Below, in pieces: positions 1 to 64,000 of a stretch of DNA of 64,000 nt. Position 1 is the first letter of the stretch, and each line of letters starts with the position of its first letter. Source of the stretch: a virus; IMG/VR virus record IMGVR_UViG_3300007512_001108, positions 1 through 64,000 of that record, one strand, 5' to 3'. The translations under genes and the position numbers were made by a program. The notes beneath the pieces are model-generated. The model saw nothing but the letters and a program-made list of their open reading frames with translations. It ran no database searches and was not told the origin of the DNA.

Positions 1-524
1 TACTCTGTTCCTGTACTACCAAATCCACCTACACGGTTTGTTTTCTGTTCAGGTACTATTATACTTTCTTCTAGAGAATAGTCAAGTGTTTTTATTAATT
101 CTCCCTGTGCAATTCTTTCTCCGTGCTTAATGCGAACTTCATCTGCACTTGAATTGTATAGCATAATAAAAGTTTCGTGGTAGTAGTCGCTATCAACGAT
201 TCCTTCACCGTTTGGCATAATCAAACCTTTCTTTAAAGAAATGCTTGAACGAGGATGAAGTCTTACGGAGTATCCTTCTGGAATATCAAAGACCAATCCA
301 GTGGGGACAAGAACTCTCTCTGCGGGGGCGATTGAGAGTTGTAGTTCTTCTATGTCCGACCACTGGATTGTTTCTGGATTTATTTTTTCTTTGTGATTGT
401 CCATTCGGTAGACAGTTACAGGATTGTCAAGATATGCACATATATCAAAACAAGCAGAACCGTCTGTAGCGAATTTGGGGGATATAACTTCGTTATGAAG
501 TTTATAATATTTGAGTTGTTTCAC
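1..524 (-). CDS. dut: dUTPase (dUTP diphosphatase), 3' end cut by window edge
   Basis: Hydrolyses dUTP to dUMP and pyrophosphate, keeping uracil out of phage DNA and feeding dTMP synthesis. 174 codons are visible; the gene runs off the left edge. All five trimeric dUTPase motifs can be read: I (ATDGSACFD, about residues 19-27), II (HPRSSISLKKGL), III (GIVDSDYY), IV (ERIAQGELI) and V (RVGGFGSTG, just before the edge). Little of the protein is therefore missing. A short insertion lies between motifs I and II. There is no ATG start. GTG at 524 is chosen because AAGGA lies 8 nt upstream; the in-frame GTG at 530 would be only 2 nt from it. The gene follows the giant repeat adhesin with a gap of about 36 nt. 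Confidence 0.9.
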   Translation of the reverse strand, partial: MKQLKYYKLHNEVISPKFATDGSACFDICAYLDNPVTVYRMDNHKEKINPETIQWSDIEELQLSIAPAERVLVPTGLVFDIPEGYSVRLHPRSSISLKKGLIMPNGEGIVDSDYYHETFIMLYNSSADEVRIKHGERIAQGELIKTLDYSLEESIIVPEQKTNRVGGFGSTGTE

Positions 525-560
525 TTTCACATTCCTTTACATAATATAGCATAAATTTAA

Positions 561-3500
561 TTAAAATCCATCAGTTCTTCTAACCCATACGCAGGAGTGT
601 ACATAATTTGGACATCCAGTAGAACCTGCAAGAGTAAATCCTTGTAGGTTTAAGAATACCTGTTGATTAGCACCTGCGGTATTTCCTGTACAGTAAGTAT
701 TTCCACATGTTGCGGCGTGGAAGTTTGTATAACTTCTACTGACTGCCATTCCGCTACAACCCGAAACTGGATTGCTTTGCATTCCTCCAATATATACTGT
801 TCCTGTGCAACCACCACCAGTACCTGTTTCAATACCAATTCGTTCAATTGTAGTTGTATATGGTCTGACATACAATGGATATGCAAGTCCCGTGTTGTCG
901 AAATCATCAGGACAGTGAATATAACCATTAATGAATTCTAAAACCCCAACAGTGTCATTGAATTCAATCATATATGGTCCAGATGTACCAGATACCGTTC
1001 CGAATGAATTTCCAAGATACTGTCCAGGTCCACCACTAAGTCCAACAATCTTATGATAACCACCAGTTCCACCAGAAGCAGTAATTCCTTGAACCTCTGT
1101 GGTGTAATAATATTGTACCCACTGACTATTACCAGTCATTCCGAATGGAGTAATAGTAACTGTACCAGTATTATCAAGATTGTCTAAGAAATCTCCAATG
1201 TATCTACCAGTACCATACTCACCGTTCTCTTCGAAGTTGTCGATGTATAGTTCGGTAGCCTCCATTAAGGAATCTCCTGCACCAGTTCCACCTAACTTAA
1301 AGAAACCGTAAGTTGGGTCTGAATCTGCTGTTCCAGATTTATAATGGAATGAGAATTGATTCGTACCAAGTGATGCGGTAGGTCCTGTGACTGCTGTGTC
1401 TTCGAAACACATCTTCCAAGGAACGACACCAGTGCTGGTTCTATCCATTGGAATGTGGTAATCTCCATAACTTCCGCTTGTGTAACCACCACTTGGTCCC
1501 CAAGTGTCAAGAGTCACACCTTGGAATCTGTGATATCCACCAGTACCTAAAGTATTTCCGTGAACATCATATGTAAATCTTGCCCATAGTTCGGCAGTAC
1601 CACCATTTAATCTTGTGAGTGTAATCTTTCCTGTTTGGTCTAATCCTGAAAGGAAGTCACCATCATATCTTAATCCACTTCCGTTTGGACTATAAGTGTC
1701 GATGTACATTTCGTTGATGGAACGAATATCTACAACAGTTGCACCACCACCAAGAGTAGTATACGCCGCTGAACCACCAGAAACTCCAAAGAATCCTGAA
1801 CCGGGGTCACGCATCGCTGTTGCACCTTGAGTCGCACCGTACCTATAAGTACAAGGATATGCTGGTGCATCTGGATGTGCAGTACTTCCACCACTACCTC
1901 CACCATCTTGTCCTTCATTCCATTCTGGCCAGTATGAAAGTACATATCGTTTACCTTCTTCGAGCATTGCAGTAGCACCACTTGCTCCATTATATGCCCG
2001 TACATGATTTCCTATAGTGTAATCATCAAAGTGCATCCAAGCGAAGGCGCCGATGGGCCCCTGATTTTCCCACCTACCCGAATACCAATAATTTACCCAT
2101 ACATCGGAAGTGATTCCTGAGAAATCCTCTGGTCGAATCATGACATTTCCTCTGCTCGGTAATGCTTGCATTTCATACCAAAGATTGCGATTACACGGAC
2201 CTGCTTCCCATTCGCTGGTAATTATTTGTTCTATTTGACCAAATGTTCCACCCGCATCAACGGTATTTTGGGTCAACCAAAATCCACCAGTACCTAAACA
2301 GTATCCCTGTCCTGGTCCACTGTTACATCCCCCATAACCTGAACAAGTCGATGCTCCTGTAACTCCTCTGAATTCGAAGGTGAAGTGGTATGGTTCACAG
2401 GTGTATCCTGCAACATTTTCAAAACACATTTTCCAAGGTACGACACCTGCACCACTTCTTTCTAGTGGAATATGGAAATCTCCATAACTTCCACTGGTAT
2501 ATCCACCAGATGGTCCCCACGCGGCAAGTGTCATTCCAGATAAGATTCTATATCCACCACTTCCACCTGTACCTGCGTGATAAGTGTAGTTGTACTTAGC
2601 CCATAGTTCAGATGTTGCACCCGCTAATCTTGTTAGTGTTACTTGACCTGTTTGTGATAATGAATCAAGGAAGTCACCATCGTATCTTAATCCACTTCCG
2701 TTTGGACTATAGTTGTCTATATAAAGTCCATTAATATAACGAATGTCTGCGACTGTTGCACCACCACCTAAAGTTGTATATCCAACTGATGCTCCAGAAA
2801 CTCCAAAGAATCCTTCGCCTGGGTCACGCATCGCTGTAGCACCCTGAGTCGCACCATATCTGTAAGTACAAGGATATGCTGGCGCGTCTGGATGTGCTGT
2901 AGCACCATCACCACTTTCTCCACCACCTTCATATGGATTGCACAACCATGTGGTAAAACGAACATTATATCGTTTTCCTATTTCTAGCATTGCTGTTGAA
3001 CCGCTGGCACTATTGTAATATGCTACTTGATTTCCATTTTGTAGATACCAATCATCCATCGAAAAGTGATGTAAACCACCACCAGAAGCAGTATGCCAAT
3101 TACCATGTGGAGTATTATACCATAAACCAACATATGCACCATCATATCCATTTACATAGTCTTCTGGTAAAATATCAATTCTTCCACAATTTGGAAGTCC
3201 CTGATACATAGTTGCTAAATCTCTAGAACAGGGGGATGCTTCATGTTGGTCTAGTAATACTTGGTTTACATCAGCAAATGTAGCACCACCAGTATCACCG
3301 ACAGTTGAAAGATATCTAAACCACATATCACCAGTAGCAGGTAAACTACCACCTGCATGCATTTGACTGTATGTATTGGTAGTTAATCCTCTGAATGTGA
3401 AAGTGTAATCACTTCCACATGTCGCTTCGATGCTGTTAAAAGTTAGAATTGATTTTTGTATTTCGTATACCGTAGTAGCAGTTGCTCCGTTTGGTCCGAA

Positions 3501-4799
3501 TGCATCAAGTGTCATTCCAGTAAATCTTACATATCCATCTTCACCAGTTCCACCAGAAACAGAAAATGCTGAATAATTATATCTTACCCATGTATTAGTT
3601 GCTGTATTTCCATATAAACCACGGAGTGTAATTTGACCAATTGTGTTTAGTGAAGATAAGAAAGGATTGTCGTTAATAAATCCTTCATTACTAGGCGCCA
3701 TATTATTCACATACAGTTCTGAAATTGTGTCTACATTGACGACTGCATAATCAGCACCTATAGCCGGGTTAACTACTCCACCAGATGCACCACTTCCACC
3801 AAGAGCAAACCTTGAAATACCAAAACCACCTGCGACTGTTCCTTCTAATGTAAATCCTAACCATCGGGGGACACCGTATCTCCTGATATGAGGATATGTT
3901 GGAGAAGGCGGGTCTTGTGTTGTACCGTCATCACCAGAATTACCACCACTACCACCAGAAACTCCATCACCACCTTCTGCACAGAAAGGATAGAATCTAA
4001 CTTCATATTCATTACCAGTAATAAATGCGGCACTTCCACCAGATGGTCCATCATAAGAATGTAATGCTTCGTTTTGGTCTATAACAAAGGTTTCATACCC
4101 TGCGGAAATTCCTCCGCTTTGTGTGAATCCACCAATATTATAGTGTTCTGAATAGTAGAATCTTGCCCATGCTTGGTTTGAACCAGACCACCCTTGAGGA
4201 AAAATATCAATTCTTCCGCAATAGGGAAGATTACTCATATAAGTACTCCAATTGCGGTTGCATGGGGTGTCTTCCCATCCATTGATTACAAGTTTATCTA
4301 GGTTCATAAATGTGCAACCAGAATCGTTTGCATCATCTATACTCCAGAATTTACCTTTTGTATAAAATCCTTGTGAGTCCTCTGTTCCACCACCATATTT
4401 GAAGTTAATTGCAGAACCGCAACCAGTTGCACCAGTACCACCAGTACCACCAGTACTTGCATCAGTAGAAACTTTTGTTGTTTTACCAGATTGTGAAGAT
4501 AAACTTAAACGAGTTTGTCTTTTAAAGGAGAGTTCACCATCATTGTCCATAGAAAGTTTTGCTTCTTTACCATCAGCAGACATCATATAAATTGAACCTG
4601 TACCAATGTACAGGTTTCTGAAGTAATTTGCAGTGTTTCCTAAGTCATAGGTGTCTACTGATAGAGGAACAACATGACTTGTTTCAAGAGTACCACCAAT
4701 GGATATTCCAGTGTTTGCTGTTAATGTTCCCGCGGGTCCAGTTGGTCCTTCGGGTCCTCTTGGTCCTGGTGTTCCTGGTCCGTTTACTGATATTGCCAT
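561..4799 (-). CDS. Giant repeat-built virion adhesin / tail-fibre-like protein (1412 aa)
   Basis: Probably a virion surface or fibre protein; no enzyme motif is visible. It opens with a short collagen-like run of Gly-X-Y triplets (GPRGPEGPTGPAG, about residues 13-25). A segment typical of T4-like marine fibres follows (FRNLYIGTGSIYMMSADGKE, about 60-80), then a Gly/Thr/Ser-rich body. The body is made of about four modules recurring roughly every 340 residues, each carrying versions of CNRN...LPxxGxIxIxPED, a Tyr/Trp-rich strand, AMLExGKRY and LxxLxQTGxxTLTRL. The C-terminus is Cys- and Gly-rich. The start has SD GAGAAGGAA. It sits between the glycan genes and dUTPase, about 42 kb from the other fibre genes. 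It may be a receptor-binding, capsid-decorating or glycosylated protein; the role is inferred from composition and repeats only. Confidence 0.7.
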   Translation of the reverse strand: MAISVNGPGTPGPRGPEGPTGPAGTLTANTGISIGGTLETSHVVPLSVDTYDLGNTANYFRNLYIGTGSIYMMSADGKEAKLSMDNDGELSFKRQTRLSLSSQSGKTTKVSTDASTGGTGGTGATGCGSAINFKYGGGTEDSQGFYTKGKFWSIDDANDSGCTFMNLDKLVINGWEDTPCNRNWSTYMSNLPYCGRIDIFPQGWSGSNQAWARFYYSEHYNIGGFTQSGGISAGYETFVIDQNEALHSYDGPSGGSAAFITGNEYEVRFYPFCAEGGDGVSGGSGGNSGDDGTTQDPPSPTYPHIRRYGVPRWLGFTLEGTVAGGFGISRFALGGSGASGGVVNPAIGADYAVVNVDTISELYVNNMAPSNEGFINDNPFLSSLNTIGQITLRGLYGNTATNTWVRYNYSAFSVSGGTGEDGYVRFTGMTLDAFGPNGATATTVYEIQKSILTFNSIEATCGSDYTFTFRGLTTNTYSQMHAGGSLPATGDMWFRYLSTVGDTGGATFADVNQVLLDQHEASPCSRDLATMYQGLPNCGRIDILPEDYVNGYDGAYVGLWYNTPHGNWHTASGGGLHHFSMDDWYLQNGNQVAYYNSASGSTAMLEIGKRYNVRFTTWLCNPYEGGGESGDGATAHPDAPAYPCTYRYGATQGATAMRDPGEGFFGVSGASVGYTTLGGGATVADIRYINGLYIDNYSPNGSGLRYDGDFLDSLSQTGQVTLTRLAGATSELWAKYNYTYHAGTGGSGGYRILSGMTLAAWGPSGGYTSGSYGDFHIPLERSGAGVVPWKMCFENVAGYTCEPYHFTFEFRGVTGASTCSGYGGCNSGPGQGYCLGTGGFWLTQNTVDAGGTFGQIEQIITSEWEAGPCNRNLWYEMQALPSRGNVMIRPEDFSGITSDVWVNYWYSGRWENQGPIGAFAWMHFDDYTIGNHVRAYNGASGATAMLEEGKRYVLSYWPEWNEGQDGGGSGGSTAHPDAPAYPCTYRYGATQGATAMRDPGSGFFGVSGGSAAYTTLGGGATVVDIRSINEMYIDTYSPNGSGLRYDGDFLSGLDQTGKITLTRLNGGTAELWARFTYDVHGNTLGTGGYHRFQGVTLDTWGPSGGYTSGSYGDYHIPMDRTSTGVVPWKMCFEDTAVTGPTASLGTNQFSFHYKSGTADSDPTYGFFKLGGTGAGDSLMEATELYIDNFEENGEYGTGRYIGDFLDNLDNTGTVTITPFGMTGNSQWVQYYYTTEVQGITASGGTGGYHKIVGLSGGPGQYLGNSFGTVSGTSGPYMIEFNDTVGVLEFINGYIHCPDDFDNTGLAYPLYVRPYTTTIERIGIETGTGGGCTGTVYIGGMQSNPVSGCSGMAVSRSYTNFHAATCGNTYCTGNTAGANQQVFLNLQGFTLAGSTGCPNYVHSCVWVRRTDGF
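1141..4320 (-). repeat. Tandem modules of about 1.0 kb inside the 1412-aa adhesin gene
   Basis: The coding region repeats a unit of roughly 330-345 codons. Markers for LxxLxxTGxxTLTRL fall near 3650, 2665, 1650 and 1175. Markers for CxRx...LPxxG fall near 4261, 3228 and 2193. Two neighbouring copies are very alike at DNA level: a block near 2697-2917 recurs near 1680-1900, offset 1017 nt (339 codons) at the AYPCTYRYGATQGATAMRDPG segment. The last unit is shortened. Limits are approximate because they were read by eye. Confidence 0.75.
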
Positions 4800-4818
4800 T
4801 TTCCTTCTCTCCCGATGA

Positions 4819-5274
4819 TTACCTTGTTACTGAACCGTTTACTTCAAATCTTCCCTGTATAAATCTTACTATAGAAGTTCCCGAATTTAATTCTAAATCA
4901 TAAAAATGTCTACCTGAAGGAATATAATTACTGCTAGTAGAATCTATTTCTATAAGAACTCCTCCACTCATACCTGTTCCACCTGTTGATGTTACTCCTA
5001 GTTTAATTCCACCAACACCTGCAACACCAGAACCTTGTGTAAATTCACCAGTTGAACCACCACTGGTTACTCCTCTGGTGTGTGCATTTCCACTAGAATC
5101 GACTGTGCTTCCGTGCAAACTCAATACCTTTTTATCCGCAATAATAGACCTTCTTACATCCATTTTTGCGGTATATTGTGTCAAATCTACACTGTTACCG
5201 TTATTATCTGTCCATTCCATATGATATGAAAATGATGTTCCTTGGTCTATAATTATATCAACTTCTGATGCCAT
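4819..5274 (-). CDS. Small putative virion structural protein (151 aa)
   Basis: No family identified with certainty. The N-terminus (DIIIDQGTSFSYHMEWTD, then DLTQYTAKMDVRRS) has the look of small beta-rich structural proteins encoded next to fibre genes in marine T4-like phages. The middle is Gly/Thr/Ser-rich, like the neighbouring adhesin, and the C-terminus (RHFYDLELNSGTSIVRFIQGRFEVNGSVTR) is beta-strand-like. ATG follows an AGGAAATAA Shine-Dalgarno. It is co-directional with the giant adhesin, 19 nt upstream of it, so it may be an attachment or assembly partner. No signal peptide or membrane segment is visible. Confidence 0.55.
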   Translation of the reverse strand: MASEVDIIIDQGTSFSYHMEWTDNNGNSVDLTQYTAKMDVRRSIIADKKVLSLHGSTVDSSGNAHTRGVTSGGSTGEFTQGSGVAGVGGIKLGVTSTGGTGMSGGVLIEIDSTSSNYIPSGRHFYDLELNSGTSIVRFIQGRFEVNGSVTR

Positions 5275-5322
5275 TTATTTCCTCTTTTATTATATAAATA
5301 TATTCCAAATATGTAGGTTTTT

Positions 5323-6672
5323 TTACTTTTTTACCTTCTTTCTTTTCTTATATTTAGTCTTTGGAGAACTCATTTTTGTACTTTTCTTTGGGGTGTTTTT
5401 CTTTTTTTGTTTCAATTCTTTCTTCTTTTTAGATTCTTCCATTTTATACATTACATCTCTTTGATGCTTTCTTTGTTGTTCTTGGAATTGAGATTTTTGA
5501 ATCTCATCAACTTTTTGATTATACATTTTAAGATTATTATCAATTCTTTCCTTTTCGGTGTCTGGGAATATATTATCTTCAAGAAGTTTTTTACAAGCAA
5601 TTTGACCACCTATGTAATCGTGACTATAAAAAGCAGTTGCCGCTAATTCGTCTAATGATTGCCATTTATACACATCATCGGATATAAAGAGAATATCGTG
5701 TTCTGGATATGGTATTTGACATGCTCTTTGAGCAAATAAATATGCGTGATTAAATTTTCCTGCTTGTCTATACAGTCTTGATAATTGATGTAAAGGTTCT
5801 GCACGAATTGGACGATATGCATATGCATCTAAGAATTTTTGTTGTATTGTTTCCCAAGGTTCATCCTTCAATACAGAACAGATTGCAACACGGAATAAAG
5901 AGTAATATGCTTCTTCTTCCCACCCACCAAGTTCTGCTCTCTTTTGATATGCTTCCATTGCATTGTCTACTTGCTGTGAATCAAAATATGATTGAGCAAG
6001 ATAGAACCAGTAACGATGATTGTCTGGGTCATAATATGGACTGTCTTCGTTGGTAACAGCATCAAGAAGCATATCAGCATCTCTTGAATACTTTTCTACA
6101 GGGTCTATACCTACATTTCTTGCACCCAATGTTCGTGCTTCGATGTGGTAATCTCCATAAACTCTTTGTTGGGAAAATGGTTTCTTATCACAATCAGCAT
6201 ATTCGTGGAGAATTCCAGTATAGTGCCAACCAATTCCTGTTTTGAATATTTGATTTCTCCACCAAGTAAAATCACCTCTCTGAATACACAAAGAATAAAC
6301 ATCATACTGTTTCATATTGGGTGGAAATTGGAAATCCCCATCAACAAAGTCATCCGCATCGATAACCCAAGCAAAGTCTGCTTTACCATCACAATTACGA
6401 AGTGATTCAGTTCTACTACCAATTCCTTTTGGAGAATCACCAAACCCTTTCCAATCTGAACGATATACTTTGCCTGGAACTCCATTCTTTTCCATAAACT
6501 TTTCTATCAGTTCGGGAGTTCCGTCAGTAGAACCTGTATCTGTGATATCATACCTATCGATATAAGGAAGCATAGACCTTAGACACTCTTCGATAATATG
6601 TGTTTCGTCTTTTACAATCATACAAAGAGTAATTGTAATATCTGGTGGTGTTATTTTTTTCACTTTACTCAT
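5323..6672 (-). CDS. Family 2 glycosyltransferase with TPR-like helices and lysine-rich tail
   Basis: Predicted to transfer a sugar from a nucleotide donor. The N-terminal GT-A domain (about residues 12-120) shows TLCMIVKDETHIIEECLRS, DTGSTDGTPE (45-54) and DADD (105-108), the usual GT2 donor/metal pattern. Residues about 200-370 are alpha-helical and TPR-like (FYLAQSYFDSQQVDNAMEAY and following). The last 50 residues are dominated by Lys, which could bind nucleic acid or an acidic surface. 449 aa is long for a bare GT2 domain because of these additions. It is the last gene of the glycan run. Its ATG lies 1 nt after the stop of the dehydrogenase gene. Acceptor and sugar are unknown. Confidence 0.85.
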   Translation of the reverse strand: MSKVKKITPPDITITLCMIVKDETHIIEECLRSMLPYIDRYDITDTGSTDGTPELIEKFMEKNGVPGKVYRSDWKGFGDSPKGIGSRTESLRNCDGKADFAWVIDADDFVDGDFQFPPNMKQYDVYSLCIQRGDFTWWRNQIFKTGIGWHYTGILHEYADCDKKPFSQQRVYGDYHIEARTLGARNVGIDPVEKYSRDADMLLDAVTNEDSPYYDPDNHRYWFYLAQSYFDSQQVDNAMEAYQKRAELGGWEEEAYYSLFRVAICSVLKDEPWETIQQKFLDAYAYRPIRAEPLHQLSRLYRQAGKFNHAYLFAQRACQIPYPEHDILFISDDVYKWQSLDELAATAFYSHDYIGGQIACKKLLEDNIFPDTEKERIDNNLKMYNQKVDEIQKSQFQEQQRKHQRDVMYKMEESKKKKELKQKKKNTPKKSTKMSSPKTKYKKRKKVKK

Positions 6673-6673
6673 A

Positions 6674-7522
6674 TCAAACTTCTTCCTTTTCTTTTAATAC
6701 AGCAGATTCGAAATCTGCCCAATCCCATTTATTTCTATAATTTTTATTCTGTTCCCAAATAGACTTTAAAATGATAGGGTCTAACTTATATTCTTCCATA
6801 GTATGTATTAGAGAATTTATATCTTTTGGGAAACAAGTTCCTCCAAATCCATAATTTCCATCTGGTCCTGGAACATCATAATGACTGTTCCCTATTCTGT
6901 TATCAGAAATTACACCCTTTACAATTGTATCGTAATTGATATTATTTATTTCGTCTACTAAAACTCTCATTTCGTTGAATATCATTACTTTTGATGCAAG
7001 AAAACAATTTGCAAAGTATTTTACACATTCTGATTCTGTTGATTTCATTGTAATTACTGGTATATCTGGAAAACACATTCTATAAAAGTCGTAAAGTGGT
7101 TCTATCCATTTTTTCTTTCCGCCAATTACATGTCTGTCTGCATTTATAAAATCTTCATTTGCTTTTGCCGCTGTCAAAAATTCTGGATTATGAATTATTT
7201 TTAGATGTGGATATTTTTCTCTCAACCTTTCTGTTGTTCCGATTGGAACGGTAGACTTAATTATGAAAATACCCTCACATATTGAAGGTAGTGTCGAAAA
7301 GAATTTTTCAACGATGGAAAGGTTGCACTTACCCCCTTCTATATCTACCATTGGTGTTGGAAGACAAACAAAAACAAATTCAGAAAATACTGCATCGTTA
7401 TAGTGGTGTGTACATCTTTCTGGTAGCGAATCATATATTCTAATATCTGCAAAATCCTTTAATCCGTTTGCAACTGCTCCTCCAACAAATCCATTTCCTA
7501 TAATTCCTATTGTTTTTTTCAT
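6674..7522 (-). CDS. Short UDP-glucose/GDP-mannose dehydrogenase family protein
   Basis: Family members oxidise C6 of a nucleotide sugar to the uronic acid using two NAD+. The Rossmann motif GNGFVGG is at residues 9-15, STVPIGTTE near 90-98, and the catalytic Cys is Cys230 in GFGGTCFPKD. The conserved central helix (ECVKYFANCFLASKV) is present. Length is 282 aa against about 390-450 for the family: the C-terminal UDP-binding domain is essentially missing, yet the catalytic Cys block is intact. Short forms of this kind occur in viruses. It overlaps the upstream exostosin-like gene by 4 nt (translational coupling). Substrate, UDP-glucose or another sugar, cannot be told from sequence. Confidence 0.85.
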   Translation of the reverse strand: MKKTIGIIGNGFVGGAVANGLKDFADIRIYDSLPERCTHHYNDAVFSEFVFVCLPTPMVDIEGGKCNLSIVEKFFSTLPSICEGIFIIKSTVPIGTTERLREKYPHLKIIHNPEFLTAAKANEDFINADRHVIGGKKKWIEPLYDFYRMCFPDIPVITMKSTESECVKYFANCFLASKVMIFNEMRVLVDEINNINYDTIVKGVISDNRIGNSHYDVPGPDGNYGFGGTCFPKDINSLIHTMEEYKLDPIILKSIWEQNKNYRNKWDWADFESAVLKEKEEV

Positions 7523-8469
7523 TGTATATAATCTTTCAAATGTTTAACAAATCCCACTGGTGTAAAATATTCTTTCCATATATTTCTATTTTTTACTTGT
7601 ATCTCTAAAATCCTACTTGCACTAAGATTTTTATGATAATCTACTAATATGTCTACAATATTATTTATATCTGATTCTGGTATAATTAATGCTTGTTCTT
7701 TCCAATCTATAATATTTTCATATGGTAATACACAGTCTGTATCTAATAATACTGGTATTCTTCCGTGAGATAAAACTTCTCCAAATCTAAAGGAAAAATT
7801 ACCTGCTCCTCTACAACAAAAACCATATAATGAATTTCTTATATTTGAATTGAATTCTTGTATTGCAATATGCTTTGGAATTCCTGGCGCCCAAAATCCA
7901 TTTCTTATAATAAAGTTAGTTTGTACCAAATCAGATTCGTGTAATAATCTAAGTCCTTCTACTCTGGTAGGGTGTGTAAGTCCACCACAAAACGAAATAT
8001 CTGGTTTTTCGTTTTTAAATTGTGATGTATTGCTTTGAAAGAAATCTGCACAGAATGGAGGTATTGCATATTCGTTTTTCTTTTTTGTGGATTTATAAAA
8101 TGATGTTCTGAGAATAATACACTCATCTCCTAATGGTAGTTCCTCTGCGGAATCGTCATTAAATATTACCATTATTTTCTTTCCAGCAGATTTTGCTTCT
8201 TCAATATACGGAGTAGCATCTGAATGTCCATATTTAAACGGAAGTAAGACCAAATCACAATCTTCAATAGAAGTTAATTTAATATAATTTTTTGCATCTC
8301 TTATAAGAATTTCAAAAACTGGTTTTCTATTATCTGGTGTATCATCTCGATTCAGATATTTGTGTTGTTGTTTTTCTGTTAGAAATGGAACAACTGCTGG
8401 CAATTCTCCTGTTGCACACAACCAATCGTCATTGAAGTTTTTTAAATTGATATAAACTTTAGTTTTCAT
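7519..8469 (-). CDS. Exostosin-like (GT47-type) glycosyltransferase
   Basis: The C-terminal half carries the exostosin-family signature: a Gly-rich turn followed by SFRFGEVLSHGRIPVLLDTD (about residues 225-245), where the Glu and the GRIPV step are typical of the donor-binding region. The N-terminal half (DCDLVLLPFKYGHSD, IMVIFNDDS) resembles the first Rossmann-like lobe of a GT-B fold. No transmembrane anchor is visible, unlike eukaryotic exostosins. It overlaps both neighbours by 4 nt. A second exostosin-like gene lies at 13434-14351. Sugar donor and acceptor are unknown. Confidence 0.7.
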   Translation of the reverse strand: MKTKVYINLKNFNDDWLCATGELPAVVPFLTEKQQHKYLNRDDTPDNRKPVFEILIRDAKNYIKLTSIEDCDLVLLPFKYGHSDATPYIEEAKSAGKKIMVIFNDDSAEELPLGDECIILRTSFYKSTKKKNEYAIPPFCADFFQSNTSQFKNEKPDISFCGGLTHPTRVEGLRLLHESDLVQTNFIIRNGFWAPGIPKHIAIQEFNSNIRNSLYGFCCRGAGNFSFRFGEVLSHGRIPVLLDTDCVLPYENIIDWKEQALIIPESDINNIVDILVDYHKNLSASRILEIQVKNRNIWKEYFTPVGFVKHLKDYIQ

Positions 8470-9599
8470 AACGCATTTAACTCTTTACACAACACTTGTA
8501 CCATCTCTGGTGTTACATCTTTATGGTTTCCAACATAAATACAATTCTTATGAATTTCATTGACATTTTTATCAAATATGTCTTGCTTTATCTTATCCAT
8601 AAATGGATGTTCATATAGATTTCCTGCAATACAGGGACGATACTCAACACCAATTTCTTTTAATTTGTCTTTAATTTGTTGTAGATTATTTCTTCTTGTG
8701 AAAATAGGAAATGCAAAATTACTACATCCTGTCGAAACAAAGTCTGTTTTATAAAGATTGTTATCAAGATTTTTGATAAATGTATAATAATTATCATTCC
8801 TGTGTTTAATAGATTCATCTAGATGTGGAAGTTGCATCAAACCAAGTTTTGCGTGTAAGTCTGTGTTTCTTACATTAAATCCATCACGCAAGAAAGTAAA
8901 CAGAGGGTCTACTCTATCGCACTTTCTTTTTTCTTGTTCTTCTTTTGGAAGTTCTCTCAAAAGTCCGTGTGAACGAAGAAGCAACATTTCATGATACAAA
9001 TCTTTATCATCTGTACAAATCATACCACCTTCAATTGTTGTCATGTGGTGTCCATAATAAAAAGAAAATGAAGAAGCAATACCGTGCGTTCCTACTTTCT
9101 TTCCTTTAAACTCTGCACCGTGGGACTCACAACAATCTTCTATCAATCCGACTCTATACTTAGAACATAATTCGAGCAACTCATCTGACAGTGCAGAGAA
9201 TCCTAAAAGATGTGTAAGAAGTAAATAGTTTGGTCTTTGCGTCTTGAAAATATATTCCAAGTTATCCAAGTCAGGACCAAAGTTAGTCAAGTCTACATCA
9301 CATAATTGTAAATTTGAAAATTGTATGATGGGAGAAACAGCAGTAGACCAAGTACATGCTTGAGATATCCATTTAGTTCTAGCAACACCATCTGACAATG
9401 CTCTTGCTATAAGAAGATTTGCGGATGAACCAGAATTGACATAAACAGAATATTTACAACCCAACCATTCTGACCATTCTTTTTCAAATTGTCTAACAAC
9501 ATTACCCTGAGTTATTTTACTTGAGTTACAAACAAAATCTCCAAGAACATTTCGTTCTTCTTGAGTAATTGCATCATCTGTCATCAATTTCCAATTCAT
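8466..9599 (-). CDS. PLP-dependent 3-dehydratase-like enzyme of the DegT/ColD/RfbH group
   Basis: The fold is DegT/DnrJ/EryC1 aspartate-aminotransferase type: NSGSSANLL (55-63), DVDLTNFGPD, VGLIEDCCESHG (150-160). At the position of the PLP-binding Lys the protein has His184 (FYYGHHMTTIEGG), whereas the adjacent paralogue has Lys183. This Lys-to-His change marks the 3-dehydratases: ColD, acting on GDP-4-keto-6-deoxymannose, and the RfbH/E1 type, acting on CDP-4-keto-6-deoxyglucose. No [2Fe-2S] Cys cluster of the E1 type is obvious, which favours ColD-like chemistry. The phage also encodes a Gmd that could supply the GDP substrate. It overlaps both neighbours by 4 nt. The specific product, such as a colitose precursor, is inference. 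Confidence 0.75.
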   Translation of the reverse strand: MNWKLMTDDAITQEERNVLGDFVCNSSKITQGNVVRQFEKEWSEWLGCKYSVYVNSGSSANLLIARALSDGVARTKWISQACTWSTAVSPIIQFSNLQLCDVDLTNFGPDLDNLEYIFKTQRPNYLLLTHLLGFSALSDELLELCSKYRVGLIEDCCESHGAEFKGKKVGTHGIASSFSFYYGHHMTTIEGGMICTDDKDLYHEMLLLRSHGLLRELPKEEQEKRKCDRVDPLFTFLRDGFNVRNTDLHAKLGLMQLPHLDESIKHRNDNYYTFIKNLDNNLYKTDFVSTGCSNFAFPIFTRRNNLQQIKDKLKEIGVEYRPCIAGNLYEHPFMDKIKQDIFDKNVNEIHKNCIYVGNHKDVTPEMVQVLCKELNAL

Positions 9600-10693
9600 A
9601 ATAAAAATTCCTCTAACTTATTTATAACTCTCATTTGATTTTCTTCTGATAAGTTATAAGAAGATGGCAAAGAGATTCCGCTATCAAATATACTCATACT
9701 TGTTTCATAATTTCCAACTTTTCTAATTTCGTTATTATAACACGGTTGTGCATTTAACGGATAGAAAAATTCCCTAGATTGTATATTATTTTCTTTTAGA
9801 AAATCCATTAGTTTATATTTTTCGCAAGAAAGAAAAGATGTAAACCAATGAACAGGAGTACAGTTCTTTGAATCTTCAATTGGAACAAACCCAGAATTTA
9901 ATGAACCTAATTTTTCATAATACAAATCATGAATCTCTTTCTTTCTAGAAATAATATCTGGCAATTTCTTTAGTTGTGAAATACCAACTGCCGCTTGCAT
10001 CTCCGTAAAGCAAAAATTATATCCTATGTGATGATGTTTGAATGTGCCCTTACCATCTCTTCCGTGATTTTTAAGACGATAACATGCGTTACGGAGTTCC
10101 TCATCGTCTGTGAGAACAACACCACCTTCTCCACAAGTAATAGTTTTGTTTCCATAGAAAGATAGAATACCCAAATCACCAAAAGTACCTACATGTTTTT
10201 CTTTATATAAAACACCAACTCCCTGTGCGGCATCTTCTATAACTTTAATATCATGTAATTTTGCAAATTCTAAAATTGCGGTCATATCTGAACTCTGTCC
10301 ATACAGATGAACTGGCATAATTGCTTTTGTTTTGTTTGTAATGCATTCTTCTGCTTTTTTGATATCTATCTGAAAAGTTTTTGTACCCACTTCACACAAT
10401 ACAGGTGTTGCACCTGTCATAATGACAGCATTGGCAGTTGCAATAAATGTAATGTTTGGCACGATTACTTCGTCACCTTCTCCAATACCGAGTGCTTTCA
10501 AACAACAGAATAAAGCGGCAGTTCCATTCGTCATAGCAACTGCATACTTTGAACCTGTCATTTCACAAATCATTTCCTCGAATTCTTTTGTTAGATTATG
10601 CTCGACAACATATGTTGAATCGACTACTCGTTTCAACTCGTCAAGTTCTCTATTGTCAATCCAAGGTTCAATTTGCGTTATAAAGTTGGTCAT
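9596..10693 (-). CDS. DegT/DnrJ/EryC1 sugar aminotransferase (perosamine-synthase-like)
   Basis: PLP enzyme expected to transaminate a keto-sugar nucleotide. Family features: TNGTAAL (55-61), VIVPNITFIATANAV (77-90), HLYGQ (129-133), Asp154 in VIEDAAQ (PLP pyridine nitrogen), Lys183 in SFYGNKTITCGEGG (Schiff base), and the GYNF...AAVGISQL segment. 365 aa is normal for the family. It resembles GDP-perosamine synthase, whose substrate is the product of Gmd (also in this window), but other 4-keto-sugars are possible. The start has no strong Shine-Dalgarno and overlaps the upstream gene by 26 nt. Confidence 0.8.
   Translation of the reverse strand: MTNFITQIEPWIDNRELDELKRVVDSTYVVEHNLTKEFEEMICEMTGSKYAVAMTNGTAALFCCLKALGIGEGDEVIVPNITFIATANAVIMTGATPVLCEVGTKTFQIDIKKAEECITNKTKAIMPVHLYGQSSDMTAILEFAKLHDIKVIEDAAQGVGVLYKEKHVGTFGDLGILSFYGNKTITCGEGGVVLTDDEELRNACYRLKNHGRDGKGTFKHHHIGYNFCFTEMQAAVGISQLKKLPDIISRKKEIHDLYYEKLGSLNSGFVPIEDSKNCTPVHWFTSFLSCEKYKLMDFLKENNIQSREFFYPLNAQPCYNNEIRKVGNYETSMSIFDSGISLPSSYNLSEENQMRVINKLEEFLL
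9619..9626 (-). promoter_or_regulatory. Possible intragenic T4-type late promoter (TATAAATA)
   Basis: An exact TATAAATA on the minus strand, 20 nt before the start of the dehydratase-like gene. This spacing is like the stronger candidates in the window. It lies inside codons for Ile-Asn-Lys near the end of the aminotransferase gene, so chance is quite possible in AT-rich DNA. Confidence 0.3.
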
Positions 10694-11054
10694 ATGATTT
10701 TTGTTCTCTCACATCAGATTCATAGTATTCATTAATTCTTTTCTTTATCAAGAATCTTTCATCATTATATTTTGCATTAAGTCTTGCGAATTGTATAAAT
10801 TCATCATCGAATTCTTTCTTGCTTTCTTTATCTCTAAATCCAGATTCTGTATCCCATATTTTTATATTAATGTCTTTTAATTCATCATATAATCTTCCTT
10901 TTATTTTTACACCATCATCCTTTAGTGCTTTTTCTAGAATATCCTTTTCTCCTTGAATATAAAATAATCTAGACTCGTCAGAAATTCTTTCCAACTTAAT
11001 ATCCAATATGGTTATCTTATCAAAAATTTCACCAATTGCAACTTCTACTTTCAT
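10668..11054 (-). CDS. DUF6165-like protein of the glycan cluster
   Basis: 128 aa. The start, VEVAIGEIFDKITILDIKLERI, matches my memory of the DUF6165 family pattern (vSvGELiDKiTILEIKleRI), small proteins found with glycosyltransferases and polysaccharide genes. The rest is charged and alpha-helical with no catalytic motif visible. The 3' end overlaps the aminotransferase start by 26 nt and the 5' end overlaps the methyltransferase by 4 nt. Function unknown; a partner or regulator of glycosylation enzymes is possible from context only. Confidence 0.6.
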   Translation of the reverse strand: MKVEVAIGEIFDKITILDIKLERISDESRLFYIQGEKDILEKALKDDGVKIKGRLYDELKDINIKIWDTESGFRDKESKKEFDDEFIQFARLNAKYNDERFLIKKRINEYYESDVREQKSYDQLYNAN

Positions 11055-11695
11055 ACTATATCTCCAAACTTATTCTCTTTGTATGCGACCAAATCTTTTT
11101 CTTCTATTGATTCTAATTTCCAGTCACTGGGAAGAAGTTCATTCAACTCCAAAAATGAAAAGTTCCAATTTTCACTGTCGTCAATCATTCCTTCCCATTT
11201 ATAGCGGTCGCATGTTGTTTTTTCTACCTTGTGTGGTGTTCTTGCCAGATAAATGATATTGCAAAATTCAAACATTCTAGAAAAGCACTCCTTTGGTTTC
11301 CTTAGCATTGTGAATGTACTATCGAAGTAAATGACATCTTGTTTGTTTCCTATGATGTCCCCAATTCCATCTTCCTCAATGTCAAATAAATGAAATGTTG
11401 CTTTCTTGTTTTCTGAAAAATGATTATATGCAAATTCAATTGCACTTGGGTTTACATCAATACCAATATATGTCTTTAAATTTTCTGGCAAGAAATTCAA
11501 AAGTCTACCACAACCACAACCAACATCGACAACAGAGAAGTATTCTTTGGAAAATGTCCTAGACAACCAATTCAAGAATAATTTATGTGGTTCATTTGAA
11601 TGAAAATGGCATGGAAGTCCGTCTGAATCTTTTCCATATATTTCCTCAAACACCTCTTCTCTGTACCATTGATTATCTCTTGCCCGTTCGTTCAA
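11051..11695 (-). CDS. Class I SAM-dependent methyltransferase (TTG start)
   Basis: Motif I is clear: VVDVGCGCGRLL (55-66), followed by the acidic residue after strand 2 in YIGIDVNPSAIEFA (76-89). The substrate is probably a small molecule or glycan, given that it lies among glycosyltransferases. The start is TTG at 11695: the TTGA overlaps the stop of the upstream gene, AAGGGG lies about 6 nt upstream, and no in-frame ATG exists before residue 130. 214 aa is usual for a single-domain enzyme. It may O-methylate a sugar. Confidence 0.8.
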   Translation of the reverse strand: MNERARDNQWYREEVFEEIYGKDSDGLPCHFHSNEPHKLFLNWLSRTFSKEYFSVVDVGCGCGRLLNFLPENLKTYIGIDVNPSAIEFAYNHFSENKKATFHLFDIEEDGIGDIIGNKQDVIYFDSTFTMLRKPKECFSRMFEFCNIIYLARTPHKVEKTTCDRYKWEGMIDDSENWNFSFLELNELLPSDWKLESIEEKDLVAYKENKFGDIV

Positions 11696-12609
11696 ATTAT
11701 ACCCCTTTCTTCTAATTTCATATTTGTTAATCTCTGTAGTAGTTCAAACTTAGAACCTTCTTCAATTGGTAGATGCTTCTTACTTGAATTGTGCCAGTGC
11801 CAAGCAAATGCTTCAAGATAAAGATTATCATCTGCATAACCATTGTTTGCAAACCAACCTGCTTCTACATTTTCACTAAGTTCCTTGTCTTTCTTGCTGA
11901 TTAACCATTCGGTGTTGAAGAAAGGTGATGGGAATATTGTATATTCGTATCCTCTTCTCCAAAGAGATGCAAATAATTCTTTACCCCAAATGGTAGTACC
12001 ACCAATAATTGGCATTACTTTAAGTTCTTTAAGAAGTTCATACGAAAATTCACTTTCCTTCTTGAGTGCAATAACCGTTGCACATGCACCTTGATTTGCA
12101 AAGTCTGTTTCCGAACCCCACTGGTACATATACTCTTGGTCAAGAAGACATTTGAAGTCACGAAGGAAGATAATATCCATATCAATCCACACACCACCGT
12201 ACTTATGAAGTGCAAGCAAACGAAGCAAATCACTTTGTAGATAATGTTTATCATCTTCGGATGTAAGTTTTTGTACCTCATCCTCAATGATTGTTCCCTT
12301 TGCTTCTTCTAATCCATCCCACACCCTCAAGTCAAGGTATTCTTTATACGGTTGAATTCTAGGATTGTCTTCAATACAATAATCTGACCATACTATTAGT
12401 TTTGTTTTTTCTAGGTCTTGTGTTGCAAGAAAAGACTTAATGCATTCAAGTTCTTTATCGGTTCTTACTTCGGTATAAACATGAAAGTTTGTTACTTCTT
12501 CGGGATACTCACAACTACAATCACAAAGTTCATCAAGAAATTCAAGACACGCTTCATAATCTTTATAATATTCTGGGTGTGTTTTAAAACTCATTTCAAT
12601 CATCATCAT
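11692..12609 (-). CDS. GT32/OCH1-type glycosyltransferase (DXD sugar-binding family)
   Basis: The diagnostic region is QSDLLRLLALHKYGGVWIDMDIIFL (about 125-149; DXD = DMD at 143-145), as in capsular and mannosyltransferases of the Gly_transf_sug family. The C-terminus has the late WHW motif (AFAWHWHNSSK). No membrane anchor is visible. The first codons contain three consecutive ATGs. AAGGA is best spaced (8 nt) for the third, at 12603; 12609 is the longest form. It overlaps both neighbours. Donor unknown. Confidence 0.8.
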   Translation of the reverse strand: MMMIEMSFKTHPEYYKDYEACLEFLDELCDCSCEYPEEVTNFHVYTEVRTDKELECIKSFLATQDLEKTKLIVWSDYCIEDNPRIQPYKEYLDLRVWDGLEEAKGTIIEDEVQKLTSEDDKHYLQSDLLRLLALHKYGGVWIDMDIIFLRDFKCLLDQEYMYQWGSETDFANQGACATVIALKKESEFSYELLKELKVMPIIGGTTIWGKELFASLWRRGYEYTIFPSPFFNTEWLISKKDKELSENVEAGWFANNGYADDNLYLEAFAWHWHNSSKKHLPIEEGSKFELLQRLTNMKLEERGII

Positions 12610-13462
12610 TTTCCTTTATATAAGACATACAAAAGTCTGTCGCTTGCAGTTTTCTATTTAATAATTTAGAAATGGCGATTGCTCCAACTAAATCATCTTC
12701 TCTGTCCATATCATCAAATATAAACCATACATCTTTATTTATTTGTAGTTTTTCTTCTTTCAAAAGTTCATACATTTTACTTCTTTTTCCCCCTGCTGGT
12801 CCATCTACAAAAATCAAATCATAAGTTTTATCTTTCAAGAACTCATTTACCAAATCAATATCATACCAATCGTCTTTAATGGGAGCGTGTAAATACTCTG
12901 AATCATATTCACCCACCCAATCTTCATCTTCTTCTATTGAAATCATTTTGAAATGTTTTGAGAGAATTTCTGTACCTTTACCACTACCAAATTCAAGGAT
13001 TGTAGAACCCTTTTCAAAATTTGATATAATATATTCTATTGTTTTGTTATTAGCGGTCATTTCCGTTTTATTTATCATCCATCCGTGATTTGTCATCATT
13101 AACTGATAATGTGGAGTACTTTGTGCGAACATTAATGATTCAGCATCGACTGTATATGTTGGGGAGAATTCATTCTCACATATAGATACACCCAGTTCTT
13201 CAATAAACTCCATTGCATTCCTTTCAGACAAAAATAACAAATCTGTAAGTGATATTGTGGATGAACCATCATCTGAAAGAGTTGGTAATGTTACTACAAG
13301 AGTATCTGAAATGTCCTCACCGTGTTCATTTAAAATTCTTTTATCTTTAAACTTAAAAGAATCTTTGTGCATACCTAAAACATTGCGACCGTCCCAAATA
13401 TATTCATCTTTATTTTCAACATAATCATTCATACTAAACCAACTGCTTTTTTTTACATACAT
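12596..13462 (-). CDS. SAM-methyltransferase-like protein of the glycan cluster
   Basis: The C-terminal half has a Rossmann methyltransferase pattern: STILEFGSGKGTEIL (153-167), MISIEEDEDWVGEY (173-186) and DLIFVDGPAGGKRSKM (215-230). This resembles proteins annotated as FkbM-like or class I methyltransferases in phage and O-antigen loci. The N-terminal 140 residues are not recognised. An alternative start, ATG at 13432, lies 1 nt after the stop of the upstream gene and avoids the 29-nt overlap. Neither start has a good Shine-Dalgarno. Confidence 0.6.
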   Translation of the reverse strand: MYVKKSSWFSMNDYVENKDEYIWDGRNVLGMHKDSFKFKDKRILNEHGEDISDTLVVTLPTLSDDGSSTISLTDLLFLSERNAMEFIEELGVSICENEFSPTYTVDAESLMFAQSTPHYQLMMTNHGWMINKTEMTANNKTIEYIISNFEKGSTILEFGSGKGTEILSKHFKMISIEEDEDWVGEYDSEYLHAPIKDDWYDIDLVNEFLKDKTYDLIFVDGPAGGKRSKMYELLKEEKLQINKDVWFIFDDMDREDDLVGAIAISKLLNRKLQATDFCMSYIKENDDD

Positions 13463-14351
13463 CCATTATCTTGTCTGCGTGTGTTTTTACACTTAGAAAC
13501 TTTTCTACATTTGATAAGTCATGTTCTTCTGATGATACCCTTTTAAAGAATTCTTCATCTACCTCATCCCAACTTTTTACAAAATATCCTGGTAGATTAT
13601 ATTCTTCAAATAATCTCTTAACCGTACAATCAATTGTAATTGGAATACACCCCATCAATAAAGATTCATAGAGTCTATGAGTATCATTTCCGCTTCCTTG
13701 AATACAGAGTGTAAATCGATATGAACCAATCAATTTCATATACGGTTCAATTGAAAGTTTACCTTGCATTAGGTGGGTGTATTCATTATTCTTTAAACTG
13801 TTGATAATATTTTGTCTTTCAGGATTTGTAGATTGGTCGTGCCAAGGAACAAAAAATAAATTTGCTTTTTCTTCAAACGGTTTTGTTTCTCTTCGTAATT
13901 TCTTTAAAACATTTTGATTTGCAGAAAGTCTATTTGGTTCTGCAAATCCTATAGGAAGTGCATGAATCTTTTCGTGTTCTTCATTTGGAGGATTGGTACA
14001 AAACCAATTTTGAAGATATTCGTTCTCTAAAATTTTCTTATAAGATTCTGGATTATCTCCATCTCTTCCAATTTGATAAGCAGAACATCCTGTTACTAAA
14101 CTAAAAGGAGTTTTAATTTTATCTAAAAAATTAGATTGAAATTCTTCGTGTATGATAAAATCTGTTTTGGCAAATATAATATCATTTTCTTTCATATTTT
14201 CTATTTCTGCTGGTTGAAAAAGTTCTTTATCGTGTAGTCGTTTTACTCCCCAGTTTACATAAAATTCTGGTGGATAGTCTATACAGTGGTCTGCAACCAA
14301 TGGCATCCAATTATAACAAACAAGTCCACTTTCTAGTTTAAATTCTGGCAT
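13434..14351 (-). CDS. Second exostosin-like (GT47-type) glycosyltransferase
   Basis: The C-terminal donor-site region is LIGSYRFTLCIQGSGNDTHRLYESLLMGCIPITIDC (about 205-240), typical of exostosin-type enzymes: an acidic residue in RLYESLLMG followed by the CIPI step. The N-terminal lobe includes DIIFAKTDFI and FSLVTGCSAYQIGRDGDNPESY. 305 aa, soluble. ATG at 14351 has a clear GAGGTG Shine-Dalgarno 7-8 nt upstream. It shares only the general motif with the exostosin-like gene at 7519-8469, so the two probably transfer different sugars. Confidence 0.7.
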   Translation of the reverse strand: MPEFKLESGLVCYNWMPLVADHCIDYPPEFYVNWGVKRLHDKELFQPAEIENMKENDIIFAKTDFIIHEEFQSNFLDKIKTPFSLVTGCSAYQIGRDGDNPESYKKILENEYLQNWFCTNPPNEEHEKIHALPIGFAEPNRLSANQNVLKKLRRETKPFEEKANLFFVPWHDQSTNPERQNIINSLKNNEYTHLMQGKLSIEPYMKLIGSYRFTLCIQGSGNDTHRLYESLLMGCIPITIDCTVKRLFEEYNLPGYFVKSWDEVDEEFFKRVSSEEHDLSNVEKFLSVKTHADKIMDVCKKKQLV

Positions 14352-15075
14352 CGTATTTCACCTCGTTCCATTCTCTTACTGTGCTGTTTCCCAAATATCC
14401 AGAAGCACCTTCTCTAAAATTATGAAAGAACAATTCATCTGTTGTATCTAGAATCTCTACGAGTGACCTAAAGGCACTTTCCATGCAATGAATTTGTTTT
14501 GCTTCTTCTAATACCATTCCAAAATGGAATAGGTTTTCTGTTATATCATTTCTAATAATTTTGATATCTTTTGTTCCTGCGATATGTTCCAATTCTTCAA
14601 TTGGAATCTCAAAACCACGATTGGCATCATCGTGAACAAAAATATATTCTTCGTTGTCTGGATTTAATTTTTCATATACCCTTTTTTCTTCTTCTTCATC
14701 TCTTTCATAGTAAAAATCATCGAATCTTCTTTCGTAGGGTATATCCATTTGTGAATAAAATATTTCTGCACACCCCATTCCTAATTTTTCTTCTTGTCCC
14801 CAAGGATAGTAATCGTGACCAACTTTAATAAAATTAATAATATCGTTTTCTGATATGAAATTACTTATATAATTATATTCGTCTTCATTGGGAACTTTAA
14901 TTATATTAATATTTGATTCATCTCTGTACATATATTTTATCATATCAAAATATTTTTCTTTTGCAAATACATTTACGCTATCAAAATCATATTCTTCAAG
15001 AAAAATTCTTATCATTGCGTTACAGTCTATGTGGTCACCTAATCCCAAATGGTGGTGTACATATAATTCACTCAT
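14338..15075 (-). CDS. Putative GT-B-like protein, heptosyltransferase-like architecture
   Basis: 245 aa, not firmly assigned. The N-terminus YVHHHLGLGDHIDCNAMIRIF recalls the glycine loop at the start of GT9/GT-B enzymes that handle nucleotide sugars. The second half has EEYIFVHDDANRG followed later by QIHCMESAFRSLVEIL, the order of the donor-binding lobe in such enzymes. The start has a strong AAGGAG Shine-Dalgarno. It overlaps the next gene by 14 nt and belongs to the coupled glycan run. Assignment is an inference from architecture and context. Confidence 0.5.
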   Translation of the reverse strand: MSELYVHHHLGLGDHIDCNAMIRIFLEEYDFDSVNVFAKEKYFDMIKYMYRDESNINIIKVPNEDEYNYISNFISENDIINFIKVGHDYYPWGQEEKLGMGCAEIFYSQMDIPYERRFDDFYYERDEEEEKRVYEKLNPDNEEYIFVHDDANRGFEIPIEELEHIAGTKDIKIIRNDITENLFHFGMVLEEAKQIHCMESAFRSLVEILDTTDELFFHNFREGASGYLGNSTVREWNEVKYDARI

Positions 15076-15728
15076 ACCAAAGCACTCCTTAAAACTTCTC
15101 TATGTTCTTCGTTTATATTATCATTTTCATCATATACTTCTCCAATAAATTCAAGATTATTTCTTTTGGTTGGAAATGGTTTTCTTTCAAAAAACTCATC
15201 GTGTACAAATGAATCGTCCTTTACTAGTGGGTAGATATAATCTCTTAAAAATATTTGGTCTACTTGCCAAAAGTCACCCTTCTCAATAGAATCTATTAGT
15301 GATGACATTTCTGATAATGTTCCTTTTTTACATCCCCACATTCCTCCTAGAATGGGTGCGCCGTGCCAAGGATGGTCACGCATAATATGAAATCCCTTAT
15401 CACTTTCCAACCACTCATCTATTGCATCTTTTTCTCTTTGTGTTAGTCTTGAGTCTGTATCTCTTGAAAGTACCACATCAACATCATCTTCGGAACAAGG
15501 ATGAAATCTCCAGAACATTCCAGACCAATCACCATCTTCGTTCATTCTAACGAGTTGTACATTTGGTTTATTCTCTAACTGTGTTAGTATGTTTTCTGGA
15601 ACAGATTTTCCGATATAAAATCTACAAATCCATTCTGGAAACAATTCTTCTGCTATATCAGCATTTTTAATTGCACCAATCGTATACTTGGGATTGTTTC
15701 CCCATAAACTAAAAGCAATAATTTTCAT
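15072..15728 (-). CDS. Putative GT-A glycosyltransferase
   Basis: 218 aa. It begins with KIIAFSLWGNNPKYTIGAIKNADIAEELFPEW and has VDVVLSRDTDSRLTQREKDAIDEWL (about 85-110). The DTDSR is a good DXD-type metal and nucleotide-sugar site. A conserved block (DHPWHGAPILGGMWGCKKG) follows. Such proteins are common in virus and O-antigen glycan loci. An upstream TTG at 15734 would overlap the preceding gene. ATG at 15728 is preferred because it is 2 nt past that gene's TGA stop with AGG 6 nt upstream. Confidence 0.65.
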   Translation of the reverse strand: MKIIAFSLWGNNPKYTIGAIKNADIAEELFPEWICRFYIGKSVPENILTQLENKPNVQLVRMNEDGDWSGMFWRFHPCSEDDVDVVLSRDTDSRLTQREKDAIDEWLESDKGFHIMRDHPWHGAPILGGMWGCKKGTLSEMSSLIDSIEKGDFWQVDQIFLRDYIYPLVKDDSFVHDEFFERKPFPTKRNNLEFIGEVYDENDNINEEHREVLRSALV

Positions 15729-15730
15729 AA

Positions 15731-16432
15731 TCAACCTGAAATAATTTCTAAAATACTATCCATATCAAAATTTTTATTCTTTCTTTCTTCAAAAACCTTT
15801 CCATCAATTGCATACATTTCTGCATTTTCATTTCTTGCGTGTAATTCGTCAAATGGTTGGGGTGTCCAATCGTGTCTAAAAATACAAACTGGTGAGGTAA
15901 TTAATTTTCCCATACCTTGACAAACCATAGTCATTTCGTTATCTGCATAAACAGATGTATAATCTGGATGATAGACATAACCAAATGCTTTATATAAGTT
16001 CCAACCCAAAACAGGTAAAGTCATTAACAAATCTGTTCTTGGTCGTAATCCATCAAAGAATTTAATTGCACCATCCATTGATGGAAAATGTTGTTCCATA
16101 CCTTGCATAATTATATCATCAAAATCTGGGAAACAAGGAATCATATCATCCGAAACCAATAATAAAACATCACCCTCTTCGTTTTCAAGATTGGCATTAC
16201 ATGCTTCTATTTTTGATTTTGAATCTCCGTAGTGATAAACCAAATCTACATCTAGGTCATCCATCCACTTACGAATTTCATCATTGTTCATAGTTTCATC
16301 ATCATTATCTAAAGTAATGACAAACCGAACATCGTGTTTTCCAGATAGCAAGTCGATACTCTTTCCTAAAATATGTTTAAATTTATCAGGACGGTTTCTG
16401 GATGCTAACTTGTATATTAATTTTCTTTTCAT
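15731..16432 (-). CDS. GT2-like glycosyltransferase (GT-A fold)
   Basis: 233 aa. The N-terminus YKLASRNRPDKFKHILGKSIDLL, then VRFVITLDNDDETM and GDVLLLVSDDMIPCFPDFDDII (about 87-108), follows the GT2 order: strand, glycosyltransferase loop, and an acidic DDM motif in place of DXD. The C-terminal region contains YADNEMTMVCQ, consistent with the catalytic acidic residue area. It is the first gene of the glycan run after regA, with a 22-nt gap. No membrane segment. Sugar and acceptor unknown. Confidence 0.65.
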   Translation of the reverse strand: MKRKLIYKLASRNRPDKFKHILGKSIDLLSGKHDVRFVITLDNDDETMNNDEIRKWMDDLDVDLVYHYGDSKSKIEACNANLENEEGDVLLLVSDDMIPCFPDFDDIIMQGMEQHFPSMDGAIKFFDGLRPRTDLLMTLPVLGWNLYKAFGYVYHPDYTSVYADNEMTMVCQGMGKLITSPVCIFRHDWTPQPFDELHARNENAEMYAIDGKVFEERKNKNFDMDSILEIISG

Positions 16433-16454
16433 AATAAAAATCTCAATTTGTGTT

Positions 16455-16871
16455 TTAGTGTTTATTTCCTATATGATATTTGGGACACAATTCCCAATCA
16501 CCCTTTTCTTTGTGTGAAATAATCTTTATTTGTGCTATAGAAGCAACTGGTTCTTCTGTCTGGTCTTGGTCTACAATTTCTAATAATTCCCAATCCTCTA
16601 ACAAATTGGCAATAGTATTTCTTCTAGCAATATCATTTTCTTCTATGTTTGTCGGAAGTCCATCCAGTGCAAATAATTCTTTAAAATGCACAATATAATA
16701 TTTACCCTTTTTATGAAGGATATGACAGGACTGATATAATTTTTTTTCTTTTCTAGAAGAAACGCCTATTCTTGTTAGGGTTTCTTTAATTTTTAAGAAG
16801 TCTTCTGATTCAAATAATTCAATTTCAACCAAGTCTTCTATTTTTATTTCTGTTTTTTCCATAACTATCAC
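16455..16871 (-). CDS. regA: RegA translational repressor
   Basis: Homologue of T4 RegA, which binds around the start codons of early mRNAs and blocks their translation. Matching blocks include SEDFLKIKETLTRIG, LYQSCHILHKKGKYYIVHFKELF, ARRNTIANLLEDWELL and CPKYHIGN at the C-terminus. T4 RegA starts near VEIEL here, so the product carries a 12-15 residue N-terminal extension if the GTG (16871, SD AAGG) or ATG (16862) is used; a TTG at 16832 would match the T4 start. As in T4 it lies next to clamp-loader gene 62, but a sugar epimerase is inserted and gene 43 does not follow. A late-type promoter lies 41 nt upstream. Confidence 0.93.
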   Translation of the reverse strand: MIVMEKTEIKIEDLVEIELFESEDFLKIKETLTRIGVSSRKEKKLYQSCHILHKKGKYYIVHFKELFALDGLPTNIEENDIARRNTIANLLEDWELLEIVDQDQTEEPVASIAQIKIISHKEKGDWELCPKYHIGNKH

Positions 16872-16911
16872 TTATCCCTTGTTTTAACTAATCATAGCAA
16901 TTTTCCTACTT

Positions 16912-16919
16912 TATTTATA
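16912..16919 (-). promoter_or_regulatory. Candidate T4-type late promoter before regA
   Basis: Minus-strand AGTATAAATA, matching the candidates before genes 18, 19, 22 and 23. It overlaps the last codons of the epimerase gene and would give a leader of about 35-40 nt for regA and then the glycan run. Confidence 0.6.
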
Positions 16920-17832
16920 CTTTTTGTGCATTACAGGAAGCAATCCAATCTTCAAGAGAAATAGTTGGTTTCCAATCTAAAAGCATTTCTGCTTTTTCAA
17001 TATTTGCCAGAGAGTATCTAACCTCTCCTAATCTTTGTGGGATGTGAATATAGTCTGCGTTTTTCCCTCCAACCATATCCACCAATTCTAGAATATTATA
17101 ATTTTTTCCAGTACCAATATTAATAATTTCACCGAATACTTTATTGTTTTCTGTTGTGGCTGCTTTTATATTTGCTTCTACCACATCACCGACATATGTA
17201 AAATCTCTTCTTTGTAGTCCATCACCAACCACCGTCATTGGTTCTCCGTCTTCGTATTGACGGAAGAATAATCCTATAACTGGAGCATATTGTCCTTTTA
17301 CTGGTTGTTTTTCTCCATACACATTAAAATATCTAAATGTTACAGTTTCCATCCCATACAGGTTGTGAAACATTTTACAAAGTTCTTCTCCTGCACACTT
17401 GGTTATGGAATATGCATTTAAACAATCGGTATTCATATCTTCTATTGAAGGTATTTCATTCTTCACACCATACGAAGCAGATGTAGAGGAATATACAAAT
17501 CTCTTTACGCCATTTTCTTTTGATGCTTGAAGAACATTACAAGTTCCATACACATTTGTTTTTGCAGTAAGTGTTGGATTGTGTATAGCGGGTTGAATTC
17601 TTGCTTCTGCGGCTAAATGAAAAACACAATCAACCCCATTAAAAAGGGGTTCTATTTTATCGTAATCACAAATATCATATTGATAATTTTCTGAATTTGA
17701 GTTCCAATAAAACGATTCGTGACAATCTGTAGATTCATTGTCTATTACAATTACCGAATGTCCTAGTTCTAATAGTCTGTCAACTATTGTAGAACCAATA
17801 AATCCTGCTCCACCTGTAACTAATGCTTTCAT
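16915..17832 (-). CDS. NAD-dependent sugar epimerase/dehydratase (SDR, GalE-like)
   Basis: Extended short-chain dehydrogenase acting on a nucleotide sugar, most likely a C4 epimerase of the UDP-glucose/UDP-GlcNAc type. Rossmann GGAGFIG is at 7-13, HLAAEARIQ at 72-80, the catalytic Ser region YSSTSASYG at 114-122, Tyr-X3-Lys YSITK at 141-145, and RYFNVYGEKQ follows. 305 aa is normal. It overlaps gene 62 by 4 nt and separates it from regA. It links the replication operon to the glycan genes. Confidence 0.87.
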   Translation of the reverse strand: MKALVTGGAGFIGSTIVDRLLELGHSVIVIDNESTDCHESFYWNSNSENYQYDICDYDKIEPLFNGVDCVFHLAAEARIQPAIHNPTLTAKTNVYGTCNVLQASKENGVKRFVYSSTSASYGVKNEIPSIEDMNTDCLNAYSITKCAGEELCKMFHNLYGMETVTFRYFNVYGEKQPVKGQYAPVIGLFFRQYEDGEPMTVVGDGLQRRDFTYVGDVVEANIKAATTENNKVFGEIINIGTGKNYNILELVDMVGGKNADYIHIPQRLGEVRYSLANIEKAEMLLDWKPTISLEDWIASCNAQKV

Positions 17833-18212
17833 TTTTTACCACCTGTATATAAATATTTTGTCATTTCTTCAATGTCAGAATCTGCAAACATATTTACAAC
17901 TTCTCTTGCTTTTCTATCAGAATATCCATAATATTCTTTTATTACATTTACCTTTTGACATTCTTCATTCTTTAACCATTTACTATAACGCTTTCTTTTT
18001 CTAATTATATTTAACAGATAGTCAAAATGCATTTTCTTATCTATTGAAGGACAAGAATTCATTTCATTAACATAAAATATAGTATCTGGAAAATAAGAAA
18101 GACACCTATTAATAACAAAAGGCGTATATTTCTTTTCTACAAACTCATCCTCTGTATCAAGTAATGTTTCCTTTGTGTGATTTATTGCTTTTAGATATTC
18201 AGATAATTTCAC
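17829..18212 (-). CDS. 62: Clamp loader small subunit gp62
   Basis: Small subunit of the clamp loader, which with gp44 opens and loads the gp45 clamp onto primer-template DNA. The sequence follows the short marine T4-like gp62 form (127 aa against 187 in T4): PFVINRCLSYFPDTIFYVNEMN (about 31-52), the HFDYLLNIIRKRKRYSKWLK core, and a C-terminal YGYSDRKAREVVNMF segment. Start is GTG at 18212, four-base overlap (GTGA) with the co-chaperonin stop, SD GGAG 5 nt away. Position next to 44 supports the call. Confidence 0.85.
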   Translation of the reverse strand: MKLSEYLKAINHTKETLLDTEDEFVEKKYTPFVINRCLSYFPDTIFYVNEMNSCPSIDKKMHFDYLLNIIRKRKRYSKWLKNEECQKVNVIKEYYGYSDRKAREVVNMFADSDIEEMTKYLYTGGKK

Positions 18213-18553
18213 TTAATCTCCACATCATCTCCGATGACAGCAACAATATGTTGTCTTCTTGTTAAAATGAATGGTCCCATATCGTGAAACCCTGCGTGTT
18301 TATCGTGCAGAATCCTGTCACCCTCTTTGAAATCTACAGGATAATAATTACCATTATCGTCTGGAATTCCTTCTGCTATAGAAATAACAACACCATCACC
18401 AAAACGGTCATGTTCTCTTTCGTTGTATATAATTCCTGCATCGGTCTGGGTTTTCTTTGGAGTTGGTTTAATTGCTACCATATCACCAATAGGTTTGAAT
18501 GCCTGACCGTCTTCTATTTTAGCACTACCTAGTGCATATCGTTTGTCTACCAT
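18209..18553 (-). CDS. GroES-like co-chaperonin (gp31-type)
   Basis: Ten-kilodalton chaperonin cofactor likely to cap host GroEL, as T4 gp31 does for folding gp23. 114 aa. GroES features: FKPIGDMVAIKPTPKK (about 19-34), a mobile loop TDAGIIYNE, VVISIAEG, a beta-hairpin with YPVDFKEGDRILHDKHAG, and the C-terminal IVAVIGDDVEI. The AGIIY tripeptide region would be the GroEL contact. It sits between genes 44 and 62 and has its own late-type promoter, which would time it with head assembly. It could be GroES acquired from a host or a diverged gp31. Confidence 0.85.
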   Translation of the reverse strand: MVDKRYALGSAKIEDGQAFKPIGDMVAIKPTPKKTQTDAGIIYNEREHDRFGDGVVISIAEGIPDDNGNYYPVDFKEGDRILHDKHAGFHDMGPFILTRRQHIVAVIGDDVEIK

Positions 18554-18571
18554 AATATAATCCTTTCTTCT

Positions 18572-19525
18572 TTATTTATACTCACATTCTAACATCAATT
18601 CCGTTAAACAAGCAGTTAAATTAATTTCGTGGTCTGCAACAAATGCTGATTTGTATTGATATTCAGAAATTATTAATACTGCTTGTGGAATTGACTGCGG
18701 TTTAAAGTATTCATATAGCCCATCATATATTTTTCTAAAGATATGAACTTGGTCATTATCTAAATTATCAACTACCCATTTTCTAACATTTGTGAATTCT
18801 TTTTCTTTCATTGATGTTATGAGGTTTTTAATTTTTATCTCACCGATTTGAGTAAGAATGCCAATGTCTATAGAACCTGCAACCGAATATCTTTGCAATT
18901 CATTAATTACCCTTCGGAAGTCTGGAAAATGTTTCATAATTAATTCTGCTAAAACCTTATCATCCGAAGGTATATTCTCTCCATCAAGAATGTACTTGAT
19001 TCTTTCCATAAATTCATTAGCCAATGTAGGTTTTTCTTGCTTTGGTATCTTGAATTCTATACAGGTACATCGAGAATGAAGTGGTTCTATAATTCTGTTC
19101 TTGTAATTGCAAGTAAGAATAAACCTACAATTACCACTGAATTCTTCGATGAATCCACGAAGTGCAGGTTGTGTAGATTGTGCGTTTGAGTAATCAAATT
19201 CGTCAAGTATTACTACTTTCTTTCCACCAGATATAGAAACTGTACTTGCAAAATTACGAATCTTTGTTCGGAGTGTATCGATGTTTCCGTCTTCTGAACA
19301 GTTAATTACAATATAGTCTGCATCTAACTCCTCGCACATTGCTCTTGCAATTGTTGTTTTACCACATCCTGCTCCACCAGATAAAAGAAGATTTTGAACT
19401 TCTCCAGAATCAACCATTCGTTGAAATGTTTCTTTGATATCTTCTGGAAGAATACAATCTCCAATAGTCTGTGGTCTGTACTTTTCTACCCACAAATATT
19501 CTTTAGTTTCTGTTTCTGTAATCAT
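18572..19525 (-). CDS. 44: Clamp loader large subunit gp44 (AAA+ ATPase)
   Basis: RFC-like AAA+ ATPase that loads the gp45 sliding clamp. Visible: LWVEKYRPQTIGD (11-23), Walker A GGAGCGKTT (50-58), Walker B VVILDEFD (104-111), sensor-1 FILTCNYKNRI (135-145), arginine-finger SRC (151-153), and the C-terminal helical collar. 317 aa matches T4 gp44 (319). Its 3' end overlaps a late promoter serving the co-chaperonin. The normal 45-44 adjacency is broken by gmd and fcl-like genes. Confidence 0.95.
   Translation of the reverse strand: MITETETKEYLWVEKYRPQTIGDCILPEDIKETFQRMVDSGEVQNLLLSGGAGCGKTTIARAMCEELDADYIVINCSEDGNIDTLRTKIRNFASTVSISGGKKVVILDEFDYSNAQSTQPALRGFIEEFSGNCRFILTCNYKNRIIEPLHSRCTCIEFKIPKQEKPTLANEFMERIKYILDGENIPSDDKVLAELIMKHFPDFRRVINELQRYSVAGSIDIGILTQIGEIKIKNLITSMKEKEFTNVRKWVVDNLDNDQVHIFRKIYDGLYEYFKPQSIPQAVLIISEYQYKSAFVADHEINLTACLTELMLECEYK
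18573..18580 (-). promoter_or_regulatory. Candidate T4-type late promoter before the co-chaperonin
   Basis: Minus-strand AGTATAAATA, then AAGAAGAAAGGA (Shine-Dalgarno) and the ATG at 18553. The leader would be only about 13 nt. It overlaps the end of gene 44. The match extends to the same AG before TATAAATA as at genes 18, 19 and 23. Confidence 0.65.
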
Positions 19526-19534
19526 AATATAATC

Positions 19535-20542
19535 CTATTTCGTTGTATCATACGGTGTCCAAACATCTTTTATTGCTTTATAATAATTTTCATCATTAAA
19601 AATCATATCATCCATTAAAGTTTCAAATGTGTATTCTGGTTTCCATCCTAGTTTTTCGCGAATTTTGGTAGAATCTCCTTTAAGGTCGTGAAGTTCTTCT
19701 GGTCTTAAATATTTTTCATCTAATACAACATAGTCTTTATAATTAAGTTGAAGTCTGTTAAAAACATATTCACAACAATCACGAACACTATGTGAAATAC
19801 CAGTTGCACAACAATAATCTTCTGGTTTATCTTCTTGCAACATCATCCACATTGCTTTTACATAATCCTTTGCGTGTCCCCAATCTCTTCTTGCTTCAAG
19901 ATTTCCCATACGAAGTTCTGTTGCTTCTCCTGCTTTAATAGCAATTGCACCCTGTACAATCTTACTGGTTACAAAATTAGAACCTCGTCTTGGTGATTCG
20001 TGATTGAATAATATACCATTACTAATATGCATACCATAAGAATGTCTATAATTTCTTACTATATTAAATGCATAAACTTTTGCACATCCATAGGGACTTA
20101 CAGGTAGCATTGGTGTTGTTTCTCTTTGGTATCCATCATCGTCAATACAGTTTCCAAACATTTCCGAAGAACTTGCTTGATAAATTCTTGCATCTGGACA
20201 TACTAAACGACACGCTTCTATAACTTTTAATACACCAACAGCATCTGCTTCTGCTGTATATATTGGCACATCAAAACTAATTCTCACATGAGATTGTGCG
20301 GCTAAATTGTATACTTCGTCTGGTTTAACTTTTTGTAATATATTAATTAAAGATGATAGGTCTGTCAAATCACCATAATATAAATGAAGTTGGTCATAAC
20401 AACTATCGAGTCTTGCAGTTTGATTTTCAGCAACTGAATTTCTTTTAAGAATTCCGTGTACCTCATATCCCTTTTCTATAAGAAATTCTGCGAGATAAGA
20501 ACCGTCTTGTCCGTTAATACCTGTAATTAATGCTTTTTTCAT
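19535..20542 (-). CDS. gmd: GDP-mannose 4,6-dehydratase
   Basis: Converts GDP-D-mannose to GDP-4-keto-6-deoxy-D-mannose, the branch point to GDP-fucose, perosamine and colitose. Rossmann TGINGQDGSY (7-16), NLAAQSHVRISF (79-90), SSSEMFG (124-130), Tyr151-X3-Lys155 (SPYGCAKVYAFN) and LFNHESPRRG are all characteristic of Gmd. At 335 aa it is slightly shorter than bacterial Gmd (about 370) but the active site is complete. It overlaps the fcl-like gene by 4 nt, as in bacterial O-antigen operons, but lies within the phage replication block. Confidence 0.93.
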   Translation of the reverse strand: MKKALITGINGQDGSYLAEFLIEKGYEVHGILKRNSVAENQTARLDSCYDQLHLYYGDLTDLSSLINILQKVKPDEVYNLAAQSHVRISFDVPIYTAEADAVGVLKVIEACRLVCPDARIYQASSSEMFGNCIDDDGYQRETTPMLPVSPYGCAKVYAFNIVRNYRHSYGMHISNGILFNHESPRRGSNFVTSKIVQGAIAIKAGEATELRMGNLEARRDWGHAKDYVKAMWMMLQEDKPEDYCCATGISHSVRDCCEYVFNRLQLNYKDYVVLDEKYLRPEELHDLKGDSTKIREKLGWKPEYTFETLMDDMIFNDENYYKAIKDVWTPYDTTK

Positions 20543-21447
20543 TTTCTTGCCTTTTCATAATTTTTAATAAACCACTCAATACTTTTCTCCAATCCTTCTC
20601 TCAATGGAGTAAAATCAAAATCAGGATAATACTTTCTAAACTTTTCGTTTGATGCAGGTTTTCTATACTGTCCTTCTAGTCTGTCAGACTCGTATATTAC
20701 TTTACCAGAAAAATCCATAATATCAACAATATTATCTACAATTTCTGAAATAGAAACTTCATCACTGGAAGATAATATCATAGGAATTGATTCATTATAA
20801 GATTCTAGTGCCATTAGTGCAATTTTACCTACATCCTCCGAATATAAAAATTCTCTCATAGGTTTTCCACTTCCCCAAATGACAAAATCAGTATTATCTC
20901 TTTTTGCTAAATAACATTTGTGTATTAGTGCAGGTATTACATGACTATCATTTAAATCATAATTGTCATTTGGACCATATATGTTACAGGGTATTAGTGT
21001 AACAAAATTACATCCGTATTGGTCACGGTATGCTCTACTTTGAACATCTACCATTCTTTTTGCATATGCATATGCGTAATTAGTATGGTGGGGCTCTCCG
21101 TTGTGCATATATTCTTCTTTTAAGGGATAATCTACTTTGTCTGGAAACACACAAGTAGACATAAACGATACTACCTTTTTAATTTTACATAGTCTAGCCG
21201 CTTCTAGAAGATTTGTATTTATGATAATATTGTGATAAAAGAATTCACCCAATTTATCGCTGTTTGCTTTTAGTCCACCAACTTTTCCTGCACAATGGAC
21301 AATATAATCGATTTTATTCAATGTGATATATCTCACAATATTATCAATGTGCATTAAGTCCATATATTGTCTTGATGGTTTAAAAGAAGAGTCAATTGTT
21401 GAACCAACTAATCCACTTCCTCCAGTTACCAGTAAATTATTTTTCAT
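20539..21447 (-). CDS. fcl: GDP-L-fucose synthase-like epimerase/reductase
   Basis: Expected to epimerise and reduce the Gmd product to GDP-L-fucose (a ColC-like GDP-colitose synthase is the main alternative). N-terminal LLVTGGSGLVGSTI, HCAGKVGGLKANSDKLGEF, SFMSTCVFPDKVDYPLKEE, catalytic YAYAK and PCNIYGPNDNYD match Fcl/WcaG. A longer reading frame begins at TTG 21471, but ATG 21447 puts the Rossmann loop at residues 9-15 and reduces the overlap with gene 45 to 11 nt. 302 aa. Coupled to gmd by a 4-nt overlap. Confidence 0.87.
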   Translation of the reverse strand: MKNNLLVTGGSGLVGSTIDSSFKPSRQYMDLMHIDNIVRYITLNKIDYIVHCAGKVGGLKANSDKLGEFFYHNIIINTNLLEAARLCKIKKVVSFMSTCVFPDKVDYPLKEEYMHNGEPHHTNYAYAYAKRMVDVQSRAYRDQYGCNFVTLIPCNIYGPNDNYDLNDSHVIPALIHKCYLAKRDNTDFVIWGSGKPMREFLYSEDVGKIALMALESYNESIPMILSSSDEVSISEIVDNIVDIMDFSGKVIYESDRLEGQYRKPASNEKFRKYYPDFDFTPLREGLEKSIEWFIKNYEKARK

Positions 21448-22126
21448 ATCTTGAATCGGACTCCAACGCAATCCAATAAGATAAATCTGTACTTTTATTG
21501 GTAAATTTACTTACAACCTTTTCTGTAACTTCGACATTATAATCACCAGGCATAAGTTTTAAATTTTCTACCTTAAAATAAAATTCGAAATCTTCATTAT
21601 TACTATTAGTCCCAACTTCAACAGAATAGTTATTTGAAGTAGAATCTTTTTTATCCATTGATACTAATTCAATGATGCTTCCAGATGAACGCAAACATAA
21701 ATCTGGAAGTTGAAGAACTGAGGATGCCTTTTGTAATTCTGTAAAATCGTCATTGTTCAATTCAAAAGAAACTACAGTTTCTGGCATAGTAATAGTTTTA
21801 TTAATTGTTGTAAGAAGTTTAGGTTCTGAATAATAATATGTTACTTTTGTTCCGTTTGAACCAACTATAGTAACATAATTGTCCTCAAAATAAAATTCTG
21901 GGTCATCAAACAAGGAAATAGTTCCAAGCAATTTATTCAAATCCCAAATACCAAATTGACAATCAAAAGTTTCAGACACGGTTGCTTGTGCCATAACATT
22001 TTTTACTGGAGATATTGTTTTTATTGTATTTCCAGGCTCTACTAAAATGTTAGAATTGATTGTTGAGAAATTCTTTAGAATTTCTATTGTTTTCTTCGAT
22101 AGTTTCATAGCAGTTAGTATTTCCAT
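21437..22126 (-). CDS. 45: Sliding clamp gp45
   Basis: Trimeric DNA polymerase processivity clamp; also the mobile activator of gp55-dependent late transcription. MKLSKKTIEILKNFSTINSNILVEPG aligns with the start of T4 gp45. IWDLNKLLGTISLFDD and the C-terminal LKLMPGDYNVEV...YWIALESDSRYE also match. 229 aa against 228 in T4. ATG 22126 has GGAG 11 nt upstream; ATG 22108 corresponds to the T4 start but has poorer spacing. Confidence 0.93.
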   Translation of the reverse strand: MEILTAMKLSKKTIEILKNFSTINSNILVEPGNTIKTISPVKNVMAQATVSETFDCQFGIWDLNKLLGTISLFDDPEFYFEDNYVTIVGSNGTKVTYYYSEPKLLTTINKTITMPETVVSFELNNDDFTELQKASSVLQLPDLCLRSSGSIIELVSMDKKDSTSNNYSVEVGTNSNNEDFEFYFKVENLKLMPGDYNVEVTEKVVSKFTNKSTDLSYWIALESDSRYEK

Positions 22127-22148
22127 TATTTAAAATTCTCCATTATAT

Positions 22149-22346
22149 TTATTGACTATATTCCATATAATTATCCAAATCATCTTCATCATAGTCTTCG
22201 TTATCAGTAAATCTTTTCAGGTAATTTTTGTCGTTATGTCTACGCGCTTTTTTCTTATTCCTTTTAGTACCCTTACCACGAATATCTTGTATATCCTCGA
22301 TGGGATTATATTTGTTATTCTTTTTATTTCGTTTTCTAGATGACAT
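22149..22346 (-). CDS. Small bipolar protein of unknown function (65 aa)
   Basis: Not recognised. The first 45 residues are strongly basic (Arg/Lys/Asn-rich, MSSRKRNKKNNKYNP, then GKGTKRNKKKARRH). The last 15 are acidic (DNEDYDEDDLDNYMEYS). Such a layout suggests nucleic-acid binding with an acidic tail, but this is inference. T4 encodes RpbA and small orfs in the same place beside gene 45; no clear similarity to RpbA. Spacing to neighbours is 6 and 22 nt. Confidence 0.6.
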   Translation of the reverse strand: MSSRKRNKKNNKYNPIEDIQDIRGKGTKRNKKKARRHNDKNYLKRFTDNEDYDEDDLDNYMEYSQ

Positions 22347-22352
22347 TATACA

Positions 22353-23186
22353 TTAAAACTCCTGTATATTCTCCATTAAAATCTTCAATTTGTTAATAAT
22401 AAAATAATTAAATAATTGACTTCTATTTCCTTCTATCGGTTTTTCCCATTCATTTAATATTTTATCCTCCACCCAATCTGGTATCTTATTAAAATCTACC
22501 AACATCTGATTTCTTTCCCAGTTTTCCAAAGAAGTAAATTCGTTTAAATTTTCCATAATATTAATAATTTTCTTCTCTCCACAAGGTTTTTGCCTTTTAT
22601 CTTTATCCATAAACACATCACTATCTGATAGAATGTTTGGTATTCCGTCCGATGCATCCCCCTTTATTATGTGTTTGATTAAATATTCTTCTGGATTTTT
22701 ACACACCAATAGTCCTTTATTTTTTAAACTATATTGAGATACATTTTCATATCTTTGCAATTGTTGAAAATCTTTATCAGAAGATACAATCATTATCTTT
22801 TCATTTTCGTGAAAGTGTTTTGTTAATATTGCAATAATATCATCAGCCTCGATGTGCTTTAAGTATATTGTTTTATATGGAAATGTTTCTTCAACTTCTT
22901 CTCTAATTTTACCTATCAATCCAAAAATTCTATTCCAATCAAAGGAGTCTTCTTTTTGTTTGATTTTTCTTTGTCCTTTGTAGTATTCAAAAATATCCTT
23001 TCTCCAATAATTCCCCCCATCATAGGATAAGACCAACTCTCCATATTCTTTATGAAATTTATTCCTGTAAATCCTTAACGAATTTATAACCATATGTCGT
23101 ATTAAATCTTCTTCTACCTCATCTACATTTTTCATTCTTGCAAATAAGTTATGAAGTATGATTTGATTCATGTCTAATAATATCAT
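22353..23186 (-). CDS. rnh: RNase H / 5'-3' exonuclease (FEN-1 family)
   Basis: T4 Rnh-type flap nuclease that removes RNA primers from lagging-strand fragments. Family metal-binding acidic residues are in VLSYDGGNYWR, EADDIIAIL, SSDKDFQQL and KGDASDGIPN. The C-terminus is consistent with gp32 or clamp contact in T4. 277 aa against 305 in T4. The start overlaps the upstream orf by 4 nt. Located between 46 and 45, as in marine T4-like phages. Confidence 0.9.
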   Translation of the reverse strand: MILLDMNQIILHNLFARMKNVDEVEEDLIRHMVINSLRIYRNKFHKEYGELVLSYDGGNYWRKDIFEYYKGQRKIKQKEDSFDWNRIFGLIGKIREEVEETFPYKTIYLKHIEADDIIAILTKHFHENEKIMIVSSDKDFQQLQRYENVSQYSLKNKGLLVCKNPEEYLIKHIIKGDASDGIPNILSDSDVFMDKDKRQKPCGEKKIINIMENLNEFTSLENWERNQMLVDFNKIPDWVEDKILNEWEKPIEGNRSQLFNYFIINKLKILMENIQEF

Positions 23187-23569
23187 TTTTGTTTCTTCAT
23201 TTCTTCAAATAATATTTGAGTACTTCCTGCTTTACTTTTTTCTTTCAAAAACATTTTACCTTTTGGTATATACTTTTGGGTTTTCTTCGTTGTTATGGCA
23301 TTTTTACACGCATTTAATTTTAAATCTGCATGTTTTCTCATATATACCCTATCTTCTTTATTGGTATTTCTTTGAAACCAAAAATTCTTTTCCAATATCC
23401 ACTCCCAGATGCACTCACCCTTCCAACAAATTTGCACTCTAATATCTTTATTTCTTTCGAATGCATGCCATTCTTCTTGATTTGCCAGTTTATAGGTTTT
23501 GACTGTAAAGTTTTTAGATAAAGATTCAAGACCATTTGTGATATAATCTTTATACGATGAGTTGTTCAT
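23183..23569 (-). CDS. Unknown protein upstream of rnh
   Basis: Not recognised. A basic, Trp-rich protein (IRVQICWKGECIWEWILEKNFWFQRN; Lys-rich C-terminus) with no membrane segment. The frame opens at ATG 23599. A near-perfect sigma-70-like promoter with its -10 at 23588-23593 puts transcription start near 23581, so the start is more likely ATG 23569 (MNNSSYKDYI, 128 aa) or ATG 23581; neither has a good Shine-Dalgarno. It is the first gene of the rnh-45-44 block, which suggests an early replication role, by context only. Confidence 0.6.
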   Translation of the reverse strand: MNNSSYKDYITNGLESLSKNFTVKTYKLANQEEWHAFERNKDIRVQICWKGECIWEWILEKNFWFQRNTNKEDRVYMRKHADLKLNACKNAITTKKTQKYIPKGKMFLKEKSKAGSTQILFEEMKKQK

Positions 23570-23587
23570 TATATTTTTCATTACTAC

Positions 23588-23615
23588 ATTATACACCATA
23601 TATTTTTACTGTCAA
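23588..23615 (-). promoter_or_regulatory. Sigma-70-type promoter, TTGACA-16-TATAAT
   Basis: On the minus strand, consensus -35 TTGACA (23610-23615) and -10 TATAAT (23588-23593) are separated by 16 nt. It begins right after the methyltransferase stop codon and points into the orf-rnh-45-44-62-regA block. A consensus match at both boxes with legal spacing is unlikely by chance. This is the form expected of an early promoter read by host RNA polymerase. Confidence 0.8.
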
Positions 23616-23616
23616 G

Positions 23617-25221
23617 TTAAGGTTTCCAAAAAACAAATACTGGTTCATATTTCATATACTTACCATCCACTCTGCAATAGTTTTTACAGGTAGGCTTTCC
23701 ATCTTCGTCTAATCTATTTTGACCAGGCATTCCTTCTAAAGCCATCTTTAATGTATACTTATATTCCAAACCACAAGACTCAAGAATGTCTTTGCTGTCC
23801 TGTTCTAGTGGAAGGTAATTTCCACTTACCAATAAGTCTGCGATATTCCAAGCCATATGTCTACCAGACTTTAAATATTCTGCACAAGTTTCTAGTGTTG
23901 GTTTTAAGAATCCATCTCTCCAAGATTCATATGAAGAGCCATATTTCTTATATGATTGGTTTTCATCTTCACTATATGCTTCTCTATTAAAATATGGCGG
24001 AGATGTGAATATAAAATCCAATTTTCCTTTATATTTCTGAAAGTCAGGATTGTTTTGAATTACTTCTGAACCCTCTTGAAATATTTCGTAAGTGTTAGTT
24101 TCTGAAAAGAATGGATTTCCTCTATAAGTTTTGGTATTGTAGAAATCTGCGAGAGAAGAATACTTGCTGTAAGAACCGTCCCCCATAAAATTATCAGGAT
24201 TAGGGTCAGTGCCAATATAACGAATCCTACGGTCATCGCGTACACCCATAGCACCGAGGATACGACCACCCCAACCAGCCGATGGGTCATAGATGTTAAT
24301 AACTTCTTGGTCTTTGATATCATTTGTAAACCTTTCATAAATATATTTTGCAGTCATTGGAGGGAAGTTTACCGCAGGTTGAATAAATCCTATACGGTAT
24401 GCAGAAAACGCCTTTGGAAACATTTTCTTTCCCTTCTTATATACACGAATATTATATCGCATATCATCAGACATATTTTCAATGTCAAATGTAGAATAGT
24501 GTCTGTATTGTAACCATCCCTTTTCTTTATATTTCTTTACTTCATCTTGTTTGAGATTTATAATACCATCTTGTTCCACTTGATGATATCCACTATTTAA
24601 TCCTTTATTTTCTCTGAATTTTACTTCCTCAAGAATAAAATCATATCCTTTAAAAATCTGTGGTGAAGTAAAAAATGCATGTATCCAATCATTGGCATTT
24701 GCTGTGTCTATAATCGCATATTTGGGTTGATGAACAAATGCACTCTTTGCGTGTTCATATAAACTATCTCTGCGGAAGTGTCGCAATCCACCTTTTACCA
24801 TTTTCTCAAGATGTCTATCATCTGCAAACAAATCGTAGATTGAATACCCATTATCTTTCTGTGTATAATTAATTCGTGTCTGCATCATATTACTAAACCA
24901 CTGGTCTGCTTCCCCTCCAATCCTTGATTTATTAATAATAACATCGTCTTCTACATCAGACAATTCATCTGTAAAGGCAAATTCATGAATTGGAAACTCT
25001 GCAATTTTATTAAATTGTTCAATAAGTGCCTCTTCTGTTTTACCTGTTCTTGGTGGACATCCGTTCTTATCCCAAGATGCTTTTACAACCTTTCTAAACT
25101 CTATCACCCATTCTCTAAATTCGTCTGGTGTCATCGCCACCAAATTGTCATATACACAATTGATGTGGGAGTTTATTACATCATTATTTCGTTCATAGTA
25201 ATGTTTTGTTTCTGTCATCAT
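23617..25221 (-). CDS. DNA methyltransferase with large N-terminal extension
   Basis: AdoMet-dependent amino-methyltransferase (N6-adenine or N4-cytosine). Motif I DPSAGWGGR (312-320) and motif IV TSPPYF (406-411) are in alpha/gamma-like order, with YIGTDPNP (335-342) as motif II. The first 290 residues have no recognised domain and may recognise DNA or carry another activity. The tail contains PVFVFWKP. ATGATG start with AGGA Shine-Dalgarno, 4-nt overlap with gene 46. It could protect phage DNA from restriction or mark replicated DNA. No restriction endonuclease partner is visible. Confidence 0.8.
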   Translation of the reverse strand: MMTETKHYYERNNDVINSHINCVYDNLVAMTPDEFREWVIEFRKVVKASWDKNGCPPRTGKTEEALIEQFNKIAEFPIHEFAFTDELSDVEDDVIINKSRIGGEADQWFSNMMQTRINYTQKDNGYSIYDLFADDRHLEKMVKGGLRHFRRDSLYEHAKSAFVHQPKYAIIDTANANDWIHAFFTSPQIFKGYDFILEEVKFRENKGLNSGYHQVEQDGIINLKQDEVKKYKEKGWLQYRHYSTFDIENMSDDMRYNIRVYKKGKKMFPKAFSAYRIGFIQPAVNFPPMTAKYIYERFTNDIKDQEVINIYDPSAGWGGRILGAMGVRDDRRIRYIGTDPNPDNFMGDGSYSKYSSLADFYNTKTYRGNPFFSETNTYEIFQEGSEVIQNNPDFQKYKGKLDFIFTSPPYFNREAYSEDENQSYKKYGSSYESWRDGFLKPTLETCAEYLKSGRHMAWNIADLLVSGNYLPLEQDSKDILESCGLEYKYTLKMALEGMPGQNRLDEDGKPTCKNYCRVDGKYMKYEPVFVFWKP

Positions 25222-26930
25222 TTTATCCTACTAAAGTTGTTCTTCTTCTCAAACACGATATGATTCTGGAACTTATCAGTCATTGTATCAGATTTATGGG
25301 AAATTACAAATATATTCGCACGACTTCCGAAGGATGTCAAGAGTTTTAAGAATTCTTCTGTACCAACCGCATCAAGACTTGAATCAAACACTTCGTCAAG
25401 AATCAGCAAGTTGCAGTTTACACTATTCTTCAATCGTGCAATTTCACGCCACGCAAGAAGCAACGACAGGTCTATACGCAACCGTTCACCTTCACTAAAA
25501 CTGTGGTATGTAAACTCATCACGATGGCGACTCTTGATTGTTTCGTTAAAGTTTTCATCGAGATTAAATTGACAAAAGAAATCCATATCTGCAAGATACT
25601 TGTTGATTAACTTGTTCATAATTGGCAAGTAGTGTTTGATAATCTTTGCTTTGATTCCTGTATCTTTTAGAAGAGTAGAAGCAATACTATAATAGTGTTT
25701 ATCCTCGATAAGTTCTTTTCTTCTTTCGACATGTTGTTTTCCTTCACCAATTAATTGATTTAATTCATCTTTTGTTTCTTGTGTTTCTGTTCCTTCATTC
25801 AATACTTCTTCTATTCTGTTTTGCATAGTATTAATATACTGTAGTGAAGAATTAATTTTTGTTTGGTTTTTGTTAATTTCTATTTCGATTTTCTCTATAT
25901 CAAATAAAATAGAATTTATTTCTGTCATTCTTTCACTGGTGTTCATAATATTTTGTGTCAAATCTGAAATCCCATCTTCTACTTCTTTTCGTTCGTTTGC
26001 TTTATCATTAAACATAGATTTCTTGTGATGTTCTTCGATGTCTTGTTTGCAAGATGGACAAGTATCATTTTCTTCATAGAACTTAATATTCTTTTCTATA
26101 GATTTAATTTTATTATTTAGTTGTTTTTCCAAACTTTCCATCTTCAGAAGTCTTCTTGGGACATCATCTTTGTCTTTTACCTCTTCTAAAAGAGATTCAA
26201 TTTTATCTTGTTCGTCTTTAATTTCTTTTTGTAGTTTCGAAATTTGCTTATTGTTTATTGCTACTTCACTTTTATAATCTTCTATGGAATCATCAGATTT
26301 CTTTTTAAGTGCATTAATTAATTTTTGTTTTTCGTCTACTTTACTTTTTGCTATTTCTATTTTAGTATCAATGTCTTTAATATATTCTTTTGCTGTTTGT
26401 AATCTTGCACGAACAAGCGTATTCATAACCGAAAACACATCAATGTCTAGTAAATTTTCAACTACCAATCTTCTATCTGAAGCACTTAATTGCATAAAGG
26501 GAACATAATTTGATGAACCAAGAATAACTACTTGACAAAATGATTTATATGTCATCTTGATAATTTGTTCTTCTAAAATTTTCTGATAATCTCTTGACTT
26601 TGCATCTTGGTCAAGCATTTCACCGTTCTTGAATATTTCAAATTTCTTGGGTTTCAAACTGCGAAATATACGATACTCATCATTACCAATAGTAAATGTA
26701 ATTTCTACTTCACATTCTCTTTCGTTTATTGAATTTATTAATTGTGGTATTTTAATACCACGAAAAGATTTACCAAATAATGCATATGTTAATGCATCAA
26801 GCATAGTTGACTTCCCTGCACCATTCTCACCAGAAATAAGTGTATTGTGATGTCTGGTTAAATCTACAGTTGTTTTATAATTGCCAGTTGAAAGAAAATT
26901 CTTCCAACTCAATGTTTGAAATATAATCAT
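25218..26930 (-). CDS. 46: gp46 recombination nuclease subunit (Rad50/SbcC-like)
   Basis: ABC-type ATPase partner of gp47 in resecting DNA ends for recombination-dependent replication. Walker A GENGAGKST (34-42), long coiled coils (about 180-290 and 300-410) around a zinc-hook CPSC (291-294), the signature-like HSFSEGERLRIDLSL, and Walker B LLILDEVFDSSLD near 505. 570 aa against 560 in T4. It is separated from gene 47 by a methyltransferase gene, unlike T4, where the two are nearly adjacent. Confidence 0.95.
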   Translation of the reverse strand: MIIFQTLSWKNFLSTGNYKTTVDLTRHHNTLISGENGAGKSTMLDALTYALFGKSFRGIKIPQLINSINERECEVEITFTIGNDEYRIFRSLKPKKFEIFKNGEMLDQDAKSRDYQKILEEQIIKMTYKSFCQVVILGSSNYVPFMQLSASDRRLVVENLLDIDVFSVMNTLVRARLQTAKEYIKDIDTKIEIAKSKVDEKQKLINALKKKSDDSIEDYKSEVAINNKQISKLQKEIKDEQDKIESLLEEVKDKDDVPRRLLKMESLEKQLNNKIKSIEKNIKFYEENDTCPSCKQDIEEHHKKSMFNDKANERKEVEDGISDLTQNIMNTSERMTEINSILFDIEKIEIEINKNQTKINSSLQYINTMQNRIEEVLNEGTETQETKDELNQLIGEGKQHVERRKELIEDKHYYSIASTLLKDTGIKAKIIKHYLPIMNKLINKYLADMDFFCQFNLDENFNETIKSRHRDEFTYHSFSEGERLRIDLSLLLAWREIARLKNSVNCNLLILDEVFDSSLDAVGTEEFLKLLTSFGSRANIFVISHKSDTMTDKFQNHIVFEKKNNFSRIK

Positions 26931-27673
26931 TCTGATACTGTGAATATATTACGAATCCGTTCGTTTGCATATTCACATTGCCTTTCACTTATCTCTGTTC
27001 CAACATAAGAACACCCATATTCTATACATCCATTTGCAGTTGTACCTGTTCCCATAAATGGGTCAAATACCAAGAAAGATTCTTCTTGTTTTGCATAGGT
27101 ACTTAAAAGTTTCTTTACAAATTCTGTAGAATATGTTGCTTGATTTATATCTTTTGTAGCACCGTCATTGTTTTTCGCATCAATAAAATTCATAACCGGC
27201 GAATAGTACTTCTGACCAGTTTTGCTTATTTTACTTATTTGTTTATTTGTTGTGAAAGAATTAATTTCGTCCTTACGAACAAAGACAAAAACGAATTCAC
27301 AGATTCTTTGTAATCTATTTGGACTTGCAGGATATGGAATGGAAGATTTCTTTTTCCATATAATAGTATCTGCAATACAGAAGTTTGTATTTTTTACTAA
27401 GTGTGCAACTAATTCATAAGGAAATGATGGGTTCTCTATAGAATAGGAAAAATTATAAAGAACCACTCCGTTCTCTATAAGAACGCTGTCAAACTGATTA
27501 AATATATCGGTAGTCCACTCTAAGTACTCTTCTGGTTCTTTCCAATCATCATACTCATCATATCTTCCAGAATCAGCATCACCGCCAGGTCTTTTTGTCA
27601 TATTATATGGTGGACTAGTAAGAATTAAATTGACCTTATCATCACAATCCTTCATAAATTTCACACAGTCCAT
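26927..27673 (-). CDS. DNA (adenine-N6 or cytosine-N4) methyltransferase, beta-type
   Basis: Motif order is IV then I: LTSPPYN (18-24) near the N-terminus and FDPFMGTGTT (203-212) near the C-terminus, followed by YVGTEIS, typical of the permuted beta class. 248 aa, a compact enzyme without a separate recognition domain. It lies between genes 47 and 46 with a 4-nt overlap into 46. It is unrelated in layout to the other methyltransferase at 23617. Target sequence unknown. Confidence 0.88.
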   Translation of the reverse strand: MDCVKFMKDCDDKVNLILTSPPYNMTKRPGGDADSGRYDEYDDWKEPEEYLEWTTDIFNQFDSVLIENGVVLYNFSYSIENPSFPYELVAHLVKNTNFCIADTIIWKKKSSIPYPASPNRLQRICEFVFVFVRKDEINSFTTNKQISKISKTGQKYYSPVMNFIDAKNNDGATKDINQATYSTEFVKKLLSTYAKQEESFLVFDPFMGTGTTANGCIEYGCSYVGTEISERQCEYANERIRNIFTVSE

Positions 27674-27690
27674 ATTATATATTTTATTCT

Positions 27691-28737
27691 TTATAATGAT
27701 AAACTCTCCATATACAAATCTTTAATAATCTCTTTCATTTTCGCCTTATCTTTTACTTCATCAATCAAATCTATTTCATTATTAATTAGTGTAACAGTAT
27801 CTTGTGCTAAGTCAACTATTTCTTCTTTAGTCCATTCGGAATCTATAATTTCCTCCACAATAGTAATTTTGGCAACTCCACAGTCATAAAGTCTATCCAT
27901 AAATCTTTCAAAAGAATAGGGATGTTTTTTATTTTCAACATATAATTTAATATAAGAATCTTTAAGATGATTGCAGTCATATTTCTCTATGTCTATAGGT
28001 CCATCTTCGTCATTATATGTTACAGAGTGAAACATCTTATATGGATTTTTAATAAATTCTATTTCTCTTAAATCTGTATCGAATATATGAAATCCTTTTG
28101 TTTCTTTTAAGTCTGCAAATGTAATTTGATATTGTGTTCCCATATAATATATGTTACCGTGTTCTTGGCGACAATGGAAATGTCCTGTATATACCTGTTC
28201 ATATCTGTCAAATAACTTTGCATCCATTCCACCGTCATATTTAACACCTCTCATCACATCATATCCTTGTAGTTCAAGATGTCCTATGAGAACTGGAGCA
28301 GATGCTGTTTTAATAAAATCTACAGATGTATCATAATTTTCTTTATTTACCCAAGGAAGTAATGCAATATCTAATCCATCAAAATTTACTACGGTAGGTT
28401 CTTCATATAAAATTAAATCGTTTCCAAACAATTCTCGAATTGAATTAATTACATTTGTATTTCGATAGTAGACATCGTGGTTTCCAAGTATACAATGTAA
28501 TTTAATATCTTCATCCTTCAACCTATCCATAAACTTTGTTCTGACTTGATTAAGGATATTAAAGTTGACAAACTTTCGTCTGTCCATTAAATCACCTGCA
28601 TGAATTACTGTTTTTATGTTGTGTTCTTTGATATATGGAAAAAATACATTATCAAAAAACTTCATAAAGTAATCAAAAAATAGTTGTGAGTCACCTCTTG
28701 CACCAAAGTGCGTATCATTTAGAATTGCAATTCGCAT
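27691..28737 (-). CDS. 47: gp47 recombination nuclease subunit (Mre11/SbcD-like)
   Basis: Metallophosphoesterase subunit of the gp46-gp47 end-resection complex. Motifs: LNDTHFGARGD (6-16), VIHAGDLMDRR (44-54), LGNHDVYYR (86-94 region), GHLELQG and TGHFHCRQE. 348 aa matches T4 gp47 (339). It overlaps gene 55 by 1 nt (start and stop share a base). Confidence 0.95.
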   Translation of the reverse strand: MRIAILNDTHFGARGDSQLFFDYFMKFFDNVFFPYIKEHNIKTVIHAGDLMDRRKFVNFNILNQVRTKFMDRLKDEDIKLHCILGNHDVYYRNTNVINSIRELFGNDLILYEEPTVVNFDGLDIALLPWVNKENYDTSVDFIKTASAPVLIGHLELQGYDVMRGVKYDGGMDAKLFDRYEQVYTGHFHCRQEHGNIYYMGTQYQITFADLKETKGFHIFDTDLREIEFIKNPYKMFHSVTYNDEDGPIDIEKYDCNHLKDSYIKLYVENKKHPYSFERFMDRLYDCGVAKITIVEEIIDSEWTKEEIVDLAQDTVTLINNEIDLIDEVKDKAKMKEIIKDLYMESLSL

Positions 28738-29327
28738 TATTCATCATCCATAAATTTTTCTAATTTGCTTTCTTTCTTTTTCTTCTTCTTTTTTGTTTCT
28801 TTCTTTTTCTTTTTCTTGGGGGTAAAATTTTCTATATCTGTTTCTGTTAAGTTTAATATTTTTGCATATGGGTCTTTCACTTCTTTTTCACTGTCTGCAA
28901 AATAATTTTCCTTATACCACTTTTTATGAGTGCCATCTATATCTGTCAATTCCATCATTTTATATTTAATAAAATTCTGCTTCTTCTCTTTTTGTATTCT
29001 TCTTAGGAATGCATAGTATATAATTTGAGTAAAATACGAAAACGGATTAGTAGATTTTTCTGGGTCAAAATTGTGTGCATACATTAAACAGTTTTCAATT
29101 CCATCACCTATCATTTCTTCTTTAAAGGGATAATTTATAAAGTTTGGTCTAAAAGATAAATGTTGTGCAATTTTTAGAAAACAATCTCCGATATATTCTC
29201 CAACAGGTGGTCTAGGTTCTTCAGACCCTTCCGCTTCATTCACAAGTTTTTTCCATTCTGACATTGCAACAAAAAATTCTTTATTATCTACATAATGATT
29301 TACATCTTTTTTATTCTTTTCACTCAT
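28737..29327 (-). CDS. 55: Late transcription sigma factor gp55
   Basis: Directs RNA polymerase to TATAAATA late promoters together with the gp45 clamp. Alignable with T4 gp55: N-terminal YVDNKEFFVAMSEWK, then EEMIGDGIENCLMYAHNFDPEKSTNPFSYFTQIIYYAFLRRIQKEKK (region-2-like core). The C-terminus LEKFMDDE resembles the hydrophobic/acidic clamp-binding tail of T4 gp55. Between core and tail is an unusual Lys-rich linker of about 20 residues. 196 aa against 185 in T4. Confidence 0.92.
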   Translation of the reverse strand: MSEKNKKDVNHYVDNKEFFVAMSEWKKLVNEAEGSEEPRPPVGEYIGDCFLKIAQHLSFRPNFINYPFKEEMIGDGIENCLMYAHNFDPEKSTNPFSYFTQIIYYAFLRRIQKEKKQNFIKYKMMELTDIDGTHKKWYKENYFADSEKEVKDPYAKILNLTETDIENFTPKKKKKKETKKKKKKKESKLEKFMDDE

Positions 29328-29345
29328 ATCTTTTCATATTCTTTC

Positions 29346-29999
29346 CTATTCTAAATAATCTTCTGGATGTGGACTCCAATCTTTCCAATCTTTTCCATAT
29401 TCTGGGTCATTATCATCTCTAAACGGCTCCCAATCTTCTTTAAGTTCTCCTCCCATTATACTCTCTAAATCAAAGTTTTCAAGTAAACCTTCTGAAATCA
29501 TTTGAAAAAATATTTCTGGTGGAATCGCAAGATTGACTACTATAGAATTTGGTTCTATAAGTTGACTGTAATCTACTTTTTCTTCTTTTGGCACAAAACC
29601 ATTTGATTTTGATTCTCTTGACTGTAGTATTTCTTGCATTATTTTTAATTTTTCTATTGGGTCTTCGGTTTTTTCCATTCTGTCTAACTGTTCTTTTAAT
29701 CTATCTTCTTTGGTTTTTTCAATATTATATAAATCTACCAACTCAATTTCTGGTGTTAAAAACATAGCAATCCAATCACGAGGAATGGTTGTGATTTGGT
29801 CTTTTGAAAACTGTAACCAATTTCTAAACATCAAAATGTCCTTTTGTTTATCGCCTTCAAATAGGGACTTAACCTGCATTTGCATCGGTCTTTCTATTAT
29901 AAGGTCTTTTCCTCTTTTACCTTTTATTCTGGTAATTACATCTTGACCACTTCTCAAACGAAGTATTCTATATGAACTTGGGACTTTTTGGGATTTCAT
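29346..29999 (-). CDS. Conserved-type hypothetical protein next to gene 55
   Basis: 217 aa, not assigned. The N-terminus SYRILRLRSGQDVITRIKGKRGKDLIIERPMQMQV resembles an Sm/LSm-like beta-barrel strand pattern, which would suggest RNA or protein binding (inference). The middle is a charged helix (KTKEDRLKEQLDRMEKTEDP), and the C-terminus is acidic and Trp-rich (EDWEPFRDDNDPEYGKDWKDWSPHPEDYLE). It lies between uvsW and 55 in a co-directional run, so a role in transcription or recombination is possible. Confidence 0.55.
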   Translation of the reverse strand: MKSQKVPSSYRILRLRSGQDVITRIKGKRGKDLIIERPMQMQVKSLFEGDKQKDILMFRNWLQFSKDQITTIPRDWIAMFLTPEIELVDLYNIEKTKEDRLKEQLDRMEKTEDPIEKLKIMQEILQSRESKSNGFVPKEEKVDYSQLIEPNSIVVNLAIPPEIFFQMISEGLLENFDLESIMGGELKEDWEPFRDDNDPEYGKDWKDWSPHPEDYLE

Positions 30000-30010
30000 T
30001 TTCTCTCCAT

Positions 30011-31519
30011 TTATAATCTTACTACCACTGGATTATAATTAAATTTTTCAGACTTGTATATTTTTATTCTTTCAGAAAAATGCCTCAAGGTGTGATTTTT
30101 ATAAGACTTCCAAGACAAATCGTCACCTATATCATATAATTTGGCAATTCCTTTGTTTTTTGATTTCCGTAATTGTCTACCGATACTTTGCAGTACCCTA
30201 ATTCTAGATTTTGAGGGGGATGCAAATATGATATTGTTAAGTTTTCTGATAGAAATTCCTGTACTAAAAGTACCATATGATGCAACGATAATGGCATCAT
30301 CATTCTTTTCAACAATATGTCTAATTTCTTCTCTAACCTCAACATTTGTTCCTCCATACACAAAAAATACTTTTCTGTTCGAGTGAACTTTATCTTTTAA
30401 CATACTATATAGGACTTTTCCGTGTTCGTCTACAAACTGGAACAATATAAGTGTATTACCCTTTAAATTAGAAGCCATATCTGTTATAAAATTATTTCTT
30501 TTTTTATTGGTTATTAACCATTTCATCTCATCTTGATATTTTGCTCGTTTGACCTCTTTCTTTTCTTCATCTTCATATTTAAGAACTATAGTATCTATTT
30601 CTAATTGAGAAAGCAATTCTTTGTCCATTAATTCTTTTGTTGTTACTACATCATATACAGGTCCGAATAAACCTTCGATTACCAACTTATGTGTTTGTGT
30701 TCCGTCTAGAGTCCCTGTAGTCCCCACACGGTACGGACAATCGGTTAATTTCGTCATTAGGGTTGTGAGGGACTTGGATTTAAATAAATGACATTCATCT
30801 CCAAAAACCGCACCATATTGGTCAAAATATTCCTTTGGTAGTTTGTATATGCTTTGCCAAGTTGAAATAACTACCTTACAAGACTTACAGGTTTTATCCC
30901 TTCCCGCAAAGACAATATGTGTATCCTTTTCTACATCAAAGGTGTGGTCTATTTGAGAATATTCTGCAAAATCTGAATACATTTGAGATACCAACGAAGT
31001 GGTAGGAACTATAATTAATATCTTTTTATCCTTTGGGATTTTCTTCATATAGTATCTGATAAGGGAATATATTATTAAACTTTTTCCTGATGCGGTAGGA
31101 GAAAGAAGCAAACATCTGTCATTGTTTATTGCGTGTGTAATGGCATTAACTTGATGGTCGTGAGAAACAATCATTTCATCGGATGCGATTGGTTGCAATT
31201 CGATATCAACATATTTTCTAGTTTCTTCAGTTGTAATAGAATTTTGATTTTGAAACTCTTCTGGTTTTATAATTTGTATATTATAACTTCTATCTTCTGC
31301 AAACTTATAAATGTAATTTAGAAGTCCTGCATATATGGTTTGTCCGTATACATTATATAATTTAATAGTACCGTCCCACATTTTATTTTTATATTGTGGC
31401 ATAAACTTATAGCCAGGAACTTTAAAGGTAAAGAAATCAGATAACTCTTTTGCGATTCCCCTTTCACATCTAACCTTTATGTTTACCGTATCTACTTTTT
31501 CTATGATTAAATCACTCAT
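30011..31519 (-). CDS. uvsW: UvsW RNA-DNA and branched-DNA helicase
   Basis: Superfamily 2 helicase that unwinds R-loops and drives branch migration, switching T4-like phages from origin- to recombination-dependent replication. N-terminal substrate domain (about 1-105), Walker A SPTASGKS (140-147), DECH box (241-244), GTTGTLDG, and C-terminal SIGRQLRKSKNKG (motif VI). 502 aa matches T4 UvsW. Spacing to gene cd is 16 nt. Confidence 0.94.
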   Translation of the reverse strand: MSDLIIEKVDTVNIKVRCERGIAKELSDFFTFKVPGYKFMPQYKNKMWDGTIKLYNVYGQTIYAGLLNYIYKFAEDRSYNIQIIKPEEFQNQNSITTEETRKYVDIELQPIASDEMIVSHDHQVNAITHAINNDRCLLLSPTASGKSLIIYSLIRYYMKKIPKDKKILIIVPTTSLVSQMYSDFAEYSQIDHTFDVEKDTHIVFAGRDKTCKSCKVVISTWQSIYKLPKEYFDQYGAVFGDECHLFKSKSLTTLMTKLTDCPYRVGTTGTLDGTQTHKLVIEGLFGPVYDVVTTKELMDKELLSQLEIDTIVLKYEDEEKKEVKRAKYQDEMKWLITNKKRNNFITDMASNLKGNTLILFQFVDEHGKVLYSMLKDKVHSNRKVFFVYGGTNVEVREEIRHIVEKNDDAIIVASYGTFSTGISIRKLNNIIFASPSKSRIRVLQSIGRQLRKSKNKGIAKLYDIGDDLSWKSYKNHTLRHFSERIKIYKSEKFNYNPVVVRL

Positions 31520-31535
31520 ATCATTACACTATGTA

Positions 31536-32051
31536 TTATGGAAAAAAGGGTTTTCCGTCAAAATTTATGGATACTGCTCCATCGAATATAGAACCTTCCC
31601 AATATGCACAGACAATTCCAGATTCTTTTAACATCTGAATTCCGTTTTCACAAGAATCTTTCCATCTATCTGGCATAATATCTAATAGATTCTTGTGTCC
31701 TATTACCTTTGTAATTCCCGATTGTATGATTGCTCTTGCACAATCACAACAAGAATACCAAGGACAACACATCCACAATCCTTGTGTTGGCATTCCTCGT
31801 TCTACTGCTTTGTATATCACATTTCTTTCTGCGTGTTCTACAAAACAATACTTATTTGGTCTTTCCCACCTTTCTGGTTTATCGTGTACACCTCTTGGTA
31901 ATCCATTACATTCTCCTAGCAGTATACCCTTACTTTGATGTATAAGGATTGCACCATTTTGTGTAGAAGGGTCTATGCTGTGTGTTGCATGAATATATGC
32001 CTGTTTTAGATATACTTCATTCATTATGTCTGTGTTTGGATTATACGCCAC
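31536..32051 (-). CDS. cd: dCMP deaminase
   Basis: Deaminates dCMP to dUMP for dTTP synthesis. Zinc site: HAE (73-75) and the CCDC cysteines (C101 and C104) in PWYSCCDCARAI. Glu75 is the proton shuttle. Start is GTG at 32051, about 10 nt after GGAGA within uvsY; ATG at 32024 would match the T4 start more closely but lacks a Shine-Dalgarno. Together with dUTPase in this window it supplies dUMP. 171 aa. Confidence 0.88.
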   Translation of the reverse strand: MAYNPNTDIMNEVYLKQAYIHATHSIDPSTQNGAILIHQSKGILLGECNGLPRGVHDKPERWERPNKYCFVEHAERNVIYKAVERGMPTQGLWMCCPWYSCCDCARAIIQSGITKVIGHKNLLDIMPDRWKDSCENGIQMLKESGIVCAYWEGSIFDGAVSINFDGKPFFP

Positions 32052-32475
32052 TTACAAATTTTCTCCACTCTATTGCATTACGAATCTTCCAGTGTCTTGT
32101 ATTTAATTCTTTAATTATAGATTCTAAGTATTCTATTTTTTCTTTTTGATAATCTACCTTATGGGATATTGTAATAATCTCATCATCAGATTCTAAATAC
32201 TTGTCTATATCCGTCTTTAATATTTTTAAAGGGAATGCCTCAAGACCCAATTCATTAAGTGTATCTTCATCTAATTTACCAGTATAATACTCCCACTTAA
32301 TTCGTATAGACTTTTTAAGTTCACTAGTAAGTTTGGAAAGTAATAACTTTTCATCGTGATAGATGTTAAGATATTTGTTGTGTAGTTGTGGCAACTTTAA
32401 AGATTCCAAATCTAATGCTGTGTAATCAATAGAACAGTCTTCTTTTGCCATCTTTCGTATTTCTTCTAATTTCAT
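32041..32475 (-). CDS. uvsY: UvsY recombination mediator
   Basis: Helps load UvsX recombinase onto gp32-coated single-stranded DNA. 144 aa against 137 in T4; MKLEEIRKMAKEDCSIDYTALD, LHNKYLNIYHDEKLLL, KWEYYTGKLDED, LDTD-type ILKTDIDKYLE and the final IRNAIEWRKFVSG correspond to T4 UvsY. ATG 32475 is chosen over an upstream non-ATG frame opening at 32511 because GGAG lies 7 nt before it and it matches the T4 start. It overlaps the deaminase gene by 11 nt. Confidence 0.88.
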   Translation of the reverse strand: MKLEEIRKMAKEDCSIDYTALDLESLKLPQLHNKYLNIYHDEKLLLSKLTSELKKSIRIKWEYYTGKLDEDTLNELGLEAFPLKILKTDIDKYLESDDEIITISHKVDYQKEKIEYLESIIKELNTRHWKIRNAIEWRKFVSGV

Positions 32476-32527
32476 AATATTACTCCAATGTGTATACAAA
32501 GTATAACACAAAAAAATTAAAAATCAA

Positions 32528-33106
32528 TCATAATTTTTTAATATCGTATGAAGTAAATGCAAAAGTGGCACTGCCTATAACTGGTTCTGAATCATCTGTA
32601 GTACTTGTGAAGTTTATACCAGAAAGTGATTTTGGAAAAATATCTTTAAATTCTATTTCTAAATTTGGCTTCATTGCGCTATTTAATATAATCAATCTAG
32701 CATCTGAAAAATGGGTTGTTGGTTCTGTTTCAAACTCATCATAGTCTTCTACATTTTTAAGACTTCTCATCCAATTGAAAATCTCTCTCCAGTTTTCCAT
32801 ATCTTCATCTACAATAAAACTTATTTCTAAATCGCCGTATGTAAATGAATTGCCAGGATGTTTGATTGGAATAAATACCGTTGGTTGTTCCATTTCTCCA
32901 AGATTAACATCTGGAATGTTTGCCGCTTGACAAAAATAAGTTATATTAGGAGTTCTGGTAAGAAGAAATCTAAATCCTGTAGTTAACAATGGATTTGGAT
33001 TGGATATATTTCTATCATTGATATCCAAAGGAACACCACCAAAGTGAGTTGCTCTTTCAACAATTCCAAAATAATCTGCTTGTGTAATCTTTTTTGCCTT
33101 TGCCAT
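32528..33106 (-). CDS. Tail-tube-fold virion protein (gp3/gp19-like)
   Basis: 192 aa. The pattern FRFLLTRTPNITYFCQAANIPDVNLG, IKHPGNSFTYGDLEISFIVDEDMENWREIFNWM and LIILNSAMKPNLEIEFKDIFP is typical of T4-like tail-tube-fold proteins (gp19, gp54 and related). In marine T4-like phages the gene between 23 and uvsY is usually called gene 3 (tail completion). I infer a tail completion or tube role; which T4 counterpart it is remains uncertain. Confidence 0.7.
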   Translation of the reverse strand: MAKAKKITQADYFGIVERATHFGGVPLDINDRNISNPNPLLTTGFRFLLTRTPNITYFCQAANIPDVNLGEMEQPTVFIPIKHPGNSFTYGDLEISFIVDEDMENWREIFNWMRSLKNVEDYDEFETEPTTHFSDARLIILNSAMKPNLEIEFKDIFPKSLSGINFTSTTDDSEPVIGSATFAFTSYDIKKL

Positions 33107-33130
33107 ATAATAATTCTCCTATAGTATGTA

Positions 33131-33163
33131 TAAAAGAAAAAGGGAGTCCCCAAAAGGACTCCC
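33131..33163 (-). terminator. Rho-independent terminator after gene 23
   Basis: An 8-bp perfect GC-rich stem (arms 33142-33149 and 33156-33163) with a 6-nt loop. On the minus strand it is followed directly by TTTTTCTTTTA. It sits in the 84-nt gap after the major capsid gene, where it would cut read-through into uvsY. Confidence 0.88.
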
Positions 33164-33190
33164 TTATCTTATTCCTTAACAACTACTGTA

Positions 33191-34651
33191 TTAGGAGTTC
33201 AAACCGTGAAGGTTATCTACTCTAAAGATACGGTAGTATTGGTTGTTTCGGATTGCACCCTGAGTGTGTGGGTCAGAGTCATTTACGAATGGGTTGTTTA
33301 CCATTCCGTAACGAGTTTTAAACCCGATTTTTGGTTGGAAAGTGTTTTCCCCAACGGCACGAACCATTTGTAGTGGAACATATGGACAGTAGAACATACC
33401 AGCATCATACGGGCTAGTTCCACGATATCCTACACATACAAAGTCTTTTGCAAGTGTGGAAATACCAGTTCCTGAATATGGGTCAACATAAACTTTAATC
33501 TTACCACCACCAACTGTACCGACAAAAGTGTTACCTGTGTCATCTACATTTGCGACTGCTTGGTCACCACCAGAAAGTTGCATCCAACCACTCATTGCAA
33601 GAGCGGAAGCAACATCTGCGGAACAAAGGATAAAGTTACCTTTTCCTCTACGAGTTTCTTTTGCAATAGTATTGCATTCTCGTTCGATTTGGAATTGAAG
33701 ACCACGGAATCGTTCAGCACTCCATCGACCATCTGAATCTTGGTCTAGGTCATAAATACCACCAAGTGCGGTTGCGGATGTTGAACCTGCAGCGGGTGCG
33801 GCAGAGAAACCATCGTTAGCACCACGACCTGCGTAGTATAGGTCTTGCTGTTGGCAACCCAACTTAGCATTGATGTAGATTGTACGAACTACTTCTCGGT
33901 TAATTTCAGCAAGAATTTCGTTGCTAAGAATGTTAGCAAGTTCTGTTTCTGCATCCAAACCGTGGACTGCTTTCAAGTCCTGTGCGAGTTCAGTTGTATA
34001 TTCTGCTTTCAACGCACGGGTTTTAGCAGCGACTGCTGTTCTTTCGATGCTGAATGCCATTTGTTGGAAACTTGATGCGTTCAAGTTTTCAGCGGCTGAT
34101 GTTGACATTGCTGGGTTTACACCGTAATCAGCACCAACTGTACCACCACCTGTACCAACTGCACCTAATGTAATACCTTCGGAGAATAGTGGGTCACCAC
34201 CGCCTCGGTTATTACCTGTACCTGTTGCTGCCCAACCACCGTGATTACCTGCTGAAGCACCACCGAATGATGTTCGTGCTTCGTTGTATAGTGCTTCGTC
34301 ATATGGTTGACCATCATACTTAGCCTTCATTGCAAAGATAAGTCCTGTAGGACCTGTCATTGGTTGAACACCACATACATCGTATGCGATTAGGTTAGGC
34401 ATTGCTCGTCTAACAAGTGAGATAAGAATTGGGTCGTATCCCTGCATGTTTGAGTTTGAGTTATTTGTAGCGAGTCCAAGTCCACCACCAACTGCGTTGC
34501 TGACTTCGTTAATTGCTACTTCTTGATTTTCCAATAAAATTGCAGTAACTCTCTTCTTATAAGTATCTTCAATCTTTGGCATATCGTTATGCTCAATGAT
34601 TGGCGACCACTTTTCTTGAAGTTGTTCTGCAGCGACTAAAGTAGGGTCCAT
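33191..34651 (-). CDS. 23: Major capsid protein gp23 (precursor)
   Basis: Forms the prohead hexamers and is expected to be trimmed by gp21. 486 aa. Typical segments: N-terminal LQEKWSPIIEHNDMPKI with LLENQ, DPILISLVRRAMPNLIAYDVCGVQPMTGPTGLIFAMKAKY, the central ERTAVAAKTRALKAEYTTELAQDLKAVHGLDAE block, and the C-terminal FCPYVPLQMVRAVGENTFQPKIGFKTRYGM. 23 is preceded by a late promoter and AGAGGAGAA Shine-Dalgarno, and followed by a strong terminator. Confidence 0.97.
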   Translation of the reverse strand: MDPTLVAAEQLQEKWSPIIEHNDMPKIEDTYKKRVTAILLENQEVAINEVSNAVGGGLGLATNNSNSNMQGYDPILISLVRRAMPNLIAYDVCGVQPMTGPTGLIFAMKAKYDGQPYDEALYNEARTSFGGASAGNHGGWAATGTGNNRGGGDPLFSEGITLGAVGTGGGTVGADYGVNPAMSTSAAENLNASSFQQMAFSIERTAVAAKTRALKAEYTTELAQDLKAVHGLDAETELANILSNEILAEINREVVRTIYINAKLGCQQQDLYYAGRGANDGFSAAPAAGSTSATALGGIYDLDQDSDGRWSAERFRGLQFQIERECNTIAKETRRGKGNFILCSADVASALAMSGWMQLSGGDQAVANVDDTGNTFVGTVGGGKIKVYVDPYSGTGISTLAKDFVCVGYRGTSPYDAGMFYCPYVPLQMVRAVGENTFQPKIGFKTRYGMVNNPFVNDSDPHTQGAIRNNQYYRIFRVDNLHGLNS

Positions 34652-34723
34652 TGCATTTCTCCTCTGTTTGTTAAATTCTAACTTTACTACTTGTTATAGT
34701 TTAATTAAAAACTGTTTGCGACT

Positions 34724-34731
34724 TATTTATA
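34724..34731 (-). promoter_or_regulatory. T4-type late promoter before gene 23
   Basis: Minus-strand AGTATAAATA in the 92-nt gap between 22 and 23, giving a leader of about 65 nt before the gp23 start. Position before the most highly made late gene supports it. Confidence 0.82.
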
Positions 34732-34743
34732 CTTTCTTGACAT

Positions 34744-35997
34744 TCAAGAGAGTTTGTTGTATGACGAATGTTTTGAGATTGCTCTCATATAATCTGCCAT
34801 TTGTCCTTTTACTTCACCTTTACTTTCTTTTTCTGTTTCTTCTGTAAGTACAGTTTCTTCAAAGTTTGATGATTCAGGATTAGTTTTGTTGAAATATGAT
34901 TCTTTAAGAAGATTTAATTTTTCTTTATATGTTTCTTCTGTATCATATTCGATACCTTCTGCTAGTGAACGAAGTTTTTCAACTTCTGTGTCTACTAGAC
35001 CCACACATACTTCTGTGAATGCTTTAGAACAAACATTTTCTAGAAGTTCTTTCTTTAATTCGATATTCTTTTCGATTTGCTCATTAAGTTGAGTTTCCAT
35101 ATCAGTAATCTTAGTTAAGGATGACTCAACAATATCATACTTTTCGTCTGGAATTTCAACATAGTGTTGTTCGAACAAATCTTTAAGACCATTAATGAAA
35201 CTTTCAGAAACTTCTGAACGAATACCACTATCTACTGCTAGTTCGTTTTCTTTCATCCATTCCTCTACAACATAGTTTAGATAATCATCTAATTTAGTTG
35301 TTAACTCTTCATTAAGTTTTTCAACTTCTTCTGTAAGAGCAGTTTCGTATTGTGTGTTAAGGTCTTCTTGAATTGCTTTAACTTGTTCGTTAACAGCGGC
35401 TTCAAAGATAGTTGTTGCTTTGGTTCGGAATTCTTCACTTAGGTCTTCCCCAGAGAACAATGCAGATACTGCTTCTTTAGTACCCTTCATTGTTTCTTTA
35501 GTAGCATCACCAGTCTTAGATGGTTTCATCTTTGGTTCTTTTGCTTTCTTTTTACCTTTAGGGGTAGGAGTTGCCTTTTTACCTTCAGCATCTTGGTTAT
35601 CATCGACATCTAGGATAGTTTCTGATTCGTCAATTTCTTCATCATCGTCTTTCCCGTTCTTGCCGTTTTTACCATTCTTACCGTTCTTCTTTAACCAAGG
35701 GGGTAGTTTACCTTCATCGACTTCATCTTCGTCATCATCATCATCTTCGTCATCGTCTTCGTCTTCATTAGTTGATTTAGATTTTGATTCTTTGACTTCA
35801 TCTTCGTCATCGTCATCGTCATCATCTTCAGCATCATCATCTTCATTAGTTGCTTTGGATTTTGCTTCTTCGAGTTCGAGGTCTTCTAGAATTTCTTCTG
35901 CTACTTCTTCGGTTGTATCGTCAGCACTTTCTGAAATAGGTGCTGTGTCCCGTTCCAAAATTTCCCTTGCTACTTGAATTGCATCTTTATAGCCCAT
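34744..35997 (-). CDS. 22: Prohead core scaffold protein gp22
   Basis: Internal scaffold of the prohead, later degraded by gp21. 417 aa. Long acidic runs of Asp/Glu (about residues 40-95 and 115-125), four Lys-Asn-Gly triplets (about 107-118), then helical coiled-coil segments (EEFRTKATTIFEAAVNEQVKAIQ and following) typical of gp22. The C-terminus is MADYMRAISKHSSYNK. The gene is preceded by its own late promoter. The Asp/Glu-rich insert makes it longer than T4 gp22 (269). Confidence 0.88.
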   Translation of the reverse strand: MGYKDAIQVAREILERDTAPISESADDTTEEVAEEILEDLELEEAKSKATNEDDDAEDDDDDDDEDEVKESKSKSTNEDEDDDEDDDDDEDEVDEGKLPPWLKKNGKNGKNGKNGKDDDEEIDESETILDVDDNQDAEGKKATPTPKGKKKAKEPKMKPSKTGDATKETMKGTKEAVSALFSGEDLSEEFRTKATTIFEAAVNEQVKAIQEDLNTQYETALTEEVEKLNEELTTKLDDYLNYVVEEWMKENELAVDSGIRSEVSESFINGLKDLFEQHYVEIPDEKYDIVESSLTKITDMETQLNEQIEKNIELKKELLENVCSKAFTEVCVGLVDTEVEKLRSLAEGIEYDTEETYKEKLNLLKESYFNKTNPESSNFEETVLTEETEKESKGEVKGQMADYMRAISKHSSYNKLS

Positions 35998-36062
35998 TTG
36001 ACTAACTCCTTTTAATTTCTTTGTATCTATCTATTAAAGATAAAAATTAACTATTATCCTAC

Positions 36063-36070
36063 TATTTATA
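36063..36070 (-). promoter_or_regulatory. T4-type late promoter before gene 22
   Basis: Minus-strand TATAAATA preceded by G, ending near the stop of gene 21; it would give a leader of about 60 nt before the gp22 start. Confidence 0.8.
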
Positions 36071-36731
36071 CATTTCTAATTTTAGAGAGGAAGTTTTTGA
36101 ACACATCTAACTTCTTTTCTTCCAACTCTTGTTTTGATTCCCTAGATGCTCTATTTATCATAGAACAATACGAATTTAAGTCCTGTTCTTTTAATATTCC
36201 ATTATCCCAAATCCACGCTTTACCTTCCATAATGCCATTTACAAAGGCATCAGGTGCGGATGGGTCTGCAACAATATCGATTGCAGAAAGCATAAAGTCT
36301 TTTTGAACTTCATTTATGCCATTTACTTGTTTGAGTGTTCCCATACCTCTAGAAGAAACACCTAATTTGACTCCACCCTCCATTAGATTTTTTACAATTT
36401 TACCATATGGAGTTTCTAAAATCTTTGCTTTACCTATAATATTATCTCCATCTGCTTTTAATGATTCAACTAGATGAGATACTCTTTCTAGATTTACTGT
36501 AGGTCCTTCTGGGTGACCTAATTCACCCATTGCTCTACCTTCTTTTACATAATCGTTTTGATATCTTTTTGCTTCTTTCATAAGAACGGATTTTGGATAT
36601 ATTCTACCGTTTCTATTTTTTTGTTCAGATTGCATAAAAATACCTTCAATGTAGTATTCTTTTACTCCATTTTTTTTATCTTCTACAAGAAATTTAATAT
36701 CTTCTGCGTGTTCTGTGATTAGTTTTAACAT
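36066..36731 (-). CDS. 21: Prohead core protease gp21
   Basis: Serine protease that cleaves scaffold and capsid proteins during head maturation. GRIYPKSVLMKEA (42-54), catalytic His73 in GELGHPEG, Ser126/127 in GVSSRGMGT (124-132), and DFMLSAIDIVADPSAPDAFV (about 145-165) match gp21. 221 aa against 212 in T4. It overlaps the core gene upstream by one base. Confidence 0.95.
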   Translation of the reverse strand: MLKLITEHAEDIKFLVEDKKNGVKEYYIEGIFMQSEQKNRNGRIYPKSVLMKEAKRYQNDYVKEGRAMGELGHPEGPTVNLERVSHLVESLKADGDNIIGKAKILETPYGKIVKNLMEGGVKLGVSSRGMGTLKQVNGINEVQKDFMLSAIDIVADPSAPDAFVNGIMEGKAWIWDNGILKEQDLNSYCSMINRASRESKQELEEKKLDVFKNFLSKIRNV

Positions 36732-37183
36732 TATGCTTCTGCTCTTTTTCGTTGTTTTTCTTTCTTCATCTGAACGGAGAGGTCACGAATCTTTTCTTGA
36801 CTTGCAGCCATTTTTTCTTTTTCTTTTGCAATATCTAATTCAGCGCCTTCATCAACACCCGTTTCTTTTTCTTTGTCGGACTTCCAGTTTTTATCCACAT
36901 AATTATAGAATTCTTTCTTCTTATCACCTTCAAGTTTATCTGGTGCTGTTACTCCAAATTTTTTCAATGCTGATTTGAAAAACTTTTGATATTCGTCACC
37001 ATCATCATCGGATTCGTGTTGAACACTTTCATTACCATTGTTACAACCACATCCTTCGGACATTTCTTTTTTATCTTGGATAGATTCTTCAATCTTCAAA
37101 TACAAAGCATCAAAGATGGTTTCTGTTGCATCTTTATAGTTTCCTTCTTTGACATTATTAAGTAAATCTGTTAATTGAGCCAT
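36731..37183 (-). CDS. Putative prohead core protein (gp67/68 position), acidic
   Basis: 150 aa. N-terminal LTDLLNNVKEGNYKDATETIFDALYLKIEES is helical and like the start of T4-like core proteins. A Cys-rich patch (GCGCNNG) and an acidic run follow, then a domain YQKFFKSALKKFGVTAPDKLEGDKKKEFYNYVDKNWK and a charged coiled coil. Located just before 21, where T4 has genes 67 and 68. Function assigned from position and composition. Confidence 0.65.
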   Translation of the reverse strand: MAQLTDLLNNVKEGNYKDATETIFDALYLKIEESIQDKKEMSEGCGCNNGNESVQHESDDDGDEYQKFFKSALKKFGVTAPDKLEGDKKKEFYNYVDKNWKSDKEKETGVDEGAELDIAKEKEKMAASQEKIRDLSVQMKKEKQRKRAEA

Positions 37184-37192
37184 CTCTATCTC

Positions 37193-37768
37193 CTAGTTTA
37201 TGTGTCCTAATAGGGTTTCAACAATATCTGAAGATTCAGAAATCTTATTGATGAATTGTTCTCTTTCATCACTATTTAGTGAATCGTGTATTTCTGCCAA
37301 CAAATTTGCTTCGTTTTTAGTAATAAACATAGAACTTCCATCTTCAAAAATAATTTGTTCTCCATCTTCGCTATTTAAGATGTCAGAAAGTGATTCAGAA
37401 ACTGTTCCTTTCATGTCTTTTGCAACAAGACTCAACATTTGGAGCATTTCTTTATCCTTTATTCCTTTAACATCTACAGTCTTTCCTTTTACTTTGATTA
37501 AATTCTTTTTAACTCCTACTTCAGTGGCAGCACTTACGAATTTCTTTACATCTGATGGACTTTTGAAAGTGTATGTTCCTTCATCCAGTTCAACGGATTC
37601 TTTTATTTCCTCTTTATTTTCTGGTTTAATAAGAGAAGAAGAAATTTCTTTCTTTCGATTTTCTAGTTTATTAGATATTCTGTCTACAACCATATCATTA
37701 AGATGACTTGTAAATTTTGCGCCATCTTTATTTATTACGGATTTTAATAAATTCTTAACATTAGACAT
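37193..37768 (-). CDS. Putative prohead core protein (gp68-like)
   Basis: 191 aa. Starts with NVKNLLKSVINKDGAKFTSHLNDMVVDRISNKLENRKKEI, a helical pattern seen in T4-like prohead core proteins, then ESVELDEGTYTFKSPSDVKKFV and an acidic C-terminal half. The gene lies directly after portal gene 20 with a 12-nt gap. Assigned from position and N-terminal pattern; the exact T4 counterpart is unsure. Confidence 0.65.
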   Translation of the reverse strand: MSNVKNLLKSVINKDGAKFTSHLNDMVVDRISNKLENRKKEISSSLIKPENKEEIKESVELDEGTYTFKSPSDVKKFVSAATEVGVKKNLIKVKGKTVDVKGIKDKEMLQMLSLVAKDMKGTVSESLSDILNSEDGEQIIFEDGSSMFITKNEANLLAEIHDSLNSDEREQFINKISESSDIVETLLGHIN

Positions 37769-37779
37769 TTGTGTTCTCC

Positions 37780-39324
37780 CTAAAATTGGTCTTCTTCGTC
37801 TTCATCTCCAATAATACCAGAAGATTTTTCTTGTTTGATTTGCGAGTCAATATTCTTAACTTCTTCATCTGTTTGACGAAGTATGTTCTTTCTTATGTAT
37901 TCTACTGAGTAGTACTTACCTATATATTCATCCATTGTTTGCAACGCCTCTAGTCTATCTCGTAAAACTTCACTTTCTTTTAATTCTGTAAAATATGAGT
38001 CTTTTGTCCAATTAAAATTCACATCTTGATAGATTCTATTCCAATCATCCTTAGTCATTATGCCTTTTACTATTAATTGAACTCGGAGTGCATTCATAAA
38101 CAATTCTGAAAATTTATTTCGAAGTCTTCCTATAAACTTGAAGAATTTCAATTCATCTCTAGTAATTTCCGCAGACCGTCCCATATTGAAACCGTTTTCT
38201 GCTTCTAGTCTACTAACAGGAATACCCAATGAACGATATAGTTTCTTCTTGAAGTATTCGACATCTTCCATTTCTCCAAGATTTTGACCACCGTCAAGAG
38301 TAGAGATTTCAGTTCCCCTACCACCTTCTCTTCGTGGCATCCAGAAGTCTTCCATCATAGACATGTGTCGTTTATCGTCACGAATCTGTCCAGTATCACT
38401 ATCGTATACTAACTTATTACGATAACGATTCATAATATCACGAAGATATTGTTCTGCTTTATTCTTTGGAAGATTACCAACATCAACATAGAAAACTCTT
38501 CGTTCTGGTGCCCTAGAGATGCGGTAAATAACTACTGCATCTTCAATCATTCGTAATTGATTGAGAGGTTTAATTGCTTTATGTAAGTGACCTAATATTC
38601 TTTTTCTTCCTGCATCATATAATCCACTATGAGTATAACTAACAGAATCTAAAGATACTTTAATACCTTCTACCGAGTGTGTGAGTGTATTAGTTCCAGA
38701 ATAACTTGCCACATTTTCGTTATATACATAAAATTCTTCTACACGGTCTACCACTTCAGAGTTAGAACCAGTAACATTTGGTTTTTTGTGTATTTTTCTT
38801 ACTTTTCTAATATTAAGTGAATCTACTGGTCGCATTTCGATGATACCTTTTTTAGAATTTTCATCTAAAATAATATGGTAGTATAATCTACCATCAATGT
38901 ACCACCTTCGAAACATTTGATATCCCTTATTTTTAAAATTAAGAAGACGAAGAACTTCATCAAATTCTAATTGCATCTTAGATTTAATAGAATCTGGCAA
39001 ATCCACTTCATCTAAAACAATACTTACTGATTGCTTTTTATCATCGTAAATAACAGAATCGTTTGAAATGTCTTCGATTGCTTGTTCAATCTCTGCATGA
39101 GATGACATATCTCTGTATTTTTGGATAAGGTCAATTTCAGTTTTGAGTGTTCCCTCAAAATCTATATAAGAACCAAAATATCCGCCACCTGCTAATGTAA
39201 TAGCACCATCATCGTAGTCAGGGGGAGCGAAAGATTTTGCTTTTCTTTCTTCTTCTCCTGATTTCAGTGATGGTGCCGCTTTACCTTTTCTGCTAATAGA
39301 AAATCCAAAAATATCAATTGCCAT
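37780..39324 (-). CDS. 20: Portal protein gp20
   Basis: Dodecameric portal at the unique vertex, through which DNA is packaged. 514 aa against 524 in T4. Family blocks: RYRDM-like KYRDMSSHAEIEQAIEDISNDSVI, RWYIDGRLYYHIILD, RISRAPERRVFYVDVGNLPKNKAEQYL, EDFWMPRREGGRGTEISTLDGGQNLGE and GIPVSRLEAENGFNMGRSAEITRDELKF. Follows gene 19 at 22 nt. Confidence 0.97.
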   Translation of the reverse strand: MAIDIFGFSISRKGKAAPSLKSGEEERKAKSFAPPDYDDGAITLAGGGYFGSYIDFEGTLKTEIDLIQKYRDMSSHAEIEQAIEDISNDSVIYDDKKQSVSIVLDEVDLPDSIKSKMQLEFDEVLRLLNFKNKGYQMFRRWYIDGRLYYHIILDENSKKGIIEMRPVDSLNIRKVRKIHKKPNVTGSNSEVVDRVEEFYVYNENVASYSGTNTLTHSVEGIKVSLDSVSYTHSGLYDAGRKRILGHLHKAIKPLNQLRMIEDAVVIYRISRAPERRVFYVDVGNLPKNKAEQYLRDIMNRYRNKLVYDSDTGQIRDDKRHMSMMEDFWMPRREGGRGTEISTLDGGQNLGEMEDVEYFKKKLYRSLGIPVSRLEAENGFNMGRSAEITRDELKFFKFIGRLRNKFSELFMNALRVQLIVKGIMTKDDWNRIYQDVNFNWTKDSYFTELKESEVLRDRLEALQTMDEYIGKYYSVEYIRKNILRQTDEEVKNIDSQIKQEKSSGIIGDEDEEDQF

Positions 39325-39346
39325 AATATAAAATCCTTAAAATAAG

Positions 39347-39937
39347 TTAAGTGAGTGCGTCTACAATACCAGAGATAGCATTTGTAATCCAATTTCCCCC
39401 ACCTACACCGAATGCAGTGTTTGAAGTCCAGTATGAATATTGCATTGTTACTGTAAACTCTGACAGTGAATCTGTTGTTTCGTGATTTAAATCAATTGCA
39501 GCGATTTCACTTGGCCAGCAACCGATAAAGTTGTAACCTTTGACTTGATTTCCTTTTCTATCCAATCCATATACTTGCCAATCTTGATAGATTTCTGCAC
39601 CTAATGGTGCGCCTTCTACAGAGTTATTTGTTTCGTGTGTGTTGATTAATGAACTCCACGCTTCAAATTTATCTCGTAGTTTATATTCTCCGTCTGCAAG
39701 AATTGTGATTGTCCATTCTGCGAATGTTCTGTCGCCTGGAACTTTAACCTTTCTTCCACGCCAAGGAACTTCAATTACTCCAACTGTTGAAGCAGGAAGT
39801 TGTGCGGCTTTAACCAAAAATGGTATTTTTTCATCTTGACCAGTGCCTGGAAAACTCCCATTCACTTCAAAAAGGTGTGGTCTAACACCACCTTTGAGAA
39901 ACTGTCCAGCGAAATTTGCGATGTTATTAGTTGCCAT
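39347..39937 (-). CDS. 19: Tail tube protein gp19
   Basis: Building block of the inner tail tube. 196 aa against 163 in T4. PHLFEVNGSFPG, VKAAQLPASTVGVIEVPWRGRKVKVPGDRTFAEWTITILAD and KFEAWSSLINTHE are the recognisable core, and NFIGCWPSEIAAIDLNHETTDSLSEFTVTMQYSYW closes the fold. Late promoter and AAAGGAG Shine-Dalgarno upstream. Confidence 0.95.
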   Translation of the reverse strand: MATNNIANFAGQFLKGGVRPHLFEVNGSFPGTGQDEKIPFLVKAAQLPASTVGVIEVPWRGRKVKVPGDRTFAEWTITILADGEYKLRDKFEAWSSLINTHETNNSVEGAPLGAEIYQDWQVYGLDRKGNQVKGYNFIGCWPSEIAAIDLNHETTDSLSEFTVTMQYSYWTSNTAFGVGGGNWITNAISGIVDALT

Positions 39938-39976
39938 TTGTTTTTAACTCCTTTGGTAGATTGATTCTTCTACTTC

Positions 39977-39984
39977 TATTTATA
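39977..39984 (-). promoter_or_regulatory. T4-type late promoter before gene 19
   Basis: Minus-strand AGTATAAATA in the 62-nt gap between 18 and 19, about 40 nt before the gp19 start, with AAAGGAG between them. Confidence 0.82.
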
Positions 39985-39999
39985 CTTAATTTGTTGAAT

Positions 40000-42051
40000 T
40001 TATCCACCAACTTCACTAAAATCTACACCTGTTTTTGTTGCAATGAAATTCAACTGAATATAGTTGATTGACCTTGCTGGCTTAATGTAAATATCTCCAA
40101 CAAATTCGTTTCTATCTATTACTTCACCAGTGTTATTGGTTTCGTCACACACAACCTTGAAGTCGTAAATACCTCTTCGTGACATAATTGTACGAAGGAA
40201 GGGTATTACCATATTTCTAAATTGTGCCCTTGTGAACTCATCATTAAATTCAAAGAGTAGATATTTTGAAGCAGTTGCAATTGCTTTTTCAAGAACAATA
40301 AAGAGTCGTCTTACATTGATTCTATCGAATGCACTTGGTTTTGCTTGCATCGTCTTATCTCCAAACAATACTGTACCTTCGCCGGGGAAGGAAACTACTG
40401 AATTGACTTCTGATTTGTAGAGTTCATCACGGTGTGCTTTTCGTGGTTCGAATGCTAACTTAACAACTCCACGAATTTGACCCCTATTGAATCCTGCGGG
40501 TGAGAACCACGCTTCTTGTTCTGTTTCTGTTCTTGCACAAAGTCCTGCAATATCACCGTTAAGTGGTACATATCGGAGAACATCATTGTAACGGTCAAGC
40601 ATTACCTTGAATCCACTATCGAGTACTGCATATGAACTGCTCTTGTTTAGAGTATTGTTTCTCCAATCTCTAACAGTTGTTGCGGCTACACCTGCTGTTT
40701 GGTTCTGAACTAATCCTGCGGGGTCGCCAGAAGACTTAATGGGTGAAAGGAATGCAATGCAATCCTTACGCTTGTCACACATATCAATGATTATTTTTTG
40801 TACGGTTGCGTCAGATGCTCCACCCAAGATGAGAGAAACATCTACTGATTCAGCATCTTCAAACTCTAAGAATGAAGTTACAAGAGCGGCATTGGCGAGG
40901 TCATTTCCTCCCTGTGTATAGTCGTCTGCACTAACACCACCAGATAATCCCTGTAAACTCACAGCATTTCCTACGGGAGCAGTGAAGTTACCTGGCGCAC
41001 CTCCAGAAAATCCACCCATATTTCGAGTAATTTCGGGGAATGTTGCTGTAATGTCTCCAGTACCAACACCCCCAATTGTGGCTGCGGCCCATATGTAACG
41101 AGACCTATCATTGATTACATCTTTATAGTAGTTTGGACTTCCATCGAAACCTCTTGCATCTGTTGCTTTTGATACACCTTCGAAGACTTCTAGAACTTCT
41201 CCTGCGTTTCCTGTCCATGTACCATCACCGTCAATGACTGCGATGTTCATTTCATCGTTTGTACCACCCGCAGCCGCACATTGGGCACTTGTTGCAGGTG
41301 TTGTGTTAAATACCCTTGCATATCTACTTTCGACTTCGAATGTTGTTCCGATTGCTCTTGCAGAGTAGAGACCTGGTGAGAATTTCAGTTCATTGCCGGG
41401 AGTGGAAGGATTTCCGCCCATTGAAACCCCAGATAGTGATTCTGTGACAGTATGAACATCTCCGTTGGAGAAAATAATTCTGTCTCCCTTAAAGAAGTCA
41501 ATATGTCCATTTCCTGACCCCACTGCGGCAGCACTACTAAACCCACCAGAGACTGAAGTTTCACCAAGAGCGAGGGCCGCTGAAAGACCAAGACATTGAT
41601 TATGTCCTGAACCACCACCTGTTCTACCGTTGTCGTCAAAAACAACTACACGAAGAGAATTGCCGGGTGCGCCTGGATACTTAGCAACAAATTCTGCCGC
41701 TCGGAGAGCATGGGCACCTGTTGCGGCATCAAATTGCTTTCTGTTCTTTATAATACCGTCTGCACCCGATGTGTTTGCATTTTTTGCTTTTGTACCCACT
41801 GAACGAACTACCTGTAGGTTATTTCCGTAACCCAAGAAGTTTGCGGCGGTGAACCACCAGTTATATGTTGCATCGTTTGGGTCACCAAATACTTGACGAA
41901 GATTGTTTTCGCTATCAACTAGAACTCTCTCATCAACTGGTCCCCACTGAAAACCACCTGCCATTCCTGCATTTGTTGTTGCAACTGCGGGAACAATTGT
42001 TGTCAAATCTCTTTCTGTGACATTTACTCCTGGACTAACTTGAAATCCCAT
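40000..42051 (-). CDS. 18: Tail sheath protein gp18
   Basis: Contractile tail sheath subunit. 683 aa against 659 in T4. GFQVSPGVNVTERDLTTIVPAVATTNAGMAGGFQWGPV at the start and the C-terminal block RRLFIVLEKAIATASKYLLFEFNDEFTRAQFRNMV...GDIYIKPARSINYIQLNFIATKTGVDFSEV are family hallmarks. The middle has Gly/Ala-rich surface domains that differ between phages. Late promoter upstream, SD AAAGGAGAA. Confidence 0.97.
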   Translation of the reverse strand: MGFQVSPGVNVTERDLTTIVPAVATTNAGMAGGFQWGPVDERVLVDSENNLRQVFGDPNDATYNWWFTAANFLGYGNNLQVVRSVGTKAKNANTSGADGIIKNRKQFDAATGAHALRAAEFVAKYPGAPGNSLRVVVFDDNGRTGGGSGHNQCLGLSAALALGETSVSGGFSSAAAVGSGNGHIDFFKGDRIIFSNGDVHTVTESLSGVSMGGNPSTPGNELKFSPGLYSARAIGTTFEVESRYARVFNTTPATSAQCAAAGGTNDEMNIAVIDGDGTWTGNAGEVLEVFEGVSKATDARGFDGSPNYYKDVINDRSRYIWAAATIGGVGTGDITATFPEITRNMGGFSGGAPGNFTAPVGNAVSLQGLSGGVSADDYTQGGNDLANAALVTSFLEFEDAESVDVSLILGGASDATVQKIIIDMCDKRKDCIAFLSPIKSSGDPAGLVQNQTAGVAATTVRDWRNNTLNKSSSYAVLDSGFKVMLDRYNDVLRYVPLNGDIAGLCARTETEQEAWFSPAGFNRGQIRGVVKLAFEPRKAHRDELYKSEVNSVVSFPGEGTVLFGDKTMQAKPSAFDRINVRRLFIVLEKAIATASKYLLFEFNDEFTRAQFRNMVIPFLRTIMSRRGIYDFKVVCDETNNTGEVIDRNEFVGDIYIKPARSINYIQLNFIATKTGVDFSEVGG

Positions 42052-42131
42052 TGTATTTCTCCTTTGTAATTTCTTTCATAAATAAGGCATTCTGCCATTA
42101 TATTATTATTTTATACTGTTGTATTCAAGAG

Positions 42132-42139
42132 TATTTATA
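42132..42139 (-). promoter_or_regulatory. T4-type late promoter before gene 18
   Basis: Minus-strand AGTATAAATA in the 100-nt gap between 17 and 18, giving a leader of about 75 nt before the gp18 start. The rest of the gap is AT-rich with a 4-bp GGCA/TGCC hairpin and no reading frame. Confidence 0.82.
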
Positions 42140-42151
42140 CTTTCTTGTATT

Positions 42152-44252
<2,101 letters not shown>

Positions 44253-44253
44253 A

Positions 44254-45132
44254 CTATATTGTTGCTCCTAGTATATCAATGTATGGTGCGCCGCATATTC
44301 CACCTGCATCACCACTACCAAAGATGTAAACATTTGAATCTGCTGAGTATCCAGTAACTCTATCGGATGATGCACCAGAAGGACCAGTTACAGTTATATC
44401 AACTCTAGATAATGCACCTGTACCACCTTCGAATGTTGAACCAGTAGGACCAAAGATATAATCTACACCACCAGAACCACCGTAATTGAAAAATACTGAT
44501 TTTGTTTTGAGTATGTTTCCAGAAGTTCTTCCTTCTCCGTAGATATTTGTCTTTGCTGTAAAGTTTAAAGTCCATGTTATATTTCTTCTTGAATCAAAAT
44601 CTCCTTCATAATCCTCTTCGGAATTTACTCCACTAAGAACAATAGGAATATCTTGTTTTTGGTTTAATTCATTTATATTAATTGTTATATTAAACTCTGG
44701 AGTAAAGTATGGAAGTACTTGTTCTATAAATTGTAATCCGTCATCTGTGTTTCTTACCAGACAATAAACGGAGAAATCTACATTATATGGAACTTCTGAA
44801 TAATTATATTTTCTCTGCCAGTTATCCCCCGAAACACCCATAACTTTTCTTTGCATCGTGTTTCTTTTTCTACCAGAATCAAAATTAATTCCCGTAATTT
44901 CAAAACCCAATCTTGGTAATGTCATTTCAACTTTTGTTTCATCAGAAAGTGAACTTGGTTGATTAATTCTAGCAAGAAATTTTTCTTTTGGTCCATACGA
45001 CAATGGTAAGCGAATATATTCTTTTATTGTTCCATTACTATTATATCGTGCAATACGAATATCATTAAATAACGAACCAAACGATATTACTAACTTCCGC
45101 AAAGAACTATGATAAAAATGAGAACCAAACAT
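44254..45132 (-). CDS. 15: Tail terminator / sheath stabiliser gp15
   Basis: Caps the tail tube and sheath at the neck-proximal end. Alignable with T4 gp15: FYHSSLRKLVISFGSLFNDIRIAR, IRLPLSYGPKEKFLARIN, VEMTLPRLGFEI, FIEQVLPYFTPEFNITI and DFDSRRNITWTLNFTAKTNIYG. 292 aa against 272; the extra length is a Gly/Ser/Thr-rich C-terminus (about 225-292) like the fibre proteins. Shares one base with the gene 14 stop. Confidence 0.93.
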   Translation of the reverse strand: MFGSHFYHSSLRKLVISFGSLFNDIRIARYNSNGTIKEYIRLPLSYGPKEKFLARINQPSSLSDETKVEMTLPRLGFEITGINFDSGRKRNTMQRKVMGVSGDNWQRKYNYSEVPYNVDFSVYCLVRNTDDGLQFIEQVLPYFTPEFNITININELNQKQDIPIVLSGVNSEEDYEGDFDSRRNITWTLNFTAKTNIYGEGRTSGNILKTKSVFFNYGGSGGVDYIFGPTGSTFEGGTGALSRVDITVTGPSGASSDRVTGYSADSNVYIFGSGDAGGICGAPYIDILGATI

Positions 45133-46070
45133 TATGAGTAATTACCTTCCGAGAATGGGTCGATGTCTGTAAAGTCAAAAATACCATCACTATCTATCTC
45201 AAATTCAATTAATTCATTATCACCTGCAACATCTGCTGTTCCTTCAGTCGGAACAATGATAGTTGTGGTTGTGCTTGTGGATAGTAAGTATTCTGCGGAA
45301 CTGCCTTGTCCAATAATAGAATCGTTTGCTCCACCAACATTAACAGAACCTGATATTCCAGAGATATAAAGTAGACTGTTTGTTGAGTCCCAATCTACTA
45401 CCTTTGCTGTTACATCTGCACTTGTAGAACCACTTGCAAGAACAGCAGAATCGGCAGTTTGTCCACTTACTTGATATACAGTTTCTCCTTCATAGAAGTT
45501 TGTATATGTTGAAGAACTTATACGAGTTCCCAAAGTAAGTTTAACTGAAAATTCTTTTCTGTTATCTTCGACAGAATCAATATCACTAAATCCAGTATCG
45601 ATTTGTTCCTGACTGTAAGTAAAGAGTTCACATGATAGTTTATATGTGTAAAGTTTTCCTAATTGATAAAATGGATTTTCGTGTTCTACGAATTTTATTT
45701 CAAATAATCCTTTTGAAAGTGGAAAATAAATTAAATCACCTTCTCTTGGTTTTGTTGTAACCGAAGACATTACCTCTTCAAATCTTTTCTTTGAAACTAT
45801 TAATGATACTGTATCTTTTATTTCCAATCCAAATTTAGAATAAAAATCACCTTCTCCACCAAAACCATCTACACTTTCTAAATACATTTCAAGTTGATTA
45901 CCCTCTGTAAACTTGGATAATGTATCTTCTCCAAAAAGAGTATCTTCATTTACAAGTGTTCTAGGAATATAGACCATATCCAAACCATGAATCTTTATAG
46001 ATTCAATTGTTAAATCTTCTACGACATTTCTCTCTGAGGTTTGTCTGGTAAAATAAGAATTAGTTGCCAT
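45132..46070 (-). CDS. 14: Neck protein gp14
   Basis: Head completion and neck protein that joins head to tail with gp13. The N-terminus YFTRQTSERNVVEDLTIESIKIHGLDMVYIPRTLVNEDTLFGED is typical, followed by SKFGLEIKDTVSLIVSKKRFEE, DLIYFPLSKGLFEIKFVEHENPFYQLGKLYTYKLSCELFTYSQE. 312 aa against 256: a Ser/Thr/Ala-rich beta-like insertion lies near 195-290. Confidence 0.92.
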   Translation of the reverse strand: MATNSYFTRQTSERNVVEDLTIESIKIHGLDMVYIPRTLVNEDTLFGEDTLSKFTEGNQLEMYLESVDGFGGEGDFYSKFGLEIKDTVSLIVSKKRFEEVMSSVTTKPREGDLIYFPLSKGLFEIKFVEHENPFYQLGKLYTYKLSCELFTYSQEQIDTGFSDIDSVEDNRKEFSVKLTLGTRISSSTYTNFYEGETVYQVSGQTADSAVLASGSTSADVTAKVVDWDSTNSLLYISGISGSVNVGGANDSIIGQGSSAEYLLSTSTTTTIIVPTEGTADVAGDNELIEFEIDSDGIFDFTDIDPFSEGNYS

Positions 46071-46083
46071 TTATTAGTCCTAA

Positions 46084-46839
46084 TTATCCTGTCATAAAGT
46101 GTGGTGGAAGTTCATATCTTAATTGAACTTCTTCTTCTATCTTTTCAATTTCTGCTTGCGCTTGCTCAAATATTTGTGTACCATTAAATGAAACACCGCC
46201 AGGAAGTTGAATGTTTTCAAATTTAGATAGATTTGCACCCCATTGTCTTTTTATTTGTGCTGTAATATATTGCTTTAGTAGACGGTCTTTATAAATTTCC
46301 GTATATGTTTCTGGGTCTAATACAGTATATGCTTCTATCATTATATAATCATTAGTATCAATGTCTTCATTCCAATCCATATCGACATATAGTCTATTTG
46401 TTACTCTACTAAATCTTATTTGTTTTTCTGGGTCTAACTGTTGTTCAATCAAAGAAAGATGTCTTTTAATTGAATCGTAGTAAGCAAGATTGCTTAGTCC
46501 ACTTCTTAATCCATAAAAATCATTTAATGCCATTTGATATCTAACATCAAACATATTTACAGAACCCCCAGAAGAAAATTGGAATATTCTTGATACGCTT
46601 ATTATAGAAGAGTCTACACTATCCATATTAATATACTCATTGGTTTTATCTGATGCTGTTACTTGATGCTTATAAAACATCTTTTCTACACCATCAAAAT
46701 GATATTCCGCAAAGAATTGCAATGAATCATCTAATCTGTCTTCTATTTGAGAGTCATCCACATTAATTTCTATAACTGGATACCCCAATCTTCGGAGAGC
46801 ATAGTCTTTTAATTGTTGTCTTGAAGCAGGTTGTGCCAT
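46084..46839 (-). CDS. 13: Neck protein gp13
   Basis: Head completion protein, partner of gp14. QLKDYALRRLGYPVIEINVDDSQIEDRLDDSLQFFAEYHFDGVEKMFYKHQVT (about 9-62) and the C-terminal KDRLLKQYITAQIKRQWGANLSKFENIQLPGGVSFNG are hallmarks. 251 aa against 309 in T4; the marine form is shorter. Shine-Dalgarno TTAGGAGA lies within an inverted repeat. Confidence 0.93.
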   Translation of the reverse strand: MAQPASRQQLKDYALRRLGYPVIEINVDDSQIEDRLDDSLQFFAEYHFDGVEKMFYKHQVTASDKTNEYINMDSVDSSIISVSRIFQFSSGGSVNMFDVRYQMALNDFYGLRSGLSNLAYYDSIKRHLSLIEQQLDPEKQIRFSRVTNRLYVDMDWNEDIDTNDYIMIEAYTVLDPETYTEIYKDRLLKQYITAQIKRQWGANLSKFENIQLPGGVSFNGTQIFEQAQAEIEKIEEEVQLRYELPPHFMTG

Positions 46840-46844
46840 ATATT

Positions 46845-46881
46845 TCTCCTAATTATTATTTCCTCTTATATATTTAGGAGA
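46845..46881 (-). promoter_or_regulatory. Inverted repeat covering the gene 13 ribosome-binding site
   Basis: Eight-base arms TCTCCTAA and TTAGGAGA (46845-46852 and 46874-46881) with a 21-nt loop. On the mRNA the proximal arm contains the AGGAGA Shine-Dalgarno of gene 13. It could hide the ribosome site or be a chance match between SD-like and anti-SD-like sequence. Confidence 0.4.
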
Positions 46882-46900
46882 TATTTGTTTCCTAGAGTAA

Positions 46901-47212
46901 CTATTTATCCTCATTTTTTACTCTGTTGATATACTCTTTTCTTTCTTCTTCCTTGATTCTCTCATGTTGCTCTAAATATAATAATTCAGATAATCTATTA
47001 ATATATCTATCTCCTTCTTTCCAAGGAATAGGTTTGTTCATTTGTAGGTGTTTTGTGGTTAATTTATTTGTTTTTTCTTGAACATATCTCCTAGAAATCA
47101 CATTTTCTGGAAGATTATAGTCTGGTTCTAACTTTTTAAATAAATCAATAGAAAATCTGTACTCATTATTAATCACAATTACACCGTCTGGTGTGTGCAT
47201 AAAAGAACCCAT
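46901..47212 (-). CDS. Unknown small protein before gene 13
   Basis: 103 aa, not recognised. It starts MGSFMHTPDGVIVINNEYRFSIDLFKKLEPDYNLPENVISRRYV, followed by a basic stretch and a charged helix ending in KNEDK. Similar small proteins sit between fibre and neck genes in marine T4-like phages, so a structural or assembly role is possible. No membrane segment. Gaps to neighbours are 61 and 24 nt. Confidence 0.55.
   Translation of the reverse strand: MGSFMHTPDGVIVINNEYRFSIDLFKKLEPDYNLPENVISRRYVQEKTNKLTTKHLQMNKPIPWKEGDRYINRLSELLYLEQHERIKEEERKEYINRVKNEDK
46902..46909 (-). promoter_or_regulatory. Possible variant late promoter (GATAAATA) before gene 13
   Basis: Minus-strand GATAAATA, one base off TATAAATA, about 63 nt before the gp13 start and at the stop of the preceding orf. 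Weak alone; its place at the head of the 13-14-15-16-17 run makes it worth listing. Confidence 0.35.
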
Positions 47213-47236
47213 AAAATAAACTCCATATTAACTTTA

Positions 47237-49096
47237 TTATTTACCACCGCCAGATTCTTGGGCTATTCCAGAACCTGGGTCAAATTTAGAACCACTCGGT
47301 ACACCAGTTCCACTTTCAAATCCTGAAACTTTACCTTCATCAATTCCACTTGCAGTTAGGTGTATTTCGGAAATCTGTGTATATGATTGACCATCAGCAG
47401 TACCTGCTGAATCTACTTCACATTCTGCGAGAAGAACATTTTCTGTTAGATTATTTCTGAATGTCCAAACATCTTGATATAGTGCATAAATATGACCACC
47501 AGAAAATCCTACACAATTTCCCAAACAATCTTGAAGGATAAAGTTTCCTCCAGTACCAGCAGTTCCTCCTAATGTTTCTAGATAAGAAACATGTTCGGAA
47601 AGTCTTTGAACCGTAATGTCATTTGGAGATAAACAAAATCCAGTTGTATGTGTTCCGTGGAAACTAGGTGCGCCGTGACCAAGACTACCGTGAGGTCCGA
47701 AAAGATTTGGGAAATCTCCACTGTTTGCACTACTTCCACTTAGACCAACCAATCCCATATATTCTTTGCGGGATTGTCTAAACTGTGCCTGCTTTGTTGA
47801 TAACTTTTGTGTATCAGACATAAGAGTACCACCTGTACAGGATACTTGATAAACTCCAGCACCATCAAATCCTTCAACATATCCATTCTCATAATCAAAT
47901 CCACCAGTAGCATTTCCAGTCAAAATAATATCTCTGACACCTAATACTTTATTCGTTCCGTCCCAATATGTTACATTTGCTTTTAATCTTTCATAATTAT
48001 CAACAGAGAATAATGCACAACCACTTGGTCCATTAAATCTCATCAGTGCAAGTGTGGATTGGTTATCCATAGTTGCTTGAATTCCAGCAGTAACATAGGT
48101 TGCTCCAGAGAATCCTCTACAAACCGTACCACCCGATGGTCCCATTTGTAGATGGAAGTCATCAATAAATCCACTAAATGCCAATGCACCACTTTGACCT
48201 GCACCAATAGAAAGTGGTTGGTCGGTACGAAGCAATTCATTTATCACTCCTGAACTAATTCCAGTTTCATTTCTGGTATTATCATAATAAGGAATGACTT
48301 CAGAAACATTACTACCATACCATCTACTCTTATAAATGATTGCAACATGATGCCATTTGTTTATCACTGGAACTCCAGCAGTAACAGTTATAGAATGTGC
48401 CCAAGCAGTCGGAGTATCTCCCATATTATTAAAATCAAATTTTAATGAAGTGCTACCATTGTCATAATATAGTTTCCAAGAATTTCCTGTTCCACCTGCG
48501 GCACTACTTCCGTGCATTGCTAAAATTTTATCAGCAGATGGTGTAGCAGTAAGGTAAAAATACATTTGTAATAAAACATCACCACTATATCCACCACTAA
48601 CTCCTGCACCCGATGCACCAGAACCACCACCAATATGTCCACCTGGTCCTGCAAGTGTTAAGCCAGGAATATCATGTAGGAGAAGAACACCACCAGTTGT
48701 TCCAGAGTCAAGACCCTTGAATTTGACAGATGATGTTCCAAATTTCTTTATTGCACGGTCATAGACAGGTTTTGTTGAATTACCTCTATTTCTTGTTTCT
48801 ACTGTTGTTACATTTTGATATACTATTTCGTTCCAACCATATTTTCCACAACCAGTAATACCGGCAGTTAGTCCTCCAGTACAACCTGTTCCCATACTAC
48901 CTGTTTGCATGTGTATTTTTTGTTCGATTCTTGGGTCTGTTCTTTTCTCATTGAATGTTGGAGGATTACCCAAAGTGGATTCTGGAACTACGACAACAGA
49001 TTGACCAGCAACCAATATATCTTCTGTAGATATTCTTTCGTCTAATATATTGACTACTTTTCCGTTTGAATCTAAAATTACATTTTTATTTGCCAT
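47237..49096 (-). CDS. Virion protein with LamG/concanavalin-like domain
   Basis: 619 aa. The N-terminus DSNGKVVNILDERISTEDILVAGQSVVVVPESTLGNPPTFNEKRTDPRIEQK is like marine T4-like structural proteins. The middle (about 110-310) is a LamG-type jelly roll: KFGTSSVKFKG..., DVLLQMYFYL, ILAMHG, WKLYYDNGSTSLKFDFNN, NKWHHVAIIYK and GFIDDFHLQMG. The C-terminal half has a Gly-rich stretch and a beta-rich end. Probably binds glycans or decorates the capsid or fibre. Gly/Ser/Thr-rich like the neighbouring fibres. Confidence 0.7.
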   Translation of the reverse strand: MANKNVILDSNGKVVNILDERISTEDILVAGQSVVVVPESTLGNPPTFNEKRTDPRIEQKIHMQTGSMGTGCTGGLTAGITGCGKYGWNEIVYQNVTTVETRNRGNSTKPVYDRAIKKFGTSSVKFKGLDSGTTGGVLLLHDIPGLTLAGPGGHIGGGSGASGAGVSGGYSGDVLLQMYFYLTATPSADKILAMHGSSAAGGTGNSWKLYYDNGSTSLKFDFNNMGDTPTAWAHSITVTAGVPVINKWHHVAIIYKSRWYGSNVSEVIPYYDNTRNETGISSGVINELLRTDQPLSIGAGQSGALAFSGFIDDFHLQMGPSGGTVCRGFSGATYVTAGIQATMDNQSTLALMRFNGPSGCALFSVDNYERLKANVTYWDGTNKVLGVRDIILTGNATGGFDYENGYVEGFDGAGVYQVSCTGGTLMSDTQKLSTKQAQFRQSRKEYMGLVGLSGSSANSGDFPNLFGPHGSLGHGAPSFHGTHTTGFCLSPNDITVQRLSEHVSYLETLGGTAGTGGNFILQDCLGNCVGFSGGHIYALYQDVWTFRNNLTENVLLAECEVDSAGTADGQSYTQISEIHLTASGIDEGKVSGFESGTGVPSGSKFDPGSGIAQESGGGK

Positions 49097-49121
49097 TTGT
49101 ATTCCTTAATACTTGTCTTTA

Positions 49122-51878
49122 TTAAAACCCACTTACATGGGAGTTGCTGTGGTTTTCGAGAAGTATATTCATAAATCTGGTGCTTTCTGTTAAATTAGTG
49201 CCATCATGAAGGTCTTCATTGTGGATGGTCCAACCATCCGTCCCTCCCTCGTTAGCGTTGACTGTAATCCAAGGTGATGAGAAAGAGTGAGATGAATTGT
49301 TTGTAACAGAAAATACATTTTGGATGTGTCGAGTACGACCTTCAATCCAATGAACAAATGGAGTATATCCCAAACTATCCCAATTCACATTCCAACCATA
49401 TGTGACATTTTCTGCAATGGAATTTCTTGCTTGTAGTATTCCACCATATGAAGCGTCGAACCCACTAGATGACATATTCATTGCTTTACTATCTACTGCT
49501 TCGATTTCTCCCCACTGAGTCCGATATCCCATCAATGCATTATGAGCAAGACATCTGCTAACATGCACATGAGAGTTTCGATAAGAAGAAAAACATGCAT
49601 GACCAAAATTTCCCGAAAGAGATTGGGCCGCCTGAATAGAACTAGAAGAAGATGCATTGAAACCATTTCCAAATGCACTGTTACTTGATGTGTTGAAATC
49701 CAAACTTCCTTCAGAGGGGTGAGTATCCGCTGCTATTGTAGAGGTACTATCCTTGGATTCTATTCCTAATGTTAATCCTTGTGCGTTGCAGTCATATACT
49801 AAATCACCCATATCGGTATCATATTGAATTCTCCATTTGCATAAATGGTCATAAAGAACCAAATTTGCATAGCCTGGTTGACCCGAATTTGGCGTCCAGT
49901 TCCTTACAATTCCTACTGTTTCTCCGACATGTCCGTCTTGGTTGGTATCAACCAATGCAACAACATCACCCGATTTAAAACTTGAATCTCTATATCCTGC
50001 TATCCAATTATCATTTCCTTCTGTCCAATTGTTGTTTAACATTAAATTAACTACTGGACAACCACCGAATCCTGCAATCGACCTTCTGGATTCTAATGAT
50101 GAATTATAATTGGCATTATTGCATACTCTTTCAACACCAGTAACAACACTCCTGTCTGCTAGACCTCTGCTTCCTGCATTAATATTAATACCATATTCAC
50201 AATTACTTATAACAATATCATTGAGATTCGCTTCAGATTTTTCTGTAACTTCTACACCCATGTTGAATCCATTAATACCGACATTACTTATTGTGATATC
50301 CGTACCGTATGGTTTTCTTGTTCTATATCTTGAATATCTTGTTTCGGATGCACTTCCACCTGTTTTTCCTAAATTGTAAGATAGAGAACCATTGTTACTT
50401 ATACGGATTCCAGAATGTAACGACCTATTCTTTCCATCTTCATTTATAAAATCACCAGATGTATTTGCAATACCTCCTGATAATCCATTATGGTGTTTAT
50501 TAAATTGTTGCCATTTTCCTTCTAGAACGAGGTCTTGAATAAATCCAAAATCTCCACCATCTATTTCAATTCCACCTTTCTCTGCATCTGTAAATTCAAA
50601 TATAGTTCTAACATGCGTTAGTTCTAATCTGTTTAGACTCATGTGGTAATTTTCACTTGGTCGCATATCAAGCATTTTTAATTGCTTATCCGCATGAGTA
50701 GTTTCACCAAATGAATAAAAGTCTTCTGTCGGTACTACAATTGTACCATCCGTAGGGTCGGTAGTCCAACCTTCTGCGGTATTTCCGAATCTTGTTGGAT
50801 AAGTTCCTGTTGGTAAGAAGTCATTTAATTGGATGCAGTTTATTGGAGGGAATGGACCACTATAGTAATCACCTTGACCGTGATGTGGTGGGTGTATACT
50901 ACCTCCATCGACATCTCCGTGTGCTGAAGGAATATCCCATTCGAGCCACTCAGCACTTTCAGCATAATCACCAGCAGCGTAACCACCAAACCAAAGTGGT
51001 CGGGTGCCATCAATATCTTCGGAAACCTTCGAAGTATATGAGGATGAGGCAAAGTCAAACATAGTAGGATAATTATAATATTTACAAATATAATTTACTC
51101 CACCAAGTCCGTTGACGGTATCTTCCTCAATGTTTGAACTAATTATATGCGCTCCGAGAAGTGCTACTCTTCGTGTCGATTGTTTATTTTTGAAACTGGA
51201 CGATTCGGTATTTGCAACTCCAGTGGCTGCAACCTGTCCATCTGCTCCCCAATCTTCGTGAACAGTATCATAATTATCTTTATGTGCAAAGGTTACATCT
51301 CGTACAAGAACATAATCACCCGATACTCCATTTTCTACACCTATTCCTTTTTTTCCTGATGCGTCACTGGGGTCTATTTTATTTCCGACTGCGGCTGATT
51401 CCCAATCTATTGGATTCAAATGAACTCCTGCTTCATAGAATCTACAAGCAGATGTTCCGTGAAGAGTATTCAGGGTGGATGTTGCCGCACCATCTGCGGG
51501 TGTTGCTGTACCGTCCGCACCAAGATTTGAATGTGAACTTCTCCACCTCGAACACTTTGCAAGGATATAATCTTTTGTTTCTTCTCCACGAATTCCAATT
51601 CTTGCACCTTGCGGGTGTCGTACTTCTATTGGTTTATTAAAAGTATATCTTCCTGCCGCACATTTAATAGTTGCAAAACCATTTTCTGTAATGAAATGAT
51701 TTTGAAGATAGAACATTGCACGATGCGGAGATTTAAAAGGTTTTGCGAGCGTTCCTTTTCCTGTAGTATCATTACCTGCTGTAAGACTAACATATACAGT
51801 AAAGTTGGGGTCGTCTATGATACCAACTGTACTATCGGAAATTGATGTTCCTGATGGACTAAAATATTCTGTTGCCAT
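49122..51878 (-). CDS. Beta-helix tailspike-like virion protein
   Basis: 918 aa. The N-terminal region FTVYVSLTAGNDTTGKGTLAKPFKSPHRAMFYLQNH, then ATIKCAAGRYTFNKPIEVRHPQGARIGIRGE, is the start of a right-handed parallel beta-helix (pectate-lyase-like) as in tailspikes. The central part carries repeated strand-turn patterns (ISNVGINGFNMGVEVTEKSEANLNDIVISNCEYGININAGS). No hydrolase active site could be identified by eye. Probably a receptor-binding spike or a baseplate-associated adhesin; enzymatic activity uncertain. Confidence 0.7.
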   Translation of the reverse strand: MATEYFSPSGTSISDSTVGIIDDPNFTVYVSLTAGNDTTGKGTLAKPFKSPHRAMFYLQNHFITENGFATIKCAAGRYTFNKPIEVRHPQGARIGIRGEETKDYILAKCSRWRSSHSNLGADGTATPADGAATSTLNTLHGTSACRFYEAGVHLNPIDWESAAVGNKIDPSDASGKKGIGVENGVSGDYVLVRDVTFAHKDNYDTVHEDWGADGQVAATGVANTESSSFKNKQSTRRVALLGAHIISSNIEEDTVNGLGGVNYICKYYNYPTMFDFASSSYTSKVSEDIDGTRPLWFGGYAAGDYAESAEWLEWDIPSAHGDVDGGSIHPPHHGQGDYYSGPFPPINCIQLNDFLPTGTYPTRFGNTAEGWTTDPTDGTIVVPTEDFYSFGETTHADKQLKMLDMRPSENYHMSLNRLELTHVRTIFEFTDAEKGGIEIDGGDFGFIQDLVLEGKWQQFNKHHNGLSGGIANTSGDFINEDGKNRSLHSGIRISNNGSLSYNLGKTGGSASETRYSRYRTRKPYGTDITISNVGINGFNMGVEVTEKSEANLNDIVISNCEYGININAGSRGLADRSVVTGVERVCNNANYNSSLESRRSIAGFGGCPVVNLMLNNNWTEGNDNWIAGYRDSSFKSGDVVALVDTNQDGHVGETVGIVRNWTPNSGQPGYANLVLYDHLCKWRIQYDTDMGDLVYDCNAQGLTLGIESKDSTSTIAADTHPSEGSLDFNTSSNSAFGNGFNASSSSSIQAAQSLSGNFGHACFSSYRNSHVHVSRCLAHNALMGYRTQWGEIEAVDSKAMNMSSSGFDASYGGILQARNSIAENVTYGWNVNWDSLGYTPFVHWIEGRTRHIQNVFSVTNNSSHSFSSPWITVNANEGGTDGWTIHNEDLHDGTNLTESTRFMNILLENHSNSHVSGF

Positions 51879-51910
51879 TTATAAGTTTCCTCTTATAGTA
51901 TATAGTCGTA

Positions 51911-53128
51911 TTAGTTTGTATCTACCGTTAATTCTGCATTGCTTGTATAATGAAAGAAATGCCAACCAGTCGCATATACAGAGGCCATATGGAATCCATG
52001 TTGACCAATTCCCGTTGCGTAAATCACCGCGTCGGTGGTTTCATTACTACCCTTTCCAATGACACCTCTCGAACTCCATATTTCAATAGTTGGTTCTTCT
52101 TTTCTTTTTGAAACTCTGAACTCAACTTTCGCAGATTTTGCAGTCGTGTCGGCATAAGGATGAAACAATTGAATATTTTCTCTTGCATATCCACCAGGGT
52201 CTTCGGTATATGGAACTGTGGATCCCGGTGTAGTATCCAAATTATAACTCTTTTCATAATACCTTTGACACAATGCTATTTCTGTCATAGGATTCGTCTT
52301 GTCAAATTCTGTAGACCTGCTTCCCTGTTCTAATTGTATTTGTGAAAAACTAATGTTTCCCAAGGCTGCCGCTTCGGATGGTCCACCCAATTCCATTGAA
52401 GCACCGTGTACACCGTTTGAATGTAATACTAGTTGTACTTGCAATGCATCATCTCCAGAAGTTCCAACTGCTGGTTGTCCTTCTACACTTGGAACATTGA
52501 ATGATGTCTTATATTGCCTCCAAGTATTATCTAATGTAAATCCTGTATTTCCAGTACTTCCTTTTATTAATGATGGAGTATCGCCGGCAGTTCTCCCTGC
52601 AAAACATTGTTTGAGAACAGGTGCGACTCTTTGGTTTGAGATATCACTTTTTGCCCAGAAGGAAAGTATACATGTTTTACCTTCTAATGTTTGTACATCA
52701 TCAATATCTTGAACGAGTGCAAGGTATGTACCGTTTGTTGTCGCACCTGCACCAGTGAATCCTCCGTAACTGGCAAACGCTGTTGCTGCCCCGTCCACAA
52801 CATGACTACCCATAGCATCTACTGTGTTTCCAACATAAATATTCAAATACCATTTGCTTGCTCGGTCTGCTCCAGAAGGATAACCCAAAGGCATTAAACC
52901 ACGGAATATAGAGAGAGGTGGAGCGGTAACACCATTTACTGCTTGTGAATAAACTCTCCATCTGTCTGCAACAAAAGAGTTTTGAAGACAAGTTGTTGAA
53001 GCCTTACCAGTAACACCAACACTAGCAGTAACACCGCGTTGCCATATATTGAAGTCACCATTGATGAGTTCATTTCTATTGTCTTGGACTCCTATTGGTC
53101 CGTGGAGAGTTAATGCACTATTTGCCAT
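51911..53128 (-). CDS. Stand-alone fibre C-terminal-type protein (carbohydrate-binding-like)
   Basis: 405 aa. Opens with NELINGDFNIWQRG (18-31), the hallmark of carbohydrate-binding-like domains in phage fibres, followed by FVADRWRVYS, CILSFWAKSD, WRQYKTSFNVPSV, FSQIQLEQGSRSTEFDKTNPMTEIALCQRYYEKSYNL and a beta-rich end. The whole product is paralogous to the last about 450 residues of the 1355-aa fibre gene. Probably a receptor-binding tip; it lacks the shaft part and so may need another protein for attachment. Confidence 0.72.
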   Translation of the reverse strand: MANSALTLHGPIGVQDNRNELINGDFNIWQRGVTASVGVTGKASTTCLQNSFVADRWRVYSQAVNGVTAPPLSIFRGLMPLGYPSGADRASKWYLNIYVGNTVDAMGSHVVDGAATAFASYGGFTGAGATTNGTYLALVQDIDDVQTLEGKTCILSFWAKSDISNQRVAPVLKQCFAGRTAGDTPSLIKGSTGNTGFTLDNTWRQYKTSFNVPSVEGQPAVGTSGDDALQVQLVLHSNGVHGASMELGGPSEAAALGNISFSQIQLEQGSRSTEFDKTNPMTEIALCQRYYEKSYNLDTTPGSTVPYTEDPGGYARENIQLFHPYADTTAKSAKVEFRVSKRKEEPTIEIWSSRGVIGKGSNETTDAVIYATGIGQHGFHMASVYATGWHFFHYTSNAELTVDTN

Positions 53129-53141
53129 TGTAATTAATCCT

Positions 53142-56100
53142 TTATAACCTTACAAGTACTACACTAAAGAAGTATGAAACTGGGTCATTTGAACTACCTC
53201 TTCTTGGTTTAAATGTTAGAGTGGTTGTTGATTTAGTAGGTCCTGCAACGAAATACATATCGTTATCTGCATCTGCGGCTGGGTTTGCAGTAATCATCGG
53301 TACAAAATTAGCAGTACCACAATTATGTGTAATCGTTATTGTTCCAGAAGAAAGAGCAATTGCTGATATTCCTCCATTTTTAAATTCATTATCTAACGAT
53401 GATGCATCAGCATCACCATCTACGGTTAGTGTAAAGTGACACGCTCCGACTATTCCTTGTCTTCCCCAAACTCCTACGCCTGTATTGTTTTTGTTAAGAA
53501 GAACATCACCACTATTACCTGTGCTTCCTGTAGAGTCTACGACTGCGAGTCCGCCACCACCCGAAACAGGAAGTTCTGCTCCACCAGCAGTGACACCGAT
53601 TTGAACTATACCATTACTGTGAATAATCATTGCGGATGTATTTCCACCAGAGTGTCCTACAAAGAAATCTACAGTTCCGCCACCTGCACCTGTATGTCTA
53701 AACTCTGCATGATTATTTAAAGTTATTCCCATAAACAATCCTGCGACAGCATCAAAGTTTGAACCGCCACCACCATCTACATCTGTTGTAGTACCAATTT
53801 GAATGTGACTCGCATTTTCTTTGTATAGTTGTAAGAGAGATTCTTTGTTTGCTTCTCCACCAGTGCCACTGTAGAATAGAGAATGACCCGCAGAAACTCC
53901 AATTCCACCACCAGTAGTTGTACCGACATTTACAGTAAAGTTGCTGTCGATACCACCAGATTTACCAAATGCAATTTCACCAGTTGTGTTTACTATTGCA
54001 AATGTATTTCCACCTGCGGATAAATGAAGTTGGTCACTTCCACCAATCCAACCGATTCTTGATTTTTCAGAACCCGCTTCCATTAATGAAAGGTATGAAT
54101 CTTTTGTGTTTGCGGCATCGAGTGCAATATATGAAGCAAGTGCTGATGACTTCAAAGAAACCCAAGCGGCTGCCGCAGTCAAACCTGCAATGAGTGCGTT
54201 TTGCATGTTGCTTCCTTCAACCGCACCAAGATATAAAGAGTCAGCAGTAACTGCTCCACGGAATATACCACCACCACCAACTTCTAATGTTGCACCGAAA
54301 GCCGCATTGGTGCCACCAGTTGCAACTCCAACATTTTTATCAAAACTAATACCTGTTGCATCAGTACCTGTAAGGAAGTTTGTAGAAGATGGGAATGCTG
54401 TCCATATTGCAGTTGTAATACCTGTTCCATTTTCGTCCTTGAGCATAAGTATATCACCAGAGTTACCACCAGTGACAGGGAAGTTATATCCACCGTACTC
54501 ATTACCTGTTATTCCAAGTTCACTAGCATATATTCCGAATGTACCACCTGCACCATTTTCATGATGAGTATAAATATCACCACTTGCTCTAATAGTACCA
54601 GAAACATCTAGAGATGCACCAACAGCAAATCCACCGCCTATTGCTAAACCTTGTTGTGTAAGTCTATGTTTTTCTTTTGGAAGGTCAGTACCTCCACCAC
54701 CTCCCCATAGGAAGGAAATTCCACCACTACCCGCACCACCAGTTGGAGCAGAGTTCCATATTACTGTCATATCACCAGAGTGTCCAAAGTGAGAACCTGT
54801 TGAACCTGTCTGTCCTACACCACCACCTTGGAAGAATGCATATGAAGCATTTCCTGCTGTTCCTAGAACCATTAAAGTGTCTTGTAAATCAAGAGTTAAT
54901 CCTCCAGTATAACCGAGTGAAAGACCCAAATATACTTTACCATCTGTACTAAACCTCATTGCTTCTTGTGTAGAACCATCTGTTCCTTGTGAAGTGTGAA
55001 TTACAACATCTTCATTATCTTTTGAACCTATTCCCTGAATAACAGGTGAGAATTTTTCATATTCTGCATCTGTAGAATTATAACGAACCATTTCGTCATT
55101 TGCAGGGTCACCGTCATTAACATTGCTCAACCCTTCCATAGAAACTGTTAAGTCAATACCATCAATGAGTGATGCTCTTGCTTCGGAAGAAATTCTAATA
55201 ATGTAATGTGTTACAAGATATGGTTGAAGGTTGTTGTGTGGTTGGTCATTTCCAAAAGTCGATAACCCCGAAACCAAGTCGTCTGGTACATTGGCTTTCA
55301 GTGCATGTCCACTTTCCACCGCGGAATCTGTATCTACAAACGATTCTGGTGGGATGTAAAGGTTAAGAGAACCACCGAATGTAAATTGGTCCGAGCCCCT
55401 TTGAGCATGATGAGTTATATCTTGGTTGTTCCCGGATGCGGGGCCACCGAGTTTGTCTGGGTCGCTGTCAACAAAGTGGAAGTTGTTCATCTCTTGTGTC
55501 ACTGTAAATTGGCTATAATCTATCCCACTATTGAAATGATTAATTGCGGGTTGGTCTATAACATGATTGTGGTCATTGATGTCTAGTTCTGAATAATTAA
55601 CTGATACATCACCGTGATTATGTGATGGAATCTCGGCTTCACTAAGTGTATGGGTTCTTTCACCACCATACTGTCCTCTTTCGAAATAATCATCTACTCC
55701 ACCAGTTTCTCCTTCTCCCATCGGAATTCTCGAACGAAGGTCTGGTTTCTTTACAGAGTGAACACTTACACTTTCAATAGAATGAGTAGACGATCCTTCG
55801 GCTACAGTAACTACACCATCTCCATCGCTGGATGTAGTTTCGAATTGTGCTTTTTTATTTGTTATTTCTGTTATGATTTTACCAGTAGTGGAATCGTGTG
55901 TGATATTATCTACTATCATTTCCTTACTGTTATTATCCCAACTAATTATGACAGCATCTGCTTGCGTTCCATCGTCAAATGTTTGCTTAATATCTTCACC
56001 AACAAGACTTGAAGTATTGTTATATGTTGATGGCATTTTAAATTTTTGCCAAGAACCATATCTCCAACTTACTGCTGTATAATAATCTGCATGTCTGGTT

Positions 56101-56663
56101 GCATCAAGTGTACTACCATCACAAAGTGACCATTGTGCAGGAATACCAGAAGTATTTCCTGCATATGCTTGAATTGCACCTACTGGCATTAAACCGTTAA
56201 GACTTACTGTTGCTTCACCACCAATAACAGTACCGAGGTAATTCATCACGACACCTCTTTGTGCGCCACCCGAAAGTTTTCCTCTTCTGGTTAAAACTGG
56301 TTTAATAACATGTCCACCTACTGTTGGTGCGGTTGAACTTACATGACCTGCTGAAATTCCAGAAAGGAAATAACATTCATCAGCAGTTGTTCCTGTGTCT
56401 GGGAAATTCGATATATCTATTTCACCTTGATATACAATAGTAAAGTTATTTGCATCTGCAACTTTTTCGATTATACCAGCAACTTCTGCTTCTTTTGGAG
56501 ATGTGGCATATGCTAATGTAAATCCACCATTACCGCTTGATGCAGTGGGGTCAAACCGAACAACACTACCAGCAGTAAATCCATGTGAAGTCTGCTCAAT
56601 ATTATTTCTAATAGATTTACCATCTAGGACGCCTGTCACCAATTTTAATGCACTTGTTACCAT
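53142..56663 (-). CDS. Large tail fibre protein with collar domain
   Basis: 1173 aa. N-terminal module (about 17-145) shared with the 1355-aa fibre gene. A tail-collar domain follows (GLMPVGAIQAYAGNTSGIPAQWSLCDGSTL, about 166-196), with HTLSEAEIPSHNHGDV and LQPYLVTHYIIRISS, the usual fold end of T4 gp12-like or microcystin-dependent-protein collars. The C-terminal 600 residues are Gly-rich with fibre repeats (GGNSGDILMLKD, GGxFxGAVTADSLYLGA) and a last GSSNDPVSYFFSVVLVRL. Likely a receptor-binding fibre. A late promoter is just upstream. Confidence 0.8.
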   Translation of the reverse strand: MVTSALKLVTGVLDGKSIRNNIEQTSHGFTAGSVVRFDPTASSGNGGFTLAYATSPKEAEVAGIIEKVADANNFTIVYQGEIDISNFPDTGTTADECYFLSGISAGHVSSTAPTVGGHVIKPVLTRRGKLSGGAQRGVVMNYLGTVIGGEATVSLNGLMPVGAIQAYAGNTSGIPAQWSLCDGSTLDATRHADYYTAVSWRYGSWQKFKMPSTYNNTSSLVGEDIKQTFDDGTQADAVIISWDNNSKEMIVDNITHDSTTGKIITEITNKKAQFETTSSDGDGVVTVAEGSSTHSIESVSVHSVKKPDLRSRIPMGEGETGGVDDYFERGQYGGERTHTLSEAEIPSHNHGDVSVNYSELDINDHNHVIDQPAINHFNSGIDYSQFTVTQEMNNFHFVDSDPDKLGGPASGNNQDITHHAQRGSDQFTFGGSLNLYIPPESFVDTDSAVESGHALKANVPDDLVSGLSTFGNDQPHNNLQPYLVTHYIIRISSEARASLIDGIDLTVSMEGLSNVNDGDPANDEMVRYNSTDAEYEKFSPVIQGIGSKDNEDVVIHTSQGTDGSTQEAMRFSTDGKVYLGLSLGYTGGLTLDLQDTLMVLGTAGNASYAFFQGGGVGQTGSTGSHFGHSGDMTVIWNSAPTGGAGSGGISFLWGGGGGTDLPKEKHRLTQQGLAIGGGFAVGASLDVSGTIRASGDIYTHHENGAGGTFGIYASELGITGNEYGGYNFPVTGGNSGDILMLKDENGTGITTAIWTAFPSSTNFLTGTDATGISFDKNVGVATGGTNAAFGATLEVGGGGIFRGAVTADSLYLGAVEGSNMQNALIAGLTAAAAWVSLKSSALASYIALDAANTKDSYLSLMEAGSEKSRIGWIGGSDQLHLSAGGNTFAIVNTTGEIAFGKSGGIDSNFTVNVGTTTGGGIGVSAGHSLFYSGTGGEANKESLLQLYKENASHIQIGTTTDVDGGGGSNFDAVAGLFMGITLNNHAEFRHTGAGGGTVDFFVGHSGGNTSAMIIHSNGIVQIGVTAGGAELPVSGGGGLAVVDSTGSTGNSGDVLLNKNNTGVGVWGRQGIVGACHFTLTVDGDADASSLDNEFKNGGISAIALSSGTITITHNCGTANFVPMITANPAADADNDMYFVAGPTKSTTTLTFKPRRGSSNDPVSYFFSVVLVRL
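56220..56615 (-). repeat. Fibre module copy in the 1173-aa fibre gene
   Basis: About 130 codons: HGFTAGSVVRFDP, KEAEVAGIIEKV, IVYQGEI, CYFLSG, HVIKPVLT, RGVVMNYLGTVIGG. The same order occurs twice in the next gene (copies near 59050-59525 and 59555-59960). Limits approximate. Confidence 0.7.
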
Positions 56664-56682
56664 TTATTCTTTATCTCCGATA

Positions 56683-56690
56683 TATTTATA
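56683..56690 (-). promoter_or_regulatory. T4-type late promoter before the 1173-aa fibre gene
   Basis: Minus-strand ATATAAATATATC containing TATAAATA, overlapping the stop of the 1355-aa fibre gene. The leader would be about 14 nt with CGGAG Shine-Dalgarno. The flanks differ from the AGTATAAATA form. Confidence 0.6.
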
Positions 56691-59600
56691 TCTCTGCATC
56701 CGCTGTCCAATGCCAAATCCAGTCTTCGTCTGTTACACTGTTACCGTCTGGGTTTGACCACATTGTTGCCGAACCATTAGAATTACCTGACTGCAACATT
56801 CCATATCCATTTTTAGTTATTCTGCCTTTTATAACTCTTATATAAGTTGCGCCATTGATTACTGTACCGTCTGGATATTCTGTATTCCAATCATCGTCAC
56901 TTTCAATACCATTAATTTTGTCTACAGTTCCTTCTTTTGAGTATACTTCTACAGTAGGTGGACATCTCATTTCAACTTTGAAGTCGGTATTTCCTTGTAA
57001 ACCAGAAGAGATAGTACTATCGAATCTTCGTACAAATCCACCGATATCGTGTAACACTTCCGTACCTGCAATAGTTTGAGGTTCATATGTTTTTTGATAA
57101 TATCTTTGACATCGTTTAAGTTCATCTTCTGGAGTTCTTAAATCGAATTCTGTTCTTGATGCACCTCTTTCAAATTGTACTTGTGCAATATCAATCTCAC
57201 CATTCCAACTTCTTGCTTTTGAATCAGTACCAGAAGCATATTCGTCATAACTTCCGTGAATTGGGCGAATACCTAATCCAATGAATCCTTGTCCTGGAAT
57301 TACAGCAGCGACATTAGCGGTTGCTGTTGTTGCACCCTGACAACCCCAATCTTCTACTGCTTGATTTAATTGACTGTTTGCTAAATGATTTCCTGCACTC
57401 ACTCCTACAATTGCAGGAACATCAAATGTGTATGAATACTTTGTCCAACTATCATTCAAATCAAAGTGTGGACTTCGAAGTGGTTCGTACATTCTCCAGT
57501 TAGCACCAACACCACCTTCACCGGCTGCTCTTACAGAAGAAGAGGATGCGTAATCTCCAGTTCCTGAAGCATATCCACGAAGTTCTGCTCTCACATATCC
57601 AAGTGTTGCTTTAGTTCCTGCACTCCTTCTTGCCCAGAATGAAACTGTTGCTTTTTCTGCGTGTATACTGTCCACACCTTCTATTCTTTGTTCGATTGCA
57701 GGACCTGGTATTGTACCATCATAAGTGGTTACATTATTTGTTAATTTTAAATAATATTTTGCTGGTTTTGATTGACTTCTTGAAAGTACATCATCTACTT
57801 TTGCAAAGTCAAATTCATGTCTTGACAGACCCCCGCGAGTAGCAGTACCTCTCCAATTATAATGGTTATACATTCTCCATCTATCTGCTAAATGATTTTG
57901 TGGGACTTCAATCCTTTGGTTGATAACGGGGTGTCCTCCACCAAGAAAAGTAGAATCCCACTCAAACCAATCTGCACTCTTTCCACCAGTTGTTATTCCT
58001 TGAAGTCTTTGCCAATAATCAAAATTGCCATTAATTAATAAGTTTCTTCCTGCATCTACAACACATCCTGCACCACCACCGAATTCTTTTACGGAATGAA
58101 CTGTTGCTTCTGTAATATATCCAGATACTGCAACTCTTACATCAGCAGAAGTAGATTCTGCCCAATCTGAACTTACAGATACTTTAGGAAGAGTAACAGT
58201 TCCAACATCTCCTGTACCGATTGGAACTATTGTTTCACTGACGGATGATGGAATTCCTTTACTTAATGGATATACTCTACCATCTGCTGAAGTATATTCA
58301 AGGTGTCCTATACTTTGTGCCTGTGTAGCAATGAAAGACCATGAATCCCGAATGCTATCAGTGGAGTTGTTTGTCGAAGACCCCGCCCAAACCCACACCT
58401 TGGTCGGAATTTCTGCCAAGGATGAATCTTTTGTCAAGTTGGCCGAAGTACCAAGGCCAACTGCTTCACTTATCTTGAAACCCCACCTAAGGGTCGTGGT
58501 GTCTACGGTGTTTCCGTCATACGCGTCAAAATTAGAATTGAGGGTACTCGGTACAAATTCAATTGGAAGGCCTGGTGTGAATCCATAACTGTAAGCGGCG
58601 CATTCAGTACTTGGGGCTGCTAAATCGATGCAAGTCCAAGCCGCGTTGAAATGTCCATCCAAGGGGTCCGTTGTATCCAGCAATGCAGCGTCCCAGATAC
58701 TCTCTCCCATATTACATGTCTCATGACCAACGGAATGTGCTGGTGAGATATGAGCGCCAGATGCAACCTTTACAGCACCAACTTGGCTCGACTCACCCAG
58801 AGTTAAACTACCTTCACTCCAAGTTTTTAGAATAAGAGAAGTTGCACCTGTTGTGATACCGAGTACACTATGTACATCTATTTCGTTTTCTGTTGTCAAA
58901 GATATTGCAGAAGTGTTTGCATATCCTCCCACACCAGTTATTGCATCTTTTATATTGTCTGAAAATAGTACAACATTAGATGCAGTAATACCTGAAGTAA
59001 GACCACTTCCTCCTCCTCCACCACCTCCTCCTGCACATCCTGCACCACTACCAATAACTTCACCCTTATAGTTTACAAGAATTAATTCTGTTGTGGAAAT
59101 TGCAACTGCCCACGGTTTCTTTACATGTCCAGTTGTCTGTGGTGGGTATGTCACCAAACTGTCGCCAGAATTTCCCATTCCCCCTCTACCTTCTGGTGCA
59201 GTGTTTGCAGAAAGGAAATATACTTGTCCTATATCTAGAGGAACTAGAGCAGAATTATCTGCAACCGATACTTTACCATTAAGTGCCATATAAAATTTAT
59301 TTGGGTCACCTGCGACATTAACATCACCTATAATACCGATTACTTCTGCTTCTTCTTCGCTGTTTGCTTGTCCCCTTCTCCATACACCATTAGTATATGT
59401 GGTTGCATCATCAACAGTTCCTGTAGAACCTGCTGTTCCTGACCATCCATAATACTCTGATGGTTCAAACCTTACTAAGTCACCAACAACAAAGTCATTT
59501 ACTTGGTTAATTAAAATTCTATTAGATACTTGTGCAGTAATATCATCTGCTTCGTTTGGAATAAGACTTCCACGATAATTTACTATTACACCTCTATCTC

Positions 59601-60753
59601 CTGCATTTCCTAATGCAGAAATATTATCTAAAGCAACAAGAAGAGGTTTAGCAACATTTCCTGCATCTTGTGGTGCAGACTCTCTTAACTTTCCACCACT
59701 TGCATAATCTAAGAAGTAACAACTTCCTGGATTTAATGTTAATCCTGTTGTAGTAGCACTTGTAAAATCTCCTACTATTTCTCCGTGATATGCAACATCG
59801 ATTGTAATTCCCTGTATACCCGTTACAAGACCTACCGTTTCTGCTCCTGCTTCACTATTTGCTATACCAAATGTCCATCCGACTGCACTGTCATATCTGA
59901 CTGCCATACCAAAAGAAAATCCGTGATTGGTTGGAGCAGTAACTCTTCTTTTAACTGCTCCGTTTATAATATCCGTATATGCATTACTTGCACCATAATG
60001 AGCAAATTGAATATGGTCAAAAGAATTCCCTGCGGTATTCTGTGTCATTAGTTTAATGTCACCATAATTTTGTGTGGCACCAGTGACACCACTTGATACG
60101 AGTGGTGCTACCATAGTAGCACCTCTTCCTTTGGTGAACATCAATCCTTCAGAATCACCATCAATTCTATTTGTTTCTATTCTAAATGAATTGTCTAGTG
60201 GATAAACCCAAGCACCTGTTGTTAATCCAACATGTGGACCTTCTACCCACCACATACCAATTACACCACCGCCAGCAGTATTACCTACAGTAGCACCTGC
60301 TTGTGTTGGTTTCCATAAAAGATTTGCATTATTTCCATCAGAACGAAGAATTTCTAAACCACCACCCCCTTGTGTGGTAATATATGAATCCGCTGCACCA
60401 CTACCACCACCAGAAGCACCTGCTGTACCTAAAGATGCACCAGTACCACCGATAGAAATTATATAATCATCTATGGTAAGTTTCTTTGCATTTATGATTG
60501 TATATTCACTATTAAATGAAACTGGTCCTGAGAAAGTAACACCCCTCGAAACTTCACCAGAATGTTCGACAACCATTTCACCATCGGTTTTCATTCCAAC
60601 AGAGATACCATCTCCACTCTTTCCAGTATATACTTTCATACGATTCAATTTATTAATAATCGAATCGTTACTTATATTTCTCCACTCATTGAAAGTATCA
60701 CCTAAAGTGATTTGTGGTATTTGATAATTGGTGCTATGTGGTCCTGTTGCCAT
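56686..60753 (-). CDS. Giant tail fibre protein (1355 aa)
   Basis: N-terminus QIPQITLGDTFNEWRNISNDSIINKLNRMKVYTGKSGDGI (about 11-50) and ISIGGTGASLG are typical of large fibres in marine T4-like phages, probably for virion attachment. Two shaft modules (about 265-400 and 410-570) follow, a poly-Gly stretch, and a C-terminal carbohydrate-binding-like region from NLLINGNFDYWQRL (about 903) to the end, with RTEFDLRTPEDELKRCQRYYQKTYEPQT. The stretch encoded by about 58331-58810 is visibly richer in G+C than the rest, hinting at recombination. No enzyme motif. Confidence 0.82.
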   Translation of the reverse strand: MATGPHSTNYQIPQITLGDTFNEWRNISNDSIINKLNRMKVYTGKSGDGISVGMKTDGEMVVEHSGEVSRGVTFSGPVSFNSEYTIINAKKLTIDDYIISIGGTGASLGTAGASGGGSGAADSYITTQGGGGLEILRSDGNNANLLWKPTQAGATVGNTAGGGVIGMWWVEGPHVGLTTGAWVYPLDNSFRIETNRIDGDSEGLMFTKGRGATMVAPLVSSGVTGATQNYGDIKLMTQNTAGNSFDHIQFAHYGASNAYTDIINGAVKRRVTAPTNHGFSFGMAVRYDSAVGWTFGIANSEAGAETVGLVTGIQGITIDVAYHGEIVGDFTSATTTGLTLNPGSCYFLDYASGGKLRESAPQDAGNVAKPLLVALDNISALGNAGDRGVIVNYRGSLIPNEADDITAQVSNRILINQVNDFVVGDLVRFEPSEYYGWSGTAGSTGTVDDATTYTNGVWRRGQANSEEEAEVIGIIGDVNVAGDPNKFYMALNGKVSVADNSALVPLDIGQVYFLSANTAPEGRGGMGNSGDSLVTYPPQTTGHVKKPWAVAISTTELILVNYKGEVIGSGAGCAGGGGGGGGSGLTSGITASNVVLFSDNIKDAITGVGGYANTSAISLTTENEIDVHSVLGITTGATSLILKTWSEGSLTLGESSQVGAVKVASGAHISPAHSVGHETCNMGESIWDAALLDTTDPLDGHFNAAWTCIDLAAPSTECAAYSYGFTPGLPIEFVPSTLNSNFDAYDGNTVDTTTLRWGFKISEAVGLGTSANLTKDSSLAEIPTKVWVWAGSSTNNSTDSIRDSWSFIATQAQSIGHLEYTSADGRVYPLSKGIPSSVSETIVPIGTGDVGTVTLPKVSVSSDWAESTSADVRVAVSGYITEATVHSVKEFGGGAGCVVDAGRNLLINGNFDYWQRLQGITTGGKSADWFEWDSTFLGGGHPVINQRIEVPQNHLADRWRMYNHYNWRGTATRGGLSRHEFDFAKVDDVLSRSQSKPAKYYLKLTNNVTTYDGTIPGPAIEQRIEGVDSIHAEKATVSFWARRSAGTKATLGYVRAELRGYASGTGDYASSSSVRAAGEGGVGANWRMYEPLRSPHFDLNDSWTKYSYTFDVPAIVGVSAGNHLANSQLNQAVEDWGCQGATTATANVAAVIPGQGFIGLGIRPIHGSYDEYASGTDSKARSWNGEIDIAQVQFERGASRTEFDLRTPEDELKRCQRYYQKTYEPQTIAGTEVLHDIGGFVRRFDSTISSGLQGNTDFKVEMRCPPTVEVYSKEGTVDKINGIESDDDWNTEYPDGTVINGATYIRVIKGRITKNGYGMLQSGNSNGSATMWSNPDGNSVTDEDWIWHWTADAEI
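59050..59960 (-). repeat. Two tandem copies of the fibre module in the 1355-aa gene
   Basis: Copy 1 (about 59555-59960): HGFSFGMAVRYDSAVGW, EAGAETVGLVTGI, VAYHGEIVGDF, CYFLDY, NVAKPLLVALD, RGVIVNYRGSLI. Copy 2 (about 59050-59525): FVVGDLVRFEPSEYYGW, EEEAEVIGIIGDV, MALNGKVS, VYFLSA, GHVKKPWAVAI, LILVNYKGEVIGSG. The third copy is in the next gene downstream. Limits approximate. Confidence 0.7.
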
Positions 60754-60759
60754 TTATTA

Positions 60760-60951
60760 TTATTTCCCTTTTAATTCTGATATCATTTTCTTTAATTCAG
60801 AAATTTCTTCCTTTAGACTATGTATTTCATTTTCAGTATTATTAATCCTCTGAAGTTCATTTTTTCTAATTCTATGATGTTTTAATGCATTTTTATCCTT
60901 TTTCAAAATTGCATTAGAATATGAATCTCTTATATAATCACTTCTATTCAT
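60760..60951 (-). CDS. Small coiled-coil protein (63 aa)
   Basis: Basic N-terminus (MNRSDYIRDSYSNAILKKDKNALKHHRIRK) followed by a clear heptad coiled coil (NNTENEIHSLKEEISELKKMISELKGK, hydrophobics at a/d). Lies 2 nt before the DUF4815-like gene stop and 6 nt upstream of the giant fibre. It might be a fibre trimerisation or chaperone-like protein; no family recognised. Confidence 0.6.
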   Translation of the reverse strand: MNRSDYIRDSYSNAILKKDKNALKHHRIRKNELQRINNTENEIHSLKEEISELKKMISELKGK

Positions 60952-60953
60952 AA

Positions 60954-63900
60954 TTAACTGTCGAGAGCAACTACTCTCAAATCCTTTACTACTGGAACAA
61001 CAGAAACAGGCGTTCCGTCATCGTTTATTCTTCTATACATACAAATCTTAATTGCAAATGATTTAATTCTATCTACATCCTCTGTTGGAATTGAATCGGT
61101 TGGTAGAGTATATGAAACTTCTCTAAAATCAAATTCATTTTCTGATACAAATTGGTCAGAAGAATTTTCTACATCCATCTTCACATATCCCTTATCATTA
61201 AAATCTGTTTCATCTGATTTTGATGTAAACTTTGTATATACTTCTATATTAACATCATCTCCACCAGCGCCTTGTTGATTTAAATCTAAAAATACTTTTA
61301 AGTTCTTTGCTTCAAAGTCATCTTCTAATGTGACTCTTCTTGTAATGTATTTTGCGATAGAACCAGATGCAGAACCAAATGCGTTTGATTCATCATTATC
61401 TGTACCATCAGTTGAGGATAATTTATTATTAACCTTATTTTCTACACAAACGAAATTCAAATATTTTGCATCTAATACAGGACTTACATCTGTAATTTCT
61501 GATGATGTATCCGATGCCAAAGTTATTTCAAAACTATCTGTTGTTGGTGCTGTATCTGCTAATAGTGTTGAACTTGATATTGCTGTATTTGATTTTCCAG
61601 AAATAATATTTGTATTACTGTCAAATACTGCTGTATTTGTTACAGATGTTCCAGATGGAACTACAGTACTATGATTTAATTGATATTCATCAATAACTAC
61701 ATTAGAACCTTGAGTTTTGTGTTGAAGTTTTAATGTCTTGGAACTATTGACTCCTTTAAATGAACATCTATTAATTTTATATTTTAGATTTATCATAGAA
61801 TCTGGTTCTGCTTCTCTGCTGTTTGTTGGTTTGAATAAAGGTCCACTATGAATCGGTAGACTAATTCTTTCTAAACCATCAATAGCATCTTCACCAACTT
61901 CTCCTACATGTAATTTATAGTTACCACTGTTTGCAGAAACTGATAATGCATATTCTCCCGGTTCTAGGTAAACATAAGAACCAAATTTAAAGTTTTCTGC
62001 ATTTACTCCAGAAGATGAATCATAGGTAACACCACTCTTCCATACTTCAGAGAAAGGTACAACCAAAGACGGTGATGGTACTCCATTAATAGTTGGTCTA
62101 ATATCAACCTTTACAGGAATACTTGAATCTATATCTGAAAAATATAAATCTACTGATTCTAAAAATAGTCCTTTTGGATGTGATACTTCATCGACATAAA
62201 ATATTTGAGATAGTGGGTCAATCCAATTAGTATATTTTGAAATGTCAAGAGATTTTCTTCTCATATATGGATTTTTAATTATTTGTTCACTCTTAACTGT
62301 TTGTCTTCTTAAAAGAGCAGGACGAGTAGAAAGAATATTTCCTTCTCTGTTATTTGATGCTCCATTTGCATATAATATACCATCGGAGCAAGTAGTAGCA
62401 TTTGTTAATTTTCCATTTGTATCGTCTATAAATCTAAATATCTTTTCACCACTTTCAAAGGTATTGGAAGGAATTGTGAATAATATATCTCCCAATTTTC
62501 CGTTTGCATCTGTTATGAATGGTCCAGAAATAATACCTCCTGTGGAACAATGTGCATCTACATTTACTCCATCAAAGAAACAATTAACACCTGTATTTGG
62601 TTTTAGTCCATATGCATTTAAAGTAATTCCTTGAGATTCTATAAATGGAATAACACTAACATCAATTACTTTACTTCCAATAACTTTCTGTATATGGTCT
62701 GGAAGGAATTTATTAGAAAGTCCAATTCTATTCTTTTCTTCTCTTGTTGTTGAAGTATCTCTCGTGACCGATGAAACATTAGTTTCATTTCTATTGCGAA
62801 CTACAGGAACTCCAGTATCTTTTACTCTTGCTTGTGAAAGGAAAGATTTTCCTCTTCTATCATCTAAGTCATCTACAACATCAACTCCATACCAATTTGT
62901 ATTCCAGTCATTCCACTGAGTGCCAAATCCTCTTAATGAATTTACTGTAGAAACTTTCCAGTTATCATTTTCTCCTTGAGAATTTACCTTTACAATGGGT
63001 CTTGATGATGTATCAAACCAATTTATAGTTGGAGATTCCATTGATACTGTACCTAACCAGTTTGCAACAGCAAATGGATTTGCTTGAATGGTAGTACTGC
63101 TTGATGGTTGTTCAATATATGATACTGCCTCTTTATTTTTATATGTAATTAATCCATCAGAACTTAATTCTAAATTATCTGGAATACTGGCAAACTCTAA
63201 TCCCACATTTACTGGAACAAAAGATGGTCGTAAATGTCCCTTTTCATAATCTATAGAACAACTATAATCGACATGTGATACATCACCTATATTATGTCCT
63301 TTAAATCCATCTACCAAAATACCATTTTTAAATGCTGGGTCTGTTGTGCTGTCTACACTATAAATTACTCTAGAATCAATTTCATTTTCTAGTAAAGAAA
63401 GTGTTGTAAAGTATTCTAAATCATTTACTCTATTTTCTATTTTACCCAAATCTTTCATTGTATGTCTTTTATTATCTACAAATTTAATTCCAACATCTTC
63501 TGGGTTATGGGTATATGCAGGAATTGTAAGGGTATATAATGTCATTAAACTTTCTGTATCTGCTGGTACTTTTGGAACTAATGCGTCTACACCTTTAATT
63601 ACATCAAATGCAACATCTCCGTTTAATGAATTTTTCAATACAACTTTATCGATTCTTGAAAGATAGTATGTGTAATTTGTTTTTATACTTGACCTTGTTC
63701 TAGTGTCTGGAATTCTACTTGTATTTTCTATAGTAAAAGTATTCCAATCAATAGGGTCTTCTGGAAATTCTGGTTTTATGTGTCTAAAGTCTAGAACATT
63801 AGCAAGAGAATATGTTTTCTTTAGATTCTTGCTTGTATACAGTGGAATGTTTCCATAAGTAAATCCGTTTGCACTGTATGAATCTACTGTGAATGGACCT

Positions 63901-64000
63901 GGGCCACCTTCGTGTTGGAAATAATGATAACTTGCTTTAAACAAAAATCCACCAGTTGCTTCTGTGTAGACATTTCTTTTATTTTCTTTTACCCATAGTC
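60954..64000 (-). CDS. Large DUF4815-like structural protein, 5' end beyond window
   Basis: Reading frame open to the window edge (an ATG at 63995 is in frame, but the frame continues past it). At least 1014 codons. LANVLDFRHIKPEFPEDP, TYYLSRIDKVVL, DVIKGVDALVPKVPADTESLMTLYTLTIPAYTHNPEDVGIKFVDNKRHTMKDLGKIENRVNDLEYFTTLSLLENE match my memory of the DUF4815 family of marine T4-like virion proteins. The rest is beta-rich with a central FFDGVNVDAHCS. Probably a baseplate or fibre-base protein. Confidence 0.75.
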   Translation of the reverse strand, partial: LWVKENKRNVYTEATGGFLFKASYHYFQHEGGPGPFTVDSYSANGFTYGNIPLYTSKNLKKTYSLANVLDFRHIKPEFPEDPIDWNTFTIENTSRIPDTRTRSSIKTNYTYYLSRIDKVVLKNSLNGDVAFDVIKGVDALVPKVPADTESLMTLYTLTIPAYTHNPEDVGIKFVDNKRHTMKDLGKIENRVNDLEYFTTLSLLENEIDSRVIYSVDSTTDPAFKNGILVDGFKGHNIGDVSHVDYSCSIDYEKGHLRPSFVPVNVGLEFASIPDNLELSSDGLITYKNKEAVSYIEQPSSSTTIQANPFAVANWLGTVSMESPTINWFDTSSRPIVKVNSQGENDNWKVSTVNSLRGFGTQWNDWNTNWYGVDVVDDLDDRRGKSFLSQARVKDTGVPVVRNRNETNVSSVTRDTSTTREEKNRIGLSNKFLPDHIQKVIGSKVIDVSVIPFIESQGITLNAYGLKPNTGVNCFFDGVNVDAHCSTGGIISGPFITDANGKLGDILFTIPSNTFESGEKIFRFIDDTNGKLTNATTCSDGILYANGASNNREGNILSTRPALLRRQTVKSEQIIKNPYMRRKSLDISKYTNWIDPLSQIFYVDEVSHPKGLFLESVDLYFSDIDSSIPVKVDIRPTINGVPSPSLVVPFSEVWKSGVTYDSSSGVNAENFKFGSYVYLEPGEYALSVSANSGNYKLHVGEVGEDAIDGLERISLPIHSGPLFKPTNSREAEPDSMINLKYKINRCSFKGVNSSKTLKLQHKTQGSNVVIDEYQLNHSTVVPSGTSVTNTAVFDSNTNIISGKSNTAISSSTLLADTAPTTDSFEITLASDTSSEITDVSPVLDAKYLNFVCVENKVNNKLSSTDGTDNDESNAFGSASGSIAKYITRRVTLEDDFEAKNLKVFLDLNQQGAGGDDVNIEVYTKFTSKSDETDFNDKGYVKMDVENSSDQFVSENEFDFREVSYTLPTDSIPTEDVDRIKSFAIKICMYRRINDDGTPVSVVPVVKDLRVVALDS

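Follow-up and report, generated by a model that had tools for sequence, protein, structure and literature searches.

Organization of the Locus

The 64,000-nucleotide window analyzed here makes up most of a 74.7-kb record of a T4-like virus, which covers about half of the phage genome and ends at fibre-type genes beside glycosyltransferases (GTs). A near-identity DNA search found no matching phage. The capsid protein gp23 is nearest to that of Pelagibacter phage HTVC008M (53%), from which we infer that the host of this T4-like ocean phage is probably a SAR11 bacterium.

The minus-strand run at 11051–16432 holds five GT and two methyltransferase genes. The cassette reaches on to 5323, with genes for a DUF6165 protein, two DegT enzymes, a UDP-sugar dehydrogenase and a GT2-family GT with TPR repeats (GT2-TPR), and the sugar-nucleotide genes Gmd, Fcl and an epimerase lie outside the run at 16915–21471. 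Between 16432 and 6674, 12 ORFs follow one another without interruption; in almost every case the end of one overlaps the start of the next, by 4–29 bases. They constitute one translationally overlapping operon, and the GT2-TPR gene lies 1 bp past its end. Many independent viral contigs carry relatives of the cassette genes, again grouped as a block, and the gene run is therefore beyond chance.

The operon starts 22 bp behind the gene for the translational repressor RegA (16455–16871, minus strand; PF01818, E = 1e-44). Upstream of both lies a T4-type late-promoter element, AGTATAAATA (16912–16921, minus strand), found 6 times in the window versus 0.52 expected; its core also lies upstream of the major capsid gene and of two other structural-module genes. 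Sigma-70 promoter matches were disregarded (100 observed versus 97 in shuffles).

A hydropathy scan with 19-residue windows revealed no peak above 1.9 anywhere in the 64,000 nucleotides, in agreement with the original prediction of a soluble enzyme set. By Pfam and hydropathy, no flippase, polymerase, membrane GT, membrane initiating transferase or transporter was found in the window.

Glycosyltransferases and Methyltransferases

All genes described in this section lie on the minus strand. The first GT of the operon, GTA (15731–16432), is GT2/GT-A-like, with phrog_14945 (E = 4e-7) as its sole supporting match; its profile matched nothing in the PDB. GTx (15072–15734) and GTB (14338–15075) had no Pfam match and were assigned by predicted structure. 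GTx carries an invariant RDxDSR motif, and its AF2 model (pLDDT 84) adopts a GT-A fold that Foldseek matches to glycogenin and to PBCV-1 A064R (E about 1e-7). A064R is also its nearest match by sequence profile, a weak one (E = 0.017); as the fold is equally like glycogenin, an assignment of GTx as A064R was rejected. The GTB model (pLDDT 90.7) is a small GT-B enzyme of GT9-like fold (3tov, E = 3e-6), and its Foldseek matches include the GT9 heptosyltransferases 1psw and 2h1h. GTx and GTB are fused in the relatives L021 and L027.

EXO1 (13434–14351) is an exostosin/GT114-like GT-B enzyme. Its profile matches PBCV-1 A075L (E = 3.5e-38), with no other GT in the match list, and the single sequence does so at E = 2e-14, whereas its match to PF03016 fell below the cutoff. 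The homology to A075L is full length (positions 43–291 of 292). Arg158, Arg208 and Glu211 of A075L, which bind the donor phosphate (PMC11571054), correspond to EXO1 Arg179, Arg226 and Glu229, all invariant in the EXO1 family alignment. The A075L catalytic base Asp73, however, corresponds to Ala91, and Asp stands there in 1 of 12 family members (L015). Because of this replacement we rejected EXO1 as a GT114 enzyme and call it GT114-like. Among 197 SAR11 genomes, a 12-row EXO1 profile gave exostosin-like matches in 19, all of them weak (33 bits at best), and in the contexts read the neighbor was a sigma-70-type gene, not a sugar cluster, which gave EXO1 no host context; a search limited to genomes with a ColD/Per pair found no EXO1.

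The run is completed by a GT32-type (DXD) GT-A enzyme (11692–12609; PF04488, Gly_transf_sug, E = 8.5e-9) with 24 viral relatives and by two S-adenosylmethionine (SAM) methyltransferases. MT1 (11051–11695) matches Methyltransf_31 (E = 1.2e-10). MT2 (12596–13462) is methyltransferase-like, with the motif ILEFGSGKGTE and a weak family-profile match to class I methyltransferases (E = 0.0016); its single sequence had no Pfam match. tblastn with EXO1, GTA and GT32 matched no isolated phage, and close-relative scans of viral contigs for EXO1 and MT2 were empty. Beyond the run lie a second exostosin-like GT (7519–8469; PF03016, E = 3.8e-11) and GT2-TPR (5323–6672; Glycos_transf_2, E = 6.6e-8, plus TPR; phrog_13126).

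The GT32-type, GT-B, GT-A and GT2-like enzymes and both methyltransferases of the original prediction were thus recovered within 11051–16432, together with one of its two exostosins; the second is the gene at 7519–8469. Its "five or more different folds" are several families of two folds, GT-A and GT-B. It is reasonable to expect a phage-encoded oligosaccharide that is probably methylated, but the proposed length of at least five residues does not hold, because GT number is not residue number and relatives mix and match GTs, two of them fused in some.

Sugar-nucleotide Enzymes and the DegT Pair

The sugar-nucleotide enzymes, likewise on the minus strand, are Gmd, a GDP-mannose 4,6-dehydratase (19535–20542; PF16363, E = 8e-121); Fcl, a GDP-L-fucose-synthase-like epimerase/reductase (20539–21471; PDB 4bkp, E = 6e-86); an NAD-dependent UDP-sugar 4-epimerase-like protein (16915–17832; phrog_540, E = 8e-96; PDB 4zrm, E = 2.5e-52); and a short UDP-sugar/GDP-mannose dehydrogenase (6674–7522; PF00984 and PF03721; motifs GNGFVGG and GGTCFPKD). 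An N-terminal truncation of the latter was rejected, as GNGFVGG is present and the C-terminal domain alone is missing.

DegT1 (9596–10693, minus strand) resembles GDP-perosamine synthase (best PDB match, perosamine synthetase 3bn1, E = 3.8e-69) and retains the catalytic pyridoxal phosphate (PLP) lysine, Lys183, which is invariant across its family. DegT2 (8466–9599, minus strand) is a ColD-like 3-dehydratase (best PDB match, ColD 2gms, E = 1.2e-51). ColD-type 3-dehydratases are recognized by a DegT/aspartate aminotransferase fold in which the PLP lysine is replaced by histidine (PMC8987622). In DegT2 this histidine lies in FYYGHHMTT, whose GHHMTT aligns to HHIAT of ColD, and it occurs in all 10 phage homologs, the window's included. 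ColD is set apart from E1/SpnQ by the absence of a [2Fe-2S] cluster; DegT2 scores 179 bits against ColD versus 106 against E1, and inspection by eye, without formal alignment of the four-Cys motif, revealed no C-x-C.

All 10 phage loci of the DegT1 clade also carry DegT2, in tandem in nine. DegT2 forms two distinct clades (support 0.98 and 0.94), whereas DegT1 stays 56–72% identical over loci spanning both; therefore, the partner was swapped and the pair retained. Similar pairs occur in surface-sugar loci of Prochlorococcus and Pelagibacteraceae (SAR11), one SAR11 operon having a hexapeptide acyltransferase followed by the pair.

Judged by their families, Gmd, Fcl, DegT1 and DegT2 would share one substrate. 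The tandem ColD-like/Per-like unit implies consecutive action, and its predicted product is GDP-4-amino-3,4,6-trideoxymannose (GDP-3-deoxyperosamine), a rare amino-trideoxy sugar. The two activities, ColD and GDP-perosamine synthase, were reportedly once combined in vitro to make this compound; the term "3-deoxyperosamine" was not found in the literature searched. A colitose branch, in which DegT2 and the Fcl-like enzyme make GDP-L-colitose and DegT1 separately makes perosamine, with no trideoxy amino sugar, is a less probable outcome. Fcl and ColC have related C5-epimerase/C4-reductase chemistry, and Gmd, Fcl and a ColD-like protein occur together, without an aminotransferase, in cyanophages ACG-2014f and S-CAM7, but DegT1 and DegT2 stand in tandem and have been kept together through partner replacement, and the Fcl-like protein is nearest the animal-type GDP-fucose synthase. 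This alternative bears on the identity of the sugar and would fit either acceptor discussed below.

DUF6165 and Fibre-side Genes

The DUF6165 gene (10668–11054, minus strand; PF19662, E = 7e-13) adjoins DegT1 in most relatives. DUF6165 occurs in 160 of 197 Pelagibacteraceae genomes, and the SAR11 gene lies beside a heptosyltransferase-like gene; the DUF6165 profile gave chance-level matches only against the PDB. At the other end, GT2-TPR is followed by a gene for a tail-fibre-assembly-like protein (4819–5274, minus strand; phrog_1084, E = 1.3e-17; phrog_3304, E = 1.7e-6), homologs of which neighbor GT2-TPR genes in L003 and L015, and by one for a 1412-residue protein (561–4799, minus strand), a putative fibre or adhesin. 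The latter had no Pfam or PHROG match and no homolog among the fetched relative loci. Its Ser, Thr and Asn content of 24% is ordinary for the record (23–26% in the other large fibre-sized proteins), and the view of it as an unusually Ser/Thr/Asn-rich adhesin was rejected.

Discussion

We propose, with a probability of roughly 0.45, that the cassette redecorates a host surface glycan, the lipopolysaccharide (LPS) core or another lipid-linked glycan, via a GDP-3-deoxyperosamine pathway. Gmd would convert host GDP-mannose to GDP-4-keto-6-deoxymannose, from which Fcl would make GDP-L-fucose and the DegT pair GDP-4-amino-3,4,6-trideoxymannose. The seven soluble GTs, in a presumed order of sugars, and the two methyltransferases would assemble a short oligosaccharide in the cytoplasm and cap it. 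The most likely acceptor would be a host lipid-linked glycan at the membrane's inner face, in particular the LPS core, and the host's own flippases would export the product. The presumed benefit is a phage receptor altered late in infection, which would guard against superinfection and loss of progeny on cell debris.

LPS is favored because of the GT9 heptosyltransferase-like fold of GTB, the position of DUF6165 beside a heptosyltransferase-like gene in SAR11 and the lack of membrane proteins; purely cytosolic GTs suit LPS-core-type building. The pelagimyophage literature likewise favors host LPS (PMC7029224). The original prediction rightly gave the acceptor as unknown, and sugars on host LPS, the outcome it named as refuting, rank first here. 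Counting against LPS, no gene links the glycan directly to it.

The same enzymes might instead modify capsid or tail-fibre proteins in the cytosol while particles assemble, giving the particle a glycan coat of its own, as in PBCV-1, a possible but less likely destination. The late-promoter element AGTATAAATA, common to the operon and the major capsid gene, fits a virion acceptor too, as does the resemblance of EXO1 and GTx to viral-capsid glycosylating enzymes. Most capsid GTs of PBCV-1 are soluble, cytoplasmic proteins (PMC9614988), like those of the cassette. In several relatives, GT2-TPR genes have fibre-assembly or fibre-sized genes as neighbors, and the TPR domain is a protein-binding one, but this adjacency may merely reflect co-exchange of host-recognition genes. 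Moreover, EXO1 has Ala91 in place of the A075L Asp73, GT114 enzymes are also found in bacteria (PMC11571054), and a dedicated enzyme for initiating protein glycans was not found. We consider it unlikely that a GDP-3-deoxyperosamine pathway active late in infection, joined to chlorovirus-like cytosolic GTs, places the phage's own methylated glycan on virions. Sugars on hydroxymethylated bases of phage DNA are most improbable. The ancestry is T4-like, and T4 glucosylates its own DNA, but the Pfam-scanned ORFs of this half-genome record include no T4-type DNA glucosyltransferase or deoxynucleotide hydroxymethylase family, which leaves the proposal of DNA as acceptor unsupported; a dUTPase, a dCMP deaminase and a DNA methylase were found instead, and the cassette GTs resemble glycan-building families.

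SAR11 bacteria and the phages that infect them rank with the most abundant biological entities of the ocean. Annotation of phage sugar clusters usually goes no further than LPS genes. The 4-amino-3,4,6-trideoxyhexose, the predicted common product of the phage, SAR11 and Prochlorococcus loci, would give a chemical handle on the output of the cluster and the destination of its sugar. If located on host LPS, the sugar would explain a superinfection barrier; if located on virions, it would give bacterial viruses a parallel to the self-glycosylation of giant viruses.

Published work already describes phage LPS clusters of this broad type. Host-recognition clusters with LPS genes have been described in pelagimyophages (PMC7029224), T4-like phages in which GT and sugar-nucleotide genes stand beside tail-fibre genes in a hypervariable block, an arrangement that the present locus, in a T4-like phage probably of SAR11, may share. 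In the window, GTs adjoin the fibre-assembly-like gene and the 1412-residue putative fibre, where the record ends, the host assignment being that from gp23. The accessible text of that paper does not mention an aminotransferase/ColD pair. In HTVC008M, DNA polymerase occupies the place downstream of RegA that the GT operon takes in the present record, and neither the gp45–gp44 nor the gp62–RegA interval of HTVC008M contains sugar genes. Gtr-type serotype conversion differs in its GtrA flippase and membrane GT GtrB, which are absent here, no ORF of the window having a strongly hydrophobic segment. Wzx/Wzy or ABC-type polysaccharide loci differ in their membrane initiating transferase, flippase, polymerase and transporter, all absent from the window.

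The PBCV-1 capsid glycosylation set shares soluble viral GTs and methyltransferases, an A075L-like homolog and GDP-fucose genes with the window; the catalytic Asp73 of A075L is not conserved in the window, and sequence similarity to A064R is weak. Like the window, cyanophages ACG-2014f and S-CAM7 carry Gmd, an Fcl-like and a ColD-like gene of the window's clade and GTs near a tail-fibre gene, but their loci are without the aminotransferase partner and without homologs of DUF6165, EXO1, GTB and GTx. Their ColD-like gene is annotated merely as an aminotransferase or hypothetical protein. E. coli ColD and Caulobacter Per share active-site signatures with DegT2 and DegT1, respectively, and are their closest solved structures; unlike those enzymes, the two in the window form one tandem unit.

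The Virus and Its Likely Host

The full virus record comprises 74,681 bases, of which bases 1–64000 form the window (IMG/VR), and T4-like gene families in T4-like order (gp45, gp44, gp62, RegA, UvsW, UvsY, gp6, and others) were found there. The major capsid protein is nearest to that of Pelagibacter phage HTVC008M (53%), followed by cyanophages and marine viruses (50–52%); this proximity to HTVC008M makes SAR11 the likely host. On the minus strand are a dUTPase at the record end (1–530), which adjoins a 1412-aa putative fibre and has homologs near sugar clusters in several relatives; a DNA N6/N4 methylase (26927–27673, E = 1.8e-31) and a protein of 534 residues that matches methylases weakly (23617–25221), both in the replication block; and, in the structural module, a protein of 619 residues containing a concanavalin A-like lectin (Laminin_G_3) domain (47237–49096).

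Extent and Content of the Sugar-gene Cassette

The original prediction placed a glycosyltransferase and methyltransferase run at 11051–16432. This range does hold five glycosyltransferase and two methyltransferase genes, each encoded on the minus strand, but the second exostosin falls outside, at 7519–8469, and the five or more folds that had been claimed reduce to GT-A and GT-B among seven glycosyltransferases in all. The soluble nature of the set was borne out, with no strong transmembrane segment in any window protein. The cassette itself exceeds that range: it starts 22 bp past RegA (16455–16871), its open reading frames run consecutively from 16432 to 6674 with overlaps of 4–29 bases, and the gene for a GT2-TPR protein (5323–6672, same minus-strand run) follows 1 bp further on. 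The operon also holds a DUF6165 gene (10668–11054), two DegT enzymes, and a short UDP-sugar dehydrogenase. Elsewhere, Gmd (19535–20542) and Fcl (20539–21471) lie between gp45 and gp44, and an epimerase (16915–17832) between gp62 and RegA. HTVC008M has no sugar genes at its gp45/gp44 and gp62/RegA junctions and carries DNA polymerase downstream of RegA, so the replication block has received sugar genes at three places.

Pfam cutoffs were passed by the GT32-type protein (11692–12609) and the methyltransferase at 11051–11695, and the methyltransferase-like protein at 12596–13462 carries the motif of class I SAM enzymes, its profile matches being weak. The exostosin-like protein EXO1 (13434–14351) scored below the Pfam exostosin cutoff as a single sequence; its family profile matched the chlorovirus PBCV-1 enzyme A075L over the full length (E = 3.5e-38). 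The A075L donor residues Arg158, Arg208, and Glu211 are kept in EXO1, but Ala91 stands where A075L has its catalytic base, Asp73, so that EXO1 is best regarded as GT114-like only. GTB (14338–15075) had no Pfam match, and its AlphaFold2 model (pLDDT 90.7) matched GT9 heptosyltransferases in Foldseek (E = 3e-6). An invariant RDxDSR motif marks GTx (15072–15734), whose model matched glycogenin and PBCV-1 A064R (E about 1e-7). Assignment of GTA (15731–16432) as a glycosyltransferase is based on a single PHROG glycosyltransferase match.

A GTx-GTB-EXO1-DUF6165-DegT1-DegT2 block was found again in other viral contigs, often adjoined by GT32; in two relatives (L021, 7979–9415; L027, 9341–10729) GTx and GTB, which the window has as adjacent but distinct genes, form one two-domain fusion. 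Isolated phages yielded no EXO1 or GTA homolog at tblastn E 1e-3 and no GT32 homolog at E 1e-5.

A Conserved DegT Pair and Its Predicted Product

DegT1 (9596–10693), whose closest match is GDP-perosamine synthase, retains the PLP lysine. In DegT2 (8466–9599), nearest to ColD, this lysine is a histidine, the hallmark of nucleotide-sugar 3-dehydratases (PMC8987622). A His-type DegT2 was present in all 10 phage loci with the DegT1 clade, in tandem in 9. DegT2 falls into two clades, one holding the window, loci L003 and L010, and the cyanophages (support 0.98) and the other the remaining phages (0.94); DegT1 across the same loci is 56–72% identical to the window copy. That the DegT2 partner was swapped while the pair was retained argues for consecutive action of the two enzymes. 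A ColD step and then transamination at C4 would yield GDP-4-amino-3,4,6-trideoxymannose, the predicted product of the pair.

Similar pairs occur in Prochlorococcus, Flavobacteriaceae, and Pelagibacteraceae genomes; those of Pelagibacteraceae have a more distant 3-dehydratase with an SHQ motif, and in one SAR11 operon a hexapeptide acyltransferase precedes the pair. In cyanophages ACG-2014f and S-CAM7, where DegT1 is absent, Gmd occurs with Fcl-like and ColD-like genes, a set that points rather to colitose as their product. ColD-like 3-dehydratases with the Lys-to-His change in isolated cyanophages (NC_026927.1, 162882–164075; NC_031927.1, 164022–165155) bear the annotation "aminotransferase" or "hypothetical protein".

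The Acceptor of the Glycan

The T4-type late-promoter core AGTATAAATA occurs six times in the window (0.52 expected). Its five minus-strand copies (16912–16921, 18573–18582, 34724–34733, 39977–39986, and 42132–42141) each lie 20–81 nt upstream of a gene start, ahead of RegA and the glycosyltransferase operon, Cpn10, the major capsid gene, and two more structural-module genes. The Cpn10/GroES-like gene (18209–18553, minus strand), between gp44 and gp62, possibly encodes a gp31-like capsid-folding co-chaperonin.

We favour host LPS as the acceptor, at a probability of roughly 45%. The GT9 heptosyltransferase-type fold modelled for GTB counts toward it. DUF6165, a family of unknown function that almost all Pelagibacteraceae have, usually in one copy (e.g. 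1474–1869 of SAR11 locus L125), was found in 160 of 197 Pelagibacteraceae genomes; in the 10 contexts read it lies beside a heptosyltransferase-like gene, called by eye from sequence, and near other glycosyltransferases, and the copies there share 41–44% identity with that of the window. The window encodes no flippase, polymerase, or membrane glycosyltransferase, which suits a cytosolic acceptor of the LPS-core type but is at odds with Gtr-type conversion. PMC7029224 interprets the LPS clusters of pelagimyophages in the same way.

Glycosylation of the virion itself is the less likely reading but a real rival. In its favour, the operon has its late-promoter element in common with the gene for the major capsid protein, and EXO1 and GTx are similar to the enzymes, for the most part soluble and cytoplasmic, that make the chlorovirus capsid glycan. 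A late transcription start would suit receptor masking too. DNA, also proposed as acceptor, found no support: no relevant family appeared among the subset of open reading frames scanned against Pfam, with about half of the genome in hand.

The question of the acceptor is testable. Sugar clusters next to tail-fibre genes are already known in marine T4-like phages; new here are a ColD/perosamine-synthase pair, conserved through a swap of partner and present both in phages and in their likely hosts, and the precise product predicted for it.
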